A stretch of DNA of 64,000 nucleotides from Candidatus Acidulodesulfobacterium ferriphilum (GTDB lineage Bacteria > SZUA-79 > Acidulodesulfobacterales > Acidulodesulfobacteraceae). Position numbers and translations under genes: made by a program. Shown one piece after another: positions 1 through 64,000 of this stretch. Positions within the stretch are counted from its first letter, which is position 1, and each line of letters opens with the position of its first letter. The stretch lies in assembly GCA_004195035.1 (NCBI GenBank), contig SGBD01000001.1, positions 602,368-666,367 of the forward strand, given 5' to 3'. A model generated the notes under the pieces. The model had not been told where the DNA came from. It was given only the letters and a program-made list of their open reading frames with translations, and made no database searches.

Positions 1-155
1 AAATAAGCAACTCCTTTTCCGTTTTCAAGCCTGTTAGTCAACTGTTTAACGAATACTATATCTTTGCCGTCATGCATTACGCTTTCACCGTAAATAGAGC
101 TTGCGGGCGTCCAGCTTATTTCCGGCGTTCTGATAAAAACAGCGTCCGTTTCCAT
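1..155 (-). CDS. Partial protein, 5' end only, possibly cupin-like
   Basis: The first 51 codons of a gene leaving the window at base 1 on the minus strand. The start ATG is at 155, with GAGGAG about 7 bases upstream. The N-terminus reads METDAVFIRTPEISW and continues through GESVMHDG and LTNRLENGKG. The pattern of an N-terminal strand ending in W-x-P is loosely reminiscent of small cupin proteins of the ChrR type, but no metal-binding histidines lie inside the window. The function is therefore not assigned. Confidence 0.55.
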   Translation of the reverse strand, partial: METDAVFIRTPEISWTPASSIYGESVMHDGKDIVFVKQLTNRLENGKGVAY

Positions 156-282
156 TTTTACTCCTCTAAAATTATTTACTTAGTTTTAACTGGTTTATGC
201 GCCATTATAGCATAACGGAAATCATAATGGCACGATAAAGGATTATTTGAGAGGTCTTTATGTGTAGAATTCATTTATATCT

Positions 283-867
283 TTAACTCCCGAAATAACC
301 GGTTACCGAAACCAAATCCAGTACGCGTCCTTTCATCGCGTTTATAAGTTCTCCCGCGTTTACCCCCCTGCCTGATTCTAATTTTGCGCTAAGAGCGTAT
401 AAAGTTATAAAATACCTGTGGGGTTTGCCCTGCGGGGGACACGGCCCTCCGTAACCAGTGTTGCCGAAACCGTTAATCCCCTGCGCATAAAAGCCGTTAA
501 CGGCGCGGCGGCTTGGGGATATGCCTTCTTTAAGGCTTCTTGCGTTACCGGGTATATTGTAAATCAACCAGTGGTAGAAAACGCCTCCGGGCGCATCCAT
601 GTCTTTCATTATTACGGCGAAGGTCTTCGTTCCGGCGGGAACATTCGTCCATGACAGCGAAGGAGAAAGATTGCTTCCTTCGCAGGTGTAAATAGCAGGT
701 ATAACCCCGCCGCTTTTAAAAGAGCCGGTTGTCAGTTTTAAGGCAAGAGCGGGAGCAGGAAATACGAAATTTAAAGTTATGTTAAAAATTACCGTGAAAA
801 ACAGGCCTATTAATACGGGGAATACGGGGAGTATTTTAATTTTACTTATGCTATATTCTTTAGACAT
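283..867 (-). CDS. YbhB/YbcL-type PEBP family protein, exported
   Basis: A 194-residue member of the phosphatidylethanolamine-binding protein (Raf kinase inhibitor-like) family. Residues about 10-44 form a hydrophobic N-terminal signal ending near APALALK, so export across the inner membrane is likely. The family ligand-site motifs are present: DMDAPGGVFYHWLIYNIP near residues 88-105 and GPCPPQGKPHRYFITLYAL near 140-158. The start at 867 has GGAAGGA upstream. Bacterial members lack a firmly known role; kinase inhibition should not be assumed. It stands alone, 38 bases downstream of the hexapeptide-repeat gene on the same strand. Confidence 0.9.
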   Translation of the reverse strand: MSKEYSISKIKILPVFPVLIGLFFTVIFNITLNFVFPAPALALKLTTGSFKSGGVIPAIYTCEGSNLSPSLSWTNVPAGTKTFAVIMKDMDAPGGVFYHWLIYNIPGNARSLKEGISPSRRAVNGFYAQGINGFGNTGYGGPCPPQGKPHRYFITLYALSAKLESGRGVNAGELINAMKGRVLDLVSVTGYFGS

Positions 868-905
868 TTCCGTCCTTCCGAATTAAACCAATTAACGATT
901 ATTTA

Positions 906-1529
906 TTATTTATCCAGAATAATATCGTTAAAATGTTCCCCTAATTCTTTAGACCTTGCTTCGGTTACCCTTTTATACCGCTTGCCCCCGTCTTCCCAGT
1001 CTGCTTCTACCCCGTATGCGGCTTTAACAAATCCGACAGCCCTTACGGCATCCGCAAGAGCCTCTTTATCATCCGTACCGTAAATCTTAACCGGACTGCC
1101 TATCGCAACCGTATGGGGCGGAACGAGAAAACCCTTCGGAATAACGGTATTGGCATGGACGAAGGCCGAAACGGCGACCACGGCTCCGGATTGGATAATA
1201 GCACCGTGCAAAATTGTAGCCCCGGTTGCGATGAACGAATTGGGTCCTACGGTGCATCCCAAAAGCGTTGCATGCGGCCCAACATTGACGTTATTTCCGA
1301 TTATAACGGGATTATTTTTATCAGGTAAGGCGGTAGCCCTGATAACGGCATTTTCTAAAATTATAACGCATTCGCCTATTTCTATATGGGAACCCTCGGA
1401 ATCTAATACCGCCCCGTACATTATGCGGGAGTCTTTCCCTATGCCGACCTTTCCGCAAACTACCGCTGTAGGGGCGACAAAGACGGAATGGCCTATTTGA
1501 GGCTCAAAACCCCGGTGCCTGATTATCAT
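906..1529 (-). CDS. Left-handed beta-helix (hexapeptide repeat) protein, gamma-CA-like fold
   Basis: 207 residues with imperfect hexapeptide repeats from about residue 15 to 145 (for example VCGKVGIG, IIGNNVNVG, GCTVGPNSFI, GATILHGA) and an alpha-helical C-terminal tail. It resembles gamma-carbonic-anhydrase-like/YrdA proteins. The zinc-ligand histidines of that family appear substituted: the usual VGH...LHGC block reads VGPHATLLGC here, and the earlier ligand position reads VIRAT. It may be a non-catalytic or acyltransferase-type relative. Its 5' end overlaps the upstream HTH stub by 26 bases. Confidence 0.8.
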   Translation of the reverse strand: MIIRHRGFEPQIGHSVFVAPTAVVCGKVGIGKDSRIMYGAVLDSEGSHIEIGECVIILENAVIRATALPDKNNPVIIGNNVNVGPHATLLGCTVGPNSFIATGATILHGAIIQSGAVVAVSAFVHANTVIPKGFLVPPHTVAIGSPVKIYGTDDKEALADAVRAVGFVKAAYGVEADWEDGGKRYKRVTEARSKELGEHFNDIILDK

Positions 1530-1698
1530 TATTTAGATGTTTCCTTATTTTATCTTTAACGGTTAAATTAAAACTTAACCTCGCGGTTATGCCGAAAGCT
1601 TTTGCTACTTTCTGTATAGTATCTATTCCTATATTGACGTTTCCGTTTTCGATTCTCGAAATTACGGCTTGAGTAGTTCCGATCTTTACCCCATTCAT
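1504..1698 (-). CDS. Truncated XRE/HigA-type helix-turn-helix protein
   Basis: 64 residues. TTQAVISRIENGNVNIG is a canonical XRE recognition-helix segment, followed by IDTIQKVAKAFG. The first helices of the usual domain are missing; the frame upstream of the ATG at 1698 runs only about ten codons to a stop, without further HTH sequence. It is either a degenerate antitoxin-type repressor or an unusually short regulator. A perfect 20-bp palindrome lies immediately upstream. No toxin gene is adjacent. Its 3' end overlaps the hexapeptide gene, suggesting cotranscription. Confidence 0.5.
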   Translation of the reverse strand: MNGVKIGTTQAVISRIENGNVNIGIDTIQKVAKAFGITARLSFNLTVKDKIRKHLNNDNQAPGF

Positions 1699-1705
1699 TA
1701 TAATG

Positions 1706-1725
1706 TTATATCTTATAAGATATAA
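1706..1725. promoter_or_regulatory. 20-bp perfect palindrome, possible operator
   Basis: The sequence ttatatcttataagatataa is its own reverse complement over 20 bases. It starts 8 bases upstream of the HTH stub's ATG, the place expected for an autoregulatory operator of an XRE-type repressor. It is all A/T except for the central C and G pair, so a chance AT-rich palindrome is not excluded. Confidence 0.4.
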
Positions 1726-1760
1726 AAATCAAGGAAATATTTATCTTTTCATCCATAAAT

Positions 1761-2765
1761 CTAATTTATTTCTCCTTCGGCGCTTATGCTTTTAGGTTCA
1801 CTGTTTCTAACATCGCTCATGCTCTTTACCGCCGTTATTCTCAAAGCCTTGCGCTGATAAATGTTATTTAAAACCAGCGCGGCAATAACAAGCAAGGCGC
1901 CCGACATTTCGAAAAGGGTTACTTTGCGCCCCGATAACGAAGCAATTATCAGAGTCGTTACCGGCACCGCATTAATAAACAGAACCCCGTTAACGGGTCC
2001 TATAATTTTATTGCCCGCGTTCCAAGTGAAGACCGCCATAACCCCGGCTATAAGTATCATATACGAAAGTTCCCGCCATACGCCGGATATTTCGTTCGCG
2101 GCAGGCACATGCAGCCAGCCGAGGGCAGTCGCCAAAACTACTGCAAAAAGAATCGTAACATCCCCCATTGCGCATGTTAAGGCGGTATAACGCAGAGGGG
2201 AAAACCCTGCGAATTTTGTTATCCCCCAAGTGTAGATTACCCATGAAAACGCTCCAAGCAACATAAAAACATCCGCCAAAAGGCTTTTTTTCATCGAATA
2301 AAGAAGCATCAGGTTTCCATCGGTGATGACGAGCAAGACCCCGATAAGCGCGATAAAAATAGCAATAAAAGTAAATTTATTAGGTTTTTTACCGGTTGCC
2401 GCCCATGAGACTGCGGCGGACATAAGGGGCATAGTTGACATAAAGACTGCCGCAATTATCGCGCCTTTAGCCCCCGATATCATCTGCTGGCCTAAAAAGA
2501 CAAGAAATCCGAAACCGGCAAATCCCGCGGAGCCGAAAAGCCATAGCGGCAGTACCTTTCCTTTAAAATTAAAGGCTTTTCTGCCTTCGAAAATTACGAG
2601 AAGTATAAAAAAAATTATGGATGCGCTCGTATATCTTAACGCTGTGAAATAAAATGGATCCATTATCTTTAAAGCGCCGTCCATGACTGGGAACATCCCG
2701 CCCCACGCTATCGTAGAGATTAAACATAGCAACACGCCCGATATTAATTTATATGCGTTTTTCAT
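1761..2765 (-). CDS. EamA/DMT-superfamily transporter
   Basis: An integral membrane protein of about 334 residues with ten predicted helices arranged as two EamA repeats. The first begins ISGVLLCLISTIAWGGMFPV and the second near residue 150 with LLGAFSWVIYTWG. The C-terminus carries a cytoplasmic tail of about 35 residues. The ATG at 2765 is preferred over the in-frame GTG at 2774 because GAGGGGG sits 8 bases upstream of it. The family exports amino acids, metabolites or drugs; the substrate is unknown. It is divergent from the LysR-type gene at 2924, a common regulator-transporter pairing. Confidence 0.88.
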   Translation of the reverse strand: MKNAYKLISGVLLCLISTIAWGGMFPVMDGALKIMDPFYFTALRYTSASIIFFILLVIFEGRKAFNFKGKVLPLWLFGSAGFAGFGFLVFLGQQMISGAKGAIIAAVFMSTMPLMSAAVSWAATGKKPNKFTFIAIFIALIGVLLVITDGNLMLLYSMKKSLLADVFMLLGAFSWVIYTWGITKFAGFSPLRYTALTCAMGDVTILFAVVLATALGWLHVPAANEISGVWRELSYMILIAGVMAVFTWNAGNKIIGPVNGVLFINAVPVTTLIIASLSGRKVTLFEMSGALLVIAALVLNNIYQRKALRITAVKSMSDVRNSEPKSISAEGEIN

Positions 2766-2850
2766 CAAAAACACCCCCTCCCCGCTCCAACCATGAAATT
2801 ATTTAAATAAAGTTATTTTTAAAAATGAAACAACTTACCTTAATATTATC

Positions 2851-2880
2851 TTGCATACAGTATAAAACCTGTTATATAAT
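2851..2880 (+). promoter_or_regulatory. Sigma-70-type promoter for the LysR gene
   Basis: TTGCAT at 2851-2856 and TATAAT at 2875-2880 are separated by 18 bases, 43 bases upstream of the LysR start. The spacer contains ACAG...CTGT inverted half-sites that could be an operator. Confidence 0.5.
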
Positions 2881-2923
2881 GAGTCAAATGAATAATATTT
2901 ATAATTAAAATGATAATTTACTC

Positions 2924-3883
2924 ATGACGCTTACCCAATTAAACATTTTAAAAACCGTGGTCGAAACGGAAAGCTTTACCAAAACGGCGGACATCCTGCA
3001 CATAACGCAATCGGGCGTGAGCCACTCCATTGCGTCTTTGGAAGACGAACTGGAAATCAAGCTCGTTAAAAGCAATAAGAGAAGTGTTTCCCTTACGGAA
3101 GCGGGAGAAAAGATTTATATTCTTGCGAAAGATATTCTAAGCCGCATAGACAGGTCGAAAGAAGAAATTTCGGCGTTAAAAAACCTGCAGACCGGAAAAC
3201 TGAAATTAGGATGCTTTCAAAGCGTTTCCGTAAGAATCCTGCCCGGGATTTTAAAGGTATTCAAACAAAAGTATCCCGGAATAGAAATCTCATGGTTTGA
3301 AGGTACGGACTTGGAGGTCAGGGACTGGATAATAAGCGAAGCGGTGGATATCGGGTTCGTCGTATCGTCCTCTGTACCTTTGTCCGAGTGCGCATCTTCG
3401 CAGATCGAAGGTGCGGACAAAGACGGGCTTAAGACTATCCCTCTTTTGGAGGATAAGATGCTCGGGGTCTTTCCCGCAAAACATCCCTTGTGTTCAAAGA
3501 AACATATAAATATAAAAGAGCTTGCCGGCGAACATCTTATAACATTTAAGGGGTCGAGCTGCGGCATGCTTATAGCGTCTAATTTAATAAACATAATGAA
3601 AAATATAGACGAAATTAAAAAAATAGAAGTCAGGAATATAAGCACCGTTATAGAAATGGTCAGGGGAGGCATAGGCGTAGCTATTATGCCGGAGCTTGCC
3701 GTTCCTCTAAATTATGCGGGCATATGTTCGGTTCCCCTAAGCCCCGAAATAAAAAGAGAAATTGCTCTGGCATACCGCCCTTCCTGTTCTTTAGACAACC
3801 TTTCCTTATCCGCAAAGGCTTTTATAGAAATAACGAGGAAATGGATAGAAGAGCATTTTAAAATCGGGAGAGATGTTTCTTGA
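2924..3883 (+). CDS. LysR-family transcriptional regulator
   Basis: 319 residues. The N-terminal winged helix-turn-helix spans residues 1-60 (ESFTKTADILHITQSGVSHSI, then LEDELEIKLVKSNKRSVSLTEAG), as in CysB/CysL-type regulators. Residues about 90-300 form the two-lobed LysR substrate-binding domain, with GKLKLGCFQS at its start and MVRGGIGVAIMPE near its end. There is no strong Shine-Dalgarno before the ATG. It probably controls the divergent DMT transporter, by gene arrangement. The effector is unknown. Confidence 0.92.
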   Translation: MTLTQLNILKTVVETESFTKTADILHITQSGVSHSIASLEDELEIKLVKSNKRSVSLTEAGEKIYILAKDILSRIDRSKEEISALKNLQTGKLKLGCFQSVSVRILPGILKVFKQKYPGIEISWFEGTDLEVRDWIISEAVDIGFVVSSSVPLSECASSQIEGADKDGLKTIPLLEDKMLGVFPAKHPLCSKKHINIKELAGEHLITFKGSSCGMLIASNLINIMKNIDEIKKIEVRNISTVIEMVRGGIGVAIMPELAVPLNYAGICSVPLSPEIKREIALAYRPSCSLDNLSLSAKAFIEITRKWIEEHFKIGRDVS

Positions 3884-3891
3884 GTTTCTCT

Positions 3892-3921
3892 CCCCCCCCC
3901 CGCCTTTTAAGGCGAAGGGGG
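3892..3921. terminator. C-tract hairpin downstream of the LysR gene
   Basis: Ten consecutive C (3892-3901) run into a CGCCTT-TT-AAGGCG stem and then five G, so the stem can be extended by C:G pairing. No T tract follows on either strand, so classification as a terminator is tentative. The C10 homopolymer is also a slippage-prone tract. Confidence 0.3.
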
Positions 3922-3980
3922 AAGAAATAATTTGGCAATATGCAATATAAATAATAAATATTGCCGGCTAAAATGATCGG

Positions 3981-4409
3981 TTAACGCAGCGATTTAAACA
4001 GCCATGTGCCGTAAACGGGTTGAGGACCCTGCATGCCGTTATGCACGACGTAGAATCCTGGCCACCTGAGGTCAACCCAGACTTTAAGGCTTTTCCCGTC
4101 AAGTTTCATGTAATAAGGATTGTTGGTTCTGAAGTTAGTTCCCATGCCGACAAGCCTGTGGCACCTGTCTTTTTCTACCGTGACATTTTTAACTAGTCTA
4201 AGCCGCACTCTTTGACCGTGCCATGTAATAAGATAATAAAATTGCCCTATCGGCGGATGCACGGGACAACCCGGGCAAGGGCGCGGATAAATGGCGCTGG
4301 AAGATTTTACCCCGAATAAAAATATCATAGGCAGTGATAATGCTAATACTAAAACGAACCATTTTAGATTTGTACCGAATAAACTTGCGTAACTGGATTT
4401 TATTTTCAT
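3981..4409 (-). CDS. Secreted protein of unknown function
   Basis: 142 residues from the ATG at 4409, chosen because GGGGGTGAATAAA lies just upstream; a longer in-frame start at 4493 lacks this signal. Residues about 10-38 are hydrophobic (WFVLVLALSLPMIFLF) and precede a likely signal-peptidase site near SSAIYP, so the product should be periplasmic or extracellular. The mature part has a CPGC pair, a third Cys in DRCHR, and many aromatic and Trp residues. Not recognised. It is followed by no operon partner. Confidence 0.6.
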   Translation of the reverse strand: MKIKSSYASLFGTNLKWFVLVLALSLPMIFLFGVKSSSAIYPRPCPGCPVHPPIGQFYYLITWHGQRVRLRLVKNVTVEKDRCHRLVGMGTNFRTNNPYYMKLDGKSLKVWVDLRWPGFYVVHNGMQGPQPVYGTWLFKSLR

Positions 4410-4711
4410 TTTATTCACCCCCTTTTTATTAAATTTTAATAATTTATATAATTGCCGATTATATAAATTATTTTTAACGACGCCAATATACATATATTAT
4501 GGTATATTAGGATTTTACCACTAAAAAAGAAGTTGTCAAGTGTTGGCGGCAATGCATCGGCAATGCGCCGATAATAATGAAACAGCGGGTTAAATTTATC
4601 CGGCATCGAGTGGGCGGGCGAGCCGGCAACTGACCCTCTCCTCCCCCTCCGCGCTAATCCCCGCGCTTGGCGTTTTTGTTTTTTGAATTTTTAGGAGTAT
4701 AATTTCATATT
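4410..4711. other. Intergenic, no gene seen
   Basis: 302 bases between divergent genes at 4409 (minus) and 4712 (plus). It should hold both promoters. There are GC-rich stretches around 4600-4670 but no convincing hairpin or coding frame. Confidence 0.5.
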
Positions 4712-5389
4712 ATGGACCCTCAAGAGCTTATAAACAAATACGGCGGCAGATTTTCGTCAAGCTTGGGCATCCGTCTTTCGGCCTCAAATCCGGACGAAAT
4801 ATTTAAATGGTTTATCGCCTCCATGCTTTTCGGAGCAAGAATATCGGGAAGTATTGCGATAAAAACATATAATAAATTAATATCGAAAGACATCGCCTCC
4901 CCCGAAGATATTTTAAAAATAGGATGGGACGGTCTTGTCGCAATTCTGGATGAAGGGGGTTACGCAAGATACGATTTTAAAACCGCAACAAAGTTTCTCG
5001 AGGTTTGCAAATCGCTGACCGAAAACTATAACGGAAACCTAAATATATTGCACTCAAGGGCATCGGACGGGAAAGACCTCGAGAACAGGTTAAAAGCCCT
5101 CGGCAAGGGCATCGGGGATGTAACCGTTAATATATTTTTAAGAGAATTAAGGGGAATATGGCTTAAAGCAACACCTTTGCCGCCTAACACCGTTATGACT
5201 GCGGCTAAAAAAGCAGGCTTTATTCCTGAAGAACTGACCGACAATAAAAAAGCGCTCCATATGCTCTTTAGTATATGGAATGGCGGAAGGAAAGGCAAAG
5301 AAGCCGAAAAAAGGATGAAATCCTTTCCCGATTTCGAATCGGCATTGGTTAAAAGCGGCCTCGAGATTAGAAAAAAGAAATTATCGTGA
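4712..5389 (+). CDS. HhH (endonuclease III-like) DNA glycosylase-superfamily protein
   Basis: 225 residues, all-alpha. EIFKWFIASMLFGARIS resembles the first helices of endonuclease III-like folds. LGKGIGDVTVNIFLREL near residues 131-147 is the helix-hairpin-helix. In endonuclease III that hairpin carries a catalytic Lys (GVGRKTA) and is followed by a catalytic Asp (VDTH). Here the corresponding positions read GIGDVT and PPNTV, so lyase or glycosylase activity is doubtful. There is no C-terminal 4Fe-4S cysteine cluster. It is probably a DNA-binding repair relative with altered chemistry. Confidence 0.7.
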   Translation: MDPQELINKYGGRFSSSLGIRLSASNPDEIFKWFIASMLFGARISGSIAIKTYNKLISKDIASPEDILKIGWDGLVAILDEGGYARYDFKTATKFLEVCKSLTENYNGNLNILHSRASDGKDLENRLKALGKGIGDVTVNIFLRELRGIWLKATPLPPNTVMTAAKKAGFIPEELTDNKKALHMLFSIWNGGRKGKEAEKRMKSFPDFESALVKSGLEIRKKKLS

Positions 5390-5587
5390 TGCGAATCAGC
5401 GGCCTCCTGCTCCCAAAGAGGCCATAATATATTATAATATAACTTAGTAATTTTAAATAATTAGTTTTAAAAAATGCTTTGACAATGAATAAATTATACA
5501 ATATAATCCTTTAAAATAATAATTAATTAAATCTTATACTCTTACTAATTTACACAAAGAAATAAATAAAAACCGACGATAATCAAA

Positions 5588-5680
5588 ATGGTAATGTTTG
5601 CGGGTATTTTCATAGTTCCGCTTATTTTGCTTGCGGCATGCGTTTATATTTATTGCCGGTATTTCTTCATTATCTTATAA
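5588..5680 (+). CDS. Possible 30-residue membrane peptide
   Basis: A 30-codon frame encodes a single hydrophobic helix (MVMFAGIFIVPLILLAACVY, then IYCRYFFIIL). No Shine-Dalgarno precedes it. In such AT-rich sequence a short hydrophobic frame arises easily by chance, so support is weak. Confidence 0.2.
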   Translation: MVMFAGIFIVPLILLAACVYIYCRYFFIIL

Positions 5681-5770
5681 TATTATTTAATTAAATCAAA
5701 AATATTGGAAATTCTTTTTAAAATTAAACGAACTTAAAAAAGGATGATAAAGATAAAATAGGCCACTCCC

Positions 5771-5826
5771 TATGATATTATGACAAAACGGAATATTAAT
5801 CCATTTAGTATGACAGCAATATCATA
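5771..5826. promoter_or_regulatory. Inverted repeat upstream of the SLOG gene
   Basis: Nine-base arms tatgatatt (5771-5779) and aatatcata (5818-5826) flank a 38-base spacer. TATGACA also occurs twice as a direct repeat (5779-5785 and 5809-5815). The structure ends 23 bases before the start codon, consistent with an operator or leader hairpin. Low confidence. Confidence 0.3.
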
Positions 5827-5849
5827 AAAAGACTATAGGGGAAAAAGCA

Positions 5850-7535
5850 ATGACATATCTTGCTAAACTTTATCTTACGGTCGGCATAACCGGACACAGG
5901 GATTTAGTCGAAGAAGATATCCCTTTACTTAAAAAGCGCATAAAAGATGTTTTTGATGATTTAAGAAAAGAGTATCCCAATACGCCGTTGCTCCTCATAA
6001 CGCCGCTTGCTGAAGGCGCCGACAGGCTTGCCGCCGAGGTGGCATTGGAAGAAAACATAGAATATGTTTCACCCCTCCCTTTGCCGATAAATATTTATAA
6101 AAACGACTTTCCTGACACTGTTTCCGAGTTCGATCATTATATTTCAAATGCAAAAGACTTTTTTGAACTCCCTCTGGGTAAAGACAAAATAGAATCCATA
6201 AGCAAATATGGAAAAGAAAGGGATAAAAGATACCAGCTTGTCGGAGCCTTTATAGTGAGATATTCCCAAGTGTTGGTAGCCTTATGGGACGGCAAACATA
6301 CAAGCCTTACCGGAGGCACATCGGATATTATCCGCTTTCAATCGGAAGGCCTTCCGCATGAATATGCCACTAACCGATGCGAGTTGGACTTCCCCGACAG
6401 CGGCCCAGTATACCACATACTTACGAGAAGAAGAAAAAACATCGATATATCCGTTCCTTACAATGCCAAGGTTAACATTATTATGGCGACAGAAGGTAAA
6501 AAAAAGGAGGGTGGCGTATTTCGAATAATAGACAGAACGGCTGAGCGTCTTTTCCATAACGACCATTTTAAGAAGGGCGACACCGCATTCCGACCCATTG
6601 ACAACTTTAATTTTGAAGCGGAAAAATTGACCATTAAAGACGCGGATAAATCTTTGAAATACTTAACATCTCTTAAAGATTTTGAAAAGGAAAAAGACAT
6701 AGCATACCTTTATGCCAATGCCGATGCCTTGTCGTTAAAACATCAGAAAAAATGGCTGTTTTCCCAGAAGCTTCTATTTGTTATAACTGGGCTTATCGTC
6801 ACCGACTTTATTATATACTCGTTTATAAACATAAGATATCTCCTCGTTTTTTACATAACCCTTTATATATTGGCAGCATTTATAATCGCAAGGTATCATA
6901 AAAACCGTGAATCTTATATAAACTATAGGTCTCTTGCCGAGGGGCTAAGGGTGGTATTTTTTCTAAGGTTTGCCGGTCTTCACGAGGATGCAGCGGACAA
7001 CTATTTGAGCAAACAGGCGGAAGAGCTTCAATGGGTAAGGGAAGCGATGAGGTCGGCAAATGTCATCAAACCTAAAATAAAACCGGACTTCGAGATGGTT
7101 CAAAAGGACTGGATAAATGGGCAAATAAAATACTATACGGGCGCAAAAGCAAGGGACCAAAAAAAGCTTACGACTATACGCACTATCACGATTATTCTTC
7201 TTTTGTTAGGTTTTATCAGCGCGGTTCTGGCGCTGATAAAAGGTTTAACAGGCATTCTTCCGCCATTAAATCTACTTATTGCCATGACAGCGCTTATGCC
7301 CGCCTATGCAGCAATCCTTGAGACCTACTCGGTAAGGATGGGTTTTACGGAACATATTAAAGAGTATTCCCGTATGCAAGGAATATTCGAGCGCGCGAAC
7401 AAGTTACTTAAAAATTCGAAGGATGTAGAATCGAGACAGAGGATTTTTTTAATGCTTGGACGTGAGGCTTTAAGGGAAAATGCAGACTGGCTTTTACTGC
7501 ACAGGAAACTTCCCGAAGGACTTCCCAAACAATAA
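5850..7535 (+). CDS. SLOG-domain protein with SLATT-like two-helix membrane modules
   Basis: 561 residues. Residues 1-210 form a Rossmann-like SLOG domain with VGITGHRDL (11-19) and TPLAEGADRLAAEVAL (51-66), the nucleotide-binding signature of this superfamily. Two membrane hairpins follow, at about 304-348 and 441-490. Each is followed by long amphipathic helices (YRSLAEGLRVVFFLRF; then the C-terminal LRENADWLLLHR). This is the layout of SMODS-and-SLOG-associated 2TM (SLATT) effectors. The inferred role is sensing a nucleotide signal and disrupting the membrane during stress or infection. AGGGG precedes the ATG. The TIR gene follows 87 bases later on the same strand. Confidence 0.8.
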   Translation: MTYLAKLYLTVGITGHRDLVEEDIPLLKKRIKDVFDDLRKEYPNTPLLLITPLAEGADRLAAEVALEENIEYVSPLPLPINIYKNDFPDTVSEFDHYISNAKDFFELPLGKDKIESISKYGKERDKRYQLVGAFIVRYSQVLVALWDGKHTSLTGGTSDIIRFQSEGLPHEYATNRCELDFPDSGPVYHILTRRRKNIDISVPYNAKVNIIMATEGKKKEGGVFRIIDRTAERLFHNDHFKKGDTAFRPIDNFNFEAEKLTIKDADKSLKYLTSLKDFEKEKDIAYLYANADALSLKHQKKWLFSQKLLFVITGLIVTDFIIYSFINIRYLLVFYITLYILAAFIIARYHKNRESYINYRSLAEGLRVVFFLRFAGLHEDAADNYLSKQAEELQWVREAMRSANVIKPKIKPDFEMVQKDWINGQIKYYTGAKARDQKKLTTIRTITIILLLLGFISAVLALIKGLTGILPPLNLLIAMTALMPAYAAILETYSVRMGFTEHIKEYSRMQGIFERANKLLKNSKDVESRQRIFLMLGREALRENADWLLLHRKLPEGLPKQ

Positions 7536-7622
7536 ACCGGTAGATAAAAGATTGGGAAACATGTTTGAGTTTCTATTTTATAGTTTAATATTGTAAAAAT
7601 TATTAAATTTTAATTATTTAAA

Positions 7623-8909
7623 ATGCTTATGGATAATAACAAAGATAAGTCCGATTTTTTTATAAGTTTTAAAAAAAGCGATATAGATGAAGGCTATGTT
7701 GCATGGCTTGAAAATTTATTGGATAAAAAGGGATATAGTTATGTTACTATGAAAGATATTAAACCAGGCGAAGACTTTGAAATATCAATTAATTCAAAAC
7801 TTGAAAATACCCGCGGAACAATTTCTGTCATAACCAAAAATTATTTTGAAGGATATGACTCTGGAAAAAACTGGTGTTATAAAGAATTTTCAGCCGCCAT
7901 GCATCATTCTGAAAAGGATAATAATTATTCTTTTATTCCCGTGCTATTTGAAGAGGTTCATAAGATACCGCCACTCTTTGAACGCATAAACTACATTGAT
8001 TTATATAATTTCAATAATGATGATGAAAAAAGAGAGGAATTGGAAAAAGCAATAATTGTGCAGTCGAAGATTCAAACCGAACAGATGCCCATAAATGATT
8101 TGCATAGACCTGTACCTGTATATCTTGCAAAGAAAAAACATATAAAATCCTATTGGGTTATAATATCTATATTAGCTATTGCCTTATTAAGCATTTACGG
8201 CTTCTTGCGGTTGGGGTTTAAATTTAATCCTGGCGCCAAAACTAAGGAAAAAACCGGCAATTTTACAAATCCTGTGCCAAATAACTACAAGCCCCGTGTG
8301 ATTACTAATAAAACACAACCGAAACAATCTGTTAAACCCATACCTATCACAAAACCAACCGCCGTATATGCTCCGCATCCGAATAAACGACGGCCAAGAA
8401 CTGTTGTTGCTTATGTTCCTCATCCAGGTTTACCTCAGCCAACTATTACAAGCATAAGTCCGAAGATTAATATAGCTGGAAACTGGGTAGGTTTTTTTAC
8501 GAAATTCACATCAGCAGGCAAAACCATATTAATTCCTTTTACAATGGACATCAATGAAAATGGAAACAATATAAGCGGCACGATGAAAAATAAAATGTTT
8601 GGAGTCGTACACAGGGGCCATATAACCGGCACGATAAATGGCAGACATATTTCTTTCGCGACTACATATGCTTTTTCAACCTCCAAATATTTATATTCGG
8701 GAAGAATTTCAAAAAATATGTTTGAAGGAAAGGGTACATGGAAGTACTATTATAAAAATGGAAAATGGCTTATTGCCAGACCAGATGCTAATTCTAAGAT
8801 AGTAAATGTATATAATAAATTAAAAAATGCCAAAAAAAGCAATAACACTTCAAATATTCGTATTAACGGGCCTAACTGGGGCAGTGTCTTTCATAATTTA
8901 TTTAAGTAA
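7623..8909 (+). CDS. TIR-domain transmembrane protein with C-terminal beta-rich domain
   Basis: 428 residues (an alternative ATG lies at 7629). Residues 10-150 form a TIR domain: DFFISFKKSD, RGTISVITKNYFE, and NWCYKEF at 83-89, whose Glu88 matches the catalytic Glu of NAD-cleaving TIRs. One transmembrane helix spans about 177-195, preceded by KKKH, so the TIR should be cytoplasmic. A Pro/Lys-rich linker (200-280, with APHPNKRRP and VPHPGLPQP) leads to a probably extracytoplasmic beta-rich domain (282-375; IAGNWVGFF, ISGTMKNKMFG, GTWKYYY) that looks lipocalin-like. The linker and domain are unusual for TIR effectors. There is no clear Shine-Dalgarno. Confidence 0.82.
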   Translation: MLMDNNKDKSDFFISFKKSDIDEGYVAWLENLLDKKGYSYVTMKDIKPGEDFEISINSKLENTRGTISVITKNYFEGYDSGKNWCYKEFSAAMHHSEKDNNYSFIPVLFEEVHKIPPLFERINYIDLYNFNNDDEKREELEKAIIVQSKIQTEQMPINDLHRPVPVYLAKKKHIKSYWVIISILAIALLSIYGFLRLGFKFNPGAKTKEKTGNFTNPVPNNYKPRVITNKTQPKQSVKPIPITKPTAVYAPHPNKRRPRTVVAYVPHPGLPQPTITSISPKINIAGNWVGFFTKFTSAGKTILIPFTMDINENGNNISGTMKNKMFGVVHRGHITGTINGRHISFATTYAFSTSKYLYSGRISKNMFEGKGTWKYYYKNGKWLIARPDANSKIVNVYNKLKNAKKSNNTSNIRINGPNWGSVFHNLFK

Positions 8910-9075
8910 AACTATTTTTATAGCGTATTTAGTCATGTAAATTTATTTCCGGCAAAATGAGCGTATAAATACATGCCATTTTTAAGCAGATTCACCGACA
9001 TGAAATTTATTTCAGATTTTTTTTGTCCCCATTTTTGCAGGTGTCAAGCGAAAAATCTTCGTAATGAGTTAAATA

Positions 9076-9136
9076 CTGCGGTTTTTAAATGGCTGGGGGA
9101 GAAGGATTCGAACCTCCGTAATGGGAGTCAGAGTCC
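9076..9136. repeat. attR-like copy of the 61-bp direct repeat (tRNA-Gln 3' end)
   Basis: Identical over 61 bases to 16851-16911. It contains the CCA end, acceptor 3' strand, T arm, variable loop, anticodon 3' stem and anticodon of tRNA-Gln on the minus strand, then diverges. It is a partial tRNA, not a second gene. It marks the far end of the integrated element. Confidence 0.9.
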
Positions 9137-9348
9137 TATAACTACATAGTTTAACTTATTGATTTTATTTATTAATTTTAATTATTAAAAATCTTATGTA
9201 TCCGAAATTGTATCTTCTTATTTATTGTTTCAATGCCTGTAAAAGCAATCTAAGCAGTTATAGTATAGCCGTATAAATCAATTCTGTCAATTTCGTCAAG
9301 CCCTATGTTTAAGTGCTGACGTAAAGATTTCGGCATTAACTTTCAAGA
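9137..9348. other. Intergenic, element interior end
   Basis: AT-rich sequence between the attR-like repeat and the tandem repeat. No gene is seen. Confidence 0.4.
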
Positions 9349-9381
9349 AATGTCCGATAAATGTCCGATAAATGTCCGATA
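9349..9381. repeat. Tandem repeat, 3 x 11 bp
   Basis: Three perfect copies of aatgtccgata, ending five bases before the stop codon of the gene at 9387-10148 (minus strand). Possible excisionase, recombinase or termination-related direct repeats near the element end. Confidence 0.85.
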
Positions 9382-9386
9382 ACGAA

Positions 9387-10148
9387 TTATTTTACTGGTT
9401 CATATATTCTAAGCTTCTTAGCGCCGGTCGCTTTCAAGATATTCTTGTCCGCAAGTTCCCGCAAATCTCTGTAAAGGGTTTTTCTTGATACATCCGGCAT
9501 TATTCCTTCGAGGGAAGATAAATTTGCGCTTTTATTTTCTTTTATATACAGGGCTAATTTTATCTGTCTCTGATTTAATCCTAATTTTTTTAAATTATCT
9601 TCGGAATAAAAATCCGTTTTCTTATAAAAATATACCGAAAAGCCGCCGAATTCTTCTTTAAATTCCGGTTCTGGCAGTCCGGCTTTTTTACATTCCTCGA
9701 TTATTTTAACCGTTCCCCTTCCCCACGTTTCTATCAAGCCAGCTTTAAAAAAGACGTCTGCGATTAATTCATTCCGCGGTTTTGAGGCATGAGATTTTTT
9801 TAAATCGTCGATTTTCATTCCCGAAGGCAGTCCGCCTTCATTCCATAAAACTAATCTATCGGGATATACCTTTATCTGAGTGTGCGCTCCTACATAATCT
9901 CTATGCACGACGGCATTTGTTACCGCTTCCCTCAATGCTTCTTCGGGATATTCAAGAGTTTCGTTTCTGTATAACCCTTTATAGCCTATCACAGAAACGA
10001 GATACTTAGATTTTAATAAATCTAAGGTCTTTTCTACCTGTTCAAAAAGATTGCCTAAGATATCATCGGAACTAATAACGTCCAGATAATTTAGCGTTTG
10101 ATTCGTTTTTAATAGAACTATTTCCCATACTTGCCCCGCAACCGGCAA
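9387..10148 (-). pseudogene. 5'-truncated ATP-binding (HATPase_c_4) regulator of the AlbA_2 family
   Basis: 253 codons from a TTG at 10148. GNLFEQVEKTLDLL followed by EYPEEALREAVTNAVVHRDY and IETWGRGTVKIIEECKKAG are hallmarks of the COG2865-type family with a GHKL-like ATPase domain. LSSLEGIMPDVSRKTLYRDL is its C-terminal winged helix. Full members carry an N-terminal AlbA_2 domain of more than 100 residues that is absent here. The frame closes with TGA just upstream of the TTG, inside a lipoprotein signal sequence read in another frame. It is most likely a truncated, possibly dead gene. Confidence 0.7.
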
Positions 10149-10197
10149 GAGCGGTCATCGATACCGCCAGCATTAAAAATAAAGCGATTTTTTTCAT
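10072..10197 (-). CDS. Short lipoprotein start, 41 codons, overlapping the ATPase remnant
   Basis: The frame starts at the ATG at 10197, with AGGAGG about 8 bases upstream, and encodes MKKIALFLMLAVSM then TALAGCGAS. This is a textbook lipoprotein signal with lipobox LAGC and Cys20 as the lipidated residue. After about 20 more residues it stops at 10072 inside the ATPase remnant in a different frame. The mature part appears to be nonsense, so this is best read as the 5' end of a lost lipoprotein gene fused to another truncated gene. Confidence 0.55.
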   Translation of the reverse strand: MKKIALFLMLAVSMTALAGCGASMGNSSIKNESNAKLSGRY

Positions 10198-10262
10198 TTT
10201 TTAGCCTCCTCTTAAATAAAATTAATGTTAAAAATCAATAATGTTAATGTCCATTTAAAACA

Positions 10263-10583
10263 TTACCAAAAAACAGAAAAATAAATAGATATACATATAA
10301 CAGAAATTACTAAAACTGAAATAATAAACCACTTCATGTTAGATTCCCTAATTTCATCCATAGTGGGATTATTTTTTTCATATTTTAGCCCAATATCTAA
10401 TTTTTTATAAAAATCTACTTCCTCGGCGAGTTTTTGATACTTATCCTTCATTGCTTTTTCTTCTTCAGGCTGTAATGAAGCAGAGGCAATGTTTTTTTCA
10501 AAAACATCATTTCTCATCCTTCTTTCTTCATCAACCGCCGCCTGAAGTTTTTGAATTTCTGAATTTCTTTCGATGCTTGTCAT
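10263..10583 (-). CDS. Coiled-coil, tail-anchored membrane protein
   Basis: 106 residues. Residues 1-80 are highly charged with heptad-like spacing (IQKLQAAVDEERRMRNDVFE; EEEKAMKDKYQKLAEEVDFY). A single C-terminal helix follows (MKWFIISVLVISVICISIYF), so the coiled coil should be cytoplasmic and tail-anchored. GGTGGGG precedes the ATG. Not recognised. It lies among small membrane proteins on the element. Confidence 0.6.
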   Translation of the reverse strand: MTSIERNSEIQKLQAAVDEERRMRNDVFEKNIASASLQPEEEKAMKDKYQKLAEEVDFYKKLDIGLKYEKNNPTMDEIRESNMKWFIISVLVISVICISIYFSVFW

Positions 10584-10658
10584 TTCCCCACCATTTTAAT
10601 TATTATATTTTAGTATCCTTTTAAAAAATACTCAATTTTCTTTTCTACTCTATTTCTA

Positions 10659-11114
10659 TTAATAATGCCCATATCCGCGTCGATAAATATAGTAGATTTC
10701 AATATATGCGAATATCGCAATGAGCAAATCTATAACTCCAAAAGCAACTTTAAATCCTGAACTGTTAAACATAGAACTAAATGCTATCGTTGCATATGAA
10801 TGTGTAATATATGGACTATGCGGCGGGGAAGGCGGCATAGTCCAAATAATAGCGTCGCCGATAAGTATAACTCCTCCTGAAATAATTACCAGCCAAATAC
10901 CAGCCATTATAGCTGAATATTTTGGAGTGTGCTCTTTATTTTTAGGTACACTATATTTAGCGAGAAGCATTTCAGTTTTAATATTGCGCTCCCATAGAGG
11001 CATCCTATCCCATCGTTCTTTTTCTTTTTGCGCTTCAATTTCGTTGAGTTGTTTTTTGACTTCGTTGATCTCAAGTTTAGCCTTTGCTTTTTTGAGTTTA
11101 TAAGATTCAAACAT
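10659..11114 (-). CDS. Coiled-coil protein with two membrane helices, unknown
   Basis: 151 residues. The N-terminal coiled coil is about 1-45 (KAKAKLEINEVKKQLNEIEA). Transmembrane helices lie at about 70-88 and 118-142, with a Pro-rich loop between them (WTMPPSPPHSPY) and a short Tyr-rich tail. The start has GGGAGGCTAAAA, a ribosome-binding context shared with two other genes of the element. No family recognised. A membrane-perturbing or scaffolding role is only speculation. Confidence 0.6.
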   Translation of the reverse strand: MFESYKLKKAKAKLEINEVKKQLNEIEAQKEKERWDRMPLWERNIKTEMLLAKYSVPKNKEHTPKYSAIMAGIWLVIISGGVILIGDAIIWTMPPSPPHSPYITHSYATIAFSSMFNSSGFKVAFGVIDLLIAIFAYIEIYYIYRRGYGHY

Positions 11115-11141
11115 TTTTAGCCTCCCATTATAAATATTTTA

Positions 11142-11930
11142 CTATATTTTAATAGCGAAGTTCTCCGGAAAAAGAACTTCCAATACAGACCTATCTACGC
11201 ATTTCCTGAAATATACCGACCTTATAAAAATTTTAACCTTGTCCCTTCCGAATTTTTCTATTAAAACGCTTAAAGCGTTTCTCAATTCCTCTATGTCGTC
11301 TTTGCCGTATTTTTCTTTTTTGCCTTTCAATTCTTCAAAATCTTCGTATATAGCCTGCGCTATCAAATCTTCCTGAATTTCTATTTCTTCCGTTTCCCGC
11401 TTCGACGCCTCTCTTTTTTCTTCCATCCTGTCCGCGCTGCGGACGTATTTAAAAATAGTCTTCTTGAACGGCGCCGGCTTAACTATTTTTTCGATAATAT
11501 TTTCGCCCGTCAACCCTTCTTCTTTAAGTCTTTTGTAAACCGCCTGCCTCAAACACGTAAAATCGTAGTCGTCGAGATTTAAGCCCGCTATATCTAAATT
11601 AACGATACTGCTTATATCGCTATCGATTTTAAACTTCAAAGATTCGTTAAGATTTTCTACCTCGCCTATTCTTGATAAACCCGCATAGCCCGGATAGTCG
11701 TTTATAAAATCCTTAATGGTTTCGTAATCGTCGATATTATATCCGTTTTCTATAACCTCCGTAAGTTCCCTGAAAGCTCCGTTCTGATTCGAAAAATAGG
11801 TCTTATATCTTACGCCGTTATAAAACTTGTCCGCAATGAAAACGAAAATTTTGTTATATAAAATTCCGTTTTCGGATAGCTGAGATTTGACGGAATAAGT
11901 TGTTTTATTGATTAATGAATTTTGATTCAT
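11142..11930 (-). CDS. Hypothetical 262-residue protein
   Basis: A soluble-looking protein. The N-terminal half is beta-rich (ILYNKIFVFIADKFYNGVRY). The middle is acidic and helical (EEKREASKRETEEIEIQEDL), and the C-terminal half is helical and ends in FPENFAIKI. No signal peptide, transmembrane helix or recognised motif. The ATG at 11930 has no clear Shine-Dalgarno. It stops 28 bases before the start of the next gene on the same strand (11114), consistent with an operon. Function unknown. Confidence 0.55.
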   Translation of the reverse strand: MNQNSLINKTTYSVKSQLSENGILYNKIFVFIADKFYNGVRYKTYFSNQNGAFRELTEVIENGYNIDDYETIKDFINDYPGYAGLSRIGEVENLNESLKFKIDSDISSIVNLDIAGLNLDDYDFTCLRQAVYKRLKEEGLTGENIIEKIVKPAPFKKTIFKYVRSADRMEEKREASKRETEEIEIQEDLIAQAIYEDFEELKGKKEKYGKDDIEELRNALSVLIEKFGRDKVKIFIRSVYFRKCVDRSVLEVLFPENFAIKI

Positions 11931-12036
11931 AAGATTTGTCGGTTAATCTTGTCCGGTTACCGGACGACATTAAGATTCGTTATTTTTTACATTTCCTGTT
12001 TTATTTTTTGCATATCTTTTTGAGATATCCGCCCAA

Positions 12037-12240
12037 TTATAATAGTGAATATAGTAAAAAAGCCAAAGCCGACGGCCAAATAACAAACATATATAGATAT
12101 AAAGCGTCTGTACAGTCAGTCACAGAAAGATGCAATACGTCTGCTGTAAAAAATAAAAAAAATACCGGCGAAATAAAAACAAAATATATTGTAATAGATA
12201 TTATTATTCTAAAAGATTTGGTCATAATTTTGTCACTCAA
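12037..12240 (-). CDS. Small two-helix membrane protein
   Basis: 67 residues from a TTG start at 12240, supported by GGAGGCTAAAA directly upstream, the same context as the genes at 11114 and 10197. Two hydrophobic segments (IIISITIYFVFISPVFFLFF and LYLYMFVIWPSALAFLLYSL) flank a loop with DCTDA. No family recognised. Confidence 0.45.
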   Translation of the reverse strand: MSDKIMTKSFRIIISITIYFVFISPVFFLFFTADVLHLSVTDCTDALYLYMFVIWPSALAFLLYSLL

Positions 12241-12294
12241 TTTTAGCCTCCGCTTTTTGCATATCTTTTTTGAAATAAGATTTTAGATAGCATT

Positions 12295-12654
12295 TTATTC
12301 CCCGGTAGAACCAAAGCCGTTATCCTTTCTTGTAGTCTCCGTATTGACGCTGACGACTCGTTGCGGTTGTCCCGTCCACACGGGAACTATTAACATCTGC
12401 GCTATTTTTTGACCAGGCGATAACGTGATAATATCTTTAGATTTGTTTTTTGCCAGCACTACGATTTCGCCCCTGTATTCGTGGTCCACAATACCGCCTT
12501 TTATTTCTACGCCCTTTACGGCTAACCCCGACTTTTCTTTAATAACCGCCGCGTAGCCTATCGGAAACTCCATTTTAAAGCCGGTATGTGCGATTATAAT
12601 GTTCCCATAAACAACGAATAGTAATATTAACCTGTTCCGGCGCGGCAATACCAT
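12295..12654 (-). pseudogene. dUTPase-family protein lacking motif 1
   Basis: 119 codons. Trimeric dUTPase motifs are visible: KSGLAVKG (41-48), GGIVDHEYRGE with Asp57 and Tyr60 (53-63), GQKIAQMLI (81-89) and RKDNGFGSTG (109-118). A complete enzyme of about 145 residues begins with an AGxDL motif 1, missing here. Homology starts only at TGFKMEFP near residue 24, next to a 20-bp sequence also found at the truncated edge of another gene (14769-14788). It is probably 5'-truncated and inactive, or frameshifted upstream. Confidence 0.7.
12592..12611. repeat. 20-bp repeat, copy 1, at the truncated 5' edge of the dUTPase
   Basis: The sequence gattataatgttcccataaa is identical to 14769-14788. On the minus strand it lies directly before the point where dUTPase homology begins. 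Confidence 0.7.
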
Positions 12655-12657
12655 GGA

Positions 12658-13011
12658 ATGACCCTGCCACTTTTCGAGGCTCTTTTAAACCGTTTCTTTG
12701 AAATAATTACGAAAGAATTATCTTATTCCCGGTGGTGGAAAATAGGCAATGAGAGGTATAATAAAATAAACTCCTTATTGAAAGAATTTATTGAATACTA
12801 TACTTCCAAAAACGATATAGTCCGTTATTATACCGTAAATTATGACCTGCTTACCGAATTTGCGACGAAATTGAAATTTTTCAAAGGATTTGTTAAATGC
12901 GGGTTTAATCTAAGAAAAGTAATGGAACTTCTTAAAGATGTTCCGTTAGTTATAAATATTGGATCGGGAAAAACTGGGACGAAGCCCATCGGTAATAATG
13001 AATTAAAATAA
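12658..13011 (+). CDS. Hypothetical 117-residue protein
   Basis: The only plus-strand frame of the element that reads as protein rather than as a shadow. It is helical and rich in Lys, Tyr and Phe (RYNKINSLLKEFIEYYTS; FVKCGFNLRKVMELLKDVPL). It starts 4 bases from the dUTPase start on the opposite strand, without a Shine-Dalgarno. It could be the interior of a larger gene broken by the same rearrangement. Not recognised. Confidence 0.4.
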   Translation: MTLPLFEALLNRFFEIITKELSYSRWWKIGNERYNKINSLLKEFIEYYTSKNDIVRYYTVNYDLLTEFATKLKFFKGFVKCGFNLRKVMELLKDVPLVINIGSGKTGTKPIGNNELK

Positions 13012-13015
13012 TATT

Positions 13016-14287
13016 CTAATGTTTTACTCTTAAAGACCTGCCCGTTTCAACAAAACTTTTATGAACTTGCATATTCATAAACTCGCCTGCTGTCCAGATT
13101 GCCGCCGGTCCAACGGCTACACCGTTAAAAGTATTGAGGCACCCACAATTGCCAACTTTTTGCCCTGGTATTATCACCCATTTTCTGCCATTCCAGTGAA
13201 TGGCAAGAGGTCCTCCGCCTGTACTGTCATGGCGGCCAACCGCCCACACATTGTTGCCCCATGCGGAGATGCTATATAGCTGATTATTCTGACGAGGTAT
13301 GTTCGGACTTGGAACTTTTCGCCATATATATCCGTTCCATTGTTCAATAAGCGTCAGGTAGTGCTTTCGTGGAAACGGACGGTAGGTTCCTGCAGCCCAG
13401 ACATTATGAGGCGAAATGGCAACAGCAGAGTATAAAACATTTTCATACCGGCTTGCATTTGGCGAGCGTATGCGAATCCAGCGATGTCCGTTCCATTGTA
13501 ATATCAAAGTTCGATTAGCCTCGCCGTTCCAGTAATGCCCCACTGCCCATATATCATGGGAATTGACGGCTGCAATACCTGAAAGCGCGTTCACGGTTAT
13601 CCGCTGATGAAAATGACCGTCCGGTCGGACAAACGATGAGCTTCTGTCAGGATCAGGACTGGGGACTATTTTCCATCCATAGCCGTTCCAATGTTCTATC
13701 AATGTATGTCCTGTATGCTCGAATTGAAGATTTTGAAAGGAAATTTTGGAATTGTAGTAGCCCCCCACGGCCCACGCGTCGTTTGGTCCCAGTACAGCAA
13801 TATCAAAAAGGGTGTCGGCCTTCCCCTTGTTTGGCGTAGGAACTACTCTCCATTTTAATCCATTCCAGTGTTCAGCAAGCGTTCTGAAAGTAAGGTTGGG
13901 CCACCCGGCATCACTCGGCGCATAGGTGCCAACCGCCCAGACATCATTTACTCCTTTGCCCGCCACGCCAAAAAAGTGCGCCCAACCCGCGGATGGGTTT
14001 GGTGTAAAAACATACACCCATCTTCTACCATTCCAGTGAATGGCGAAGGTGCGATCGGTGGTACTAATTTGATAAGCGCCTACCGCCCAGAAGTTGCCGG
14101 GATATATCAATCTGACGGCATCCAATCCGCTTCTTCTCCCTGGCTCCGGAATGCGGACAGAGTGCAGCCACGATGGTTTATTAATATGCCCGGATGCTTT
14201 CAGATTTTTAGGTATAAAAACTGCAAGATATACGAAAACAGGAATAAAAGATATATAAATTAATGTATAAATTTTGTTGATTTTCAT
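13016..14287 (-). CDS. Exported beta-propeller protein with WNG/WAVG repeats
   Basis: 423 residues. An N-terminal signal or anchor (IYTLIYISFIPVFVYLAVFI) precedes roughly seven repeats of about 50 residues. Each repeat pairs a DVWAVG-type strand (NFWAVG, DVWAVG, DAWAVG, DIWAVG, NVWAAG, NVWAVG, AIWTAG) with an EHWNG-x-x-W strand followed by VPSPN. This spacing suits a seven-bladed propeller. Such proteins are usually secreted or surface-exposed; the ligand is unknown. Trp and Gly content is far above that of neighbours, suggesting acquisition with the element. Confidence 0.75.
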   Translation of the reverse strand: MKINKIYTLIYISFIPVFVYLAVFIPKNLKASGHINKPSWLHSVRIPEPGRRSGLDAVRLIYPGNFWAVGAYQISTTDRTFAIHWNGRRWVYVFTPNPSAGWAHFFGVAGKGVNDVWAVGTYAPSDAGWPNLTFRTLAEHWNGLKWRVVPTPNKGKADTLFDIAVLGPNDAWAVGGYYNSKISFQNLQFEHTGHTLIEHWNGYGWKIVPSPDPDRSSSFVRPDGHFHQRITVNALSGIAAVNSHDIWAVGHYWNGEANRTLILQWNGHRWIRIRSPNASRYENVLYSAVAISPHNVWAAGTYRPFPRKHYLTLIEQWNGYIWRKVPSPNIPRQNNQLYSISAWGNNVWAVGRHDSTGGGPLAIHWNGRKWVIIPGQKVGNCGCLNTFNGVAVGPAAIWTAGEFMNMQVHKSFVETGRSLRVKH

Positions 14288-14509
14288 ATAGTTACTTTTA
14301 ATGAAGTTGTAATAAATTAATTTAATCTTACCCTTCTCAAATAAATTATACTATCATATTTAAATAATTTATAATTATTTTAAAACAGGATTAGACCATT
14401 AAAACCATTATGATAATGAATACGTAAATTATGCATAGCATGTCTTCTATATTAAGGCAATATGAAAAATGAAAATTTAGGCAAAAATTGCGTATTCCAT
14501 AAATTTGTA
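14288..14509. other. AT-rich intergenic sequence
   Basis: Presumed promoter region of the beta-propeller gene. No convincing gene is seen. Confidence 0.4.
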
Positions 14510-14770
14510 TTATGCAGGCTTAAGAATAAACTCTTTTCCGGCTTTAGTCGTTACTTTTATTACGGGTGCGAACAAAATAAAATCTTCGTGAAAATTAACC
14601 CTCACGTTTCCCCCGAAGGACGAATTATCTCCCAGAGCTATATGAATGGAACCGAATATCTTTTCGGCTTCTAAAATATTAAGGATATTTTTAGCTTCTT
14701 TATTTGTGCCTATTCCTAGCTCGGCTATATTTGAAATAAGATTATTATTTTTAATCGAATCTATAAATGA
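14510..14770 (-). pseudogene. C-terminal fragment of an M29-type aminopeptidase
   Basis: An open stretch of 87 codons including the stop, with no plausible start. It reads NIAELGIGTNKEAK, then FGSIHIALGDNSSFGG and KAGKEFILKPA before the stop at 14510. NIAELGIGTN and HIALGDNSSFGG are hallmark C-terminal, metal-site-proximal motifs of M29 metallo-aminopeptidases. The whole N-terminal part is gone. The 5' edge coincides with a 20-bp repeat shared with the truncated dUTPase. Confidence 0.75.
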
Positions 14771-14788
14771 TTATAATGTTCCCATAAA
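14769..14788. repeat. 20-bp repeat, copy 2, at the 5' edge of the aminopeptidase fragment
   Basis: Identical to 12592-12611, in the same orientation relative to a truncated minus-strand gene. Confidence 0.7.
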
Positions 14789-14917
14789 TTAATACAACCC
14801 GCATAGGTGGATTCGGGATATGCAAATATCCCGAAATTATTGTAAAATAATAATAAATTCAACCTGAAATCATTTTACGGGGGTTTTGTATCCCGAGAAA
14901 AAAGTATCTGATTTATT

Positions 14918-15343
14918 TTATTTTTCGAAAGTTAATTCTAAAAAGTCTTTGGGGGTCAAAATAAGAGTATTTTTTAATTTCTTATTGTAAAAAGTTAAAA
15001 AATCTTTTGTGTTTCCCGTGATAAAAAAATCTATATCGTGATAAACGGCCGAAGATAAAATTATCCTATCGTTTTCGGGAAGGTTCTTTGCAAATTCGTA
15101 ATAAACATCAACGTCTTCAATTATATCGGCTTTGCTTAAAAGTTCATTTAAAAAATCTAATTTTTCCGGTTTCTTTATCTTTATGTTGTGAATCGACTCA
15201 AACTTAACGAGATTTGATATATAAATTTTGATAATATTGAGATTTTGAAGCTCGAAGAAAAGATAGGAGCGGGATTTTCCTTTTTCTGAATAAGCGGCGG
15301 AAAATACGACGTTGCTATCCAGAAAAACCTTTAATTTTTCCAT
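14918..15343 (-). CDS. PIN-domain toxin
   Basis: 141 residues, a typical PIN ribonuclease length. Acidic metal-ligand residues are seen in KVFLDSNVVFSAAYS (Asp9), VKFESIH (Glu49), ENDRIILSSAV (Asp93) and FFITGNTKDF (Asp114). The ATG at 15343 overlaps the stop of the AbrB-type antitoxin gene by 13 bases, indicating translational coupling. The pair is probably a type II toxin-antitoxin module that stabilises the element. Confidence 0.85.
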   Translation of the reverse strand: MEKLKVFLDSNVVFSAAYSEKGKSRSYLFFELQNLNIIKIYISNLVKFESIHNIKIKKPEKLDFLNELLSKADIIEDVDVYYEFAKNLPENDRIILSSAVYHDIDFFITGNTKDFLTFYNKKLKNTLILTPKDFLELTFEK

Positions 15344-15594
15344 TTCTTTAGAATTTTAGCCTTTTCGTCTTTTTTTAATACATCTTCTTCTATAAGTTCT
15401 TTTACAAAATCATCGTCAAATGTTCTTGCTGCCTGTTTTAATTTTTTTAAAGGTATAGCATATGCCGGTTTTATGACGAGTTCCCCGTTTCTTTCTTCTA
15501 GTATAACAGGCTGTTTGCTTTTTATATTATATTTTTTTCTTAAATTGCTCGGGATAGTAATCTGTCCTCTTTCTCCCACTATTAACGTTTCCAT
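15331..15594 (-). CDS. AbrB/SpoVT-family antitoxin
   Basis: 87 residues. METLIVGERGQITIPSNLRK is the swapped-hairpin AbrB DNA-binding fold (GQITIPxxLR), followed by EERNGELVIKPAY and a charged helical tail expected to bind the toxin. GGAGGCGATATAA precedes the ATG. It lies immediately upstream of and overlaps the PIN gene. It is likely to repress its own promoter in the 15595-15713 gap. Confidence 0.85.
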   Translation of the reverse strand: METLIVGERGQITIPSNLRKKYNIKSKQPVILEERNGELVIKPAYAIPLKKLKQAARTFDDDFVKELIEEDVLKKDEKAKILKKWKN

Positions 15595-15713
15595 TTATAT
15601 CGCCTCCGCATCTGGGTCTTAAATTTCATTTGATTTATATATTAATAAATTATTCTTAATATATAAATATTATATACCTATTTTCAGAAAATATGCAAAT
15701 AAATTAAAGGAAC

Positions 15714-16739
15714 TTATTTCTTTTTGCCCCAAACATCGTCAACGGCTTTTTTAAGCGTATCCGGGACTAAATGCGAATAGCGCTTTGTCATCTGAGTCGT
15801 TCTGTGGCCCAACAGCTCCCCCGTTATATAAAGCGACGTTCCGTTCATTACCATTTTACTCGCAAAGACATGGCGTAAATCATGAATTCTTAAATCCTTA
15901 AGTCCGGCTTTGCGACACGCCGTATGAAAAGAATGTTTAAAATCGGTTAATTTAGTCCCGTTCCTCTCAAATATATATAAACTATCCTGATTTCTTTGAA
16001 TGCCGACCAAAATAGCCTTTAACGGCTTTGAAATTGGAATATATCGGTCAAATTTAGTTTTTGTGCCTTTAATTGTAATTACGTCGTTTTGCAAATCTAC
16101 GTCGTCCCATTTAAGATTTAAAGCCTCGCCTTTACGACAGCCGGTATAAATCAGAAAAGTTATTAAATCTTTTGTCAGCTTATTCGTCGCTCCGGCAATA
16201 AGTTTATCTATATCTTCGTTGCTTAAAGTTTTAAGGCGGGATAATTCGTTTAGTTTCTTGATACCGGAGGCAGGGTTCTTATCAATAATCTCTTTCTCTA
16301 TGCAGTAATTAAAGAAATTACGCAGGATAGCTATCTCATAATTTACCGACCTAAAATTAATTTCTGACTCTCTCTTGCCTATATTTTTTTCTAAGTTTAT
16401 TATTTCAAGTTTTCTTTGGAACTGATAATTTTTAATGTCAATAGGCGTAATATTTATAATCTCTTTATTAGATAGAATGGGTAGAAAATGATTTGATGCG
16501 GTTCTTTCTCTGATTTTCTCTTTTCTCTGCTTTGTATATTCCGTAAAAACTTCTTTAAAATTATATACAGCTTTATTTTTAATCGGTATATTAAATCTAT
16601 CCCTTATTGTATCGGCATAAATAGCCGCCGCAATTTCACTTGCCGCCGGTTTATCTTTAGTCTTGCAGGAATATTGGTATAATTTATTATCTATCCTGAA
16701 TTTGCACCAGTAAACCTGCCCTCTTTTATAAATATTCAT
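15714..16739 (-). CDS. Tyrosine recombinase (phage-type integrase)
   Basis: 341 residues. An N-terminal arm-type-site domain (YKRGQVYWCKFRID) and a core-binding SAM-like region (60-160) precede the catalytic domain. Catalytic residues are seen in TGCRKGEAL (Arg), HDLRHVFAS (His and Arg of HxxR), LLGHRTTQMTKRYSHL (His, and the Tyr nucleophile in RYSHL). It lies 111 bases from the 61-bp repeat and 125 from the intact tRNA-Gln, so it should be the enzyme that inserted the element there. Confidence 0.93.
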   Translation of the reverse strand: MNIYKRGQVYWCKFRIDNKLYQYSCKTKDKPAASEIAAAIYADTIRDRFNIPIKNKAVYNFKEVFTEYTKQRKEKIRERTASNHFLPILSNKEIINITPIDIKNYQFQRKLEIINLEKNIGKRESEINFRSVNYEIAILRNFFNYCIEKEIIDKNPASGIKKLNELSRLKTLSNEDIDKLIAGATNKLTKDLITFLIYTGCRKGEALNLKWDDVDLQNDVITIKGTKTKFDRYIPISKPLKAILVGIQRNQDSLYIFERNGTKLTDFKHSFHTACRKAGLKDLRIHDLRHVFASKMVMNGTSLYITGELLGHRTTQMTKRYSHLVPDTLKKAVDDVWGKKK

Positions 16740-16850
16740 ACTGTATCCTATGTATCCGTTTTTGTATCCAAAATTTTATAAATTTACATAAATTTTAGTA
16801 AATTTTAGAAATTATGTCAAGATAGGATATTGTCTGAAATGCCTTATTTC

Positions 16851-16911
16851 CTGCGGTTTTTAAATGGCTGGGGGAGAAGGATTCGAACCTCCGTAATGGG
16901 AGTCAGAGTCC
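16851..16911. repeat. attL-like copy of the 61-bp direct repeat
   Basis: Identical to 9076-9136. It covers the 3' portion of the intact tRNA-Gln gene plus 14 bases beyond its CCA end. Confidence 0.9.
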
Positions 16912-16938
16912 CAGGTCCTGCCGCTAGACGATCCCCCA
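16865..16938 (-). tRNA. tRNA-Gln (anticodon CUG), integration target
   Basis: 74 bases read on the minus strand. The acceptor stem is TGGGGGA/TCCCCCA with discriminator G and an encoded CCA. The D arm is GTCT-AGCGGCA-GGAC. The anticodon stem is TGGGA/TCCCA with loop CTCTGAC (CUG at positions 34-36). The T arm has GTTCGAATC. All stems pair. It remains intact because the integrated element restored the 3' end. Confidence 0.96.
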
Positions 16939-17022
16939 AATTGATAAAAATGCGGGTTTTATCAAGAATAAGTTCTACTATTATATGATAAAGCATCAAA
17001 AAAGGTCAATAAAAATAACATA

Positions 17023-17062
17023 CCCAAATCCCGATTTGGAAATTTATTTTCTGGATTTGGGA
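17023..17062. repeat. Short remnant of the composite REP-like element
   Basis: The 40 bases begin cccaaatcccgatttgg and end ctggatttggga. They match the outer ends of the elements at 20610 and 44536 but lack the inner attcccgc hairpins, as expected for an internal deletion. Confidence 0.6.
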
Positions 17063-17152
17063 CATAAAAAAATTTATTAATTTATCTAAATTTTATAAAA
17101 AATCGGCAAATAAAATGTTATAATATTTACTCGGAGGAAATGGAATTTAACT

Positions 17153-18235
17153 ATGAAATTTAAGGCACGGTATTTTTATATTTTAGCCGCATCTGCAATT
17201 ATTATTTTAATTTTGTTTACTGCGGCTATCGAGAAATATATGCCGTCGTCCTCAAGCAAAACATCCGCCTTTTTGGATAAGTTAAAATCCGCCGCCGCCC
17301 TATCCGGTGAATCTTCCGGCCATTTAGGGTGTAAAAGTACCGCCGAATTCCCCTGCATCGTAAAATATTTGCATTACTTGCGTTATCTCCCTGTTTCGGT
17401 TTCCCCCTCCGGTAAATACGGCTACGAATTTTCGTTTCCGGTTCCGAAAGCTTTGCAGAAAACCGCGGACTCATATAAATGGAACCCCCAAAACCCGTTT
17501 ATTTTAGGGGCAATAACGCAATATCTCGAGGCGTCGGGCATGCTGCATGACGGGGAATACGCAAAACCTCAAATAAACGGAAGGCTTTTGTCCGAACTGA
17601 AAAAAAGCGCGGCAAAGGGGGAATTAGACCCTTACCCGTGGAAATGGATATTAGTCAGGCAGGCCGCGAAAGGCGAGATGGTCGAACTTTACGAAAACGG
17701 CAGAAAGGTTTTTTCGTCTCCGGCAAATACGGGTGAATTTGCGACCACTCCCGACGGGACATGGTATGTCTTCCTCCGCTTTCACAGCACTGCGATGAGC
17801 GGCTTGTCCCCCTCCCGGATTTCCATGAAAGTTTACGAATCGCTGAAATTAAAACATCCCCGCATGGTCGGGTGCTTAGACGGACACCCCGTAAAATGGA
17901 TCGCGTACAATGATTCCGGCATTAAGTACGCGGATTATTTTAACGGCGGAATAGCTCTGCATTATATCGCCCGCACCCATTATGGATTTCCTCAGTCGGC
18001 CGGGTGCGTGGAATTGCCTTACGACAATGCCAGATTCCTGCACAAAAACATAGGTTACGGAACAATTGTCACGGTGCTTGGAACCACCGGACCGGCGGCA
18101 ACAAAACAAAGGAGCGGCGCTGCCGCCTCCGGAGCCTGCACCCAGGCCAAAGTTCAGGCTAAACCTGCCAAATCCGCATCGGCATATTCGACATATAAAG
18201 ATAAAACCGTTGCAAGCAGTGAAAAAACCTTTTAA
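17153..18235 (+). CDS. L,D-transpeptidase (YkuD family), membrane-anchored
   Basis: 360 residues. N-terminal signal anchor at about 7-25 (YILAASAIIILILFTAA). The YkuD catalytic domain is about 160-302, with HYGFPQSAGCVELP containing the His...Ser-x-Gly-Cys active site. The C-terminal 55 residues are a low-complexity Ala/Lys/Ser tail. The enzyme makes or anchors 3-3 peptidoglycan cross-links in the periplasm. GGAGG is 15 bases before this ATG; a 7-codon frame at 17141 (MEFNYEI, stop) overlaps the start and sits closer to it. Confidence 0.88.
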   Translation: MKFKARYFYILAASAIIILILFTAAIEKYMPSSSSKTSAFLDKLKSAAALSGESSGHLGCKSTAEFPCIVKYLHYLRYLPVSVSPSGKYGYEFSFPVPKALQKTADSYKWNPQNPFILGAITQYLEASGMLHDGEYAKPQINGRLLSELKKSAAKGELDPYPWKWILVRQAAKGEMVELYENGRKVFSSPANTGEFATTPDGTWYVFLRFHSTAMSGLSPSRISMKVYESLKLKHPRMVGCLDGHPVKWIAYNDSGIKYADYFNGGIALHYIARTHYGFPQSAGCVELPYDNARFLHKNIGYGTIVTVLGTTGPAATKQRSGAAASGACTQAKVQAKPAKSASAYSTYKDKTVASSEKTF

Positions 18236-18428
18236 AAACCGGAAAAACATTGGGATAACCTTTATTATAGATAATTACAGATAGACATTTTAACAGTTAT
18301 TGACATTTATGCCTTTACGCCCTTTAATTATGCTATTTATTTTGGTATAATCTTTGCGTAATGGCATATGTAAATCTACTAATTAGATATAAGTTTAGAT
18401 ATAAATCATTAATATATCAAAACATGGC

Positions 18429-19016
18429 ATGAATATACAGGCAGTTTTAAAAAAAATCGAAGAACCGGCAAAGAGAAGGGTCGCTTTCCTTGGGTTTTTA
18501 ACGGAAGAGCTTAGAAAAAACAATATGTTTTTACCGGTCGTAGTCGGCGGAGAGGCTCTTGAAATATACACGCAAGGAAATTATACCACAGGAGACATAG
18601 ATATAATTATAAACGAAAGCAAGCAGTCCATACTTAATATTTTAAAAAAATGGGGATTCAAAGAAATAGACAGGTTTATAGTTAATGAAGACCTCGATAT
18701 TTATATAGATGTGTGCGGAAGTATTTTTGATAAAAAGCTGACTAATAAAATCAAGATCAACGATAATACCATAATAACTTTGATTACGGTCGAAGACCTT
18801 ATAATCGACAGGTTTTGCAGTTATAAATTCTGGAAAATAGACGAGGATTTGAGATGGGGTATCATACTTTTGTATAACTATAAGGGAAAAATAGATGAAA
18901 AATACCTGAGGCGGAGGGCATTAGAAGAACAGGTGGAGGATATCCTGAAAAAAGCAAAGAACAAAATATATAAAATGCCCAAACCGCATTTGGAGAAAAC
19001 CGGAAAAAATGGATAG
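18429..19016 (+). CDS. Nucleotidyltransferase-fold protein (MNT/AbiEii-like)
   Basis: 195 residues. VVVGGEALEIYTQGNYTTGD followed by IDIII is the nucleotidyltransferase signature (GG...DxD type) of the DUF6036/AbiEii-like group. A further conserved-looking acidic position is in LDIYIDVCGS. The C-terminal region is Lys-rich and helical. It overlaps the next gene by 8 bases, so the two are translated together, as in toxin-antitoxin or conflict pairs. No Shine-Dalgarno is apparent. The substrate is unknown. Confidence 0.7.
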   Translation: MNIQAVLKKIEEPAKRRVAFLGFLTEELRKNNMFLPVVVGGEALEIYTQGNYTTGDIDIIINESKQSILNILKKWGFKEIDRFIVNEDLDIYIDVCGSIFDKKLTNKIKINDNTIITLITVEDLIIDRFCSYKFWKIDEDLRWGIILLYNYKGKIDEKYLRRRALEEQVEDILKKAKNKIYKMPKPHLEKTGKNG

Positions 19017-19254
19017 AACATGGGATTATAAGGAAATTGTAAACCTTTCCAGAACAAAAAAGCCGGAGTTAGTCAAAATGGGGCTTTATCCTTTTGATAA
19101 AAGGGGACACCTGAAAAGGAGAAGGTATAAGGACAAAATGCTTTTAAGGATGTCTATTGCCCGAGCAGAAAAATACCCCCCGTTTATAGACGAAGCGGGT
19201 AATTTAGTTTTGCCGTATTTCTACGATGTTATTAAACCTGCCGCTTTAAAATAG
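19009..19254 (+). CDS. 81-residue partner of the nucleotidyltransferase gene
   Basis: A small basic protein (MDRTWDYKEIVNLSRTKKPE; FDKRGHLKRRRYKDKM; YFYDVIKPAALK). The start overlaps the upstream nucleotidyltransferase by 8 bases. No family recognised. The length, charge and coupling suggest a partner in a two-component conflict or toxin-antitoxin unit, but that is inference. A minus-strand frame (19246-19398) touches its 3' end. Confidence 0.55.
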   Translation: MDRTWDYKEIVNLSRTKKPELVKMGLYPFDKRGHLKRRRYKDKMLLRMSIARAEKYPPFIDEAGNLVLPYFYDVIKPAALK

Positions 19255-19398
19255 GATTGCCTGCCCGTCTATCATGGAATCGTCCATCATCGGCAGCCCC
19301 GATGCGGGATTTACTCCTATATCAGCGGTAGAGGAAGCAGAGTCGGAATCGCCGAATAAGCCGGAAAACCAATTAAATCTTTTACAAATAATATGCAT
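19246..19398 (-). CDS. Possible 50-residue small protein
   Basis: The frame from the ATG at 19398 reads FNWFSGLFGDSDS, then GVNPASGLPMMDDSMIDGQA. The WFSGLFG start and NPASGLPM-type segment recur in short bacterial proteins of unknown function, which makes this more likely than the opposite-strand reading. No strong Shine-Dalgarno. Confidence 0.4.
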   Translation of the reverse strand: MHIICKRFNWFSGLFGDSDSASSTADIGVNPASGLPMMDDSMIDGQAILF

Positions 19399-19409
19399 AT
19401 TGTTTCTTT

Positions 19410-19538
19410 ATGAAAGAGAAACTTAAAGAGATAATTAGGGATTTTCATAAAGGAACCCTTCCGCAAACAAAAAGAAGGGATCTGGAAATTCCCTTAGAAT
19501 CACAAAAAATTATAACCGTTTCGGACGTCATAAAATAG
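19410..19538 (+). pseudogene. N-terminal fragment of an AAA/DUF4143-type ATPase
   Basis: 43 codons including the stop. KEIIRDFHKGTLPQTKRRDL followed by EIPLESQKIITV matches the region just before the Walker A loop of DUF4143-type ATPases, where GPRRAGKT should follow. Instead it reads SDVIK and stops. The rest of the gene is absent. A related full-length protein is encoded at 28894-30114. Confidence 0.55.
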
Positions 19539-19554
19539 CCCGCATCCTTCTTTA

Positions 19555-20583
19555 TTATTCGAACACCCCGTAAATTTTATACCCGCAAAATTTACAATTT
19601 CCGTTAATAACATTATTTTCCAAAATGCTATATCCCTGCCTTTTTATTAAAAGTTTTTTGCACGAAGGGCAAACGGTGTCTTCATAGCCGTTCAACCTTA
19701 TATTGCCCGCATAAATATACTTAAGCCCCGCCTCTTTTCCGATATTATAAGCATTTATAATGCTTTCTTGCTGCGTAGCCTGTCCGTCTTTCATCTTATA
19801 AAGCGGGAAAAATCTCGAAATATGCCACGGCAAGTCGGGACTTACCGAAACGATAAAATCCGCTATGTCTTTGATTTCTTTTGGCGTATTGTTGTATTCG
19901 TCTATAAGCAGCGTGGTAAGCTCAAGATGCACGCCGTTTTTATAAAACATTTTTACGGCTTCCAGCACCGGCTCCAGTCTTCCGCCGCAAATCCTCCTGT
20001 AACTGCTATCATTGAAAAACTTTATATCTATATTTGCCGCATCTAAAAGCCCTTTAACCGCCGCAACCGATTCTTCGGTGTAATAGCCATTTGTAACAAA
20101 CACATTTTTTAAACCGTTCTTATGCGCAAGCTCCATAACATCTAAACTGTAATCAAAAAAAACCGCCGGGTCGGTATAGGTATATGAAATAGACTTGCAA
20201 TTTGCTTTTATGGCGCTCTCTACAACCCCTTCCGGCGGAGTTCTTTTTATCCCCTTAAAATATTCAAGATACGATTCATAGCTTTCATCCCTGTAACTCT
20301 GGGAAATATCCGCATTCTGGCATCCCAGACACCTGAAATTACACCCCGGCGAGGCAATCGAATACGAAAAAGTTTCCGGCAAAAAATGGAATAACGGCTT
20401 TTTTTCAACCGGGTCAACGCCTTGAGCCACTAAAATCCCGTAATTTATGCTGTATAACTCCCCGCCTTTATTTAAAACCGTCTTGCAGACCCCCAGTTTA
20501 TCTTCTTTAATCCGGCACTTATGCGCGCAAATCAGGCATTGGACATATTCACCCTCTTTTTTAAAAAGCCTTATAGCAACCAT
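19555..20583 (-). CDS. AmrS-type radical SAM protein (AmmeMemoRadiSam system)
   Basis: 342 residues. The N-terminal Cys-rich segment CLICAHKCRIKEDKLGVC precedes the radical-SAM cluster CNFRCLGCQN (CxxxCxxC) near residue 80. The C-terminus has a rubredoxin-like CPSCKK...CKFCG pair. This architecture, related to pyruvate-formate-lyase activase, defines the AmmeMemoRadiSam radical SAM partner. The usual Memo and AMMECR1 genes are not adjacent. AGAGGTGA lies upstream of the ATG. The substrate is unknown. Confidence 0.85.
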   Translation of the reverse strand: MVAIRLFKKEGEYVQCLICAHKCRIKEDKLGVCKTVLNKGGELYSINYGILVAQGVDPVEKKPLFHFLPETFSYSIASPGCNFRCLGCQNADISQSYRDESYESYLEYFKGIKRTPPEGVVESAIKANCKSISYTYTDPAVFFDYSLDVMELAHKNGLKNVFVTNGYYTEESVAAVKGLLDAANIDIKFFNDSSYRRICGGRLEPVLEAVKMFYKNGVHLELTTLLIDEYNNTPKEIKDIADFIVSVSPDLPWHISRFFPLYKMKDGQATQQESIINAYNIGKEAGLKYIYAGNIRLNGYEDTVCPSCKKLLIKRQGYSILENNVINGNCKFCGYKIYGVFE

Positions 20584-20609
20584 TTTATATATTCACCTCT
20601 ATTTATCGT

Positions 20610-20772
20610 CCCAAATCCTGATTTAGGATTTTATTTTCTGGATTCCCGCTTTCGCGGGAATGACTAAACTGCGATTTAAATATTCACCCTTTGGGTGTCA
20701 TTCCCGCGTAGGCGGGAATCCAGAATTGCTTATCATTAGAATATATAAATATTTTCTAAATCGGGATTTGGG
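20610..20772. repeat. Composite REP-like element, about 163 bp
   Basis: Outer inverted ends cccaaatcc...ggatttggg enclose two hairpins, ggattcccgctttcgcggga and attcccgcgtaggcgggaat. A central segment carries ccctttgggtg. The layout and much of the sequence match 44536-44699. It lies between the radical SAM gene and the GGDEF gene's 3' end. Confidence 0.85.
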
Positions 20773-20819
20773 ATCGTTATTGCACTTTACGATGCTTTTC
20801 CGCCAATCCTTCATATCTT

Positions 20820-23800
20820 TCACCCGACTACCCTGTCTCTTCCCAAATCTTTCGCCCTGTAAAGATTTTCATCCGCAACCTTTAAAAGATCATTTAAAAT
20901 GTCCTCGACCGCGCCGTTGTTGTCTATGATTTTAGGCTTAAGCGGGTGTTTCACCGATGAAACGCCCGAGGACACAGTAATACTTATGCTGACATTATTT
21001 TCGAAGCTATATGTCTTGCTTTTAAAATAATTCCTTAGTTTTTCCATAAGATTTACGGCATTTTGTCTATCCGTATCCGGCAGGATTATAACAAATTCGT
21101 CCCCGCCGTACCTTGTGATAATATCCTGCCCTCTCATCAGAATATTTCTTAAATCTACGGCAAATTCCGCCAGCATGCTATCGCCGATTTGATGTCCGTA
21201 ATTATCGTTTATATTCTTAAATCTATCTATGTCTAAAATCGCCATGGAAAGATTAGTTGAATTTCTATTCGCCCTTATAATCTCCCTTTTGGCGAACTCG
21301 TACATGTATCTCCTGTTGTATATCCCCGTCAAAGGGTCGGTAATCGCAAGGTCTTTGTTTGTTTCGATTAATATCAGCTTTGCAAAAACCGGCGAAGCTA
21401 TATTGATTATCTCTTTTATTAATCCTGTTATCTCTTCGGTAAAGAAATCTTTGTCCTTTGATTCGACCGAAACCGTTCCGACGACCTCATTGCTAATTTT
21501 TAACGAAAAACAGGTATAACCGCCGTCCGTCCCGCGAAATTCACAGTCGTTAACCGTCTTGTCCTTTCCGCCGCCGTTTTTTAAAAGCTTGCAGCTTGAA
21601 AGGTAATCGTCGTAATCGATTTTATTTGTTGCCACCATCATTTTCACCCGCCGGTTTTCGTCAATAAACCCATTCCCTCTCCCTTTTTCTATCTCTTCCT
21701 CTTTTTTTGTACAAATCAAAGAAGTTACGGTCTTTTTGCTAATCGTATCGAATATGTTTATATGAAGCGAGGTGCTTCCGCTACCTTTTGTATTTTTTAC
21801 CGCGTATAACCCCTCCGCAAATATCTTTAAGGCGTACTCAAGCGTAAAAACCGTAGATAATTTATATGACAAATCGTTTAATAAATTAAGCTTTTTAGTC
21901 AAGTCTTCCAAGTTTTTTGTGTAATTCCGGGGTTCGGTAATATTTCCGAACACAAGAAGCCTTATAATGCCGCCGCTTTTGGTTAAAAATATGCTCGACT
22001 TCATACTTAATATAATCCCGCTTTTAAGATTGATTTCTATGCTTTCTATCGTGGTTACATATCTGTTTTTTATATATTTTTCGAAGATATTGTAAGCAAA
22101 ATTTTCGCCCTCGAAAGCAGGTTTTATATTTTCATAAAATTTATCTAAACTTATCGGGGCGGAAAACTTGTCCAGATTAAAAACCTGAGCAAAGTAATCG
22201 TTGTAAAGGCTTACGACTTTATCCGTCAAATTTATGGAAACAACCCCGAACTCGACCATTTTATTTATCAAATTTTCCCTGTTTTCCAGTAGTCCCAAAG
22301 ACGAATCTAATTTCTCGAAAAGCGTATTAATCTCAAAATATGTGGCAAAAAGATTTATGCCGTCCCTGAAAAATTCTAAATCTTCGCCGTAAAACGCCGT
22401 TCTTCTGTTGATTACGCCGGTTACCGCCAGATACCTTCTGCCTCCCGTTCCTTCGAATGCGTAAAGAATTATGTCTTTGACGCCCATATTTTTAAAACCT
22501 TCGGTTGCAAATTCGTCTTCCTGATAATTATAGGTATCCAGCCTGTTTTCCACTATTCTTTTTTGAACAAATAATGTCGGGGCGGGCGCTATGGAGCTTA
22601 TACCTATATTATAATCCCATCCCCTTGAAAACACGCTTTCCGTAATCTCATTTTTAGTCTTGTCGTAAACTATAAACTCAATAAAATCGGTTTGTAAATT
22701 ATTTTCTAAATTATTCAAAAATTCTTTATTGTAAAACTTAATCAAACCATGTCCATGCCCTGTTACGAGGGGAGATAATATTTGTTCCGCCATTTCGGAT
22801 AAAACCTGCGACCTTTTAAGGTTTTTCAGATAGGTCATTAAATATGAAACATAATTTGCCAAATTAAAAATCGCTCCTGCCTTAATACTGTCAAAAGCAT
22901 CTTTCTTGCCCGAATATATCCCCAGCACGCCTATAATATTCCCTTGGGCGATCAATGGAAACACTCCTAAGGATAAAAATTTATATTCTAAAAGTTTATC
23001 TTTATAAAGCGGAATGGTCGTATCGCTTAAGGCATCGTTTATCACCGCATAATTCTTGGATTTTATCGCCCTTGCCGCTAAATTTTGCGAATACTTTAAG
23101 CCGCCGGCCTGGTCGTCATATTTAAGCATCAGATTATTTGTATAACTAAAATCGTTATTATAGGCATTGATTATTTTTACCTCTTTCCTGTCCTCGTCCA
23201 AAACGCCGAACCATGCATAGCTGTAACCCATTCTTTCGACTATCAAGTTCATAAGTTTAATGGTTAACGAATTAAAATCATCCCTGTCGGAAACGGTTTT
23301 AGAAAAATAGTTTATATTCGATACGATAAGGTTATTTTCTTCCTGTTTTTCTATTATCGTGTCATTTAGAGCCGTAATAGCTTTTGCAAACTCGTAAAAT
23401 TCGCTTTCCTTATTTTGATATTTGCCTGCCAAATCCTGCCTTTCCGGGTTATTCGGGTCTATTTTTTCGATGCTTTTTAAAAGGTCGTAAAATGGGTCCG
23501 AAAATTTTTTATTAACTAAATAAAAAATCAGGATTGTAAAAATAGATAAACCGATGAAAAAAAGTATCGGAATATAAATCTTCGAAAGATACCAGAACCA
23601 TCTGTACTGTTCTATCCCTGAACCTAAAATCCCTATTATCCTGCCGCCGTAGTTTTTTATCGGTTTATTGTATATATAAAACATGACGCCGTTTACGATT
23701 ACGAATGTATAAACGCTTTTGCCTTTTTTTAAAACTAAGAGCTGTTTTTCCGTGGCGCTCTGGCCTAAGCCCCAATACCTATGGTTTTTTACGGTTGAAA

Positions 23801-24410
23801 CCGCCGACCTCTTAGCTCCGTAATAGACGCCCAGATTCACCGCCATATGATTTTTTAGGACTATGCTTCTTAAATAATCGCTGGTTATATGCTTATTTAA
23901 AATAATTATAAACCCGTTGTTTTTATGTATCAGCCAGTAAATTACCCTGAGTGAGATAAGCCTGTCCGATTTATCCCTCCCGAATCCGGTAAATATAGCC
24001 TGTTTTCTTGTTAAAATAATTCCCATAAATCTTTGATAGTTGCTTAATTTTTTTACTTTATTGTTATATTTATATTTAAACTTATTTATGTAATCCGCCT
24101 GCCCGTTTTTTATTTTTATCAATACTATGCTCGATATTTTTTTGGAATCGGATATTTTTCGTATAAACCGGCTTTTAAAGTTATGCGCGACAATATCGTT
24201 AGCCTTTTCGAGCATATAGTTCCTGTCGCCTATAAACTCCATTTGCCCCGTCATTAACCCGGACCTTAACTCTTCCCTTAAAGATTTACGGCTGTATAAG
24301 GCAATATAATGGACGGTTAAAAATATGCCTATCGAAAAAACGACAAGGTTCGATATGATAAAAAGAAAATATATTTTAAATTTTATGGAATTAATATTTA
24401 TTTTCGGCAT
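20820..24410 (-). CDS. Membrane-anchored multi-GAF diguanylate cyclase (GGDEF)
   Basis: 1196 residues. Transmembrane helices at about 12-34 and 278-302 bracket an extracytoplasmic sensor domain of about 240 residues (Cache-like). Cytoplasmic GAF-like domains follow (about 370-540, 545-705, 845-1010), with a PAS-like region at about 730-840. The C-terminal GGDEF domain has GGDEF at 1102-1106 preceded by RGQD, an intact RxxD inhibitory site. It should make c-di-GMP from GTP with product feedback. No EAL domain. It is monocistronic by spacing. The PilZ protein at 55850 is a possible receptor. Confidence 0.92.
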   Translation of the reverse strand: MPKININSIKFKIYFLFIISNLVVFSIGIFLTVHYIALYSRKSLREELRSGLMTGQMEFIGDRNYMLEKANDIVAHNFKSRFIRKISDSKKISSIVLIKIKNGQADYINKFKYKYNNKVKKLSNYQRFMGIILTRKQAIFTGFGRDKSDRLISLRVIYWLIHKNNGFIIILNKHITSDYLRSIVLKNHMAVNLGVYYGAKRSAVSTVKNHRYWGLGQSATEKQLLVLKKGKSVYTFVIVNGVMFYIYNKPIKNYGGRIIGILGSGIEQYRWFWYLSKIYIPILFFIGLSIFTILIFYLVNKKFSDPFYDLLKSIEKIDPNNPERQDLAGKYQNKESEFYEFAKAITALNDTIIEKQEENNLIVSNINYFSKTVSDRDDFNSLTIKLMNLIVERMGYSYAWFGVLDEDRKEVKIINAYNNDFSYTNNLMLKYDDQAGGLKYSQNLAARAIKSKNYAVINDALSDTTIPLYKDKLLEYKFLSLGVFPLIAQGNIIGVLGIYSGKKDAFDSIKAGAIFNLANYVSYLMTYLKNLKRSQVLSEMAEQILSPLVTGHGHGLIKFYNKEFLNNLENNLQTDFIEFIVYDKTKNEITESVFSRGWDYNIGISSIAPAPTLFVQKRIVENRLDTYNYQEDEFATEGFKNMGVKDIILYAFEGTGGRRYLAVTGVINRRTAFYGEDLEFFRDGINLFATYFEINTLFEKLDSSLGLLENRENLINKMVEFGVVSINLTDKVVSLYNDYFAQVFNLDKFSAPISLDKFYENIKPAFEGENFAYNIFEKYIKNRYVTTIESIEINLKSGIILSMKSSIFLTKSGGIIRLLVFGNITEPRNYTKNLEDLTKKLNLLNDLSYKLSTVFTLEYALKIFAEGLYAVKNTKGSGSTSLHINIFDTISKKTVTSLICTKKEEEIEKGRGNGFIDENRRVKMMVATNKIDYDDYLSSCKLLKNGGGKDKTVNDCEFRGTDGGYTCFSLKISNEVVGTVSVESKDKDFFTEEITGLIKEIINIASPVFAKLILIETNKDLAITDPLTGIYNRRYMYEFAKREIIRANRNSTNLSMAILDIDRFKNINDNYGHQIGDSMLAEFAVDLRNILMRGQDIITRYGGDEFVIILPDTDRQNAVNLMEKLRNYFKSKTYSFENNVSISITVSSGVSSVKHPLKPKIIDNNGAVEDILNDLLKVADENLYRAKDLGRDRVVG

Positions 24411-24594
24411 ATTTTTTTATTTTCTTTTAATTCATATCATTTTGAATAGTATTATCTATATTATATCTTATTTTATCTTTATTAATAATACATAACAATG
24501 TTGTTTTATCTTTAAATTGCATTTTATTTTTTATTTATGTAAAATTAAAATAAATTATATTTTTAAATTAAAACAATAACAGGTGAAAGAGGCT

Positions 24595-25431
24595 ATGCAG
24601 GCAAAAAATAAAAAAGATATAAAGGACAACATTCATAAAAAAAAGGATAAAGCAGGCTATATCATTAAAACCGTTTTAAATTCGCTGGAACTCTTGGAGG
24701 CTTTTAAAGGGGAAAAACCGGAACTCGGCGTCAGCGAATTAAGCAAAATCCTCAAGCTCCATAAAAATAAGATTTTCAGGCTTCTTGCCACATTAGAATA
24801 CATGGGATACATCGAACAGGACACTTTTACGGAAAACTACCGTCTAGGATTAAAAAGCTTGGAACTCGGACAATCCTTTATTCACCATTTAAGGCTGTTA
24901 AGCATTGCAAAGCCCGTGCTTAAGGAATTAGTCGGCAAAATTAAGGAATCGGCTTATGTAGGGGTTATAAGGGAAAAAAATGTTATTTATCTCGATATAG
25001 TCGAAGCCGAGCAGGTATTGAAGGTCGCTTCGAGGGTCGGAAACATGCTTCCTATTTATGCCACGGCTATTGGAAAATCCCAGATAGCTTTTGAATCTAA
25101 AGATGCGATAGAAAGACTATTGCCCGATAAACTTAAGGCGTTTACAAAAAACACTATAACGGATAAGGAAAATCTGTTTAAAGAACTGGAAAAGATAAGG
25201 CGGCAGGGATACGCGATAGACAACGAAGAACTCGACGAGGGCATTATTTGCGTGGGCGCGCCTTTAAGGGATTATACCACCCATATTATCGGCGGCATAT
25301 CGGTGTCCGCCCCGGTTATACGCACGACGCCCGAAAAACTTAAAAACATTATTATCCCCCTTACAATCGAGGCAAGCAACACCATTTCAGGAAAACTCGG
25401 CTACGAAATAGGGAAAAAATATTCGGAATAA
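24595..25431 (+). CDS. IclR-family transcriptional regulator
   Basis: 278 residues from the ATG at 24595; AGGTGA is 8 bases upstream. The in-frame GTG at 24583 lies inside that ribosome-binding site. A Lys-rich N-terminal extension precedes the winged HTH (LGVSELSKILKLHKNKIFRL). The IclR effector-binding domain (about 95-275) has the usual YATAIGKSQ, YAIDNEELDEGIICVGAPL and GGISVSAP motifs. The effector is unknown; no catabolic operon is adjacent. Confidence 0.92.
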   Translation: MQAKNKKDIKDNIHKKKDKAGYIIKTVLNSLELLEAFKGEKPELGVSELSKILKLHKNKIFRLLATLEYMGYIEQDTFTENYRLGLKSLELGQSFIHHLRLLSIAKPVLKELVGKIKESAYVGVIREKNVIYLDIVEAEQVLKVASRVGNMLPIYATAIGKSQIAFESKDAIERLLPDKLKAFTKNTITDKENLFKELEKIRRQGYAIDNEELDEGIICVGAPLRDYTTHIIGGISVSAPVIRTTPEKLKNIIIPLTIEASNTISGKLGYEIGKKYSE

Positions 25432-25466
25432 TCCAAAATTGCCGATATAAACTCCTATATTATATA

Positions 25467-25550
25467 GATTCCCGCTTTCGCGGGAATGACACCTTTTGGA
25501 TTAAAACCCCAATCTCTGCATTGTCATTCCTGCGTAAGCAGGAATCCAGA
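25467..25550. repeat. REP-like hairpin pair
   Basis: gattcccgctttcgcgggaa (25467) and attcctgcgtaagcaggaat (25526) form two palindromes in the IclR downstream region. The outer cccaaatcc ends of the composite element are not preserved. Confidence 0.8.
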
Positions 25551-25681
25551 AAATAAATTTCTATTGCAGGATTATTGTTTAAGAATAATTTGAATTTTCA
25601 CAATTTTTGGGGTATAATGATTTTATTGAATGTCTGTTCCCGCTCGCTTATATCTGATTTAAAATATACGGAGGGTTAAAA

Positions 25682-25948
25682 ATGCTTTTAAAAGACGAGA
25701 AATCCTTTAGGGAAAAGAGGTCCGAATTCAGGCACAGGATTGTTGACGCAATATACGATAGAATTCCCGTAGATGTCGTCGAGCATTTGGGAAACGCCAA
25801 CAAAGAAATGATTTTTGCGATAGAAGGGGTTTTCGACAGCTTTGTTAAAAGAATAGATACCAGAATCGAAAGAACAAAGGCGCGCCGCTCCAAGATGGAC
25901 AGCGGCGAAAATCCCGACGATGCCGGCGAAGAAAACGAAGAAGATTAA
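25682..25948 (+). CDS. Small charged protein of unknown function
   Basis: 88 residues with GGAGGGTTAAAA before the ATG. Helical and basic in the centre (EKRSEFRHRIVDAIYDRIPV; VKRIDTRIERTKARRSKMD) with a very acidic tail (DDAGEENEED). No membrane helix. It is followed by a good terminator (25947-25984), so it is likely a real single-gene unit. Family not recognised. Confidence 0.65.
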   Translation: MLLKDEKSFREKRSEFRHRIVDAIYDRIPVDVVEHLGNANKEMIFAIEGVFDSFVKRIDTRIERTKARRSKMDSGENPDDAGEENEED

Positions 25949-25984
25949 GCGTTTTGTTTTATCCCATAACGACAAAACGCTTTT
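25947..25984 (+). terminator. Intrinsic terminator of the 88-residue protein gene
   Basis: Eleven-base arms aagcgttttgt (25947-25957) and acaaaacgctt (25972-25982) with a short T run at the 3' end. The stem begins in the stop codon. Confidence 0.75.
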
Positions 25985-26059
25985 AAATTAAGGCGTTGGA
26001 AAACTCCTTAAAAATAAAAGCGTTTTGCGGCAAAACTATCCAAAAAGCGCAACCTTGCC

Positions 26060-26122
26060 TTATTTGCCTTTTTCTTTTGCCGGTTTGCTTTTAGATGTTG
26101 ACTTTTTTGAAGCACAAGCCAT
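26060..26122 (-). CDS. 20-residue Lys/Ser-rich mini-protein
   Basis: The ATG at 26122 has a perfect GGAGGTGATT ribosome-binding site six bases upstream. The product is MACASKKSTSKSKPAKEKGK, strongly basic, with one Cys. Such a strong initiation signal in front of a free-standing short frame argues for expression. It could be a small nucleic-acid-binding peptide. Function unknown. Confidence 0.5.
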   Translation of the reverse strand: MACASKKSTSKSKPAKEKGK

Positions 26123-26262
26123 TTTAATCACCTCCGTAAGCCTTTATAAATTAAACGGTTAAATTCCAAATATCTTTAATCGTTTACATTAATTAAAGTA
26201 TATCATAATTAAAATTAAAAAAATGTTTTTAACAAGATTTATATTAAAATAATTATATTAAT

Positions 26263-27927
26263 TTAAACCTCCGTAATCATCGGGAAAATAAACGGATGCC
26301 TGTCTATCGTCTTATTTAAATATTTCTTTAACGCCCGCCTGATGTCATCCTTAACTTTCACCCAATCGACGGTGTCGTATTTCTGATTTTCTTCTATAGC
26401 ATGAACTACCAATTTACGAAGCGTTTCGTTTAATTCTTTAAAATAATCCTCAAAGACAAAGCCTTTTGAAACAATCTCCGGTCCCGATATTATGCTCGAT
26501 GTTTTGGCATCGACTACAAGCAAAACTATAATCATTCCGTTTTCCGAAAGATGCGCCCTTTCCTTTAAGGTATGGGTGCCGACATCGCCGATGCCCTTCC
26601 CGTCCACAAAAATTCTCCCCGCGTAAACTTTTTCATCCGCGTAACATTCCCTATCTTCCGTAAATACAAGGCTGTTGCCATTTTCCAGAACAAAAACGCT
26701 GTCAGCCGGAATCCCCGCGCTTACGGCAAGTTTTTTATGCTGGTAGAGGTGCTTTAGCTCGCCGTGAACCGGTATAAAATATTTAGGCTTTACGATATTT
26801 ATCATAAGTTTAAGTTCTTCTTTGCTTGCGTGGCCCGAAACATGGATTTCCGAAATGTTTTCGTAATAAACCTCCGCCCCCCTTCTATAAAGGTTGTTTA
26901 TGATTTTTGATATCGCTTTTTCGTTTCCGGGGATAAATTTCGAGGATAAAAGGACAAGGTCGTCAGGCTTAATCTTTATATATTTGTGGTCGTTAACGGA
27001 TATTCTCGAAAGCGCGGACATTGCTTCGCCCTGCGTTCCCGTCGTTAATATCAAAAGCTCCTCCGGCTTATAATAGTCGATCGTTTCCTCGTCTATTAAA
27101 ATATCCTCGGGAATTTTTAAGTATCCCAATTTCCTTGCGACTTTAGTATATGTGAGGAGGCTTCTTCCGCTGAATATAACCTTTTTATTAAATTCTACGG
27201 CAAGGGAAAGAAGTTCGGAAATCCTGTGTATGTTTGACGCAAAAAGGGCTACTATAATTCTTCTGCCGTTGCCCTGAAAAATATTTCTGAATGTTTTTTT
27301 TATATCGTTTTCCGATATAGTAAAACCTTCTTTTTCAATATTGGTCGAATCGGAAAATAATGCCAGAACGCCGTTATCTCCGTAATGGGCAATTCTGTTA
27401 ATGTCGGTTGCGGAGTTTTTGTCCAATGTCTGGTCTAATTTAAAATCGCCCGTATGTATTATAGTTCCGACGGGCGTTTTTATGGCAAGGCTCGCTCCGT
27501 CGATTATCGAGTGGGCTACTCTTATAAACTCGATTTCAAAATCTCCAAGCGTAATGGAATTACCCGTTTTTACGGTAAAAAGCGATACCTTAAAAGGCAG
27601 GTCGTGTTCTTTTAATTTTTCCTCAAGTATTCCAAGGGTAAAAGGGGTGCCGAATATCGGAAGGTTAAGCTCCCGCAATATGTAAGGAATGGCGCCGATG
27701 TGGTCTTCGTGTCCGTGGGTAAGAACGATGCCCCTGATTTTTTGCCTTTTTTCGGGGCCGTACAAATATCTGATGTCGGGGATTACCATATCTATCCCGA
27801 GCATGTAGTCCTCGGGAAACATAATCCCTGAATCGACTATTATAATATCTTTTTCGGTCTCGTAAACCATCATGTTGAGACCGATTTCACCAAGCCCCCC
27901 AAGGGGTATTGCTTTTAATGTAGGCAT
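26263..27927 (-). CDS. rnj: Ribonuclease J
   Basis: 554 residues, the usual length. N-terminal metallo-beta-lactamase fold with LGGLGEIGLN and the metal-binding HGHEDHIGAIPYI near residues 75-87; the beta-CASP insert follows, with LTTGTQGEAMSALSRI. HVSGHASKEELKLMI and FIPVHGELKHL complete the catalytic core. The C-terminal tetramerisation domain ends in FIFPMITEV. The enzyme carries out 5'-3' exo- and endonucleolytic RNA decay and 5' maturation. Confidence 0.94.
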   Translation of the reverse strand: MPTLKAIPLGGLGEIGLNMMVYETEKDIIIVDSGIMFPEDYMLGIDMVIPDIRYLYGPEKRQKIRGIVLTHGHEDHIGAIPYILRELNLPIFGTPFTLGILEEKLKEHDLPFKVSLFTVKTGNSITLGDFEIEFIRVAHSIIDGASLAIKTPVGTIIHTGDFKLDQTLDKNSATDINRIAHYGDNGVLALFSDSTNIEKEGFTISENDIKKTFRNIFQGNGRRIIVALFASNIHRISELLSLAVEFNKKVIFSGRSLLTYTKVARKLGYLKIPEDILIDEETIDYYKPEELLILTTGTQGEAMSALSRISVNDHKYIKIKPDDLVLLSSKFIPGNEKAISKIINNLYRRGAEVYYENISEIHVSGHASKEELKLMINIVKPKYFIPVHGELKHLYQHKKLAVSAGIPADSVFVLENGNSLVFTEDRECYADEKVYAGRIFVDGKGIGDVGTHTLKERAHLSENGMIIVLLVVDAKTSSIISGPEIVSKGFVFEDYFKELNETLRKLVVHAIEENQKYDTVDWVKVKDDIRRALKKYLNKTIDRHPFIFPMITEV

Positions 27928-27935
27928 TAAATTAA

Positions 27936-28049
27936 TTAATTTTTTTTTATTTTAATTTCCCGCTGTTCCCATTCGCTTCTTAATTCTTCGATATAATTTT
28001 CTTTATAAATACCTTTTGCAATTCCCGCAAATTTCAAAATATTTTTCAT
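27936..28049 (-). CDS. 37-residue small protein upstream of RNase J
   Basis: The ATG at 28049 has GGAGGT four bases upstream. The product reads MKNILKFAGIAKGIYKENYI then EELRSEWEQREIKIKKN. The AGIAKGIY...YIEELRSEWE pattern resembles C-terminal tails of small antitoxins, which is inference only. It ends 8 bases before the RNase J start and could be co-transcribed. Confidence 0.45.
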   Translation of the reverse strand: MKNILKFAGIAKGIYKENYIEELRSEWEQREIKIKKN

Positions 28050-28135
28050 TTTACCTCCAGCGCATTGTGTATATTTTATCATTATAACATTACCTTTTCC
28101 AATTAAAATATTTACCCTAATCCCGTGTTAGAATT

Positions 28136-28879
28136 TTATATTCCGGATTCCAAAACCGCGCGGGTTTCCTGCTCTATTTTTTCGATTATAAGATTACTAT
28201 CGCCTTTTTCGGCGGCGTCTATCGGTTTTAAAATATGAAGCTCGACTGTTTGCCCCGGATGGACGGCAAGGCTGTTTTTTCTTAAAATGTTTATAGTGCC
28301 TTTAATAACTACCGGAAGAACGGTCATATTGCCCTGCTTTAAAAACATATTAAGTCCTCCTTTTTTAAAACTCGATAGTTTTCCGTCCGGCGACCTTGTG
28401 CCTTCGGGAAAAATCAGTATAGAGGTTTTATTTTTAAGCATCTCGGTTGATTTTTTAACGCTTTTAAGCGCGCTCCTTAGATTTTCCCTGTCTATCGGAA
28501 TATAGCCGAGCCTTTTCATCGACCGGCCGAGAAACGGAATGTTAAAAAGGCTTTTTTTTGCGATAAACCTGAAGCCTGTATCGAGGCGGGCAAGAAGAAC
28601 GAATATGTCGAAATAGCTCTGGTGGTTGGAAGTGATAATATAGGAATTTTCGGGGGACAGGTTTTCCGAACCCGTAATATCGACTTTTACGCGGCAGGCT
28701 TTTAAAATCAAAACTCCCCATAATTTTGCTATATTATGCGGAATTTTTTCGCCGAAAAACGAAGTTATAACGGCAAGTGTTCCCAAGACTATGGTGAAAA
28801 GCGAAATAACCGTCCAGCAATACAAACTTAAAAGGAAATTTACTGTCGTATTAGACCGTGCCGTAAGAACTTTATTCAT
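28136..28879 (-). CDS. plsC: 1-acyl-sn-glycerol-3-phosphate acyltransferase
   Basis: 247 residues. An N-terminal membrane helix at about 12-38 precedes the acyltransferase motifs NHQSYFD (HxxxxD, near 82-88) and FPEGTRSPDG (near 158), with RFIAKKSLF and YIPIDRE between them. It transfers an acyl group to lysophosphatidic acid to make phosphatidic acid at the inner membrane. It lies 14 bases downstream of the AAA ATPase gene on the same strand; that pairing has no known meaning. Confidence 0.9.
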   Translation of the reverse strand: MNKVLTARSNTTVNFLLSLYCWTVISLFTIVLGTLAVITSFFGEKIPHNIAKLWGVLILKACRVKVDITGSENLSPENSYIITSNHQSYFDIFVLLARLDTGFRFIAKKSLFNIPFLGRSMKRLGYIPIDRENLRSALKSVKKSTEMLKNKTSILIFPEGTRSPDGKLSSFKKGGLNMFLKQGNMTVLPVVIKGTINILRKNSLAVHPGQTVELHILKPIDAAEKGDSNLIIEKIEQETRAVLESGI

Positions 28880-28893
28880 CCCGATATGTTAAA

Positions 28894-30114
28894 TTAATAT
28901 AAAAAACCGAAAAGCCACAGGGGTACTTTATTTCTGAAACCTATTTCGATATCGTCTGCGGCTATAAAAGCGTTATTTTCGCTTTTAATCTGTTCGAATG
29001 ATTTATTTCTGCCGCCTATCTCTATGGTATATGTGTTTTCTATCAAAAAATCCCCTTTTTTCGACAGAAGTATATTTTCGACTATGAAATCTTTTTTATT
29101 GTAATTATAAGATTTAAATTGATTAATAAAAAACGTTTCGCGGATATTGCCGATGTTCGGATTGTTTGTTATCGCATTTGCAATGTTTGTGTTATAAAGA
29201 AATATTTTATCCGGTTTTTCCAATTTTCCGTAGCCTCGCCCCTTATATGAGACGGTATTTATAATGCTTGCCAGTTCCAGAAAATATAAATATTCTATAA
29301 GCGTAGGTCTTGAGATTTCCGTAATCCTTGCAAGTTCGGCGATATTCGGAGAAAAAGGAACTGATACGGCAATTAAATAAACAAGCTTTTTAATTTTATT
29401 TATTTGGGAAAAATTAATATTGGTAATATAAGGCAAATCGTTTTCCAGTATCTGATTTATTATGCCTGTAAGTTTATTGCTATAAAGTTCTTTCCCTTCG
29501 GAAATAAAAGGATAGCATCCGAATTTTATATAATCGTTAAAATGCTGAAGGGGTTTTATTTTAGAGGAAATTTCAGACGCTGTCTTAATGTGGCTTTTAA
29601 AAATGTCTTCTATCGTAATAGAATCGAATTTAATAACATCGTTAAATTGCAAATATTCCCTAAAAGAAAGGTTGGCTAACCTATATACATTCATTCTTCT
29701 GCTTAAATCGGCTTTTTGTTTGTGGATTCTAAGCATAGAAGAGCCGGAAATAACGACCTTCAAATCCGTCATATCGTAGATGGATTTAATATGGGACGAC
29801 CATTCGTCGTATTTATGGATTTCATCTATAAATAAAACATCCCCTCCCAATTTCTCAAATTGCTGGGCAAATTCATAAAGGGAGACGGCTTTAAAATAAG
29901 GATTATCTGCCGATATATAAAGAGCTTTAGGGTTATCATGATAAAATTCTTTAAGATACTGCAGCATAAGGGTAGTTTTTCCCACCCCTCTTTGTCCGAG
30001 TAAAGCAATACATTTATTTCCCCATTTTATTTTTTCGTATAAATATCTTTTATTCTTTAAAGATATATTTCGTATTAATTTTTGTTGTTCTTCAAAAAAT
30101 ATATTAAAATCCAT
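28894..30114 (-). CDS. AAA_14/DUF4143-type ATP-binding protein
   Basis: 406 residues. Walker A GQRGVGKTTL near 40, Walker B DVLFIDEIHKYDEW near 94-107, and a sensor-type VVISGSSMLRI. The C-terminal half contains a winged helix (FSPNIAELARITEISRPTLI) and a nuclease-like DUF4143 region (FIVENILLSKKGDFLIENTY, YTIEIGGRNKSF). These ATPases are widespread in accessory DNA and have no proven function. The fragment at 19410 is a relic of the same superfamily. Confidence 0.85.
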   Translation of the reverse strand: MDFNIFFEEQQKLIRNISLKNKRYLYEKIKWGNKCIALLGQRGVGKTTLMLQYLKEFYHDNPKALYISADNPYFKAVSLYEFAQQFEKLGGDVLFIDEIHKYDEWSSHIKSIYDMTDLKVVISGSSMLRIHKQKADLSRRMNVYRLANLSFREYLQFNDVIKFDSITIEDIFKSHIKTASEISSKIKPLQHFNDYIKFGCYPFISEGKELYSNKLTGIINQILENDLPYITNINFSQINKIKKLVYLIAVSVPFSPNIAELARITEISRPTLIEYLYFLELASIINTVSYKGRGYGKLEKPDKIFLYNTNIANAITNNPNIGNIRETFFINQFKSYNYNKKDFIVENILLSKKGDFLIENTYTIEIGGRNKSFEQIKSENNAFIAADDIEIGFRNKVPLWLFGFLY

Positions 30115-30263
30115 TTGATATATTTTAATATTAATTGTTAAACATATTTAACAATAATTTTATTTTTTTGTCAAATCCAAAACTATGCGGAAATTAGAAA
30201 AAGGTTTCCCAAATCTCGAATTAAATCGAGTTAAGAAAAATGGCTGCGAATTTATCAAGGGCA

Positions 30264-30632
30264 TCAAGAAGGAAATATTGTTATTTTAACTGCAACAAGT
30301 TGACCGCTTGTATTTTGCACGGCCGCTATGATGACGGTCTGGTTAAAGGTAAGCTCCGAACAGGAAATATCCATCTTATTAGGGGCGATGCATACGGTAC
30401 TGCTGTTTATAAGGTATGTTGCACCGCTGGACAATGTTATGGAGGAGCTGCCAATGCTGGAAATAGCCCCTTCCGAATAAATGTAATTACCAGGGGATGT
30501 GGAAGATGAGGCAAGCACGAGCGATGAAGAACTGCCTGCCGAAGCGGCTATCGGAAGACCGGGTATTATAAACGCGGCAGCAAGTAATATTGCCGGAAAT
30601 ATTACAGGAAATCTTTTTTTTGTTAATATCAT
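30264..30632 (-). CDS. Small secreted protein of the pilus gene cluster
   Basis: 122 residues. Signal peptide at about 5-33 (VIFPAILLAAAFIIPGLPIA). The mature part is Ser/Thr-rich and beta-stranded (SEGAISSIGSSSITLSSGAT; TVIIAAVQNTSGQLVAVKIT), resembling DUF5666-like surface proteins. Two Cys residues could pair. GAGGGAAAA precedes the ATG. It lies 43 bases downstream of the PilY1-like gene and is probably the last gene of that operon. Confidence 0.65.
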   Translation of the reverse strand: MILTKKRFPVIFPAILLAAAFIIPGLPIAASAGSSSSLVLASSSTSPGNYIYSEGAISSIGSSSITLSSGATYLINSSTVCIAPNKMDISCSELTFNQTVIIAAVQNTSGQLVAVKITIFPS

Positions 30633-30675
30633 TTTAATTTTCCCTCATTAAATAAATTATGCTCTAAATAAATAT

Positions 30676-33600
30676 TTACGGCAATTGAAACCATGAAGTA
30701 GGCATCACCGCAGACGACTGCGCGGGTATCGGCAACTGAACCAGCTGACCCGACTGAGTCGTTATTGTCAAGGTTGCCTTGCCCCCCGAAATAGTGGAGG
30801 AAATAACCGGCGCCGAAGGCACCCCCGTTCCTATCTCTCCCGATTGCGAAGTGCCGCCCGTTCCAATACTTGTAACAGTGCCGCTGCTTGCGCCGGTGTT
30901 AGTAGTTACTTCACCAGCGCCTGTCAGATAATTAACCGCGTATAAGCTCGCCGTTCCGTAGCCGCATGCGCCAGGAGAAAGAGGCGTATATGTAACAAAA
31001 TACGCTATATTATCGTAAACTACGGCAGGAGCCACAAGCCTTTCGTTCGGCTGTAATTTAATATACCATCCGTCGGCGGTAGCCGTCACAGTGCTTCCTG
31101 TTGTTACATTTCCAAGGTTAGTTTCGCTATACGGAGAAGTCGGACATTCGCCGGTAGGTATTCCCGCCGTGTTAATGGCTATCAGCTCATTATCCCTTGT
31201 ATTTTGACCATTCAAGTTTTCCATATTCCCCGTTCCGAAGAACAGCCACAGGTTGTTGAGAGAATCATAAGCAACAGCCGGCGGAAAAAAAATATTTAAA
31301 GGGGTTGCCGTTGACGTAGTGGTTGATTGAAAAAGCGGGCATCCCGTCCAATTCGATAAAATATCGGAATCGGTTTTGGGAACCGGAGCGGTAATATCCT
31401 GCCCGCCGGGAGTATCAAACGCCCACATCTGCCCGCCTAAATCTCCGACATAAAATGCCTCTAACCTGAAGTTAGTGCTTAAAACGGGGGCTACCGCCGA
31501 CGGTATCTGATAATTCATATCTGTACCGCCTGTGCTTGAGCTATCAAACTTCCATAATTCCTGTTCATCCGTGTAAACCGGCGCGGTAGCTGTTCCCGTA
31601 TTGACGGGATTGGGCTCGGCATACAGGACATATACGGCTTGACCGGCAACGACCGTGCCTGCGGGGTTGTCAGGCAAATAGCCTCCTCCGACTACGCCGA
31701 CATAAGTTTTGACAAATTGCGGCGTATCCGATGAAGCCGCAGGCTGGGGATTGTTTCCGCAAATCCCGGTTCCTCCCGTGTCTGAAGAAGAATAAAAAGG
31801 ATTAAGCATGCAAACATAAGAAATAACAGGCTGGGACCATGTATTGCCCATAGGTGCGGTGGCGGCTGGAGCCGGAGAATTGGCGGCATCCGAAAAATCC
31901 CATAACGGGTCGGGATACGGCGTAGTAGTTTTGCCGACATTTGCAGGGTTAGTTAAACCGAGCGCAAAATAACTCTGTCCGCCGTTTCTTTCTCCCGAAA
32001 TCGCAATCGTATGCCAGCAGTCGGCTCCGGTTGTTCCCACGCAATCCGGCGCATTTGCGCTGCTGTTTGCATTTACGGTATTTGCCGCCGGCGCGCCGCT
32101 AACGGAAAAGATATTGTTAAAATACACATCTGAAAGGGCAGGCGTAGAATCTACGAACTCATATTCTTTATCGGGCGTCGTGGCAGAAGTCGGATTGAAC
32201 GCGGGATTATACCACGAAGTAAGTTCGGGCAGTAAATCGGGCGGAATATAGCCAAACATTTCTGCTCCACATGTTCCGGTGAGGCAGGTATATGAATTTG
32301 TCGTTGTATCCCACGAATCCGCCGCGTTAAAGCCGTGAACCATGCCGTCGTTTGCCCCTGCAACCAAAACGTTCTGCCTGCTCGCATTATTTATTTTAAA
32401 CTGCTGATATGACGCGCTCGGATATGCAAACGGCGGGGGGGTCACCAAAACAGGGTCGGAATGGTAAATGGCGCCCAACTTCCAGTTATCGCTCGGGTTG
32501 GGATTTAAAACAAAATTTATGACATCGTCGGCGCAGGCATCAACGGACGCCGCGCTCGGACAGACAGTTAAATAATTGGTTGAGGTTATCCCCAGTAAAG
32601 GCGCAAGCGTAGAATCGTCTGCCGTATTAAACGGTATTTCGCTTGTCCCGCCGGTTGCGGTATCGGGAACTACCGCACCTGTTGAAGGATTATAATTTGA
32701 GGTTAAAATATTTCTTGAAGAAGGTGACTCCGCCTGCAAAAGCCCTCCCGCGCCGCCTAAATTATTGCCGGGAGCACAGGCTGGACCTGAGGAAGGCGGT
32801 TCATCCCAGTATGAATCGCATACATTTATAGTTCCCGAAGAAGTTAAAGCGGAACCGCCCGGCCCGCTTAACTGCCCCGAAGCATTAAGATGAAAAAGGA
32901 ATATATTCCCCTCGCCCCACAAAGGCTGGCTAAGCGAGAAAGCCTTAAAATTAGCGTAATATACAAAGCCGCTGGTGCTGCTGGTTTGATTGACGACAGG
33001 AGAGGTAAAGCTCGCCGTCTGCGACTCTATCTGATTAAAAATAGCGGTTAAAGAACTTGTAAGCGCTGCGAGGTTATTAGGCAAATAAATCGTCCCAGAA
33101 ACGGTCAGCGAGGTAATGCTGTTTAACGCATTTGACAGGGTGATAGTACCGTTGTTCGTATCGACGCCTGTTACGGTTGCGCAGTCGCCTGTTGCGAAGT
33201 TGTTAGTGGCGCTGGTTTCACAGGTGTCGCTCTCCTCGCCCGAAATGTCCGAAATCGTATCTCCGACTAAAACAACGCCGAGCACCCCTGCGCTGTTAGT
33301 TATATATGCGCCGCCGGGCGGCGGCGTGCCGCTAGCGGCCGTGCCGCTCACGGTTGCGCCGGATAGATTTAATGTCGTAGGCGAACTGCCCGCCACCGCC
33401 CCTGAAATTGCCAGTCCGGCGGGAGAGTTTGAAGGGTCGATACCCACCCCTCCGTCCGCCATTCCTTGAAGATAGGACTTTCCTCCTATGCCCGCCGTAT
33501 AGCCGAAGCCTATTATGAATGTCTCTATAGGATTAGGCGCTCCCGTCGTAGCAGGATAATATAAATCATAAACTGCCACAGGGGTATCTGTATGTTTATA

Positions 33601-34611
33601 ACCGTTTGCCTCGCCGTCCGTTATAATAATGGAATAATTTCTTGCACAGGTGGCGCCTGTGCTTGCGGTGCTAAGCGAACTTATATAATTGGTATAATAT
33701 TGAGTCATATTTGTAACCATAGACCACATCGGCGTGCCGCCGCCGGCTTTCAAACCTATTACATCACTGTCTGCAGGGTCTTTTAAGTCACCGAAGCCGC
33801 CGTTTTTATAATCTTTATCGTTCCACAAAATATTCTCGATAGCGGCGCCTGCAGTATCCGCAGGTTCAAAAAACTGGTCTCCCGCAGGCACGGTGTTAGC
33901 GCCGGTAATTTGCGGAACCCACAATTCCCAAGGAGATGTTGTAGTTCCTAAATCCTGATTGATAATATACGGACCGTAATCATAGGATACAAAATCTGCC
34001 GCCGTCAAATTCCCGTTGCCGGTGCATGCTAAAGATTCAAACGGATAATTAGTGCCTGTCGGCGGAGGATACGCCCCGCTTTGGATAGGGGTTCCCGAAC
34101 CCCCGGGACTACCGGGATAATGCAACGCGCTTGCGGGATTCGTAAAATCAAGTCCGCCGTCTGCGTTTTTAGCGTATATGCAGTTATCGGCATCGGTAGA
34201 AAGAAGCAGCGGCTGAAAGGTCGCGAAAGCGTAATTGAGATTATTAAAAGACGGATTGGTTACGATGTCCTGAAGCGCCATTTTCGCGTTATATATCTTC
34301 GAAAACACGCTGTTCGAGCCGGGGGCTTGAACCGCCGAAAAAAAAGTTGCTTTTAGCCATGTTTCCGGGGCGTCGGTGCCGCTTGTGGGCGGGGTTGCGG
34401 TCGGATTACTCCAGTTAACCTGTTCGTTCCACATCATAGAACCCGAAGTATCGAGAAAAATTAAAACATTGGGAGGCGCGCTCTGGCTGATGTTAGGCGG
34501 TATATCGACATCGTTCACGCCCGATGCCGCGGCGGCGGAACCCGCAAATGCAAATAAGGCTATATATACGCCGAAAACAATTATCAGGGCTGAAAATACA
34601 CGCTTTAACAT
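30676..34611 (-). CDS. pilY1: PilY1/PilC-like pilus tip or adhesin protein
   Basis: 1311 residues with a signal peptide (ALIIVFGVYIALFAFAGSAA). An N-terminal vWA domain carries the MIDAS motif DTSGS near residue 53. The C-terminal PilC-type beta-propeller has SDPVLVTPPP, VLVAGANDGMVHGFNAAD, FGYIPPDLLPEL, FVDSTPALSDVY and YVGDLGGQMWAFD. Composition is rich in Ser, Thr, Gly and Pro. PilY1 promotes pilus assembly, surface sensing and adhesion. GGAGAAGGGAA precedes the ATG. It is downstream of the minor pilin genes, as usual. Confidence 0.9.
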   Translation of the reverse strand: MLKRVFSALIIVFGVYIALFAFAGSAAAASGVNDVDIPPNISQSAPPNVLIFLDTSGSMMWNEQVNWSNPTATPPTSGTDAPETWLKATFFSAVQAPGSNSVFSKIYNAKMALQDIVTNPSFNNLNYAFATFQPLLLSTDADNCIYAKNADGGLDFTNPASALHYPGSPGGSGTPIQSGAYPPPTGTNYPFESLACTGNGNLTAADFVSYDYGPYIINQDLGTTTSPWELWVPQITGANTVPAGDQFFEPADTAGAAIENILWNDKDYKNGGFGDLKDPADSDVIGLKAGGGTPMWSMVTNMTQYYTNYISSLSTASTGATCARNYSIIITDGEANGYKHTDTPVAVYDLYYPATTGAPNPIETFIIGFGYTAGIGGKSYLQGMADGGVGIDPSNSPAGLAISGAVAGSSPTTLNLSGATVSGTAASGTPPPGGAYITNSAGVLGVVLVGDTISDISGEESDTCETSATNNFATGDCATVTGVDTNNGTITLSNALNSITSLTVSGTIYLPNNLAALTSSLTAIFNQIESQTASFTSPVVNQTSSTSGFVYYANFKAFSLSQPLWGEGNIFLFHLNASGQLSGPGGSALTSSGTINVCDSYWDEPPSSGPACAPGNNLGGAGGLLQAESPSSRNILTSNYNPSTGAVVPDTATGGTSEIPFNTADDSTLAPLLGITSTNYLTVCPSAASVDACADDVINFVLNPNPSDNWKLGAIYHSDPVLVTPPPFAYPSASYQQFKINNASRQNVLVAGANDGMVHGFNAADSWDTTTNSYTCLTGTCGAEMFGYIPPDLLPELTSWYNPAFNPTSATTPDKEYEFVDSTPALSDVYFNNIFSVSGAPAANTVNANSSANAPDCVGTTGADCWHTIAISGERNGGQSYFALGLTNPANVGKTTTPYPDPLWDFSDAANSPAPAATAPMGNTWSQPVISYVCMLNPFYSSSDTGGTGICGNNPQPAASSDTPQFVKTYVGVVGGGYLPDNPAGTVVAGQAVYVLYAEPNPVNTGTATAPVYTDEQELWKFDSSSTGGTDMNYQIPSAVAPVLSTNFRLEAFYVGDLGGQMWAFDTPGGQDITAPVPKTDSDILSNWTGCPLFQSTTTSTATPLNIFFPPAVAYDSLNNLWLFFGTGNMENLNGQNTRDNELIAINTAGIPTGECPTSPYSETNLGNVTTGSTVTATADGWYIKLQPNERLVAPAVVYDNIAYFVTYTPLSPGACGYGTASLYAVNYLTGAGEVTTNTGASSGTVTSIGTGGTSQSGEIGTGVPSAPVISSTISGGKATLTITTQSGQLVQLPIPAQSSAVMPTSWFQLP

Positions 34612-34640
34612 TTCCCTTCTCCTTATCCTAATTTAATTTA

Positions 34641-35258
34641 TTATGGATAACCCGCATTCATCACAGGTCCATAGCTGAATGTCATCCCCGTTTGAATTGT
34701 GTTGGCGCTGTGGGAATTTTGGGTTAAAAAATTTAAATTCCCGTTATAAAAACAGTTCGGATTACTATTCGGACAGCTGTAGCCGGCATGATGGCCGTAA
34801 ACCCCGCTGTATTCATATCCGGACTGATTGAAATTTCCGGGGAAAGGTCCATTGCCGCCGCTATAAACTGAATTGTTAAAATATGAATTTATAATATTGG
34901 CGGGCGTAAAAGGGGCGGGAGGAGAAGAACCCGCATTGCAAATATTGCCGCCTGTCGAGTAGTAATACCAGCCGGATAGCGGGACGCCTGCACATTCTGG
35001 TCCCGCATGCGTCCCCGCATTAGTGGTAATCTGGGACAAAACAACATTCATCCCCGAATTTGCAATATTAAATGTGTACTGGGCAGCCGTACTGCTGCCC
35101 GCGTTTAACACATCGGTTCCAGTAGTGCTTATAGCCACTATGGCAAGCAGGCTGAGTATTATGGTTATTAACAGGACGGTTAAAAGCGCAATGCCGTCAT
35201 TATTATTTACCGGCCTGTTATTACATCTGATATTTTTAACTTTATTTTTTAAATTCAT
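34641..35258 (-). CDS. pilX: PilX-like minor pilin assembly protein
   Basis: 205 residues. The N-terminal helix follows DGIALLTVLLITIILSLLAI, typical of PilX (IALL/VLLVxLIxLxxL). It then has a Gly/Asn/Ser-rich beta region with four Cys. It lies between pilW and pilY1-like, all on the minus strand, with intergenic gaps of about 30 bases. It should act in priming type IV pilus assembly at the inner membrane. Confidence 0.8.
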   Translation of the reverse strand: MNLKNKVKNIRCNNRPVNNNDGIALLTVLLITIILSLLAIVAISTTGTDVLNAGSSTAAQYTFNIANSGMNVVLSQITTNAGTHAGPECAGVPLSGWYYYSTGGNICNAGSSPPAPFTPANIINSYFNNSVYSGGNGPFPGNFNQSGYEYSGVYGHHAGYSCPNSNPNCFYNGNLNFLTQNSHSANTIQTGMTFSYGPVMNAGYP

Positions 35259-35291
35259 AATATAGACTTCTTGTCCAATAAGTAAATTAAC

Positions 35292-36518
35292 TTAACTTCC
35301 ATAAAAAATATTTCTTAAAAATACATTTGAATTAAGCGACTTTAATATATTGTTTCCTATGGTCTGCCCCGCATTTCCCTTAGCGTTAACCCCGTTCAAA
35401 GCGCCGTTATACGGAACATTAATGCTGTAAGCGGGGGAATCGGACAGGGCGACATTGGACTCTCCCATTACAGATAAACTCTCGCTGTATGTGGGGGCAT
35501 AGAAGCCCAAGCCCGCCGCAACCGGCCAGTTATTTACCAGCGCCGGGGGCGGCGCTACAGGCATAATATTAAAAGACGACACATAACTATCAAGTTTAAC
35601 CGCATTGCCGTTCAGGCAGGTCGGGGGAGTATATGCTGCCGGCGGCACAGAATAATATGGCGGCTCCAATACATAAGACGGAGCGTTTGGATTGGCCGCA
35701 TTTGGTCCCACCGTACATTCATATAACGCGCCCGGGTAGTTAAAAGGCGCATTAAAATTATAATATGTTGCGGGCTGCCCCGGCGTTCCAACATTTCCCC
35801 AATAGAACAAAACCTGTTTGAGAACGGAAACGCTCCCTCCTGCGACGCTATCGGGAGGCACCGCATTAGGATTGGCGGTACATACCGCTCCCGCTCCAGC
35901 TCCTACGCCGCCGGCGCCGTTACCCGGATTTGCCTGAATCTGGTTCGATGCCGCCGTAACCTTTGTTACGCATAAAGTTATTGGCGCCGGCGGCGGCGAA
36001 GCCGCAGCTTTAGGGGCAAAAACAGGGTTAATAATATTAATAATCTGCCCGGGAGTAAAATCGCCGGCGCTGCAACCGCCTGACACCGTGAATGTTGCGG
36101 AGCCATTAGGGACGGCAACCGAGGTTATAGTGCATGGGTCGGCAGGGTTTACGGCGGTATCATACATTACCAAAACCTCGTAAGGATTACCGACCCCTGC
36201 CGCCTGCACAATTTGAACAGGCGGAAGCAGGGGCGGAGCGGCTGATTTTGCCGCGTTAACGTAAGCCGACATAAAAATGCCCTGTCCGTAATCGAAACCC
36301 GCCATCCTTAAAGAATATTTTACGGTATTAAATGCCGTATTAAGCCTTTGCTGTTCGGTCGAAACGGACCTGCTTACCCTGAATACTCCTGATTGGGATA
36401 AAAGAATAAAACTCGCCGCTCCAACGACTAACAGCGATATAACAAGGGCTATAATGAGTTCAACAATCGTCAGCCCCTTATTGCCCAAGGCATGTCTTTT
36501 ATTCAACGATTTATTCAT
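35292..36518 (-). CDS. pilW: PilW-like minor pilin
   Basis: 408 residues, longer than typical PilW. The prepilin peptidase motif is NKGLTIVELIIALVISLLVV, with cleavage expected after Gly and Glu at +5 of the mature chain. RVSRSVSTEQQRLNTAF follows. A long Pro/Ala/Asn-rich insertion (about 170-330) accounts for the extra size. Six Cys are present. It belongs to the pilVWX-pilY1 operon. Confidence 0.82.
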   Translation of the reverse strand: MNKSLNKRHALGNKGLTIVELIIALVISLLVVGAASFILLSQSGVFRVSRSVSTEQQRLNTAFNTVKYSLRMAGFDYGQGIFMSAYVNAAKSAAPPLLPPVQIVQAAGVGNPYEVLVMYDTAVNPADPCTITSVAVPNGSATFTVSGGCSAGDFTPGQIINIINPVFAPKAAASPPPAPITLCVTKVTAASNQIQANPGNGAGGVGAGAGAVCTANPNAVPPDSVAGGSVSVLKQVLFYWGNVGTPGQPATYYNFNAPFNYPGALYECTVGPNAANPNAPSYVLEPPYYSVPPAAYTPPTCLNGNAVKLDSYVSSFNIMPVAPPPALVNNWPVAAGLGFYAPTYSESLSVMGESNVALSDSPAYSINVPYNGALNGVNAKGNAGQTIGNNILKSLNSNVFLRNIFYGS

Positions 36519-36575
36519 TTTAAATTAACAAATTTTTAAAATTTTAACATAAATAAAAATAGATAAAATATAAAT

Positions 36576-37103
36576 TTATGAAATTATATCATACTGTGTT
36601 ATAACATGCTGCCTTACCCCTTGCCAGCTAACATTGACCTGCGCATTAACAGCGGCAGGCTGAATTGGATTAGGTGCAAATGTTATTGTTACGGTATAAG
36701 GAACGGTAATGCCGATACCGCCGTTAGTCGGAAATTCGCCGGGGACATAGGCATCGCCTTTAGTCAATACGGGATTAATGCAAGTGGTTACCGTAGTTCT
36801 CGTATCGGGATTTAAAACTGTCGGAGAAACCGTATAAGTATAATTCAACGGCACACCGCCGTAACCGAAGCCGTTTGGCGGCGCGAGGGCGAGGCCGCTA
36901 ATCCCCAGACAGTTTAACTGGCTGACCTGCGCCTGCGCAATACTTGTAGCGGTATTGATTTTAGTGGCAAGCGCATTATTATTAAGAAGCGAAATAGACA
37001 ATGCCATTACCCCCAAAAAAGCAACGGTAAGTATTACCATAGCGATTAACACTTCCAGTAAGGAAGCGCCTTTATTGCCAGCTTTAAAAATACATATTTT
37101 CAT
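36576..37103 (-). CDS. pilV: PilV-like minor pilin
   Basis: 175 residues. The prepilin motif is GNKGASLLEVLIAMVILTVA, with the canonical Glu5 of the mature protein, then FLGVMALSISLL. QAQVSQLNCLG follows the helix as in PilV. It is the first gene of the operon; transcription should start within the 37104-37430 gap. GspI/PilV families are hard to separate by eye; the context favours PilV. Confidence 0.82.
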   Translation of the reverse strand: MKICIFKAGNKGASLLEVLIAMVILTVAFLGVMALSISLLNNNALATKINTATSIAQAQVSQLNCLGISGLALAPPNGFGYGGVPLNYTYTVSPTVLNPDTRTTVTTCINPVLTKGDAYVPGEFPTNGGIGITVPYTVTITFAPNPIQPAAVNAQVNVSWQGVRQHVITQYDIIS

Positions 37104-37430
37104 ATGCTTAATATCATTTTAATAATGAGATTATTATCTGTATTTATTCTTTTATCAGACAACTTTATGATTTTATTATAGCCCATTATTCAAAAAGGTC
37201 AAGTAAAATTATTATGTTATTGTTATATATCGTTATATCAGGCATATCTATTTTTTTATTAATTACGCTTAGTTGCGCTTAAAACTTAACCTAAACTTAA
37301 CAAAATCGTAACATTGCCGTAACAAAAATTTAAAATAATTTTAACTTGCCAAAAGGGTTTACTTAAATTATTATAGATTTTATTATTCACAAAAATCAAT
37401 TAATAAAAATAATAAAACTTTGGAGGTATT
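37104..37430. other. AT-rich divergent promoter region (pilV/ssb)
   Basis: 327 bases between divergent starts. TTTACT near 37360 and AT-rich -10-like boxes downstream could drive ssb. No gene or strong hairpin is seen. Confidence 0.4.
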
Positions 37431-37904
37431 ATGGGCAGTCTTAATAAGGTATTATTAATCGGAAATCTGGGCAAGGACCCCGAACTTCGTTACACCCCCG
37501 ACGGATTGGCGATTCTCAGGTTTTCTATAGCGACGACGGAATATTTTAACGATAAATCGGGTTCTAAAAATGAGAGGACGACATGGCACAACATAGTCGT
37601 GTTCGGAAAAATGGGGCAGAGCATCGCCAATTATTTAAATAAAGGAAAACAGGTTTTTATCGAGGGAAAAATTAACAACCGTTCTTACGACGATAAGGAA
37701 GGAAACAAAAAATACATTACGGAAATAGTCGCGACCAATATTGTCCTGCTTGGCGCCAAAGGCGGTGGGGGGAGCGGGGCGGAAGCCGCCGAAGAGGGCG
37801 GCGCAGCCGGAGCCGGGAGCAATAACTATGCCCATCAGGGCGGAAATGCCGAAAGCGGCTACGGCGGGGCTGGAAGTCAGGACGACGACGATATACCGTT
37901 TTGA
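37431..37904 (+). CDS. ssb: Single-stranded DNA-binding protein
   Basis: 157 residues. OB fold from residue 1 (GSLNKVLLIGNLGKDPELRY; RTTWHNIVVFGKMGQSIANY; KKYITEIVATNIVLLG). A Gly/Ala-rich linker is followed by the acidic tip DDDDIPF, which recruits replication and repair proteins. GGAGGTATT precedes the ATG. Terminated by the hairpin at 37942. Confidence 0.96.
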   Translation: MGSLNKVLLIGNLGKDPELRYTPDGLAILRFSIATTEYFNDKSGSKNERTTWHNIVVFGKMGQSIANYLNKGKQVFIEGKINNRSYDDKEGNKKYITEIVATNIVLLGAKGGGGSGAEAAEEGGAAGAGSNNYAHQGGNAESGYGGAGSQDDDDIPF

Positions 37905-37941
37905 CATGTACCTAATATTAAATTGTAAAGAATTAGTTTAT

Positions 37942-37968
37942 AAGCCCTTAAATTTTAAGGGCTTTTTT
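37942..37968 (+). terminator. Intrinsic terminator of ssb
   Basis: Eleven-base arms aagcccttaaa and tttaagggctt around a one-base centre, followed by a run of T. The stem can open slightly to a normal loop. Confidence 0.88.
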
Positions 37969-38122
37969 ATTAATAACCATTAATTAAAAAAGTGTAAAGA
38001 ATTAAGAACGCCGAATTGATGGAAAAATTCGTCATTTGGCAGTATAATGCTTATAAGCACCGCGTCAAAAAACATCAATTAAACGAACCTTTGCCTATAA
38101 TTGACAGGAAAGGACGGAATAA

Positions 38123-39724
38123 ATGGAAAAATATTACGATTTTATGATAACGAATTATGATAACGAATTAGAAAACAACTATTTGTCAAAAACGGATATT
38201 AAATATCGTCGTTCTTTTGGACAATTTTTTACACCTTTTAATATTGCCTGTTTTATGGCCGATTGGATTTTGAATACCAAAAAAGATAATTTAACAATAC
38301 TTGATCCGGCTGCAGGATTAGGAATATTCGAAAGGACAATAAAATACCGAAATAAAAGCAAAAATATTTATTTTGACCTTTGGGAAATTGATAAAAATAT
38401 AGTTTCCGAATTAAAAAATATAGTTTCCGAATTAAAAATAAATGTCAATATCAATGAATCAGATTTTCTTACAAGCCCATGGGATAAAAAATATGACGGA
38501 ATAATTGCAAACCCTCCATATTATAAGCATCATTTTATCAAAAATAAAGAGGAAATCTTCCAAAAAATTTGTTCAAAAGCATTTTTTAAGTTCAGTATTC
38601 AAAACAATATTTATAGCTGGTTTTTGATTAAATCAATCAATCTTCTAAATTATGGCGGAAAGTTGGCGTTTATTATTCCAAGTGAATTTTTAAATGCAAA
38701 TTATGGAGAAAAAATTAAGGAATATCTGATTACCTCCGGAATAACGTTACACTTAATAAATATTAATTTTACAGAAAATGTTTTTGATAATGCGCTTACC
38801 ACATCTTTAATTATATTAGCCGAAAAGAACCGCGAAAAAAGCTCTGCAGTCAATTTTTTTAATATTTCGGATATTAAACAACTCAATAATCTATCTAATT
38901 TTTTAAAAGAATATCCGATGAAACGGATGAACAATCATGACTTAAATCCAAAAATAAAATGGAGAAATTATTTTAATGAATATAAAAAACAAGGGGAGGA
39001 AAACCTAATCCCTTTTTTAAAAATTGGAAAATTCTCAAGAGGAATTGCAACAGGCTCAAATGAATATTTTACTTTAACGCCGAAAGAAGTTGAAGAATTT
39101 AATATCCCCAATGAGTGCCTATACCCTTGTATAACAAAAGCAAATTTTATAAAAGATATATTATTTTCAAAAAATGATTTTAATCAATTAATAGAACAAG
39201 ATAAAAAAACTTACCTTTTTGACGGCCAAAAATCGGAGCATGAAATCTGTAAACGATATATTAAAAAAGGTGAATCAGAAAATATTCACAAAAAATATTT
39301 AACAAAAAATAGACATCCTTGGTACGCTTTAGAAAAACGAGATGTATCGAAAATATGGGTTTCCGTTTTCAGCCGAAATGGTTTAAAATTTATTTGGAAC
39401 GACAGCGATTGTAAAAATCTCACCTGCTTTCATTCATTTTATCCTTCTGAACTTGGGAAACATTATTTAGATATTTTATTTGTTTATCTCAATACCGAAT
39501 TTGCCAGAAAACTTTTTGATCAAGAGAAAAGAGAATACGGAAATGGGTTAGAGAAATTTGAACCAAACGACATAAACAAATCGCTGATTTTAGACTTTGA
39601 AATTATAAAAAAAGAAGATATGGATGAATTGCGAAGATTACAGATAGAAATCTTTAAAAACAATAAAAAAGATAGACTTGAAATTATTAATAATGCCGAT
39701 TTAATACTTAGAAAATATCTGTGA
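38123..39724 (+). CDS. Type II N6-adenine DNA methyltransferase
   Basis: 533 residues. GQFFTPFNIACFMADWIL precedes the SAM motif LDPAAGLGIFERT (motif I); IIANPPYYKHHF is the catalytic NPPY motif. This is the gamma-class layout with a C-terminal target-recognition domain. Residues about 92-105 contain a perfect tandem NIVSELK NIVSELK from a 21-bp duplication. The gene is much more AT-rich than its neighbours. It converges with the restriction endonuclease gene, overlapping it by 17 bases, and forms an R-M system with the genes to 40821. Confidence 0.92.
   Translation: MEKYYDFMITNYDNELENNYLSKTDIKYRRSFGQFFTPFNIACFMADWILNTKKDNLTILDPAAGLGIFERTIKYRNKSKNIYFDLWEIDKNIVSELKNIVSELKINVNINESDFLTSPWDKKYDGIIANPPYYKHHFIKNKEEIFQKICSKAFFKFSIQNNIYSWFLIKSINLLNYGGKLAFIIPSEFLNANYGEKIKEYLITSGITLHLININFTENVFDNALTTSLIILAEKNREKSSAVNFFNISDIKQLNNLSNFLKEYPMKRMNNHDLNPKIKWRNYFNEYKKQGEENLIPFLKIGKFSRGIATGSNEYFTLTPKEVEEFNIPNECLYPCITKANFIKDILFSKNDFNQLIEQDKKTYLFDGQKSEHEICKRYIKKGESENIHKKYLTKNRHPWYALEKRDVSKIWVSVFSRNGLKFIWNDSDCKNLTCFHSFYPSELGKHYLDILFVYLNTEFARKLFDQEKREYGNGLEKFEPNDINKSLILDFEIIKKEDMDELRRLQIEIFKNNKKDRLEIINNADLILRKYL
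38396..38437. repeat. 21-bp perfect tandem duplication inside the methyltransferase
   Basis: Two copies of a 21-base unit (aatatagtttccgaattaaa plus a) encode NIVSELK twice, in frame. Confidence 0.9.
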
Positions 39725-40604
39725 TAAGCTTAAGTAATTCGTCCTTTTTAATTGCAGTTTTGCCGCCTTCAAAACTTACATAATGAAGCAGTCGTCCGCC
39801 CTCTAATTCTTTTTTACTACCCACCAATTTTGGATATTCGATTTTGTCGCTTAAAATTTTTCCTCTGTCTATATAGATATGAATGGTTTCTTTATATTGA
39901 TTCTTAGGATTTTTTTCAATAACAAAGGCTGGACTACTGTCTATTTTCCCCAATATTTTTTTATTTTTGATTCCCCGCTCATCAATTTGAGCATTTTTTA
40001 ATAATAATAAAATATCTTTAAACGATATGATATAAATCGCGTCAAAAAAGATTTGAACATAAAAATGCGGAACGCCGTATGTTTCAATCCATTTTAAAAC
40101 TACCAATAAATCTTCAACTTTTGGAGTAAAACTCAAATAAGGTCTATTTTTTTTAGGAACAAATTTTTTTGTTAGATATGCGCTTGATCTAACTTCAAAT
40201 CCAGCAATTGCTTTTGGAACAATGGATTTTAAAGTCTCTATCGGCAAATGGCTAATGTCGCCGCCCCATTCATTTCGATAGTCATCAGATTTAAACAATA
40301 AAATATCAGGCCGCTTTCCAATTAAATCAAGCTCGTGTTGATAAGAGTTATAAAATTCTTTAAAGTTTGGGTCGCCGGCAATAATTTTGTCCGATCTTCC
40401 ATATCGCACAGGAATGTATGTTAAATCAGATTCTTTTAAAGCATTGAAAAATAAAACTTCGGCCCAATCTCCCTGCTCACTATGAGTTAAAAAATCTGAA
40501 AATGCCTGCGTTGGAGCATTTCCTCTTTTACGCTTAATACTTAAATCTACAATATTGGATCCTATTTCTTGACTTGTTTTCTGAATGAAATCTTTATAAT
40601 TCAT
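39708..40604 (-). CDS. Type II restriction endonuclease (AccI-like)
   Basis: 298 residues. HSEQGDWAEVLFFNAL, RYGRSDKIIAGDPNF and GKRPDILLFK followed by AGFEVRSSAYL resemble the AccI restriction endonuclease family. RPD and EVR are candidate metal-site positions of a PD-(D/E)xK-like fold. Assignment to AccI, and hence any recognition sequence, is tentative. The start lies one base after the stop of the C-protein gene, so expression should be coupled to that controller. It converges with the methyltransferase. Confidence 0.78.
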   Translation of the reverse strand: MNYKDFIQKTSQEIGSNIVDLSIKRKRGNAPTQAFSDFLTHSEQGDWAEVLFFNALKESDLTYIPVRYGRSDKIIAGDPNFKEFYNSYQHELDLIGKRPDILLFKSDDYRNEWGGDISHLPIETLKSIVPKAIAGFEVRSSAYLTKKFVPKKNRPYLSFTPKVEDLLVVLKWIETYGVPHFYVQIFFDAIYIISFKDILLLLKNAQIDERGIKNKKILGKIDSSPAFVIEKNPKNQYKETIHIYIDRGKILSDKIEYPKLVGSKKELEGGRLLHYVSFEGGKTAIKKDELLKLITDIF

Positions 40605-40605
40605 A

Positions 40606-40821
40606 TTAAAAATCTTTAAAAAAATCTGATATTTTTAAACCGAGAGCTTTTGTGATTTTTTCAATATTTTCAAGCGTGATATTCTTTTCCGCTCTTTCAA
40701 TCATGCCGATATAAGTACGATGAACACCCGCTCTTGCGGCAAGTTCTTCTTGGGAAAGACCCTTCTGATGTCTTTCCTTGCGCACTTTTTCGCCAAATTT
40801 TTCTAATATTGTTTTGCTCAT
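40606..40821 (-). CDS. Restriction-modification controller (C) protein, XRE HTH
   Basis: 71 residues, almost entirely an XRE domain: KVRKERHQKGLSQEELAARA, GVHRTYIGMIERAEKNITLE, then KITKALGLKISDFF. The size and the one-base spacing before the endonuclease gene are typical of C proteins, which delay endonuclease expression until the host is methylated. Autoregulatory C-boxes are expected just upstream; inverted repeats occur at 40858-40906. Confidence 0.88.
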   Translation of the reverse strand: MSKTILEKFGEKVRKERHQKGLSQEELAARAGVHRTYIGMIERAEKNITLENIEKITKALGLKISDFFKDF

Positions 40822-40857
40822 AAACTTATAAGATTTATAACTTTAAACTGATTATCA

Positions 40858-40906
40858 GTATATGCTCTTGCTAATTTTAGTTCTACATACTATAATTAGC
40901 ATATAC
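40858..40906. promoter_or_regulatory. Inverted repeats upstream of the C-protein gene
   Basis: gtatatgct (40858-40866) pairs with agcatatac (40898-40906), and gctaatt (40870-40876) with aattagc (40894-40900), as nested arms. They lie 37-85 bases before the C gene start. This is a candidate operator for the controller protein; it does not match a named C-box consensus. Confidence 0.4.
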
Positions 40907-41068
40907 AATCTTGTTTTGATTAGTGGTTGACAAAAAATCAGTATGACTGCTGGAAATTACTTATTTAATATTAAATTACCGGTGTTTTGCAAGAGCTGTT
41001 TATTACGGAAAATATAAGGTAATCCCGATTAGAACGGAAATTATTAATGCAAGGCTCTGGATTATCTT

Positions 41069-41284
41069 ATGGAAAAATTAAGAGGACAAAAGGTGTTTTT
41101 AAGATACGACAGCTTGAAGTACGATAATAAAAACAATCTTCTCTGCTATCTTTATTTGCAAAATAAAACATTCATTAACGCTCATCTTATAAAAGAAGGA
41201 TTGGTTTCGGTCGATACGAATACGGATTTTAAATATAAAGAAAGGTTTATTAATATGACAAAAGAGAGTCATGCCGAAAACTAA
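41069..41284 (+). pseudogene. C-terminal fragment of a thermonuclease (SNase-like) protein
   Basis: 71 codons. KLRGQKVFLRYDSLKYDNKN and LLCYLYLQNKTFINAHLIKE match the last strands and helix of staphylococcal-nuclease folds, then FKYKERF. The N-terminal half with the catalytic Arg and Asp is missing. A few codons upstream in frame (ALDYL) still look homologous before a stop at 41045, so the break lies further up, possibly a frameshift. Not expected to be active. Confidence 0.6.
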
Positions 41285-41339
41285 AAATTTGATTTTTATT
41301 TGGATTTGATAATTGCGAAAAATAATTTATAATTAAATC

Positions 41340-41699
41340 ATGATAGATAAATATTTTTCGACGCATATCAGGGATGAGGCTATTAAGCGCAAAAAGCTGG
41401 AGATGGAAAGGCTGAGGCAGAGTTTGCTTAAAAACGCCGTTACGGCTATTGCGGAATTAAGACGAACGGTTAGCTTTAAAGATGCTTTCATATTCGGCTC
41501 TTTGACAAAACCTTTTAAATTTGGCATAAATTCCGATATTGATATTGCCTTTTCCGGCCTTAAGGATAGAGATTTTTTTAAAGCCGCTTCATTTATATCA
41601 AGTGAAATTGGCAGGGAGGTCGATGTTATTCAACTCGAAGGATTCAGATTTGCCGAAAAAATCAAAAAAGAAGGAATAAAATGGAAGCCAGAGATATAA
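41340..41699 (+). CDS. MNT-type nucleotidyltransferase, orphan
   Basis: 119 residues. FIFGSLTKPFKFGINSDIDI is the minimal nucleotidyltransferase signature (GSxxx...SDID), with a third acidic residue in REVDVIQ. These proteins usually pair with a HEPN toxin as an MNT-HEPN module. The next frame, ATG at 41682 overlapping this gene's end, stops after ten codons (MEARDINKII), suggesting that the partner was lost. Confidence 0.75.
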   Translation: MIDKYFSTHIRDEAIKRKKLEMERLRQSLLKNAVTAIAELRRTVSFKDAFIFGSLTKPFKFGINSDIDIAFSGLKDRDFFKAASFISSEIGREVDVIQLEGFRFAEKIKKEGIKWKPEI

Positions 41700-41792
41700 A
41701 TAAAATAATATGAAGCCCAAAAAAAATTTTGAAATGATTTTTTTAGGTAAAAGGGGAATAAAGTATATTTTGCTCAATAGTTAAAGGATGCA

Positions 41793-42068
41793 TCATGTTT
41801 TCCTATTTTCGGCAATCTTATATACTTTTTTTCTGTGCAATATTGCAAGTATATATATTTTGTTATCCTCGACTTTAAAAACTATCCTATAATCCCCGAT
41901 TCTGAACTTTCTATACGGCTTAAGCGAACCCCTTAAGGGTATTCCGTAAAATTCCGGCTTCTCTTTCACTTTATTGTTTATAGCTTCTTTGATTTTTATA
42001 AGATATTTTTTAGGTATTTCCTTAAGGTCGTTATGAACATCGTTATGAAAGAATATTTCAAATTCCAT
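41793..42068 (-). CDS. RelE/ParE-family toxin
   Basis: 91 residues from the ATG at 42068. The longer in-frame upstream extension lies in antitoxin coding sequence and is not used. FHNDVHNDLKEIPKKYLIKI, PLRGSLKPYRKFRIGDYRIV and AILHRKKVYK are standard RelE/ParE features: helical hairpin, basic catalytic strand, C-terminal HR. It overlaps the antitoxin gene by 11 bases. Likely an mRNA interferase or gyrase inhibitor; subtype not decided. Confidence 0.85.
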   Translation of the reverse strand: MEFEIFFHNDVHNDLKEIPKKYLIKIKEAINNKVKEKPEFYGIPLRGSLKPYRKFRIGDYRIVFKVEDNKIYILAILHRKKVYKIAENRKT

Positions 42069-42294
42069 AAGGTTTCCAAAATTTTTCTTCCGAAATCGGA
42101 TTACCCTTAAGGGTTTTATTTCTGGTTTCCGCAATCTCGGCAAGATAAAAGTCTTCTTCAAGCTCTATAGCTTTTTCTATGAGTTCTTTGGCGAGCGCCG
42201 ATTTCGATATGTCTCTTTTTTTTGATAAAATATCGACAAGCTCTGCAGTTCTTTTATCCAGAACGACATTAAGCCTTGGATTCTTTGTAGGCAT
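42058..42294 (-). CDS. RHH/RelB-type antitoxin
   Basis: 78 residues from the ATG at 42294, with AGAGGTGA upstream; the in-frame GTG at 42303 is part of that site. PRLNVVLDKRTAELVDILSK is a ribbon-helix-helix N-terminus, followed by ISKSALAKELIEKAIELEED and a toxin-binding tail. It is first in the pair and overlaps the toxin. Confidence 0.8.
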   Translation of the reverse strand: MPTKNPRLNVVLDKRTAELVDILSKKRDISKSALAKELIEKAIELEEDFYLAEIAETRNKTLKGNPISEEKFWKPYGI

Positions 42295-42386
42295 TTTTTT
42301 CACCTCTTATATTCTTAGGATACAATTAGTGTATCATTTATGATGAACTATGTCAATGAATATTTTCTATTTTTCTATTTTATGAA

Positions 42387-42436
42387 ACAAAAAACGCCGG
42401 TTTTAAAAGCCCATTACAGGTTTTAATTTACCGGCG
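42387..42436 (-). terminator. Terminator downstream of glnA
   Basis: On the minus strand, CGCCGGT and ACCGGCG arms (42430-42436 and 42395-42401) are followed by a T6 run. The loop is long, about 28 bases. It lies 57 bases past the glnA stop codon. Confidence 0.7.
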
Positions 42437-42492
42437 CATCTTAATTATTTTATTTACTTCTATTTTCTTCGATTATATAAAAACAAAAAGAT

Positions 42493-43905
42493 TTATATAT
42501 CGTAATACAACGCAAACTCGTAAGGAACGGGTCTCATGCGAACGGGCTGGACATCGTTTTCCATTTTGCGTTCGATCCATGTCTGTATCACATCTTCCGT
42601 AAACACTCCGCCCTGAAGCAGGAATTTATGGTCTTTTTCAAGTTCTTTCAACGCCTCTTCGAGAGAACCCGGCGCAACGGGAATATTCTTAAGCTCCTTT
42701 TTGGATAATGTAAATAAATCTTTATCAACGGGCTTGCCCGGGTGAATTTTATTTTGGATGCCGTCTAAACCGGCTAAAAGCAAGGCGGAAAAAGCGATGT
42801 AGCAATTTGAGGTAGGGTCGGGGGTTCTGTATTCTATTCTTTTTGCTTTCGGCGAATTTGAATACATCGGGATCCTGACCGCGGCGCTTCTGTTTCTTGA
42901 GGAATAGACAAAATTAACGGGCGCCTCGAAGCCGGGGACTAATCTTTTGTAGGAGTTTGTCGTTGAATTGGTAAAAGCGCATAAAGCCTTTGCGTGTTTT
43001 AATATCCCGCCGATATAATAAAGCCCCATTTCCGACAATCCTGCATATTCTTTGCCCGCGAACAGCGGCTGTCCGTTTTTCCACAAGGATTGATGGACAT
43101 GCATGCCGGAACCGTTATCGCCGAAAAGCGGTTTCGGCATAAAAGTAGCGGTCTTGTCATATCTTCTTGCAACATTTTTAATTATGTATTTAAACCACAT
43201 AAAATTGTCGCCCATAGCGGTTAAAGAATCAAACCTCATATCGATTTCGGCCTGGCCGCCGGTGGCAACCTCGTGATGAGCGGCTTCGACTCTTATCCCG
43301 ACATTTTGAAGTTCTAACGCCATTTCGTTTCTGATGTCGGTCTGGGAATCTATAGGCGCGGCCGGAAAATAACCTTCTTTGTTTCTCGGCTTGTGCCCGA
43401 GATTAGGCATCTCGTCCCTTCCCGTGTTCCATATGCCTTCTTCGGAATCAATGTAATAATAGCCGCTATTGGAAGTCTGGTCGTATCTTATATCGTCGAA
43501 TATAAAAAACTCCGCTTCCGGTCCAAAATAAGCCGTATCGGCGATGCCCGTGGATTTTAAATACTTTTCGGCCTTCTGCGCTATGTAACGCGGGTCTCTA
43601 TCATAAAAATTACCGGTTATAGGGTCTTTAATATTGCATGTTAAAGATAAAGTTTTAGCCTCGATAAAATTATCTATAACGGCAGTGGAAGCATCCGGTA
43701 TAATAAGCATATCGGAAGCATCTATTGCCTGCCACCCCCTTATGCTTGAACCGTCGAACCCGAATCCATCCTTAAAAGTATCTTTTGACACTTCGCTAAC
43801 GGGCACCGTAAAATGCTGCCACGTTCCAAGCAGGTCGCAGAACTTTACATCCACGAACTGGATCTCCTGCTCTTTGATATACTGCACAACTTCGTTTTCC
43901 GTCAT
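42493..43905 (-). CDS. glnA: Glutamine synthetase, type I
   Basis: 470 residues. Catalytic-domain motifs are present: [58 protein letters not shown] and [14 protein letters not shown]. It condenses glutamate, ammonia and ATP to glutamine. The adenylylation loop, NLYDLPPEE in E. coli, reads DLFTLSKKE here with Phe398 in place of Tyr, so GlnE-type adenylylation should not occur. GGAGGGAAA precedes the ATG. It is downstream of glnB in the same direction. Confidence 0.97.
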
Positions 43906-44026
43906 TTTCCCTCCGTAAAATTTAAAAAATTAAGATTTATTGAATTTATAAATAAAAAAGTGCTCAATGGTTTCTGGATTAACGCTTCGCTCCCGCACCT
44001 GACGGCCTACGCGGAATAACAGTTTT

Positions 44027-44377
<351 letters not shown>

Positions 44378-44385
44378 TTAATTTG

Positions 44386-44401
44386 AGCAATAAATATGCC
44401 A
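44386..44401 (-). promoter_or_regulatory. Sigma-54 (RpoN) promoter of glnB-glnA
   Basis: Read on the minus strand: TGGCATATTTATTGCT. This matches the -24/-12 consensus TGGCAC-N5-TTGCW with one change and exact GG-GC spacing. The predicted transcript begins near 44376, right before the glnB ribosome-binding site. Confidence 0.65.
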
Positions 44402-44535
44402 TATCGTAAAAATGAACTTAAAATTATCATAAAATTTAGGTTTTTCATGACAAATATATCAAATTTATATTAAATTTTAGCTTAATTGCGATAAAATAAC
44501 ATTAATTTAAATAAAAATGCAATAATAATTTATTA

Positions 44536-44699
44536 CCCAAATCCAGATTTAGAATGTTATAATCTGGATTCCTGCGTACGCAGGAATGACTTTGTAGGTT
44601 TTTAGGCCTTCACCCAACGGGTGTCATTCCCGCGAAAGCGGGAATCCAGAATCACTTAATATTGGAATATCTTAAATATTTTCTAAATCTGGATTTGGG
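44536..44699. repeat. Composite REP-like element, about 164 bp
   Basis: Outer ends cccaaatccagatttag and ctaaatctggatttggg are inverted repeats. Inside lie ggattcctgcgtacgcagga and attcccgcgaaagcgggaat hairpins with cacccaacgggtg between them. Same order as 20610-20772. It fills the glnB-yajQ gap. Confidence 0.88.
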
Positions 44700-44768
44700 T
44701 ATTAAATTAAAATGCGCTTAAAATTTATGCAATAATAAAAAATTTGCTTAAAATTTATGCTATTGACA

Positions 44769-45254
44769 CTAATCCCTGAAATTTATAAAGGACAATTCTA
44801 TAGTTAAAGGGAAAGCTCGTAAATGCGAAATTATGCCCTGAAGCTCGTCTTTGGATTTTGAACCCACCCGTAAATGGTCTTTAAGGTTTTCGACCGCCGC
44901 CTTTGGGGCTATCTTTTTTATTTCCTGAATTATTTTTTTTGAAGCCTCTTTATCTATCCCTTCCTTGATCTCGACCTCCTGACGCACCATTCCCTTGTGA
45001 GCTTCTTCCTTCTTTTTAAAATCTAAGAATTTTACCGAAACACCCCTTTTTATAAGTTTTCCCTTGAATATGTCGATGACGGCGGTAAGTTTATAATCGT
45101 CGTCGCCTAAGACGGTAACGATATTTTCCTGTCTTTTAATTTCGCTTTTTGTGCCTTTAAAATCATACCGCCCCGTTATTTCTTTAACGGTCTGGTTTAT
45201 TGCGTTATCGACTTCCTGAAGGTCTGCCTTTGAAACTACATCGAAAGACGGCAT
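44769..45254 (-). CDS. yajQ: YajQ family nucleotide-binding protein
   Basis: 161 residues, full family length. MPSFDVVSKADLQEVDNAIN at the start, ITGRYDFKGTKSEI, and the C-terminal LKDHLRVGSKSKDELQGIIS with IELSFINFRD. Proteins of this DUF520 family bind RNA or c-di-GMP in some species. GGTGGAGGCTTAA precedes the ATG. It is flanked on both sides by REP-like repeats. Confidence 0.93.
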   Translation of the reverse strand: MPSFDVVSKADLQEVDNAINQTVKEITGRYDFKGTKSEIKRQENIVTVLGDDDYKLTAVIDIFKGKLIKRGVSVKFLDFKKKEEAHKGMVRQEVEIKEGIDKEASKKIIQEIKKIAPKAAVENLKDHLRVGSKSKDELQGIISHLRAFPLTIELSFINFRD

Positions 45255-45285
45255 TTAAGCCTCCACCTTTTTAATATTAGTTTTT

Positions 45286-45370
45286 CTGGATTCCCGCCTT
45301 CGCGGGAATGACATCCGTTGGGTGAAAAGTTAAATCCGGCATTGTCATTCCCGCGAAGGCAGGAATCCAG
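45286..45370. repeat. REP-like hairpin pair between yajQ and lolA-like genes
   Basis: ggattcccgccttcgcggga and attcccgcgaaggcaggaat palindromes are separated by a segment with atccgttgggtg. Confidence 0.85.
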
Positions 45371-45423
45371 TATTTATAACTTATTAAAACAATTTTAATA
45401 GTTTCTAACTGTGATTTAAGGTA

Positions 45424-46248
45424 TTAGTTTTCCTTTATTATCGTATAGCTTGACGGAAAATTAACGCTAAAAATATTGTTATTTATATGCCTGTTAAACC
45501 GGACATTAGAATAATGAAATATTATACTTTGACCCTGATATGTTAAAATTTTTAATGAAGTTATCTTAAGGCTGTTTATTGCGAAATCGATATAAATCTC
45601 CTTTGCCCTTTGCAGGCTTAAGGGTTTTAATCCCACATCTATAATTCCTTTTCCGGCGTCTTTCTTTACGCTTTCAACCCTGAAATACTTGGTCAAACTT
45701 CCGATTACGGCAACGATATTAGGGGGGAATCCTCCTTTTTCTTTGCCTACATTAATAACCGTAACCTTTTTAATGCCGCTATCGACAATATAAAGATTAT
45801 CGCCTTTTAAAACCTGCCTTTTATGTATGGGATAGGTATAAACCCATGCCATATTGCCCGGATATTTATAATAAAAATAACCCTTAAAGGCCATATTCTG
45901 CGAATACCCCGGAATAATCTCCTTTTGCCCAAAATATGCGCTTATGGAACGAACGGTTTTATATTTTGCTTCGATTTTCCCGATTATATTGCTTGTATTA
46001 TCCGACTTGCCGTAAGATTTCGGTATAAAACCCGTTAAAAAAAACACGGATAAAATGAAAAACGGTACGGCTAATTTAGTTAATTTAGCGCTAATGGATT
46101 CCCGCTTTCGCGGGAATGACGAAAGACCTGATTCCTCTCTTTGCGGGAATGACGGAAAACAGGATTCCATACTTTGCGGATATTTCTGTCCGTATGCTTG
46201 TAAACGCATGCCGTTTACGCAGACGGGAATGGACAATTTTTTCTTCAT
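45424..46248 (-). CDS. lolA: LolA-like outer-membrane lipoprotein carrier
   Basis: 274 residues. The mature LolA fold starts near residue 85: IGKIEAKYKTVRSISAYFGQ, then GYFYYKYPGNMAWVYTYP, GDNLYIVDSGIKKVTV and the long C-terminal part. It carries lipoproteins across the periplasm. The signal helix (LAVPFFILSVFFLTGF) starts only at residue about 60. Residues about 24-52 are encoded by REP-like repeats (FPQREESGLSS, FPRKRESIS). The start at 46248 has GGGAGAAC upstream, inside the end of ftsK. Confidence 0.82.
   Translation of the reverse strand: MKKKLSIPVCVNGMRLQAYGQKYPQSMESCFPSFPQREESGLSSFPRKRESISAKLTKLAVPFFILSVFFLTGFIPKSYGKSDNTSNIIGKIEAKYKTVRSISAYFGQKEIIPGYSQNMAFKGYFYYKYPGNMAWVYTYPIHKRQVLKGDNLYIVDSGIKKVTVINVGKEKGGFPPNIVAVIGSLTKYFRVESVKKDAGKGIIDVGLKPLSLQRAKEIYIDFAINSLKITSLKILTYQGQSIIFHYSNVRFNRHINNNIFSVNFPSSYTIIKEN
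46095..46180. repeat. REP-like repeats within the lolA-like coding sequence
   Basis: tggattcccgctttcgcggg, then attcctctctttgcgggaat, then aggattccatactttgcgg: one full and two degenerate units in tandem. On the minus strand they are translated as part of the N-terminus of the lolA-like product. Confidence 0.8.
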
Positions 46249-46250
46249 TT

Positions 46251-48503
46251 TTATGTTCTCCCTTTTTTTGTCAGTATGCCGTCGTTTTGAAGTTTTTCCA
46301 TAATTCTTGCGGCCCTGTTAAAACCTATCCTGAACCTTCGCTGAATATACGATATGGATATATTATTATTGTCATCCAGAGATGCAACCATATTTAACAC
46401 CTCGCCGTATATTTCATCATCAGGGTCGTCCGTAATCATTCTATCAAAATTGCCTGCATTGTCAAACTCATTTATTAATAACTCGTTTTTTGAGGGCGGA
46501 AAATTCTTTTCTTTTATAAATTCTAAAACTTTTTTAATCTCGTCTTCCGATATGTAAGAGCCGTGAATTCTCGCAAGCCTGCCCTGTCCCGGCGGCATAA
46601 ACAGCATATCCCCGTTTCCCAAAAGCTCTTCCGCGCCGTTGGCATCCAATATCGTCCTCGAATCAACCTTGGAAGAGACTAAGAAGGCTATACGGGACGG
46701 CATATTGGCTTTTATAACCCCCGTAACCACATTTACAGACGGTCTTTGAGTCGCTATTACAAGATGTATTCCGCAGGCGCGGGCCATCTGGGAAAGCCTG
46801 ATTATGGATGTTTCTATGTCTTTCGGGCTTGTCAGCATTAAATCGCTTAATTCATCTATTATAATGACAAGGTACGGCATCGGTTTCTGATTCTGTTTTT
46901 TTAATCGTTCATTATGCTGCTCTATATTTTTAACGCCCGCCTTCTGTAATTCTCTATATCTCCTTTCCATTTCGGAAACAGCCCATTTAAGCGCAATGCT
47001 TGCCTTTTTTGCATCGTAAACGACATCGCAAATAAGATGGGGTAATTCTTCAAATGGCGTTAGTTCCAATCTTTTAGGGTCTATCATTAAAAAATTAAGC
47101 TCCTCGTAACTCGCTTTAAAAAGAAGGCTTACGACAAGCGTGTTAATAAACACGCTTTTCCCCGCCCCCGTCGCCCCTGCTATTAGCAAGTGCGGGCATT
47201 TTGCAATATCAAAGAGGACATTTCCCCCCGTGGTGTTTTTGCCAAGAATTATCGTAAGTAAAGACTTTGACTCTATAAACTCTTTTGAGTTTAATCCTTC
47301 CGAAAAATAAACCGTTTCCCTTTTATTATTTGGAACTTCGATGCCCACAGCCGATTTTCCCTCTATAACCCCTGTTATCCTGACGGGCTTTGACTTTAAA
47401 GCCATCGTAAGGTCTTCCGAAAGAGATAAAATTCTTCCGATTTTAACGCCGCTTGCCGGTTCGAACTCATACATTGTTATAATGGGTCCCGGGTTTATCC
47501 CCGTAACCTTTCCTTTCACACCGAAATCTAAAAGTTTTTTTTCTATTAAAGTTGCATTCCCCAGAAGAGAAAGTTTATCCGGCTTTTGGGCGTCTTTAAT
47601 CCCTTCAAAGTCAATTAAGGAAATCGGGGGGATTTTTGTTTCCCTGTCTCCAACAAAATCAAAAGAGCCGTCCTTTTCTCTAATTACTCTATAATCTATT
47701 CCCGTCTTTTTATTAATCCCTGTAAGATCGTCTTTTTCATCCAGATCCTTTATTAAATCCTCTCTTGAACCCCCGAACAGCTCTTTATTTACGATAAAAC
47801 TTCTCTTTCTTTTTTTTAATCCTTTTCTCTTTTCAATCCTTAATGTTATTAAGGAAACGATAGAACTCAATTTATTCGTTATTATACTTATTATACCTGT
47901 ATCTAACCGCTTTATCTCTTCTATGCCTCTTTTAATCAGATTATAAATGTCGTAAACCGAGGCGGTCAGGTTTTCCACTCCTATATTTTTAAAGACAAGA
48001 TAAAAAGAGGTTAGAAATAACATAACAATTATAATTATGCTTCCCGCTTCGCCAAAAAACCTGAAAAGGTAGTAATAAATTCCGCTTCCTATTAACCCTC
48101 CGCCCGAAATTATAAACCCGCGGTATGAAAACTTGGGAAACAAGGCGCTAAGAAATATTAAAAGGGCGGCGAGGAAAATAAATATTCCCGCATAAAATCT
48201 TAATCTTGACCGGGTAATTTTGTTAAATATCAATAATATCCCTATTGATAATATAAAAAAAATCAGCAGGAAAGAGCCGATACCTGCTATCGTTAAAAGC
48301 AGGTTCGAAAGAATTCCGCCGGCAAAGCCGCCCCAGTTTATTTTATGGACGCTCGAAATAGAGTACGAATTGGAGGTTTCTTGAAATATGGAAAATGAGA
48401 AAAGCGATAAGAAAGAATATATCGAAAAAAAAATGATTAGAAGCGCCCCGATTATCCTTTTATGACCATGCATAATTGAATTAAATAAATTCTTCCGTTC
48501 CAA
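46251..48503 (-). CDS. ftsK: DNA translocase FtsK/SpoIIIE
   Basis: 750 residues. Four N-terminal transmembrane helices (about 18-36, 63-88, 97-117, 148-170) anchor it at the septum. A short linker leads to the motor: GATGAGKSVF (Walker A), LIIDELSDLM-type Walker B, ATQRPSVNVVTGVIKANMPS. The C-terminal gamma winged helix (ISYIQRRFRIGFNRAARIME) reads KOPS-like polarity signals. It pumps chromosome DNA during division. Its 5' end overlaps serS by 23 bases; lolA follows 2 bases later. Confidence 0.95.
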   Translation of the reverse strand: MERKNLFNSIMHGHKRIIGALLIIFFSIYSFLSLFSFSIFQETSNSYSISSVHKINWGGFAGGILSNLLLTIAGIGSFLLIFFILSIGILLIFNKITRSRLRFYAGIFIFLAALLIFLSALFPKFSYRGFIISGGGLIGSGIYYYLFRFFGEAGSIIIIVMLFLTSFYLVFKNIGVENLTASVYDIYNLIKRGIEEIKRLDTGIISIITNKLSSIVSLITLRIEKRKGLKKRKRSFIVNKELFGGSREDLIKDLDEKDDLTGINKKTGIDYRVIREKDGSFDFVGDRETKIPPISLIDFEGIKDAQKPDKLSLLGNATLIEKKLLDFGVKGKVTGINPGPIITMYEFEPASGVKIGRILSLSEDLTMALKSKPVRITGVIEGKSAVGIEVPNNKRETVYFSEGLNSKEFIESKSLLTIILGKNTTGGNVLFDIAKCPHLLIAGATGAGKSVFINTLVVSLLFKASYEELNFLMIDPKRLELTPFEELPHLICDVVYDAKKASIALKWAVSEMERRYRELQKAGVKNIEQHNERLKKQNQKPMPYLVIIIDELSDLMLTSPKDIETSIIRLSQMARACGIHLVIATQRPSVNVVTGVIKANMPSRIAFLVSSKVDSRTILDANGAEELLGNGDMLFMPPGQGRLARIHGSYISEDEIKKVLEFIKEKNFPPSKNELLINEFDNAGNFDRMITDDPDDEIYGEVLNMVASLDDNNNISISYIQRRFRIGFNRAARIMEKLQNDGILTKKGRT

Positions 48504-49746
48504 AGTACGGTTTTAACGAATTAGGAATCCTGACATATCCGTCCTTTGTCTGATAATTTTCGATTATCGCTATCATAACCCTTGGAAGGGCAAGTCCTGA
48601 ACCGTTCAAAGTATTGACAAACTCGGATTTTGCGTTTTTTTCCCTTTTAAATTTAATATTTGCTCTTATAGCTTGAAAAGAACCGAAATTCGAACAAGAG
48701 CTGACCTCAAGCCATTCGTCCATCCCGGGGGCGTAAACCTCTATATCGTATTTTTCTTTTGCCGAAAAACTTAAATCCCCGGTGCAAATTTTAACTAATC
48801 TATGGGGAATATCCAGCCTGTTTAAAATATCCTGAACATCGTTAATAAGATTAAATAATTCATCTTTGGCTGTTTCAGGAGTAGTAATTTTTACAAGTTC
48901 TACCTTGTCGAACTGATGCCCTCTTTTTATGCCCCTTGTATCCTTGCCGGCAGACATCTTTTCTTTTCTGAAACATGCGGTATATGCCACATGTTTTATG
49001 GGAAGCATCTTAATATCTATTATCTCGTCCCTGTACATATTCGTAACCGGGACCTCGGCGGTCGGGATAAACCATAAGCCCGAATCGTCGTCTTTATACA
49101 AAGTGTCGGAAAATTTCGGCAGCTGCCCCGTCCCGATTAAACAGGCTTCGTTAACCATATAAGGAGGATATACTTCTTCGTAATCGTGATAAGTTATATG
49201 GGTATCGAGCATAAAATTAATAAGCGCCCTCTGGAGCTTAGCAAACCCCCTTTTCAGCACATAAAAACGGGTCCCGGAAATCTTTACCCCCCTTTCAAAA
49301 TCGATTAAATCTCTTTTTTCTCCGATTTCAAAATGGGTTTTTAGCTTAAAATCAAATTTTTTCTTTGCATTGAAATAAGAAACGACGACATTTTCCGTTT
49401 CGTCCCTGCCGACGGGCACATCGCTGTCCGGAAGATTCGGCACATTTAACATCAGCTCGTTAAGCCTCTGTTCTATGGCGCCAAGCTCGTCTTCCTGCGC
49501 TTTTATCATCTCGTTTATTCTTTTTACCTCGTTTTTTTTCGCTAAAATTGCCGCTTCTTCTTTTTCCGCGGCTATTTCTTTTGAAAGAACTTTTCTGGTA
49601 TTTCTAAGACACTCGGTATCATATAAGAGTCTTCTTTTTGACTCGTCAAGTTCGTAAATCTCGTCGATTTGAACGGGAATAAAAAGTTTTTCCATTTCTT
49701 TTTTAACAAACTCTCTTTGTTCCCTGATAAGCTTAATGTCTATCAT
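48481..49746 (-). CDS. serS: Seryl-tRNA synthetase
   Basis: 421 residues. The N-terminal tRNA-binding coiled coil is about 28-100. The class II catalytic core has IPTAEVPVTNMYRDEI, TACFRKEKMSAGKDTRGIKR (motif 2) and NTLNGSGLALPRVMIAIIEN (motif 3 with its Arg). It charges tRNA-Ser. It is the first gene of the serS-ftsK-lolA run. Confidence 0.96.
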   Translation of the reverse strand: MIDIKLIREQREFVKKEMEKLFIPVQIDEIYELDESKRRLLYDTECLRNTRKVLSKEIAAEKEEAAILAKKNEVKRINEMIKAQEDELGAIEQRLNELMLNVPNLPDSDVPVGRDETENVVVSYFNAKKKFDFKLKTHFEIGEKRDLIDFERGVKISGTRFYVLKRGFAKLQRALINFMLDTHITYHDYEEVYPPYMVNEACLIGTGQLPKFSDTLYKDDDSGLWFIPTAEVPVTNMYRDEIIDIKMLPIKHVAYTACFRKEKMSAGKDTRGIKRGHQFDKVELVKITTPETAKDELFNLINDVQDILNRLDIPHRLVKICTGDLSFSAKEKYDIEVYAPGMDEWLEVSSCSNFGSFQAIRANIKFKREKNAKSEFVNTLNGSGLALPRVMIAIIENYQTKDGYVRIPNSLKPYFGTEEFI

Positions 49747-49863
49747 AATAATATTCCGATATGCCTTTTATTTACGATTTATATATGTATATTTATAGAT
49801 TTATAATTTTTATTCTTAAAACGGACAGTAATATAATAATATTTTTGGCAGGCAATATCAATA

Positions 49864-50106
49864 TTAATCGTTTACCAAAATATTGATAAAATCATTGCTT
49901 ATTTCCACAAATCCGCCGTCGATATTGATTTCCCGAACGGTCTCGCCGATTTTGTATTTTACGACACCCTTATTCACATTAGAAATAAAGTTGATATGCC
50001 CAGGCAATATCCCCTCTATACCCGATTCGGCGGGAATTTCGCAAAAATCCACGATTTCTTCGGCAATCAAACCGCCGCGGCCGACAATTTTAAGTTTAAG
50101 CGGCAT
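49864..50106 (-). CDS. atpC: ATP synthase epsilon subunit, short form
   Basis: 80 residues. Only the N-terminal beta-sandwich is present: KLKIVGRGGLIAEEIVDFCE, IEGILPGHINFISNVNKGVV, REINIDGGFVEISNDFINIL. The usual C-terminal helical hairpin of about 50 residues, which inhibits ATP hydrolysis, is missing. No frameshifted continuation of it is evident before the next gene. Last gene of the atp cluster. Confidence 0.88.
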   Translation of the reverse strand: MPLKLKIVGRGGLIAEEIVDFCEIPAESGIEGILPGHINFISNVNKGVVKYKIGETVREINIDGGFVEISNDFINILVND

Positions 50107-50132
50107 TCCCGATACAACCTCTTTTACTTTCT

Positions 50133-51536
<1,404 letters not shown>

Positions 51537-51648
51537 TTATAACCTCCGTAATTTTTCGTAACTTCCAATATTTACTTTAATCCTGCGTTAGAAATTATTT
51601 ATTTTCGTAATAGCCCTCCCCTTTTTATGTGGAAGTGGGATGAAAAAT

Positions 51649-52524
51649 TTATTTTAGCGCGCTTACGCCGTTTATTATATCGAGAATTTCAAGCGTAACC
51701 GCGGCTTGCCTTGCCTTGTTATAGACGATAGTTAATTTATTTATAAGTTTTCCCGCATTCCTCGTCGCGTTATCCATTGCATTCATTCTTGAAGCCTGCT
51801 CCCCGGCAAAAGACTCTACTATTTTAAAATAAATTTTGGTTTGAATATAGTCCTTGAAAATTTTATCTATTATCCCGTCTTCGTAAGATACGGGCTCCAC
51901 TAAATAACCGCCGCTATCTTTGCTTTCAAAGGAGGAATCGAACGGTAAAATCTTTTCTATTACCGCCCTCTGGTGAAGCGTTGAAATATAATTATTAGAT
52001 ATTATATAAAACTCGCCCGCTTCTCCATTTATAAAATCGGCGGACATTTTAACCGCCAGTGTTTCGGATAAATTTTCCGTTATGTTATTTTCGGAGAAAT
52101 TGGCGGTAAATTCAACGGAATAGTTATGCCTTTTAAAAAAATCCGCTCCCTTCTTGCCGAGTATATATAGCTTTATCCGGCTTTCATCCAACCACTTGGC
52201 TTTAAGCTCCTCAAAAAAAAGTTTAAAAAGATTCATATTAAAAGAGCCGCAAAGACCCCTGTCCGTGGAAATTATAAGAATGCCTGCACCGCTGCCATTG
52301 CTGCTACCCGAATTTTTTTTAAAAAACGGATGGCTGTACAGGACCGTATTTCTTGAAATATTTTTTATGACGCCGCTGTAGATTTCCGAATAAGGCCTGA
52401 GGGCATTCATAGCCGCCTGATTTTTTTTAAATTTTGCCCCCGCCACCATTTTCATAGCCTTTGTTATTTGCCTTGTATTTTTGATGCTGGCGATTTTTCT
52501 TTTTATAGATTTTAAATTCGGCAT
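51649..52524 (-). CDS. atpG: ATP synthase F1 gamma subunit
   Basis: 291 residues. N-terminal coiled coil LKSIKRKIASIKNTRQITKA and C-terminal MNAMDNATRNAGKLINKLTI, then YNKARQAAVTLEILDIINGV. It forms the rotating central stalk. One base separates its start from the alpha-subunit stop. The central GILIISTDRGLCGSFN motif is conserved. Confidence 0.96.
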   Translation of the reverse strand: MPNLKSIKRKIASIKNTRQITKAMKMVAGAKFKKNQAAMNALRPYSEIYSGVIKNISRNTVLYSHPFFKKNSGSSNGSGAGILIISTDRGLCGSFNMNLFKLFFEELKAKWLDESRIKLYILGKKGADFFKRHNYSVEFTANFSENNITENLSETLAVKMSADFINGEAGEFYIISNNYISTLHQRAVIEKILPFDSSFESKDSGGYLVEPVSYEDGIIDKIFKDYIQTKIYFKIVESFAGEQASRMNAMDNATRNAGKLINKLTIVYNKARQAAVTLEILDIINGVSALK

Positions 52525-52525
52525 A

Positions 52526-54037
52526 TTAACCTTCCACGAATATATTTTTAAATTTATCCAAAGAGGCGATAAGATTAGATTTAATAGATTCGTCTATTGC
52601 CTTTTTTTCCCTTATATCGTTGTATATTTCAGGATTATTATTTTCGATATATAATAGAAGCTCCCTTTCATATTCTTTTATAGAGGCAAGCTTATAATCC
52701 GTCAAATACCCGTTATTTGCCGCAAATAATATTACGACCTCTTTCTCGATAGGCATCGGCTCATATTGGCCCTGTTTAAGAAGCTCCGACATCATCCTTC
52801 CGCGGGCAAGCATCTCCTGCGTTGTTTTATCGAGGTCTGCCCCGAACTGTGCAAACGCGGCTAATTCCCTGTATTGCGCCAAAGAAAGTCTTAATCCCCC
52901 CGAAACCTGTTTCATCGCTTTTATCTGCGCATCGCCGCCGACTCTGGATACCGAAAGGCCCGCGTTTACCGCGGGCCTGACGCCCGCATAAAAAAGATCG
53001 GTTTCGAGAAATATCTGTCCGTCCGTAATAGATATGACATTGGTCGGAATATATGCCGAAACATCCCCCGCCTGAGTTTCGATTATAGGGAGCGCCGTGA
53101 GCGACCCTCCGCCGTGGGCATCGTTCAGCTTGGCCGCTCTTTCCAAAAGCCTAGAATGCAGGTAAAAAACATCCCCGGGATACGCTTCTCTGCCTGGCGG
53201 CCTCCTTAAAAGCAGCGACAACTCCCTGTAAGCAACGGCGTGTTTCGATAAATCGTCGTATATTATAAGGCAATGCATGCCGTTATCCCTGAAGTATTCC
53301 CCCATCGTAACCCCCGTATAAGGAGCAAAATATTGAAGGGTTGCGGGGTCGCTCGCGTTAGCCGCGATTATCGTAGTATATTCCATTGCCCCTTCCCTCA
53401 TAAGGCGGTCGTAAATAAAAGATACGCTTGACTGTTTTTGTCCGATTGCCACATAAATGCAATAAACGCCCGAATTCTTTTGGTTTAGTATCGTATCTAT
53501 CGCTATGGCGGTCTTTCCGGTCTGCCTGTCGCCGATTATAAGTTCCCTTTGCCCCCTGCCGATAGGAATCAGCGCGTCTATAACCTTTAAACCGGTGTAT
53601 AAAGGCTCATTAACCTTTTTTCTATGAACTATGCCGACCGCCTTTTTTTCGATATAAGAGTATTTATCGGTTTTAATGGGGTTTTTGCCGTCGATAGGCC
53701 TTCCAAGCCCGTCAAGAACCCTTCCTATGACCTCTTTTCCGACGGGAACTTCGGCAATTTTTCCCGTTCTTTTTACGGCGTCCCCTTCTTTAACATAAGA
53801 TTCCTCTCCAAGAATCGCGACGCCGACATTATCCTCTTCAAGGTTTAATACATAGCCGTACACATCCGGGGTAATCTCTAACATTTCTCCTATCATAACA
53901 TTCTTGAGGCCGTATATTTTCGCCACATTGTCGCCCACGGATAAAACGACCCCTACTTCGCTTATATCTATATTTTTTGTATATGTTTCGATTCTTTTTT
54001 TAATAATCTCGGTATTTTCCGATGCCTTAACCGCCAT
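52526..54037 (-). CDS. atpA: ATP synthase F1 alpha subunit
   Basis: 503 residues from the ATG at 54037, which has GGGAG 9 bases upstream; an in-frame TTG at 54043 is less likely. Walker [17 protein letters not shown], then [20 protein letters not shown] and [20 protein letters not shown]. Regulatory nucleotide-binding subunit. It overlaps the end of the delta gene by 11 bases. Confidence 0.97.
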
Positions 54038-54587
54038 AAACAAATGCTCCCTGTTTTAAATAATTATAGAAGTTTTCTAATTGAGTCTTTATACTGCTGT
54101 CATATAACCTGCCTTCCAAATTTATAATATATCCGCCGATTATTTCGGGCGCAACCTTCTCGTTTATAACAATTTTTTTACTTAAAGCCTTTTCAATCAT
54201 ATTTTTGATTTGAAGGGCTTCTTCATCTTTTAACTTTTTGGCGGAAACAACATTGACTATTGCTATGCCGAGAAAATCATTTCTGAGTCTCGAAAATTCC
54301 TGTAAAATTTTCGGCAAATATCTTGCTCTTTCATTTTCTATCAATAAATGTATAAAACTTATAAATTCCCGGCTCAATGACAGTTCTTTGCCTAAAAGAT
54401 TAATTACTTCTTTTCTTTCTTTTTTATCTATAAAGGTTTGCGATAAAAATTCTTTGAGACATAGCACGTTATTGCAAAAATCGATAAAACTGTTAATTTC
54501 TTCAAAAATCCCTTCTATCCTGTCCAAATCATGGGCTATTTTAAAAAGGGCTCCCGCGTATCTCTTTGCTATTTTGCTATCTAACAT
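54027..54587 (-). CDS. atpH: ATP synthase F1 delta subunit
   Basis: 186 residues. N-terminal helical bundle ([20 protein letters not shown]) and C-terminal [20 protein letters not shown]. It links F1 to the peripheral b stalk. The 123-base gap before it contains an interrupted REP-like repeat, unlike the tight spacing elsewhere in the cluster. Confidence 0.93.
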
Positions 54588-54599
54588 AAAATATAAATT

Positions 54600-54674
54600 G
54601 TCATTCCCGCGTAGGCGGTAAAGTTTAGGATAAACTTCACGAGACCAAAGGTCGAGAGCGAAGCGGTAATCCAG
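54600..54674. repeat. Interrupted REP-like repeat between atpF and atpH
   Basis: gtcattcccgcgtaggcgg is separated from its expected partner taatccag by about 47 bases that include aaagtttaggataaacttca and gagaccaaaggtcgagagcg. Confidence 0.6.
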
Positions 54675-54710
54675 CCAAAAAGAGTTGTGGAATACCTCTT
54701 TGCTGTTTTG

Positions 54711-55187
54711 TTATTTAATAATTGCTTCATCGTTAAGCTTAAGGATATTATCGTTTACTTTATCTAAGACCTCCTCCGTCAGTTCCCTATTTGTAATATC
54801 TTTGGCAATCTTAAAGGACATATCGAGAGCCTCTTGATAAAGCTCTCTTTTTTGTTTGTCTATTTCCGATTTCGCAAGGGTTAAATAATTCCCCAAAATT
54901 TTTTCGGCAGAGGCTTTCGCATCTTCTATAATGCGGATTTTTTCTACTTCCGCCTCTTTTACCGCTTCTTTTTTTATTTCTTCTATTTCCTTTTTGACTT
55001 CTTTAAGCCTATTTTGAGCATCTTTGTAAAGTTCCTCCGCCCGCTTTTCGGCCTCTATAGCTTTTTCTATCGAAAGATTAATATCCTTCTTTCTTTTATC
55101 GAAAAATGGGTTTATATATCTTATAAATATATACGCAAGCCCTGCCAGAAGCAATGCGGTATCGAATATCCGCCAAAAAAGTTCCAT
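54711..55187 (-). CDS. atpF: ATP synthase F0 b subunit
   Basis: 158 residues. One N-terminal membrane helix (TALLLAGLAYIFIRYINPFF) followed by a long charged coiled coil (AEELYKDAQNRLKEVKKEIE). It forms half of the peripheral stalk. It lies 28 bases downstream of the b' gene. Confidence 0.9.
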   Translation of the reverse strand: MELFWRIFDTALLLAGLAYIFIRYINPFFDKRKKDINLSIEKAIEAEKRAEELYKDAQNRLKEVKKEIEEIKKEAVKEAEVEKIRIIEDAKASAEKILGNYLTLAKSEIDKQKRELYQEALDMSFKIAKDITNRELTEEVLDKVNDNILKLNDEAIIK

Positions 55188-55215
55188 AATTCCATTCTAT
55201 TTTATTTATTTTATT

Positions 55216-55641
55216 CTATTCTATAATTTTTTTAAAAATTAAAATCGATAATTCTTCGGATTTTTCTTTAATAGAACTTAATACCGCGGTTTTTTCTGCG
55301 TTAAATTCTTTTACAGCGCTTTCGAACTTGGCGGCCGCGCTGATTTTAGTATCGGATAAAAGGTTATTTGCTTCGGTTTGGGCTTCCTTGCGAAACCTTT
55401 CTTTTATTTCGTTTATTTCGAATCTTAAATTTTTTCTTTCGTTGCCCGCTTCTTCGTTTAACGCTTCCGCTAATTTTTCGAGGTTATTTTGCTTATCCTC
55501 GTTTAAGCCGATAATTTCCTCCCGTTTTTTTAAAATAGCCCGCAAAGGCTTTAATAGAAACAGATTTAAAAGGTAAGTAAAAATCAGAAATGCCGCGGCT
55601 TCAAATAAAAGTCCCTGCCATGTTATGATTAATTCGGTCAT
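55216..55641 (-). CDS. atpF': ATP synthase F0 b' subunit
   Basis: 141 residues. An N-terminal helix (LLFEAAAFLIFTYLLNLFLL) then PLRAILKKREEIIGLNEDKQ, the typical first turn of b/b' proteins, and a coiled coil. Being first in the cluster and distinct from the next b gene makes this the b' of a heterodimeric stalk. No atpB (a) or atpE (c) gene is adjacent. Confidence 0.85.
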   Translation of the reverse strand: MTELIITWQGLLFEAAAFLIFTYLLNLFLLKPLRAILKKREEIIGLNEDKQNNLEKLAEALNEEAGNERKNLRFEINEIKERFRKEAQTEANNLLSDTKISAAAKFESAVKEFNAEKTAVLSSIKEKSEELSILIFKKIIE

Positions 55642-55849
55642 ATTATAATTTATAATATATTATAAATAAAGTAAACAAGATATAAGTCTATATTATCGAA
55701 TTATATCAAAAATAAATTAAATATCAATTTATTTATATATTTATTTATATATAAATATTTTTGTGTTTTTTGATTATAATTTTTATAGATTATATGGTAA
55801 TATTTATATAACTAATACATCGAATAATTAAACGGGGGCTTGTCATTTA

Positions 55850-56581
55850 ATGGACGGACAGGAACGGGAACAAGACAAATATAGCGATTCCGCTGTTAAC
55901 GATGTTCGAATAAAGAACGCCGAGGCAATAGAGCAAATAATTAACAATATTTTAATTTCAAAAAAAGAACTCGGCATTACGCTTTATCCGTCAAAGGGAT
56001 ATTTTAAATCCTATTTATTAGAAATAAAGCCAAAATTTTTGCTTATAGACAGCCTTATGCCCTTTTACGGAAATAAAATAATTTCCAAATCGGAGTTTAT
56101 AAAAGTTGGCGTGGACTCAGGAAACAACAATATCGAACGATATTTTTTAACTAAATTTAAGGAAGAAATAATTAACGGCGAAGATATTAATTTTTTAATT
56201 TTTAAGCCTATAGAGGTTGTTTTAATTGAAAAGAGGATAGCTTTAAGGGTTTCGACAAGCCAGTCAAATATGGCTTTTATTAATTTCTCGCATAACGGCC
56301 AAAATTATTTTATGCCTGTTCATGACTTATCGTGGAACGGCATGTCATTTAATTCCGAATTTAAAATAGAAACGGGATATGTTATAAAACATGCGTTAAT
56401 AAAACTTTCGGAAAAATCTATTAACGCCGATTTAAAAATTGCGCATTCCACATACTTAAGCGGCCGATACCGGGTTGGATGCATGATTATAAATATTTCG
56501 GATAACGATAGAGATAAGCTGATTAATTTTATTTTAACGATCGAAAGGCAGGATATTAATTCTAACCTCGGATTAGATTAG
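55850..56581 (+). CDS. PilZ-domain c-di-GMP-binding protein (YcgR-like layout)
   Basis: 243 residues. An N-terminal YcgR_2-like beta domain (about 30-125) is followed by PilZ motifs: EKRIALRVST (RxxxR near 128-132) and DLSWNGMSF (D/NxSxxG near 161-166). Both c-di-GMP contact motifs are intact. It probably adjusts motility, pili or secretion to c-di-GMP. GGGGG is upstream of the ATG. Divergent from the ATP synthase cluster and convergent with parB. Confidence 0.85.
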   Translation: MDGQEREQDKYSDSAVNDVRIKNAEAIEQIINNILISKKELGITLYPSKGYFKSYLLEIKPKFLLIDSLMPFYGNKIISKSEFIKVGVDSGNNNIERYFLTKFKEEIINGEDINFLIFKPIEVVLIEKRIALRVSTSQSNMAFINFSHNGQNYFMPVHDLSWNGMSFNSEFKIETGYVIKHALIKLSEKSINADLKIAHSTYLSGRYRVGCMIINISDNDRDKLINFILTIERQDINSNLGLD

Positions 56582-56589
56582 TCCAATCT

Positions 56590-57495
56590 TTATTTTTTTA
56601 TTAATTTGATAAGCCTTTCGAGTTCTTCTGCGGAAGAAAAGTTGATTTCAATCTTTCCTTTTAGTTCATTGCCCTTATTTTTATAGTCTATCCTGACTTG
56701 AGCCTGAAGTCTTTCAAAAAGCGCGCCTTCATAGTTTTTAATCTGAGAAAATATCGAAAAATCCTTTTTGGGTTTATGCTTCTGTTTTCCGGATTTAATT
56801 GCTTTAGCCGCGCGCTCCGTCTCTCTTACGGTTAGTTTTTCATTGGAAATTTTATTTAGAAGCATGTTTATCTCGCCGCCTGAAAGACCGATAAGGTTTC
56901 TTGCATGGGACGGGGTAATTTTTCCATAGACAAGATCATTTTTAATTTCATCCGGCAAAGAAAGCATCCTTATCATGTTTGTAATTGTGGCCCTATCTTT
57001 GCCCACTTTGACCGAAAGTTCTTCGTGCGTTAATTTATATTCCTCGATTAATCTCACATAACAGTTTGCTTCTTCGATAACATTTAAATCCTGTCTCTGG
57101 ATATTTTCGATAAGGGCAATTTCGAGGGCTAAGACGCCCGAAATGTCTTTGATTATAGCGGGAACCTTATTAAATTTCAGCTCTTTGGCAGCCCTGTATC
57201 TCCTTTCGCCCGCGATTAAATCATAGCCGCCGCCGTCCCGGGATTTAGAAACTATTAAAGGTTGGATGATGCCGTTTTCTTTGATAGAGTTTTTTAATTC
57301 GGTAAGCTTATCCTCGTCAAAATACTGCCTTGGCTGGTAAACCCCGGTATTTATCTTATCTATTTCGATTTCAAAAACCGAAAGCTTTCCGTCCGCGTCC
57401 GCATGGATGCCGTCCTGAACATAGGCATCCGTTAAAAGCGCGCCTAATCCCCTGCCTAATACGACCCTTTTTGACGATTTTTCTTTTTCTTCCAT
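56590..57495 (-). CDS. parB: Chromosome partitioning protein ParB
   Basis: 301 residues from the ATG at 57495 (MEEKEKSSKRVVLGRGLGAL). A longer frame from 57585 is rejected because it starts in a REP-like repeat. N-terminal ParA-contact LGRGLGALL; CTPase motifs QPLIVSK and AGERRYRAAKEL; HTH (LTHEELSVKVGKDRATITNM) and the C-terminal dimer domain. It binds parS and spreads. The parS-like site is at 58473. Confidence 0.95.
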   Translation of the reverse strand: MEEKEKSSKRVVLGRGLGALLTDAYVQDGIHADADGKLSVFEIEIDKINTGVYQPRQYFDEDKLTELKNSIKENGIIQPLIVSKSRDGGGYDLIAGERRYRAAKELKFNKVPAIIKDISGVLALEIALIENIQRQDLNVIEEANCYVRLIEEYKLTHEELSVKVGKDRATITNMIRMLSLPDEIKNDLVYGKITPSHARNLIGLSGGEINMLLNKISNEKLTVRETERAAKAIKSGKQKHKPKKDFSIFSQIKNYEGALFERLQAQVRIDYKNKGNELKGKIEINFSSAEELERLIKLIKK

Positions 57496-57521
57496 AAATA
57501 ACCCGCCTGTCCCAACCCGCT

Positions 57522-57597
57522 TGTCATTCCCGCGTATGCGATATTTTTGTCCATGCTTATCAAAGCAAGTCTTTGATGTGGGCAAAAATGCCGGTTT
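57522..57597. repeat. Partial REP-like repeat and hairpin between parA and parB
   Basis: tgtcattcccgcgtatgcg at 57522 is a half unit. On the minus strand it is preceded by ATCAAAG-acttg-CTTTGAT, a 7-bp hairpin, and by imperfect caaaaat repeats. No gene is seen. Confidence 0.5.
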
Positions 57598-58365
57598 TTA
57601 CGCAACCTTGGACAAAAATTCTTTTGTTAATTCGATATAATAAATCGCTCCCTTGGAATTTATATCGTACAGTATTATAGGCTTACCAAAACTCGAACTT
57701 TCCGGAAGTTTGACATTCCTCGGTATAACATTTTCATATATCTTCTGCCCAAAATATTTTTTAACCTCGCTGACTATCTGATTTGTAAGATTTGCCCTTC
57801 CGTCAAACATTGTAAACAAAACTCCTTCGATATGCAAATCCTTGTTAAGTCTTTGATTAACAAGCCTGATCGTCTGCATCAGTCTCGATATTCCTTCCAA
57901 TGAATAATACTCGCACTGCATAGGGATTAAGACGCTGTTGGAAGCGGTTAACGCGTTTATCGTCAGCAGCCCTAAAGACGGCGGAGTATCGATAAAAATA
58001 TAATCATAATCACTGCTTATTTTATCGATAATATTCCTTTTAAGAAAATATTCTCTTTCATCCATACTTACTAATTCCACCTCTATGCCCGCAAGGTCGG
58101 AGGTCGCTGGAATTATGTCGAGATTTTTCATCTGCGTCGGGTATATGGCGCCTTCAACCGCGGATTCGTCAATCAGGCATTCATAAACGGTCGGTCTTGA
58201 CTTATCGACAAGGGTATTTAAACCGCTCGTCGCGTTAGCCTGCGGGTCGGCATCGATTAAGAGGATTTTCTTCTCGTACGCCGAAAGACAGGCGGCAATA
58301 TTGATTGCCGTAGTGGTTTTTCCTACCCCGCCCTTTTGATTGGAAACACAGATTACCTTTGCCAT
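57598..58365 (-). CDS. parA: Chromosome partitioning ATPase ParA/Soj
   Basis: 255 residues. Deviant Walker A KGGVGKTTTAINIA at the N-terminus, DADPQANATSG (A') and DYIFIDTPPSLGLL (Walker B). The C-terminal NVKLPESSSFGKPIILYDIN is typical of chromosomal Soj. Upstream of parB in the same orientation. rsmG lies 3.3 kb away, in keeping with the usual near-origin location. Confidence 0.96.
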   Translation of the reverse strand: MAKVICVSNQKGGVGKTTTAINIAACLSAYEKKILLIDADPQANATSGLNTLVDKSRPTVYECLIDESAVEGAIYPTQMKNLDIIPATSDLAGIEVELVSMDEREYFLKRNIIDKISSDYDYIFIDTPPSLGLLTINALTASNSVLIPMQCEYYSLEGISRLMQTIRLVNQRLNKDLHIEGVLFTMFDGRANLTNQIVSEVKKYFGQKIYENVIPRNVKLPESSSFGKPIILYDINSKGAIYYIELTKEFLSKVA

Positions 58366-58472
58366 TATCGTTTAGTTTATATAAATTATTTAGCAGACAA
58401 AATTTAAAAACAATGACTCTTTTAATTTATAAACCAAAATTTTATTAAAGTAAAGATAAATTTTTTAATCGA

Positions 58473-58488
58473 TGTTTCACATGAAACA
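58473..58488. promoter_or_regulatory. parS: parS-like centromere site
   Basis: TGTTTCACATGAAACA matches the 16-bp bacterial parS consensus (TGTTNCACGTGAAACA) with one central change (G to A). It lies 108 bases upstream of parA. Confidence 0.85.
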
Positions 58489-58603
58489 TTATATCTTTTT
58501 TGTAACAAAAATTTAACAAAACCTTCATAAAATTGTAACAATAAAAATATATAATTAAATTAATTTCGAAATGCAAACTTTTTTAAGATAAGCGGGGTTA
58601 AAC

Positions 58604-58945
58604 ATGGAAAAATTTTTTAATAATCGAAAATTACCCGATTTGCCGAATCAAAACGATGCCCTGCGGAATCCGGCCCCCGTGAAAAAACCTGAATCATTTA
58701 TAGAAAAAGTGCTTGAAAAAGCCTCTCAAAACGCCGTTATCGTTAGGTCGAAATATATGAATATTATTAAAAGGGACATCGCATCCTCCGACAGAAAAGA
58801 AGCCGTAATGAACTTAAAATGCGGATGCGATGAATATGATATGAATGTTTTGGTAACCGAAAAAGATGTTGAAAAAATTTACGAAAGGTTTGTCAAAAAA
58901 TGCACTAAATGTAATCAACCGATAAAAATTTCTTTCAAATTTTAA
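58604..58945 (+). CDS. Small zinc-ribbon-like protein
   Basis: 113 residues. The C-terminal half has LKCGCDEYDMNVLVTEKDVE followed by VKKCTKCNQPIKI, a CxC...CxxC set that could bind one zinc ion. The N-terminal part is basic and Pro-rich. GGGGTT lies before the ATG. Family not recognised. It sits between parA and thpR on the opposite strand from parA. Confidence 0.6.
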   Translation: MEKFFNNRKLPDLPNQNDALRNPAPVKKPESFIEKVLEKASQNAVIVRSKYMNIIKRDIASSDRKEAVMNLKCGCDEYDMNVLVTEKDVEKIYERFVKKCTKCNQPIKISFKF

Positions 58946-59013
58946 TGGGGGACCACTCTTGACATAATTTTCCGTCCATGCAAAAATATCCGAATAAATA
59001 ATTTTTAATTTTT

Positions 59014-59649
59014 ATGGAAAAACCGGAAACAAAAAGACTCTTTATTGCCGTAGATTTGCCCTCCGCTATTAAAAAAAGGGTAACACAATTCGTTAAATCC
59101 GCCCGCCTTGCAGACACTAAATATTTCAGGCCTGTCCCGCAAAAAAACTTGCATATAACGATACTGTTCCTCGGCAACATCGAATTAAATCAAGAAGCGG
59201 TTATAAAAAAGCTTTTATCGGAAATAGAAATTAAAAACTTCGATATATCGGTCGGCAATAACTTATTTTTTTCTTTAGGAAACAGTTCGGGAATAGTTTA
59301 TTTAAAAATCAAAAAGGGGGCGCGCGAGTTAAAACTTATATATGAAAATTTATTAAAAGGCGTGCTTAATTCGGGAATTAATATTAAAATAGATAAAAGG
59401 CCGTTTATGCCGCATATCACCCTTGCAAGGATAAAGGACGGCTCTAACAATAAAAATAAAAACGATATTCTTAATTTGTTAAAACCGTTCAATCCGAATA
59501 ATGCGCCGCTATCACCTGACGGATTGAAATTCCGTGAATTTAACTGTAAAAAAATTATACTTAAACAGAGCATTACCGAGGACGGTTCGCCGGTTTATAA
59601 AAATATTTACCACTCTCACCCTTTTATGCAAATTACGGGAGACAGGTAA
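59014..59649 (+). CDS. thpR: RNA 2',3'-cyclic phosphodiesterase (2H family)
   Basis: 211 residues. Both 2H catalytic motifs are present: LHITILFLGN near residue 47 and MPHITLARIKD near 132. The N-terminus ETKRLFIAVDLPSAIKKRV is typical. It opens 2',3'-cyclic phosphate ends on RNA. It is convergent with the RtcB ligase gene and overlaps its 3' end by 34 bases; RtcB joins exactly such ends, so the two are likely functionally connected. Confidence 0.9.
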   Translation: MEKPETKRLFIAVDLPSAIKKRVTQFVKSARLADTKYFRPVPQKNLHITILFLGNIELNQEAVIKKLLSEIEIKNFDISVGNNLFFSLGNSSGIVYLKIKKGARELKLIYENLLKGVLNSGINIKIDKRPFMPHITLARIKDGSNNKNKNDILNLLKPFNPNNAPLSPDGLKFREFNCKKIILKQSITEDGSPVYKNIYHSHPFMQITGDR

Positions 59650-61076
59650 CAAACCCTTTTTGCCAGCCCCGCCTTTTCGGTAGCTTCCGCCACGGCATCG
59701 ACATTTTTATATGCGTCAGGGGCTTCTTCCGCAACGCCCCTCATTGACCTGCTTCTTATAATTATGCCTTTTTCTTTTAGTTCGTCTATGACTTCCCTGC
59801 CTCTCCATAATTTTAAAGCCTGATTTCTGCTCATCGCCCTTCCGGCTCCGTGGCTTGCCGAAGAAAAAGACCTTTCTTCGCTTTCTTTTGTCCCTGCAAG
59901 AACATACGAACCCGTTCCCATACTTCCGCCGATAATGACCGGCTGACCGGTTTCTTTAAAAAGATCCGGCAGCGAGGGATGAAACGGGCCAAAAGCTCTC
60001 GTTGCCCCCTTTCTGTGAACATATAATAAGAGTTCTTTGCCGTTTACCGTGTGCTTTTCGGCTTTGCAGGTATTGTGCGATACATCGAAAAGGGTTTTAA
60101 TATCAGCTTTCGGAAATATTTTTTCGAACGCGTCTCTCGTTAATTGCGCCAGCATCTGCCTGTTGCACAGCGCTACATTAATAGCGGCGTTCATTGCGCC
60201 CAAATACATCCCGCCTTCTACGGACTTAATCGGCGCGCAGGCCAGTTCCCTGTCGGGAAGATTTATCCCGTATTTTGCGGCGGCTTTTGCTAAAGTTATT
60301 AAATAATCGGTTCCAACCTGATGTCCGAGTCCTCTTGAGCCGCAGTGGATCGAAATAACTATCTGATTTTTTTTAAGACCGAAAACTTCTGCGGTATTTT
60401 CATCGAATATCTGTTTTACTGCCTGAACTTCCAGATAATGGTTGCCGGAGCCCAGCGTCCCCATCTCTGACTTTTGCCTTCTTTTTGCGGATATGGAAAC
60501 CATAGAAGGGTCGGCGCCGCTAACCTTTCCGCTATCCTCTATGTATAAAATATCCTCTTTCGTTCCGTATCCTTTGGAGGTTGCATAGTGAGCGCCGTTA
60601 AGCATAATCTCGTCAAGCTCCGCCTCATTAAGCGTGATATTTCCTTCCGCGCCTACCCCCGCAGGAATATTTCTAAAAAGCAAATCCGATAATTCTTTCA
60701 CATAAGGAGATATATCTTCTACTGTTAAATCGGTTTTAAGGCACCTGATCCCGCACGATATGTCAAAGCCCACACCCCCCGCAGAAATAATCCCGCCTTC
60801 TTCGGGGTCATATGCGGCAACCCCGCCGATAGGGAATCCGTATCCCCAGTGGGCATCCGGCATCGCAAAGGCATAGCCTTTAAGTCCCGGGAGCCGCGAA
60901 ACATTGATTATCTGCTCCTTTACCTTTTCGTCCATTGCCGCAAGCAGCTCCTTATCGGCATAGAAACGCACCGGAAGGCTCGCGCCTTCCTTGCCGGCTC
61001 CCAACCCTCCGCCTTCTTCTTTTAACCGGACCGCCCAGCAGTTCGGTTCGATTTGAACGAAATTTTCTAAATTCAT
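59616..61076 (-). CDS. rtcB: RNA ligase RtcB
   Basis: 486 residues. Mn-binding residues are seen in AGGVGFDISCGIRC, HCGSRGLGHQVG and LFDVSHNTCK. The GMP-accepting His is in SSASHGAGRAMSRNQA. It joins 2',3'-cyclic phosphate or 3'-phosphate RNA to 5'-OH ends using GTP. It lies directly downstream of the archease gene, its activating partner (19-base gap). Confidence 0.95.
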   Translation of the reverse strand: MNLENFVQIEPNCWAVRLKEEGGGLGAGKEGASLPVRFYADKELLAAMDEKVKEQIINVSRLPGLKGYAFAMPDAHWGYGFPIGGVAAYDPEEGGIISAGGVGFDISCGIRCLKTDLTVEDISPYVKELSDLLFRNIPAGVGAEGNITLNEAELDEIMLNGAHYATSKGYGTKEDILYIEDSGKVSGADPSMVSISAKRRQKSEMGTLGSGNHYLEVQAVKQIFDENTAEVFGLKKNQIVISIHCGSRGLGHQVGTDYLITLAKAAAKYGINLPDRELACAPIKSVEGGMYLGAMNAAINVALCNRQMLAQLTRDAFEKIFPKADIKTLFDVSHNTCKAEKHTVNGKELLLYVHRKGATRAFGPFHPSLPDLFKETGQPVIIGGSMGTGSYVLAGTKESEERSFSSASHGAGRAMSRNQALKLWRGREVIDELKEKGIIIRSRSMRGVAEEAPDAYKNVDAVAEATEKAGLAKRVCYLSPVICIKG

Positions 61077-61095
61077 AATAGTAATCGTGAACTAC

Positions 61096-61515
61096 CTAAA
61101 CATCCACGACGCAGCTTGCAATCCATATTCCGTTTTCATTTATTACGGATAATTTCGTTAAAGTCGCCCCTTTTACCTCAGTTCCCCTTTCCAGACCGCT
61201 ATACCATGATTCCCCGAAAGCTTCGCACATCCAGACATCTTTATCCCTTTCGACATGAAAACGGCTAAACACCATATTCGACAGATGAGATTCGTTCAGT
61301 AAATTATTAAGCCACGATATAAAAGCAAATTCGATGTCCGGCTCGGTAAAATTAAATTTTATCCGTTTAACCGGATTTACCTTCGAAATATCCGTGATTA
61401 TCGCAAACATCGCAACCGCCGCGGCTTCGAACGATTTTTCAAGGGTTTCCCCCTTTCCTATAATGCCAATATCCGCTCCATGTTCGAAATAAGAATAATT
61501 TTGAATTTCATCCAT
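61096..61515 (-). CDS. Archease
   Basis: 139 residues. FEHGADIGIIGKGETLEKSF, EAAAVAMFAIITDISKV and the C-terminal VKGATLTKLSVI and SCVVDV match archease, with the metal-binding Asp residues in HGADIGI and the final VDV. It helps RtcB guanylylation and turnover. First gene of the two-gene RNA-repair operon. Confidence 0.92.
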   Translation of the reverse strand: MDEIQNYSYFEHGADIGIIGKGETLEKSFEAAAVAMFAIITDISKVNPVKRIKFNFTEPDIEFAFISWLNNLLNESHLSNMVFSRFHVERDKDVWMCEAFGESWYSGLERGTEVKGATLTKLSVINENGIWIASCVVDV

Positions 61516-61643
61516 TATGTATTATTTATAAAATTTGCCGACTTCTTACTGCTAAAATTCTAAAATTATTATATATTATAATATATTTTTATAAAAAAAA
61601 TAAAAAAACCATATCTTTAAATTATCGGGTAAAATCTAAAATC

Positions 61644-62393
61644 ATGGTCCGTAAAACCTTAAAAGAAAAATTTACCGATGAAGCCTATAATTATTTGATA
61701 AATTATGAAATTATATTCAATGATATTGAACTAAGGCGGCTAATTGAAAAATTTTACATATTTTATGAGGAACTTTTGGAATGGAATAAAAAAATAAATC
61801 TTACGACGATAACGGATGCGGACGAATTTATCAAAAGACATATTATAGACAGCGCCTTCCTATTAAAAATTTTACGAACGGGGGCGCGGGAAACGAACGG
61901 GGGGCAGGACGGAATCAAATCTATTATGGATATCGGCTCAGGCGCGGGATTGCCAGGAATTATTCTAAGTATATTAAGGCCTGAGTTAAATGTTATTTCG
62001 GTGGAATCTATATTTAAAAAGTGCAATTTTCAAAAGGCGGCGGCAAGAAAACTAAATCTTTTAAATTTTCGGTGTTTAAATGCAAACATATTCGCATATA
62101 AAGATTTTAGCAACATCTTTGCTATAACCACGCGAGCGGCTTTTAACGCGGACGAACTTATTAACTTAATAGAAAAATTGAACTTAAAAAATGGCGTCGA
62201 TTTATATTTATTCTTATCGAAAACGGATGAGGTAAAAAAAATCGAAAACTTTAAATATAAATCCAAACGGGTTCGCTTGGATAGAATCTTATTTTATAAA
62301 ACGGACTACGATGCGGGTAAAAATAGCGATTTTAAGCTTATCGCAAACTTTATCGCAATGCCGCAACCCGCATCCGTGCCAATTCAGGAATAA
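61644..62393 (+). CDS. rsmG: 16S rRNA (guanine527-N7)-methyltransferase RsmG
   Basis: 249 residues. LEWNKKINLTTITDADEFIK, RHIIDSAFLL, then the SAM loop IMDIGSGAGLPGIILSILRP. It methylates G527 of 16S rRNA. The N-terminal extension is longer than in E. coli. Usually near parAB and the origin, as here. Confidence 0.93.
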   Translation: MVRKTLKEKFTDEAYNYLINYEIIFNDIELRRLIEKFYIFYEELLEWNKKINLTTITDADEFIKRHIIDSAFLLKILRTGARETNGGQDGIKSIMDIGSGAGLPGIILSILRPELNVISVESIFKKCNFQKAAARKLNLLNFRCLNANIFAYKDFSNIFAITTRAAFNADELINLIEKLNLKNGVDLYLFLSKTDEVKKIENFKYKSKRVRLDRILFYKTDYDAGKNSDFKLIANFIAMPQPASVPIQE

Positions 62394-62437
62394 GCCGCGG
62401 GATTAAGCTCCGCTTTCCGCCAAGGTTTTATATTAAG

Positions 62438-62875
62438 TTAAGCAGGTATTAGAAAGGGCAGCCGGGTTAAAATTTCACCGGCTTTTTTATCTTTATTGCT
62501 CTCAACGCAAAATACTTTCCATTGCACCGATCCGCTTACGCTGTATTCAACCTGCAAACCTTCAGGTTTTCCGTGATAATAATTAAATTCGAGAAACGTC
62601 CTCTGGTTAACCCAATTTATAAACTGCTTTCCATGCAATTTACCCTCGCAATAATTTCGCTCATAATGTTTTTTGCCATTTCTATAAAATCCTTCTGTTT
62701 TTCCATGTAATTTCCCATTTATATTATAACGGGATATAGATTTTATTCTTGTTTTTTCCTTATCATAATAAGTAACGACTTTTTTTAATTTTTCAATATA
62801 ATTATTATCTTCCATAATTTTAATATCTTTTTTAAATTTAGCGCAGTAATTTATTTTGCATATAATCATGTTCAT
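62438..62875 (-). CDS. YwqK-like (MORN-related) repeat protein
   Basis: About 145 residues; an in-frame ATG at 62815 is an alternative start. The repeats read SRYNINGKLHGKTEGFYRNG, KHYERNYCEGKLHGKQF and FNYYHGKPEGLQVEY, the G-K-x-x-G strands of MORN/YwqK proteins. These are often labelled antitoxins, with weak support. No adjacent toxin is seen. No convincing Shine-Dalgarno at either start. Confidence 0.65.
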   Translation of the reverse strand: MNMIICKINYCAKFKKDIKIMEDNNYIEKLKKVVTYYDKEKTRIKSISRYNINGKLHGKTEGFYRNGKKHYERNYCEGKLHGKQFINWVNQRTFLEFNYYHGKPEGLQVEYSVSGSVQWKVFCVESNKDKKAGEILTRLPFLIPA

Positions 62876-62930
62876 ATATTATAATATAAACTATTTGAAA
62901 AGGTAAATTATAATTCCGCGATTTAAGTAC

Positions 62931-62960
62931 TTGACATGTTCGCCGTTTGTTCGCTATAAT
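62931..62960 (+). promoter_or_regulatory. lexA promoter with SOS operator GTTC-N7-GTTC
   Basis: TTGACA (62931-62936) and TATAAT (62955-62960) are separated by 18 bases. GTTC at 62938-62941 and GTTC at 62949-62952, seven bases apart, fill the spacer as TGTTCGC direct repeats. This is the alpha-proteobacterial LexA-box form. LexA bound here would block the polymerase, giving autoregulation. Confidence 0.8.
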
Positions 62961-62993
62961 GCAATAAAAAATAAAAAATTACCCAAACCTGCA

Positions 62994-63716
62994 ATGCTTA
63001 GCAAACAACAAAAGAATGTTTTGGACTTTATAGAAAAATATTTTCACGATAAAGGCTATTCCCCTTCCTATAAAGAGATAGGCGCCGCCCTCGGATTATC
63101 TTCTAAATCTACGATATTTAAACATATAAAATCGCTTAAAGAAAGAGGGGTCATAGATACCGTTCCGGGTAAAAAGAGGTCTGTTTATCCGGTTATACCG
63201 GTTATACCTGCTTTTAACAAAAATCAAATTCCGGCGGCGCCGGTTTCTTTGGTGAAAGATGCAAAGAGTTTTAACGCCGCGGATATAAAAAATGCCGGTC
63301 ATAATATCGATTTGGACTCAATAAGCAATACGGCATCCATCCATTTATACGGATATATAGCCGCGGGTTATCCCATCGAAGCCGTACAAATCGACGAGTT
63401 TATCGAGGTACCGAATAGTTTGGCGGGCGGCGAATCTAAAAACATATTCGCGCTTAAGGTTAGAGGCGAGTCTATGATAGAAGATATGATTATGGACGGG
63501 GATATAATAATATTGAAAAAATGCAGCGAGGTTCCTAACGGCAAAATAATTGCGGCAATGATAGACGGTTACGAGGCTACTTTAAAAAGATATTACAGGC
63601 TCAAGGACGGCAGGGTTAAGCTCACGCCCTCCAATCCCAATTATAAGCCGATTATACTCGATTACGACAAAGTCAAGATAATAGGCAAACTTGTAGGATT
63701 GTTACGAAAATATTAA
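62994..63716 (+). CDS. lexA: LexA repressor
   Basis: 240 residues from the ATG at 62994; an earlier in-frame TTG overlaps the -35 box and is excluded. Winged HTH: LSKQQKNVLDFIEKYFHDKG, SPSYKEIGAALGLSSKST. Self-cleavage site Ala-Gly in GYIAAGYPIE, Ser nucleophile in VRGESMIEDMI and Lys in EATLKRYYR. The linker (about 75-130) is longer than in E. coli. Represses the SOS regulon and is cleaved via RecA. Confidence 0.95.
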   Translation: MLSKQQKNVLDFIEKYFHDKGYSPSYKEIGAALGLSSKSTIFKHIKSLKERGVIDTVPGKKRSVYPVIPVIPAFNKNQIPAAPVSLVKDAKSFNAADIKNAGHNIDLDSISNTASIHLYGYIAAGYPIEAVQIDEFIEVPNSLAGGESKNIFALKVRGESMIEDMIMDGDIIILKKCSEVPNGKIIAAMIDGYEATLKRYYRLKDGRVKLTPSNPNYKPIILDYDKVKIIGKLVGLLRKY

Positions 63717-63939
63717 ATTATAACAGTCAAAAATTATAAATTGTGCAAAACTAATGTATAAATGTATAATGCGGTCATAAAGTCTATAAGTTATTATAAA
63801 ATATAGCGGAAATATTTAGGCCAGAACATTACAAATCCAAAATAATAGGGGGAAAATAGTTAGGTGATAAAAGATTTTAAAAATAATCGAATTTAAGACG
63901 ATATTAAAATAAGTAAATATAATAAAAGACAAAAAAAAT
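63717..63939. other. Intergenic, no gene seen
   Basis: AT-rich sequence after lexA. No hairpin with a T run was found. Confidence 0.4.
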
Positions 63940-64000
63940 ATGAATAATATAAATGTAATAAACGAAAAATATAATGTTAATATTGCTCGCTCTGCTGCGC
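63940..64000 (+). CDS. Partial CDS at the window end
   Basis: The ATG at 63940 opens a frame running off the window: MNNINVINEKYNVNIARSAA. No Shine-Dalgarno is clear. Too short to identify. Confidence 0.35.
   Translation, partial: MNNINVINEKYNVNIARSAA

Follow-up and report, generated by a model that had tools for sequence, protein, structure and literature searches.

In Thoeris systems, a TIR protein with a catalytic-type Glu is encoded next to a nucleotide-binding effector, and the same arrangement characterizes the gene pair described here, from a 64,000-nt stretch of DNA (hereafter the window) of Candidatus Acidulodesulfobacterium ferriphilum. In type I Thoeris, the gene for the TIR protein ThsB stands beside that of ThsA, a SIR2-SLOG receptor-effector, and an ADP-ribose-type signal is read by the SLOG domain, as would be expected for our pair. 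However, the pair has no SIR2 domain, its predicted effector part consists of two SLATT hairpins, and its TIR protein is membrane-anchored and carries an extra C-terminal part. No PADLOC ThsA match was obtained for the SLOG protein of the window (P0001), nor does any PADLOC model match P0001 or the SLOG-SLATT relatives tested. Type II Thoeris (ThsB TIR with a TM-macro ThsA) is similar in that a membrane effector responds to the TIR signal, but the receptor of the pair is a SLOG and not a macro domain (none was found in P0001 by Pfam or AlphaFold) and is followed by four transmembrane helices (compare PMC11204291). Finally, type IV combines a TIR with a caspase-like protease. Genes for a ThsB-type TIR and a caspase do accompany some SLOG relatives of P0001, whereas the effector of the pair is a membrane protein rather than a protease, and neither ORF inspection nor Pfam revealed a caspase-like gene beside it. 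The pair differs from these three Thoeris types (I, II and IV, those compared here), though it most likely works like Thoeris. Thoeris now comprises type VI at least (PMC13232231), so one of the types already described may include the pair.

SLATT proteins have themselves been predicted to be membrane effectors responding to nucleotide signals, with TIR-SLATT neighbours in firmicute phages, and the Aravind group's sections on SLATT neighbourhoods drawn on here describe neither the pairing of a SLOG-SLATT-SLATT protein with a TIR-TM protein nor the exchange of such partners (PMC7159879, PMC9503650). The Swarozyc/DUF4062 and TIR-NACHT defences also resemble the present case, as TIR-like or TIR-NACHT-TPR proteins are found as alternative partners of SLOG-SLATT proteins; Swarozyc differs in being described as itself acting by NAD depletion (PMC13174449). 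Our preferred reading, to which we give a probability of roughly two in three, is that the pair forms a Thoeris-like, two-gene immune module of the abortive-infection type, in which a TIR-derived signal is received by the SLOG domain and executed by a SLATT membrane effector. Such a pair would add to TIR immune signalling an effector that is read by a SLOG domain and breaches the membrane.

Anatomy of the gene pair

Both genes lie on the + strand of the window. The first (5850–7535) encodes P0001, a SLOG-SLATT-SLATT protein of 561 aa and predicted receptor-effector; the second (7623–8909) encodes P0002, a TIR-TM protein of 428 aa and predicted NAD-processing signal generator and sensor. They are separated by 87 nt (7536–7622, + strand), as had been noticed from the sequence, and no terminator-like site was found in this gap; a search of positions 4000–12500 found no Rfam family. 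The TIR-TM gene is far more AT-rich at third positions (GC3 of 0.294 vs 0.425 for the SLOG-SLATT gene), which hints at different histories and suggests that the two genes may have joined recently.

The N-terminal domain of P0001 (residues about 9–167; 5874–6350, + strand) contains the GITGHR and EGADRLAAE motifs on which the original prediction of a SLOG domain was based. In the alignment, its motifs TGHR (residues 14–17), LAEGADRLAA (53–62), LWDG (145–148) and GGT (155–157) correspond to TGHR, LAEGADR, WDG and GGT signatures conserved across the SLOG family. The AlphaFold model, built from a 73-row alignment, is confident (pLDDT 90.8, pTM 0.90) and places a Rossmannoid domain at residues 9–167, followed by a less certain linker and by long helices arranged as two membrane hairpins. 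When compared with the PDB using Foldseek, the N-terminal domain matched ShosA, DprA and LOG proteins with probabilities near 1 (best E-value of 0.0018), and a Moco carrier protein, likewise with high probability. As modelled, this domain is a SLOG of the YspA/YpsA-like kind, combining the Rossmannoid fold with the TGHR, LAEGADR and GGT loops. A single-sequence search of the PDB with the same protein returned only a designed protein and fragments of a NAP1-binding protein, which we judged irrelevant, and searching the PDB with a profile yielded chance matches only.

Hydropathy analysis identified four hydrophobic segments in P0001. The first two (residues 304–322 and 328–346) form a SLATT_3-like hairpin (6759–6887, + strand), in agreement with the AlphaFold helices and weak SLATT_3 matches; the last two (445–463 and 472–490) form a second hairpin (7182–7319, + strand), which is SLATT_1/DUF4231-like according to its matches. 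Together with the SLOG fold, these segments bear out the predicted fusion of a SLOG domain to two membrane hairpins. In single-sequence Pfam/NCBIfam searches, P0001 matched YAcAr (a weak SLOG hit, E=0.006), DUF4231, SLATT_1 and SLATT_3, in each case below the curated cut-off; the domain names originally proposed are right for SLOG and probably right for SLATT, though they needed stronger evidence than searches of this kind. This evidence comes in part from the family (n=73), whose members show weak but consistent matches to SLATT_3 (17/73 members), SLATT_1/DUF4231 and YAcAr, and of which one relative, L024, exceeds the DUF4231 and SLATT_1 cut-offs that P0001 misses. A DUF4231 search of the source genome was silent, as were its controls. 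Our Foldseek comparison of the P0001 model with the PDB found no solved SLATT hairpin structure that would back pore formation.

The TIR domain of P0002 (residues 12–140; 7656–8042, + strand) is readily recognized by Pfam (TIR_2, E=2.5e-20) and aligned by Foldseek with TIR domains from plants, animals and bacteria (best E=8e-7); NCBIfam ThcB4 also matches this region, weakly and far below cut-off. The putative catalytic residue, Glu88 of the WCYKE motif, is invariant among the 17 aligned TIRs. Hydropathy and AlphaFold agree on a single membrane helix at residues 179–197 (8157–8213, + strand), in keeping with what had been read from the sequence. Missing from that earlier description are a basic, Pro-rich linker and, beyond it, a beta-rich C-terminal part (residues about 288–384; 8484–8774, + strand). 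AlphaFold models the TIR domain and the membrane helix well; the C-terminal part is poorly determined (mean pLDDT 57.5), with low-confidence strands, and is conserved in the protein of the sister species. We assign it to no family: it has no Pfam match, and no second copy was found in the source genome. Outside this genome it gave two weak matches, L014 and L013, the latter a phosphoglucomutase-type protein and hence a chance hit. No relatives of the TIR-TM protein were found in plasmids or viral contigs. If the TIR domain is cytosolic, the single helix would place the C-terminal part outside the cytoplasm; the charges flanking the helix are basic on both sides and leave the topology unsettled, so that this placement stays provisional. 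Should the C-terminal part indeed sense outside the membrane, it would provide a bacterial parallel of Toll-receptor topology.

Partner exchange and the probable direction of signalling

Homologues of P0001 are present in few related genomes. Within the bacterial family of the window, a TIR gene adjoins the SLOG-SLATT gene in all four members that possess a substantial copy of the latter (the window, G002, G003 and G016), and a fifth genome, G019, has an arrangement nearly identical to that of G003 on fragmented contigs. Any TIR gene at all was found in 7 of the 19 family genomes searched, and TIR and SLOG-SLATT genes co-occur at the genome level (Fisher p=0.009). The SLOG-SLATT gene of G002 is split across two contigs with a 127-nt overlap; once bridged, it forms one frame of 606 aa, and a TIR-TM gene starts 34 nt after it. 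The flanking genes of the window and G002 differ, suggesting that the pair moves or was inserted independently. By contrast with these two TIR-TM pairs, the SLOG-SLATT genes of G003 and G016 are each preceded by a TIR-NACHT-TPR gene.

The two genes have not been inherited as fixed couples. The SLOG-SLATT proteins of the window and G016 are sisters (tree support 100) with 47% identity, and their partners are a TIR-TM protein in the former vs a TIR-NACHT-TPR protein in the latter. Reciprocally, the TIR-TM proteins of the window and G002 are 51% identical and their SLOG-SLATT partners 30%, and the TIR-NACHT proteins of G016 and G003 are 81% identical for SLOG domains with 28% identity. The grouping of G002 with G003 in the SLOG-SLATT tree rests on long branches, and these pairwise identities are independent of it. 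Taken with the partner architectures, they indicate two SLOG-SLATT lineages, each of which has been paired with both TIR-TM and TIR-NACHT-TPR proteins. Reassortment with retained adjacency is not expected of unrelated genes. Since the exchanged partners occur in one bacterial family, it can be probed directly whether TIR sensors in the cytosol (NACHT) and those anchored in the membrane share one signal. The TIR-NACHT-TPR genes of L017 and L018 are 99.6% identical in two different genera, reflecting either recent transfer or assembly contamination.

The two predicted folds (AlphaFold, Foldseek) and the conserved, enriched adjacency support the original proposal of a membrane-based conflict module working with a nucleotide signal. 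Which protein makes this signal and which one reads it had been left undecided; our analysis favours the TIR protein as the maker and the SLOG-SLATT protein as receptor and effector, because SLOG-SLATT is retained as its TIR partners are exchanged, because the catalytic Glu of LOG enzymes is missing from the SLOG family, and because genes related to ADP-ribose recur nearby (see below). From these features we infer the following course of a defence response, presumably against phages. The membrane-anchored TIR protein would sense a trigger, possibly on the outer side of the membrane via its C-terminal part, and would use Glu88 to produce a signal of the ADP-ribose type from NAD+. Its partner would bind this signal through the SLOG domain without cleaving it, and binding may cause the two fused SLATT hairpins to oligomerize or open in the membrane, so that the cell would be depolarized or arrested.

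The order of events could also be the reverse, with the TIR protein as an NAD-depleting executioner and the SLOG-SLATT protein switching it on or holding it back as a sensor or regulator in the membrane. Many bacterial TIR defences do act through NAD depletion (SpbK, PMC12847820), and the TIR protein of the window is membrane-anchored too, making direct contact with SLOG-SLATT in the membrane possible. Nevertheless, it is the TIR partners whose sensor-like parts differ (NACHT-TPR, TPR, WD40 or TM-beta), and SLOG-SLATT is the constant component, as expected of a common effector. Moreover, the SLOG belongs to a class, the YpsA-like SLOGs, that includes cADPR sensors (PMC9503650). We regard the reversed order as unlikely, and retain the TIR protein as the source of the signal.

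Wider neighbourhoods of SLOG-SLATT genes

Scanning a single genome for each species recovered 310 relatives, of which the best 80, from about 15 phyla, were kept. A TIR gene is located nearby in 30 of these 80 loci (best 80 of 310 relatives), and in 23 of the 30 the nearest one is on the same strand. In the 50 genomes with a measured background, 18 TIR-bearing loci were observed vs 0.62 expected from each genome's own TIR density (288 TIR matches in 203.9 Mb, from whole-genome searches used for this density only), an enrichment of about 29-fold in which observed TIRs come from a custom profile and background TIRs from Pfam TIR_2; among immediately upstream genes, either one finds seven TIRs. 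Adjacency of the homologues, conserved in the family and enriched elsewhere, is thus not universal. Among the same best 80 of 310 relatives, 50 have no TIR gene in the fetched flank, many of them being cut by contig ends. Others are intact, so that SLOG-SLATT proteins may respond to further signals as well. Loci with an adjacent TIR gene are scattered on the tree (20 changes vs 25 in shuffled labels). Two or three tandem TIR genes lie directly upstream of SLOG-SLATT in L071 (1431–6889) and L055 (3128–6761), and one contig of the L052 genome carries six TIR matches.

These figures bear on another explanation, in which SLOG-SLATT is a general stress channel without any shared function, brought next to TIR genes by clustering in defence islands. 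The limited share of loci with a TIR gene would agree with it, as would the different base composition of the two genes and the integrated element next door to the pair, but partner exchange with adjacency kept, the same-strand bias and the excess of TIR genes relative to the density in each genome all argue against it, as does the recurrence of ADP-ribose-related genes beside SLOG-SLATT. We consider it improbable that the two genes merely cluster.

The latter genes are of several kinds. TrkA_N-RyR genes are found directly beside SLOG-SLATT in L038, L039 and L043, and L034 has a small RyR gene in this place; phage proteins with RyR domains are known to bind cADPR isomers or to cleave them (PMC13232231). 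The gene next to SLOG-SLATT in L038 starts only a few bases past the SLOG-SLATT stop codon and is followed by a TIR gene; TIR genes are located further along in L039 and L043 as well, and the RyR genes are a possible third component tuning the signal. Genes for DUF4062 proteins, which are TIR-like NADases hydrolysing NAD (PMC13174449), account for 4 of 31 downstream genes. In L031, a TIR-STING gene (1458–4372) lies immediately upstream of SLOG-SLATT, and no cyclase gene was recognized in the short flank around them. The recurrent RyR, DUF4062 and TIR-STING neighbours are all linked to NAD/ADP-ribose chemistry.

LOG enzymes have their catalytic Glu within a PGGxGTxxE motif. The P0001 SLOG shares its fold with LOG proteins, and LOG-clade SLOG domains are N-glycosidases (PMC9503650), so one could imagine that it is an enzyme, a LOG-like nucleotide hydrolase producing or removing the signal. 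However, the position of the Glu is occupied by Ile in P0001, and 70 of the 73 family members have Val or Ile there, which favours a receptor role of the SLOG domain and leaves the enzymatic one very improbable. That the SLATT protein would be a CBASS accessory answering a cyclic nucleotide from a CD-NTase is more improbable still: the SLATT name derives from an association with SMODS nucleotidyltransferases and one relative (L031) adjoins TIR-STING, but no SMODS domain was found in the whole source genome (control genomes gave matches) or among the recurrent neighbour families listed.

Relatives of the SLOG protein are also present on plasmids of two phyla, Bacillus subtilis pBS72 and an Agrobacterium Ti plasmid, where a ThsB-type TIR gene, a caspase gene and a short SLOG gene follow each other (L026, 4635–6489; L025, 4642–6483). 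A Caballeronia plasmid carries a SLOG-SLATT gene followed by genes for TIR and WD40 proteins, and the viral contig L110, read by eye, encodes TIR-TM-WD40, patatin-like and short SLOG proteins (482–5585). No relatives were found in phage records. These neighbourhoods suggest that one SLOG subfamily goes together with TIRs and with effectors of three types (SLATT, caspase and patatin-like). It is tempting, if rather doubtful, to go further and see in TIR plus SLOG-SLATT-SLATT an undescribed and widespread class of TIR immune signalling whose end point is a pore in the membrane, with one SLOG subfamily coupling TIR signals to SLATT hairpins, caspases or patatins and exchanging its TIR sensors; the version in the window would then be Toll-receptor-like, an outside domain triggering the cytosolic TIR.

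Directly beside the pair, a 74-nt repeat of the 3′ part of tRNA-Gln (9063–9136 vs 16838–16911) and a tyrosine-integrase-like gene (15714–16739) mark an integrated element of roughly 7.8 kb (9063–16938). Further along the window are an ATPase gene resembling the PADLOC candidate PDC-S01 (28894–30114) and convergent type II methyltransferase and restriction enzyme genes (38123–40604), the latter in a very AT-rich region (28% GC at 38–40 kb).
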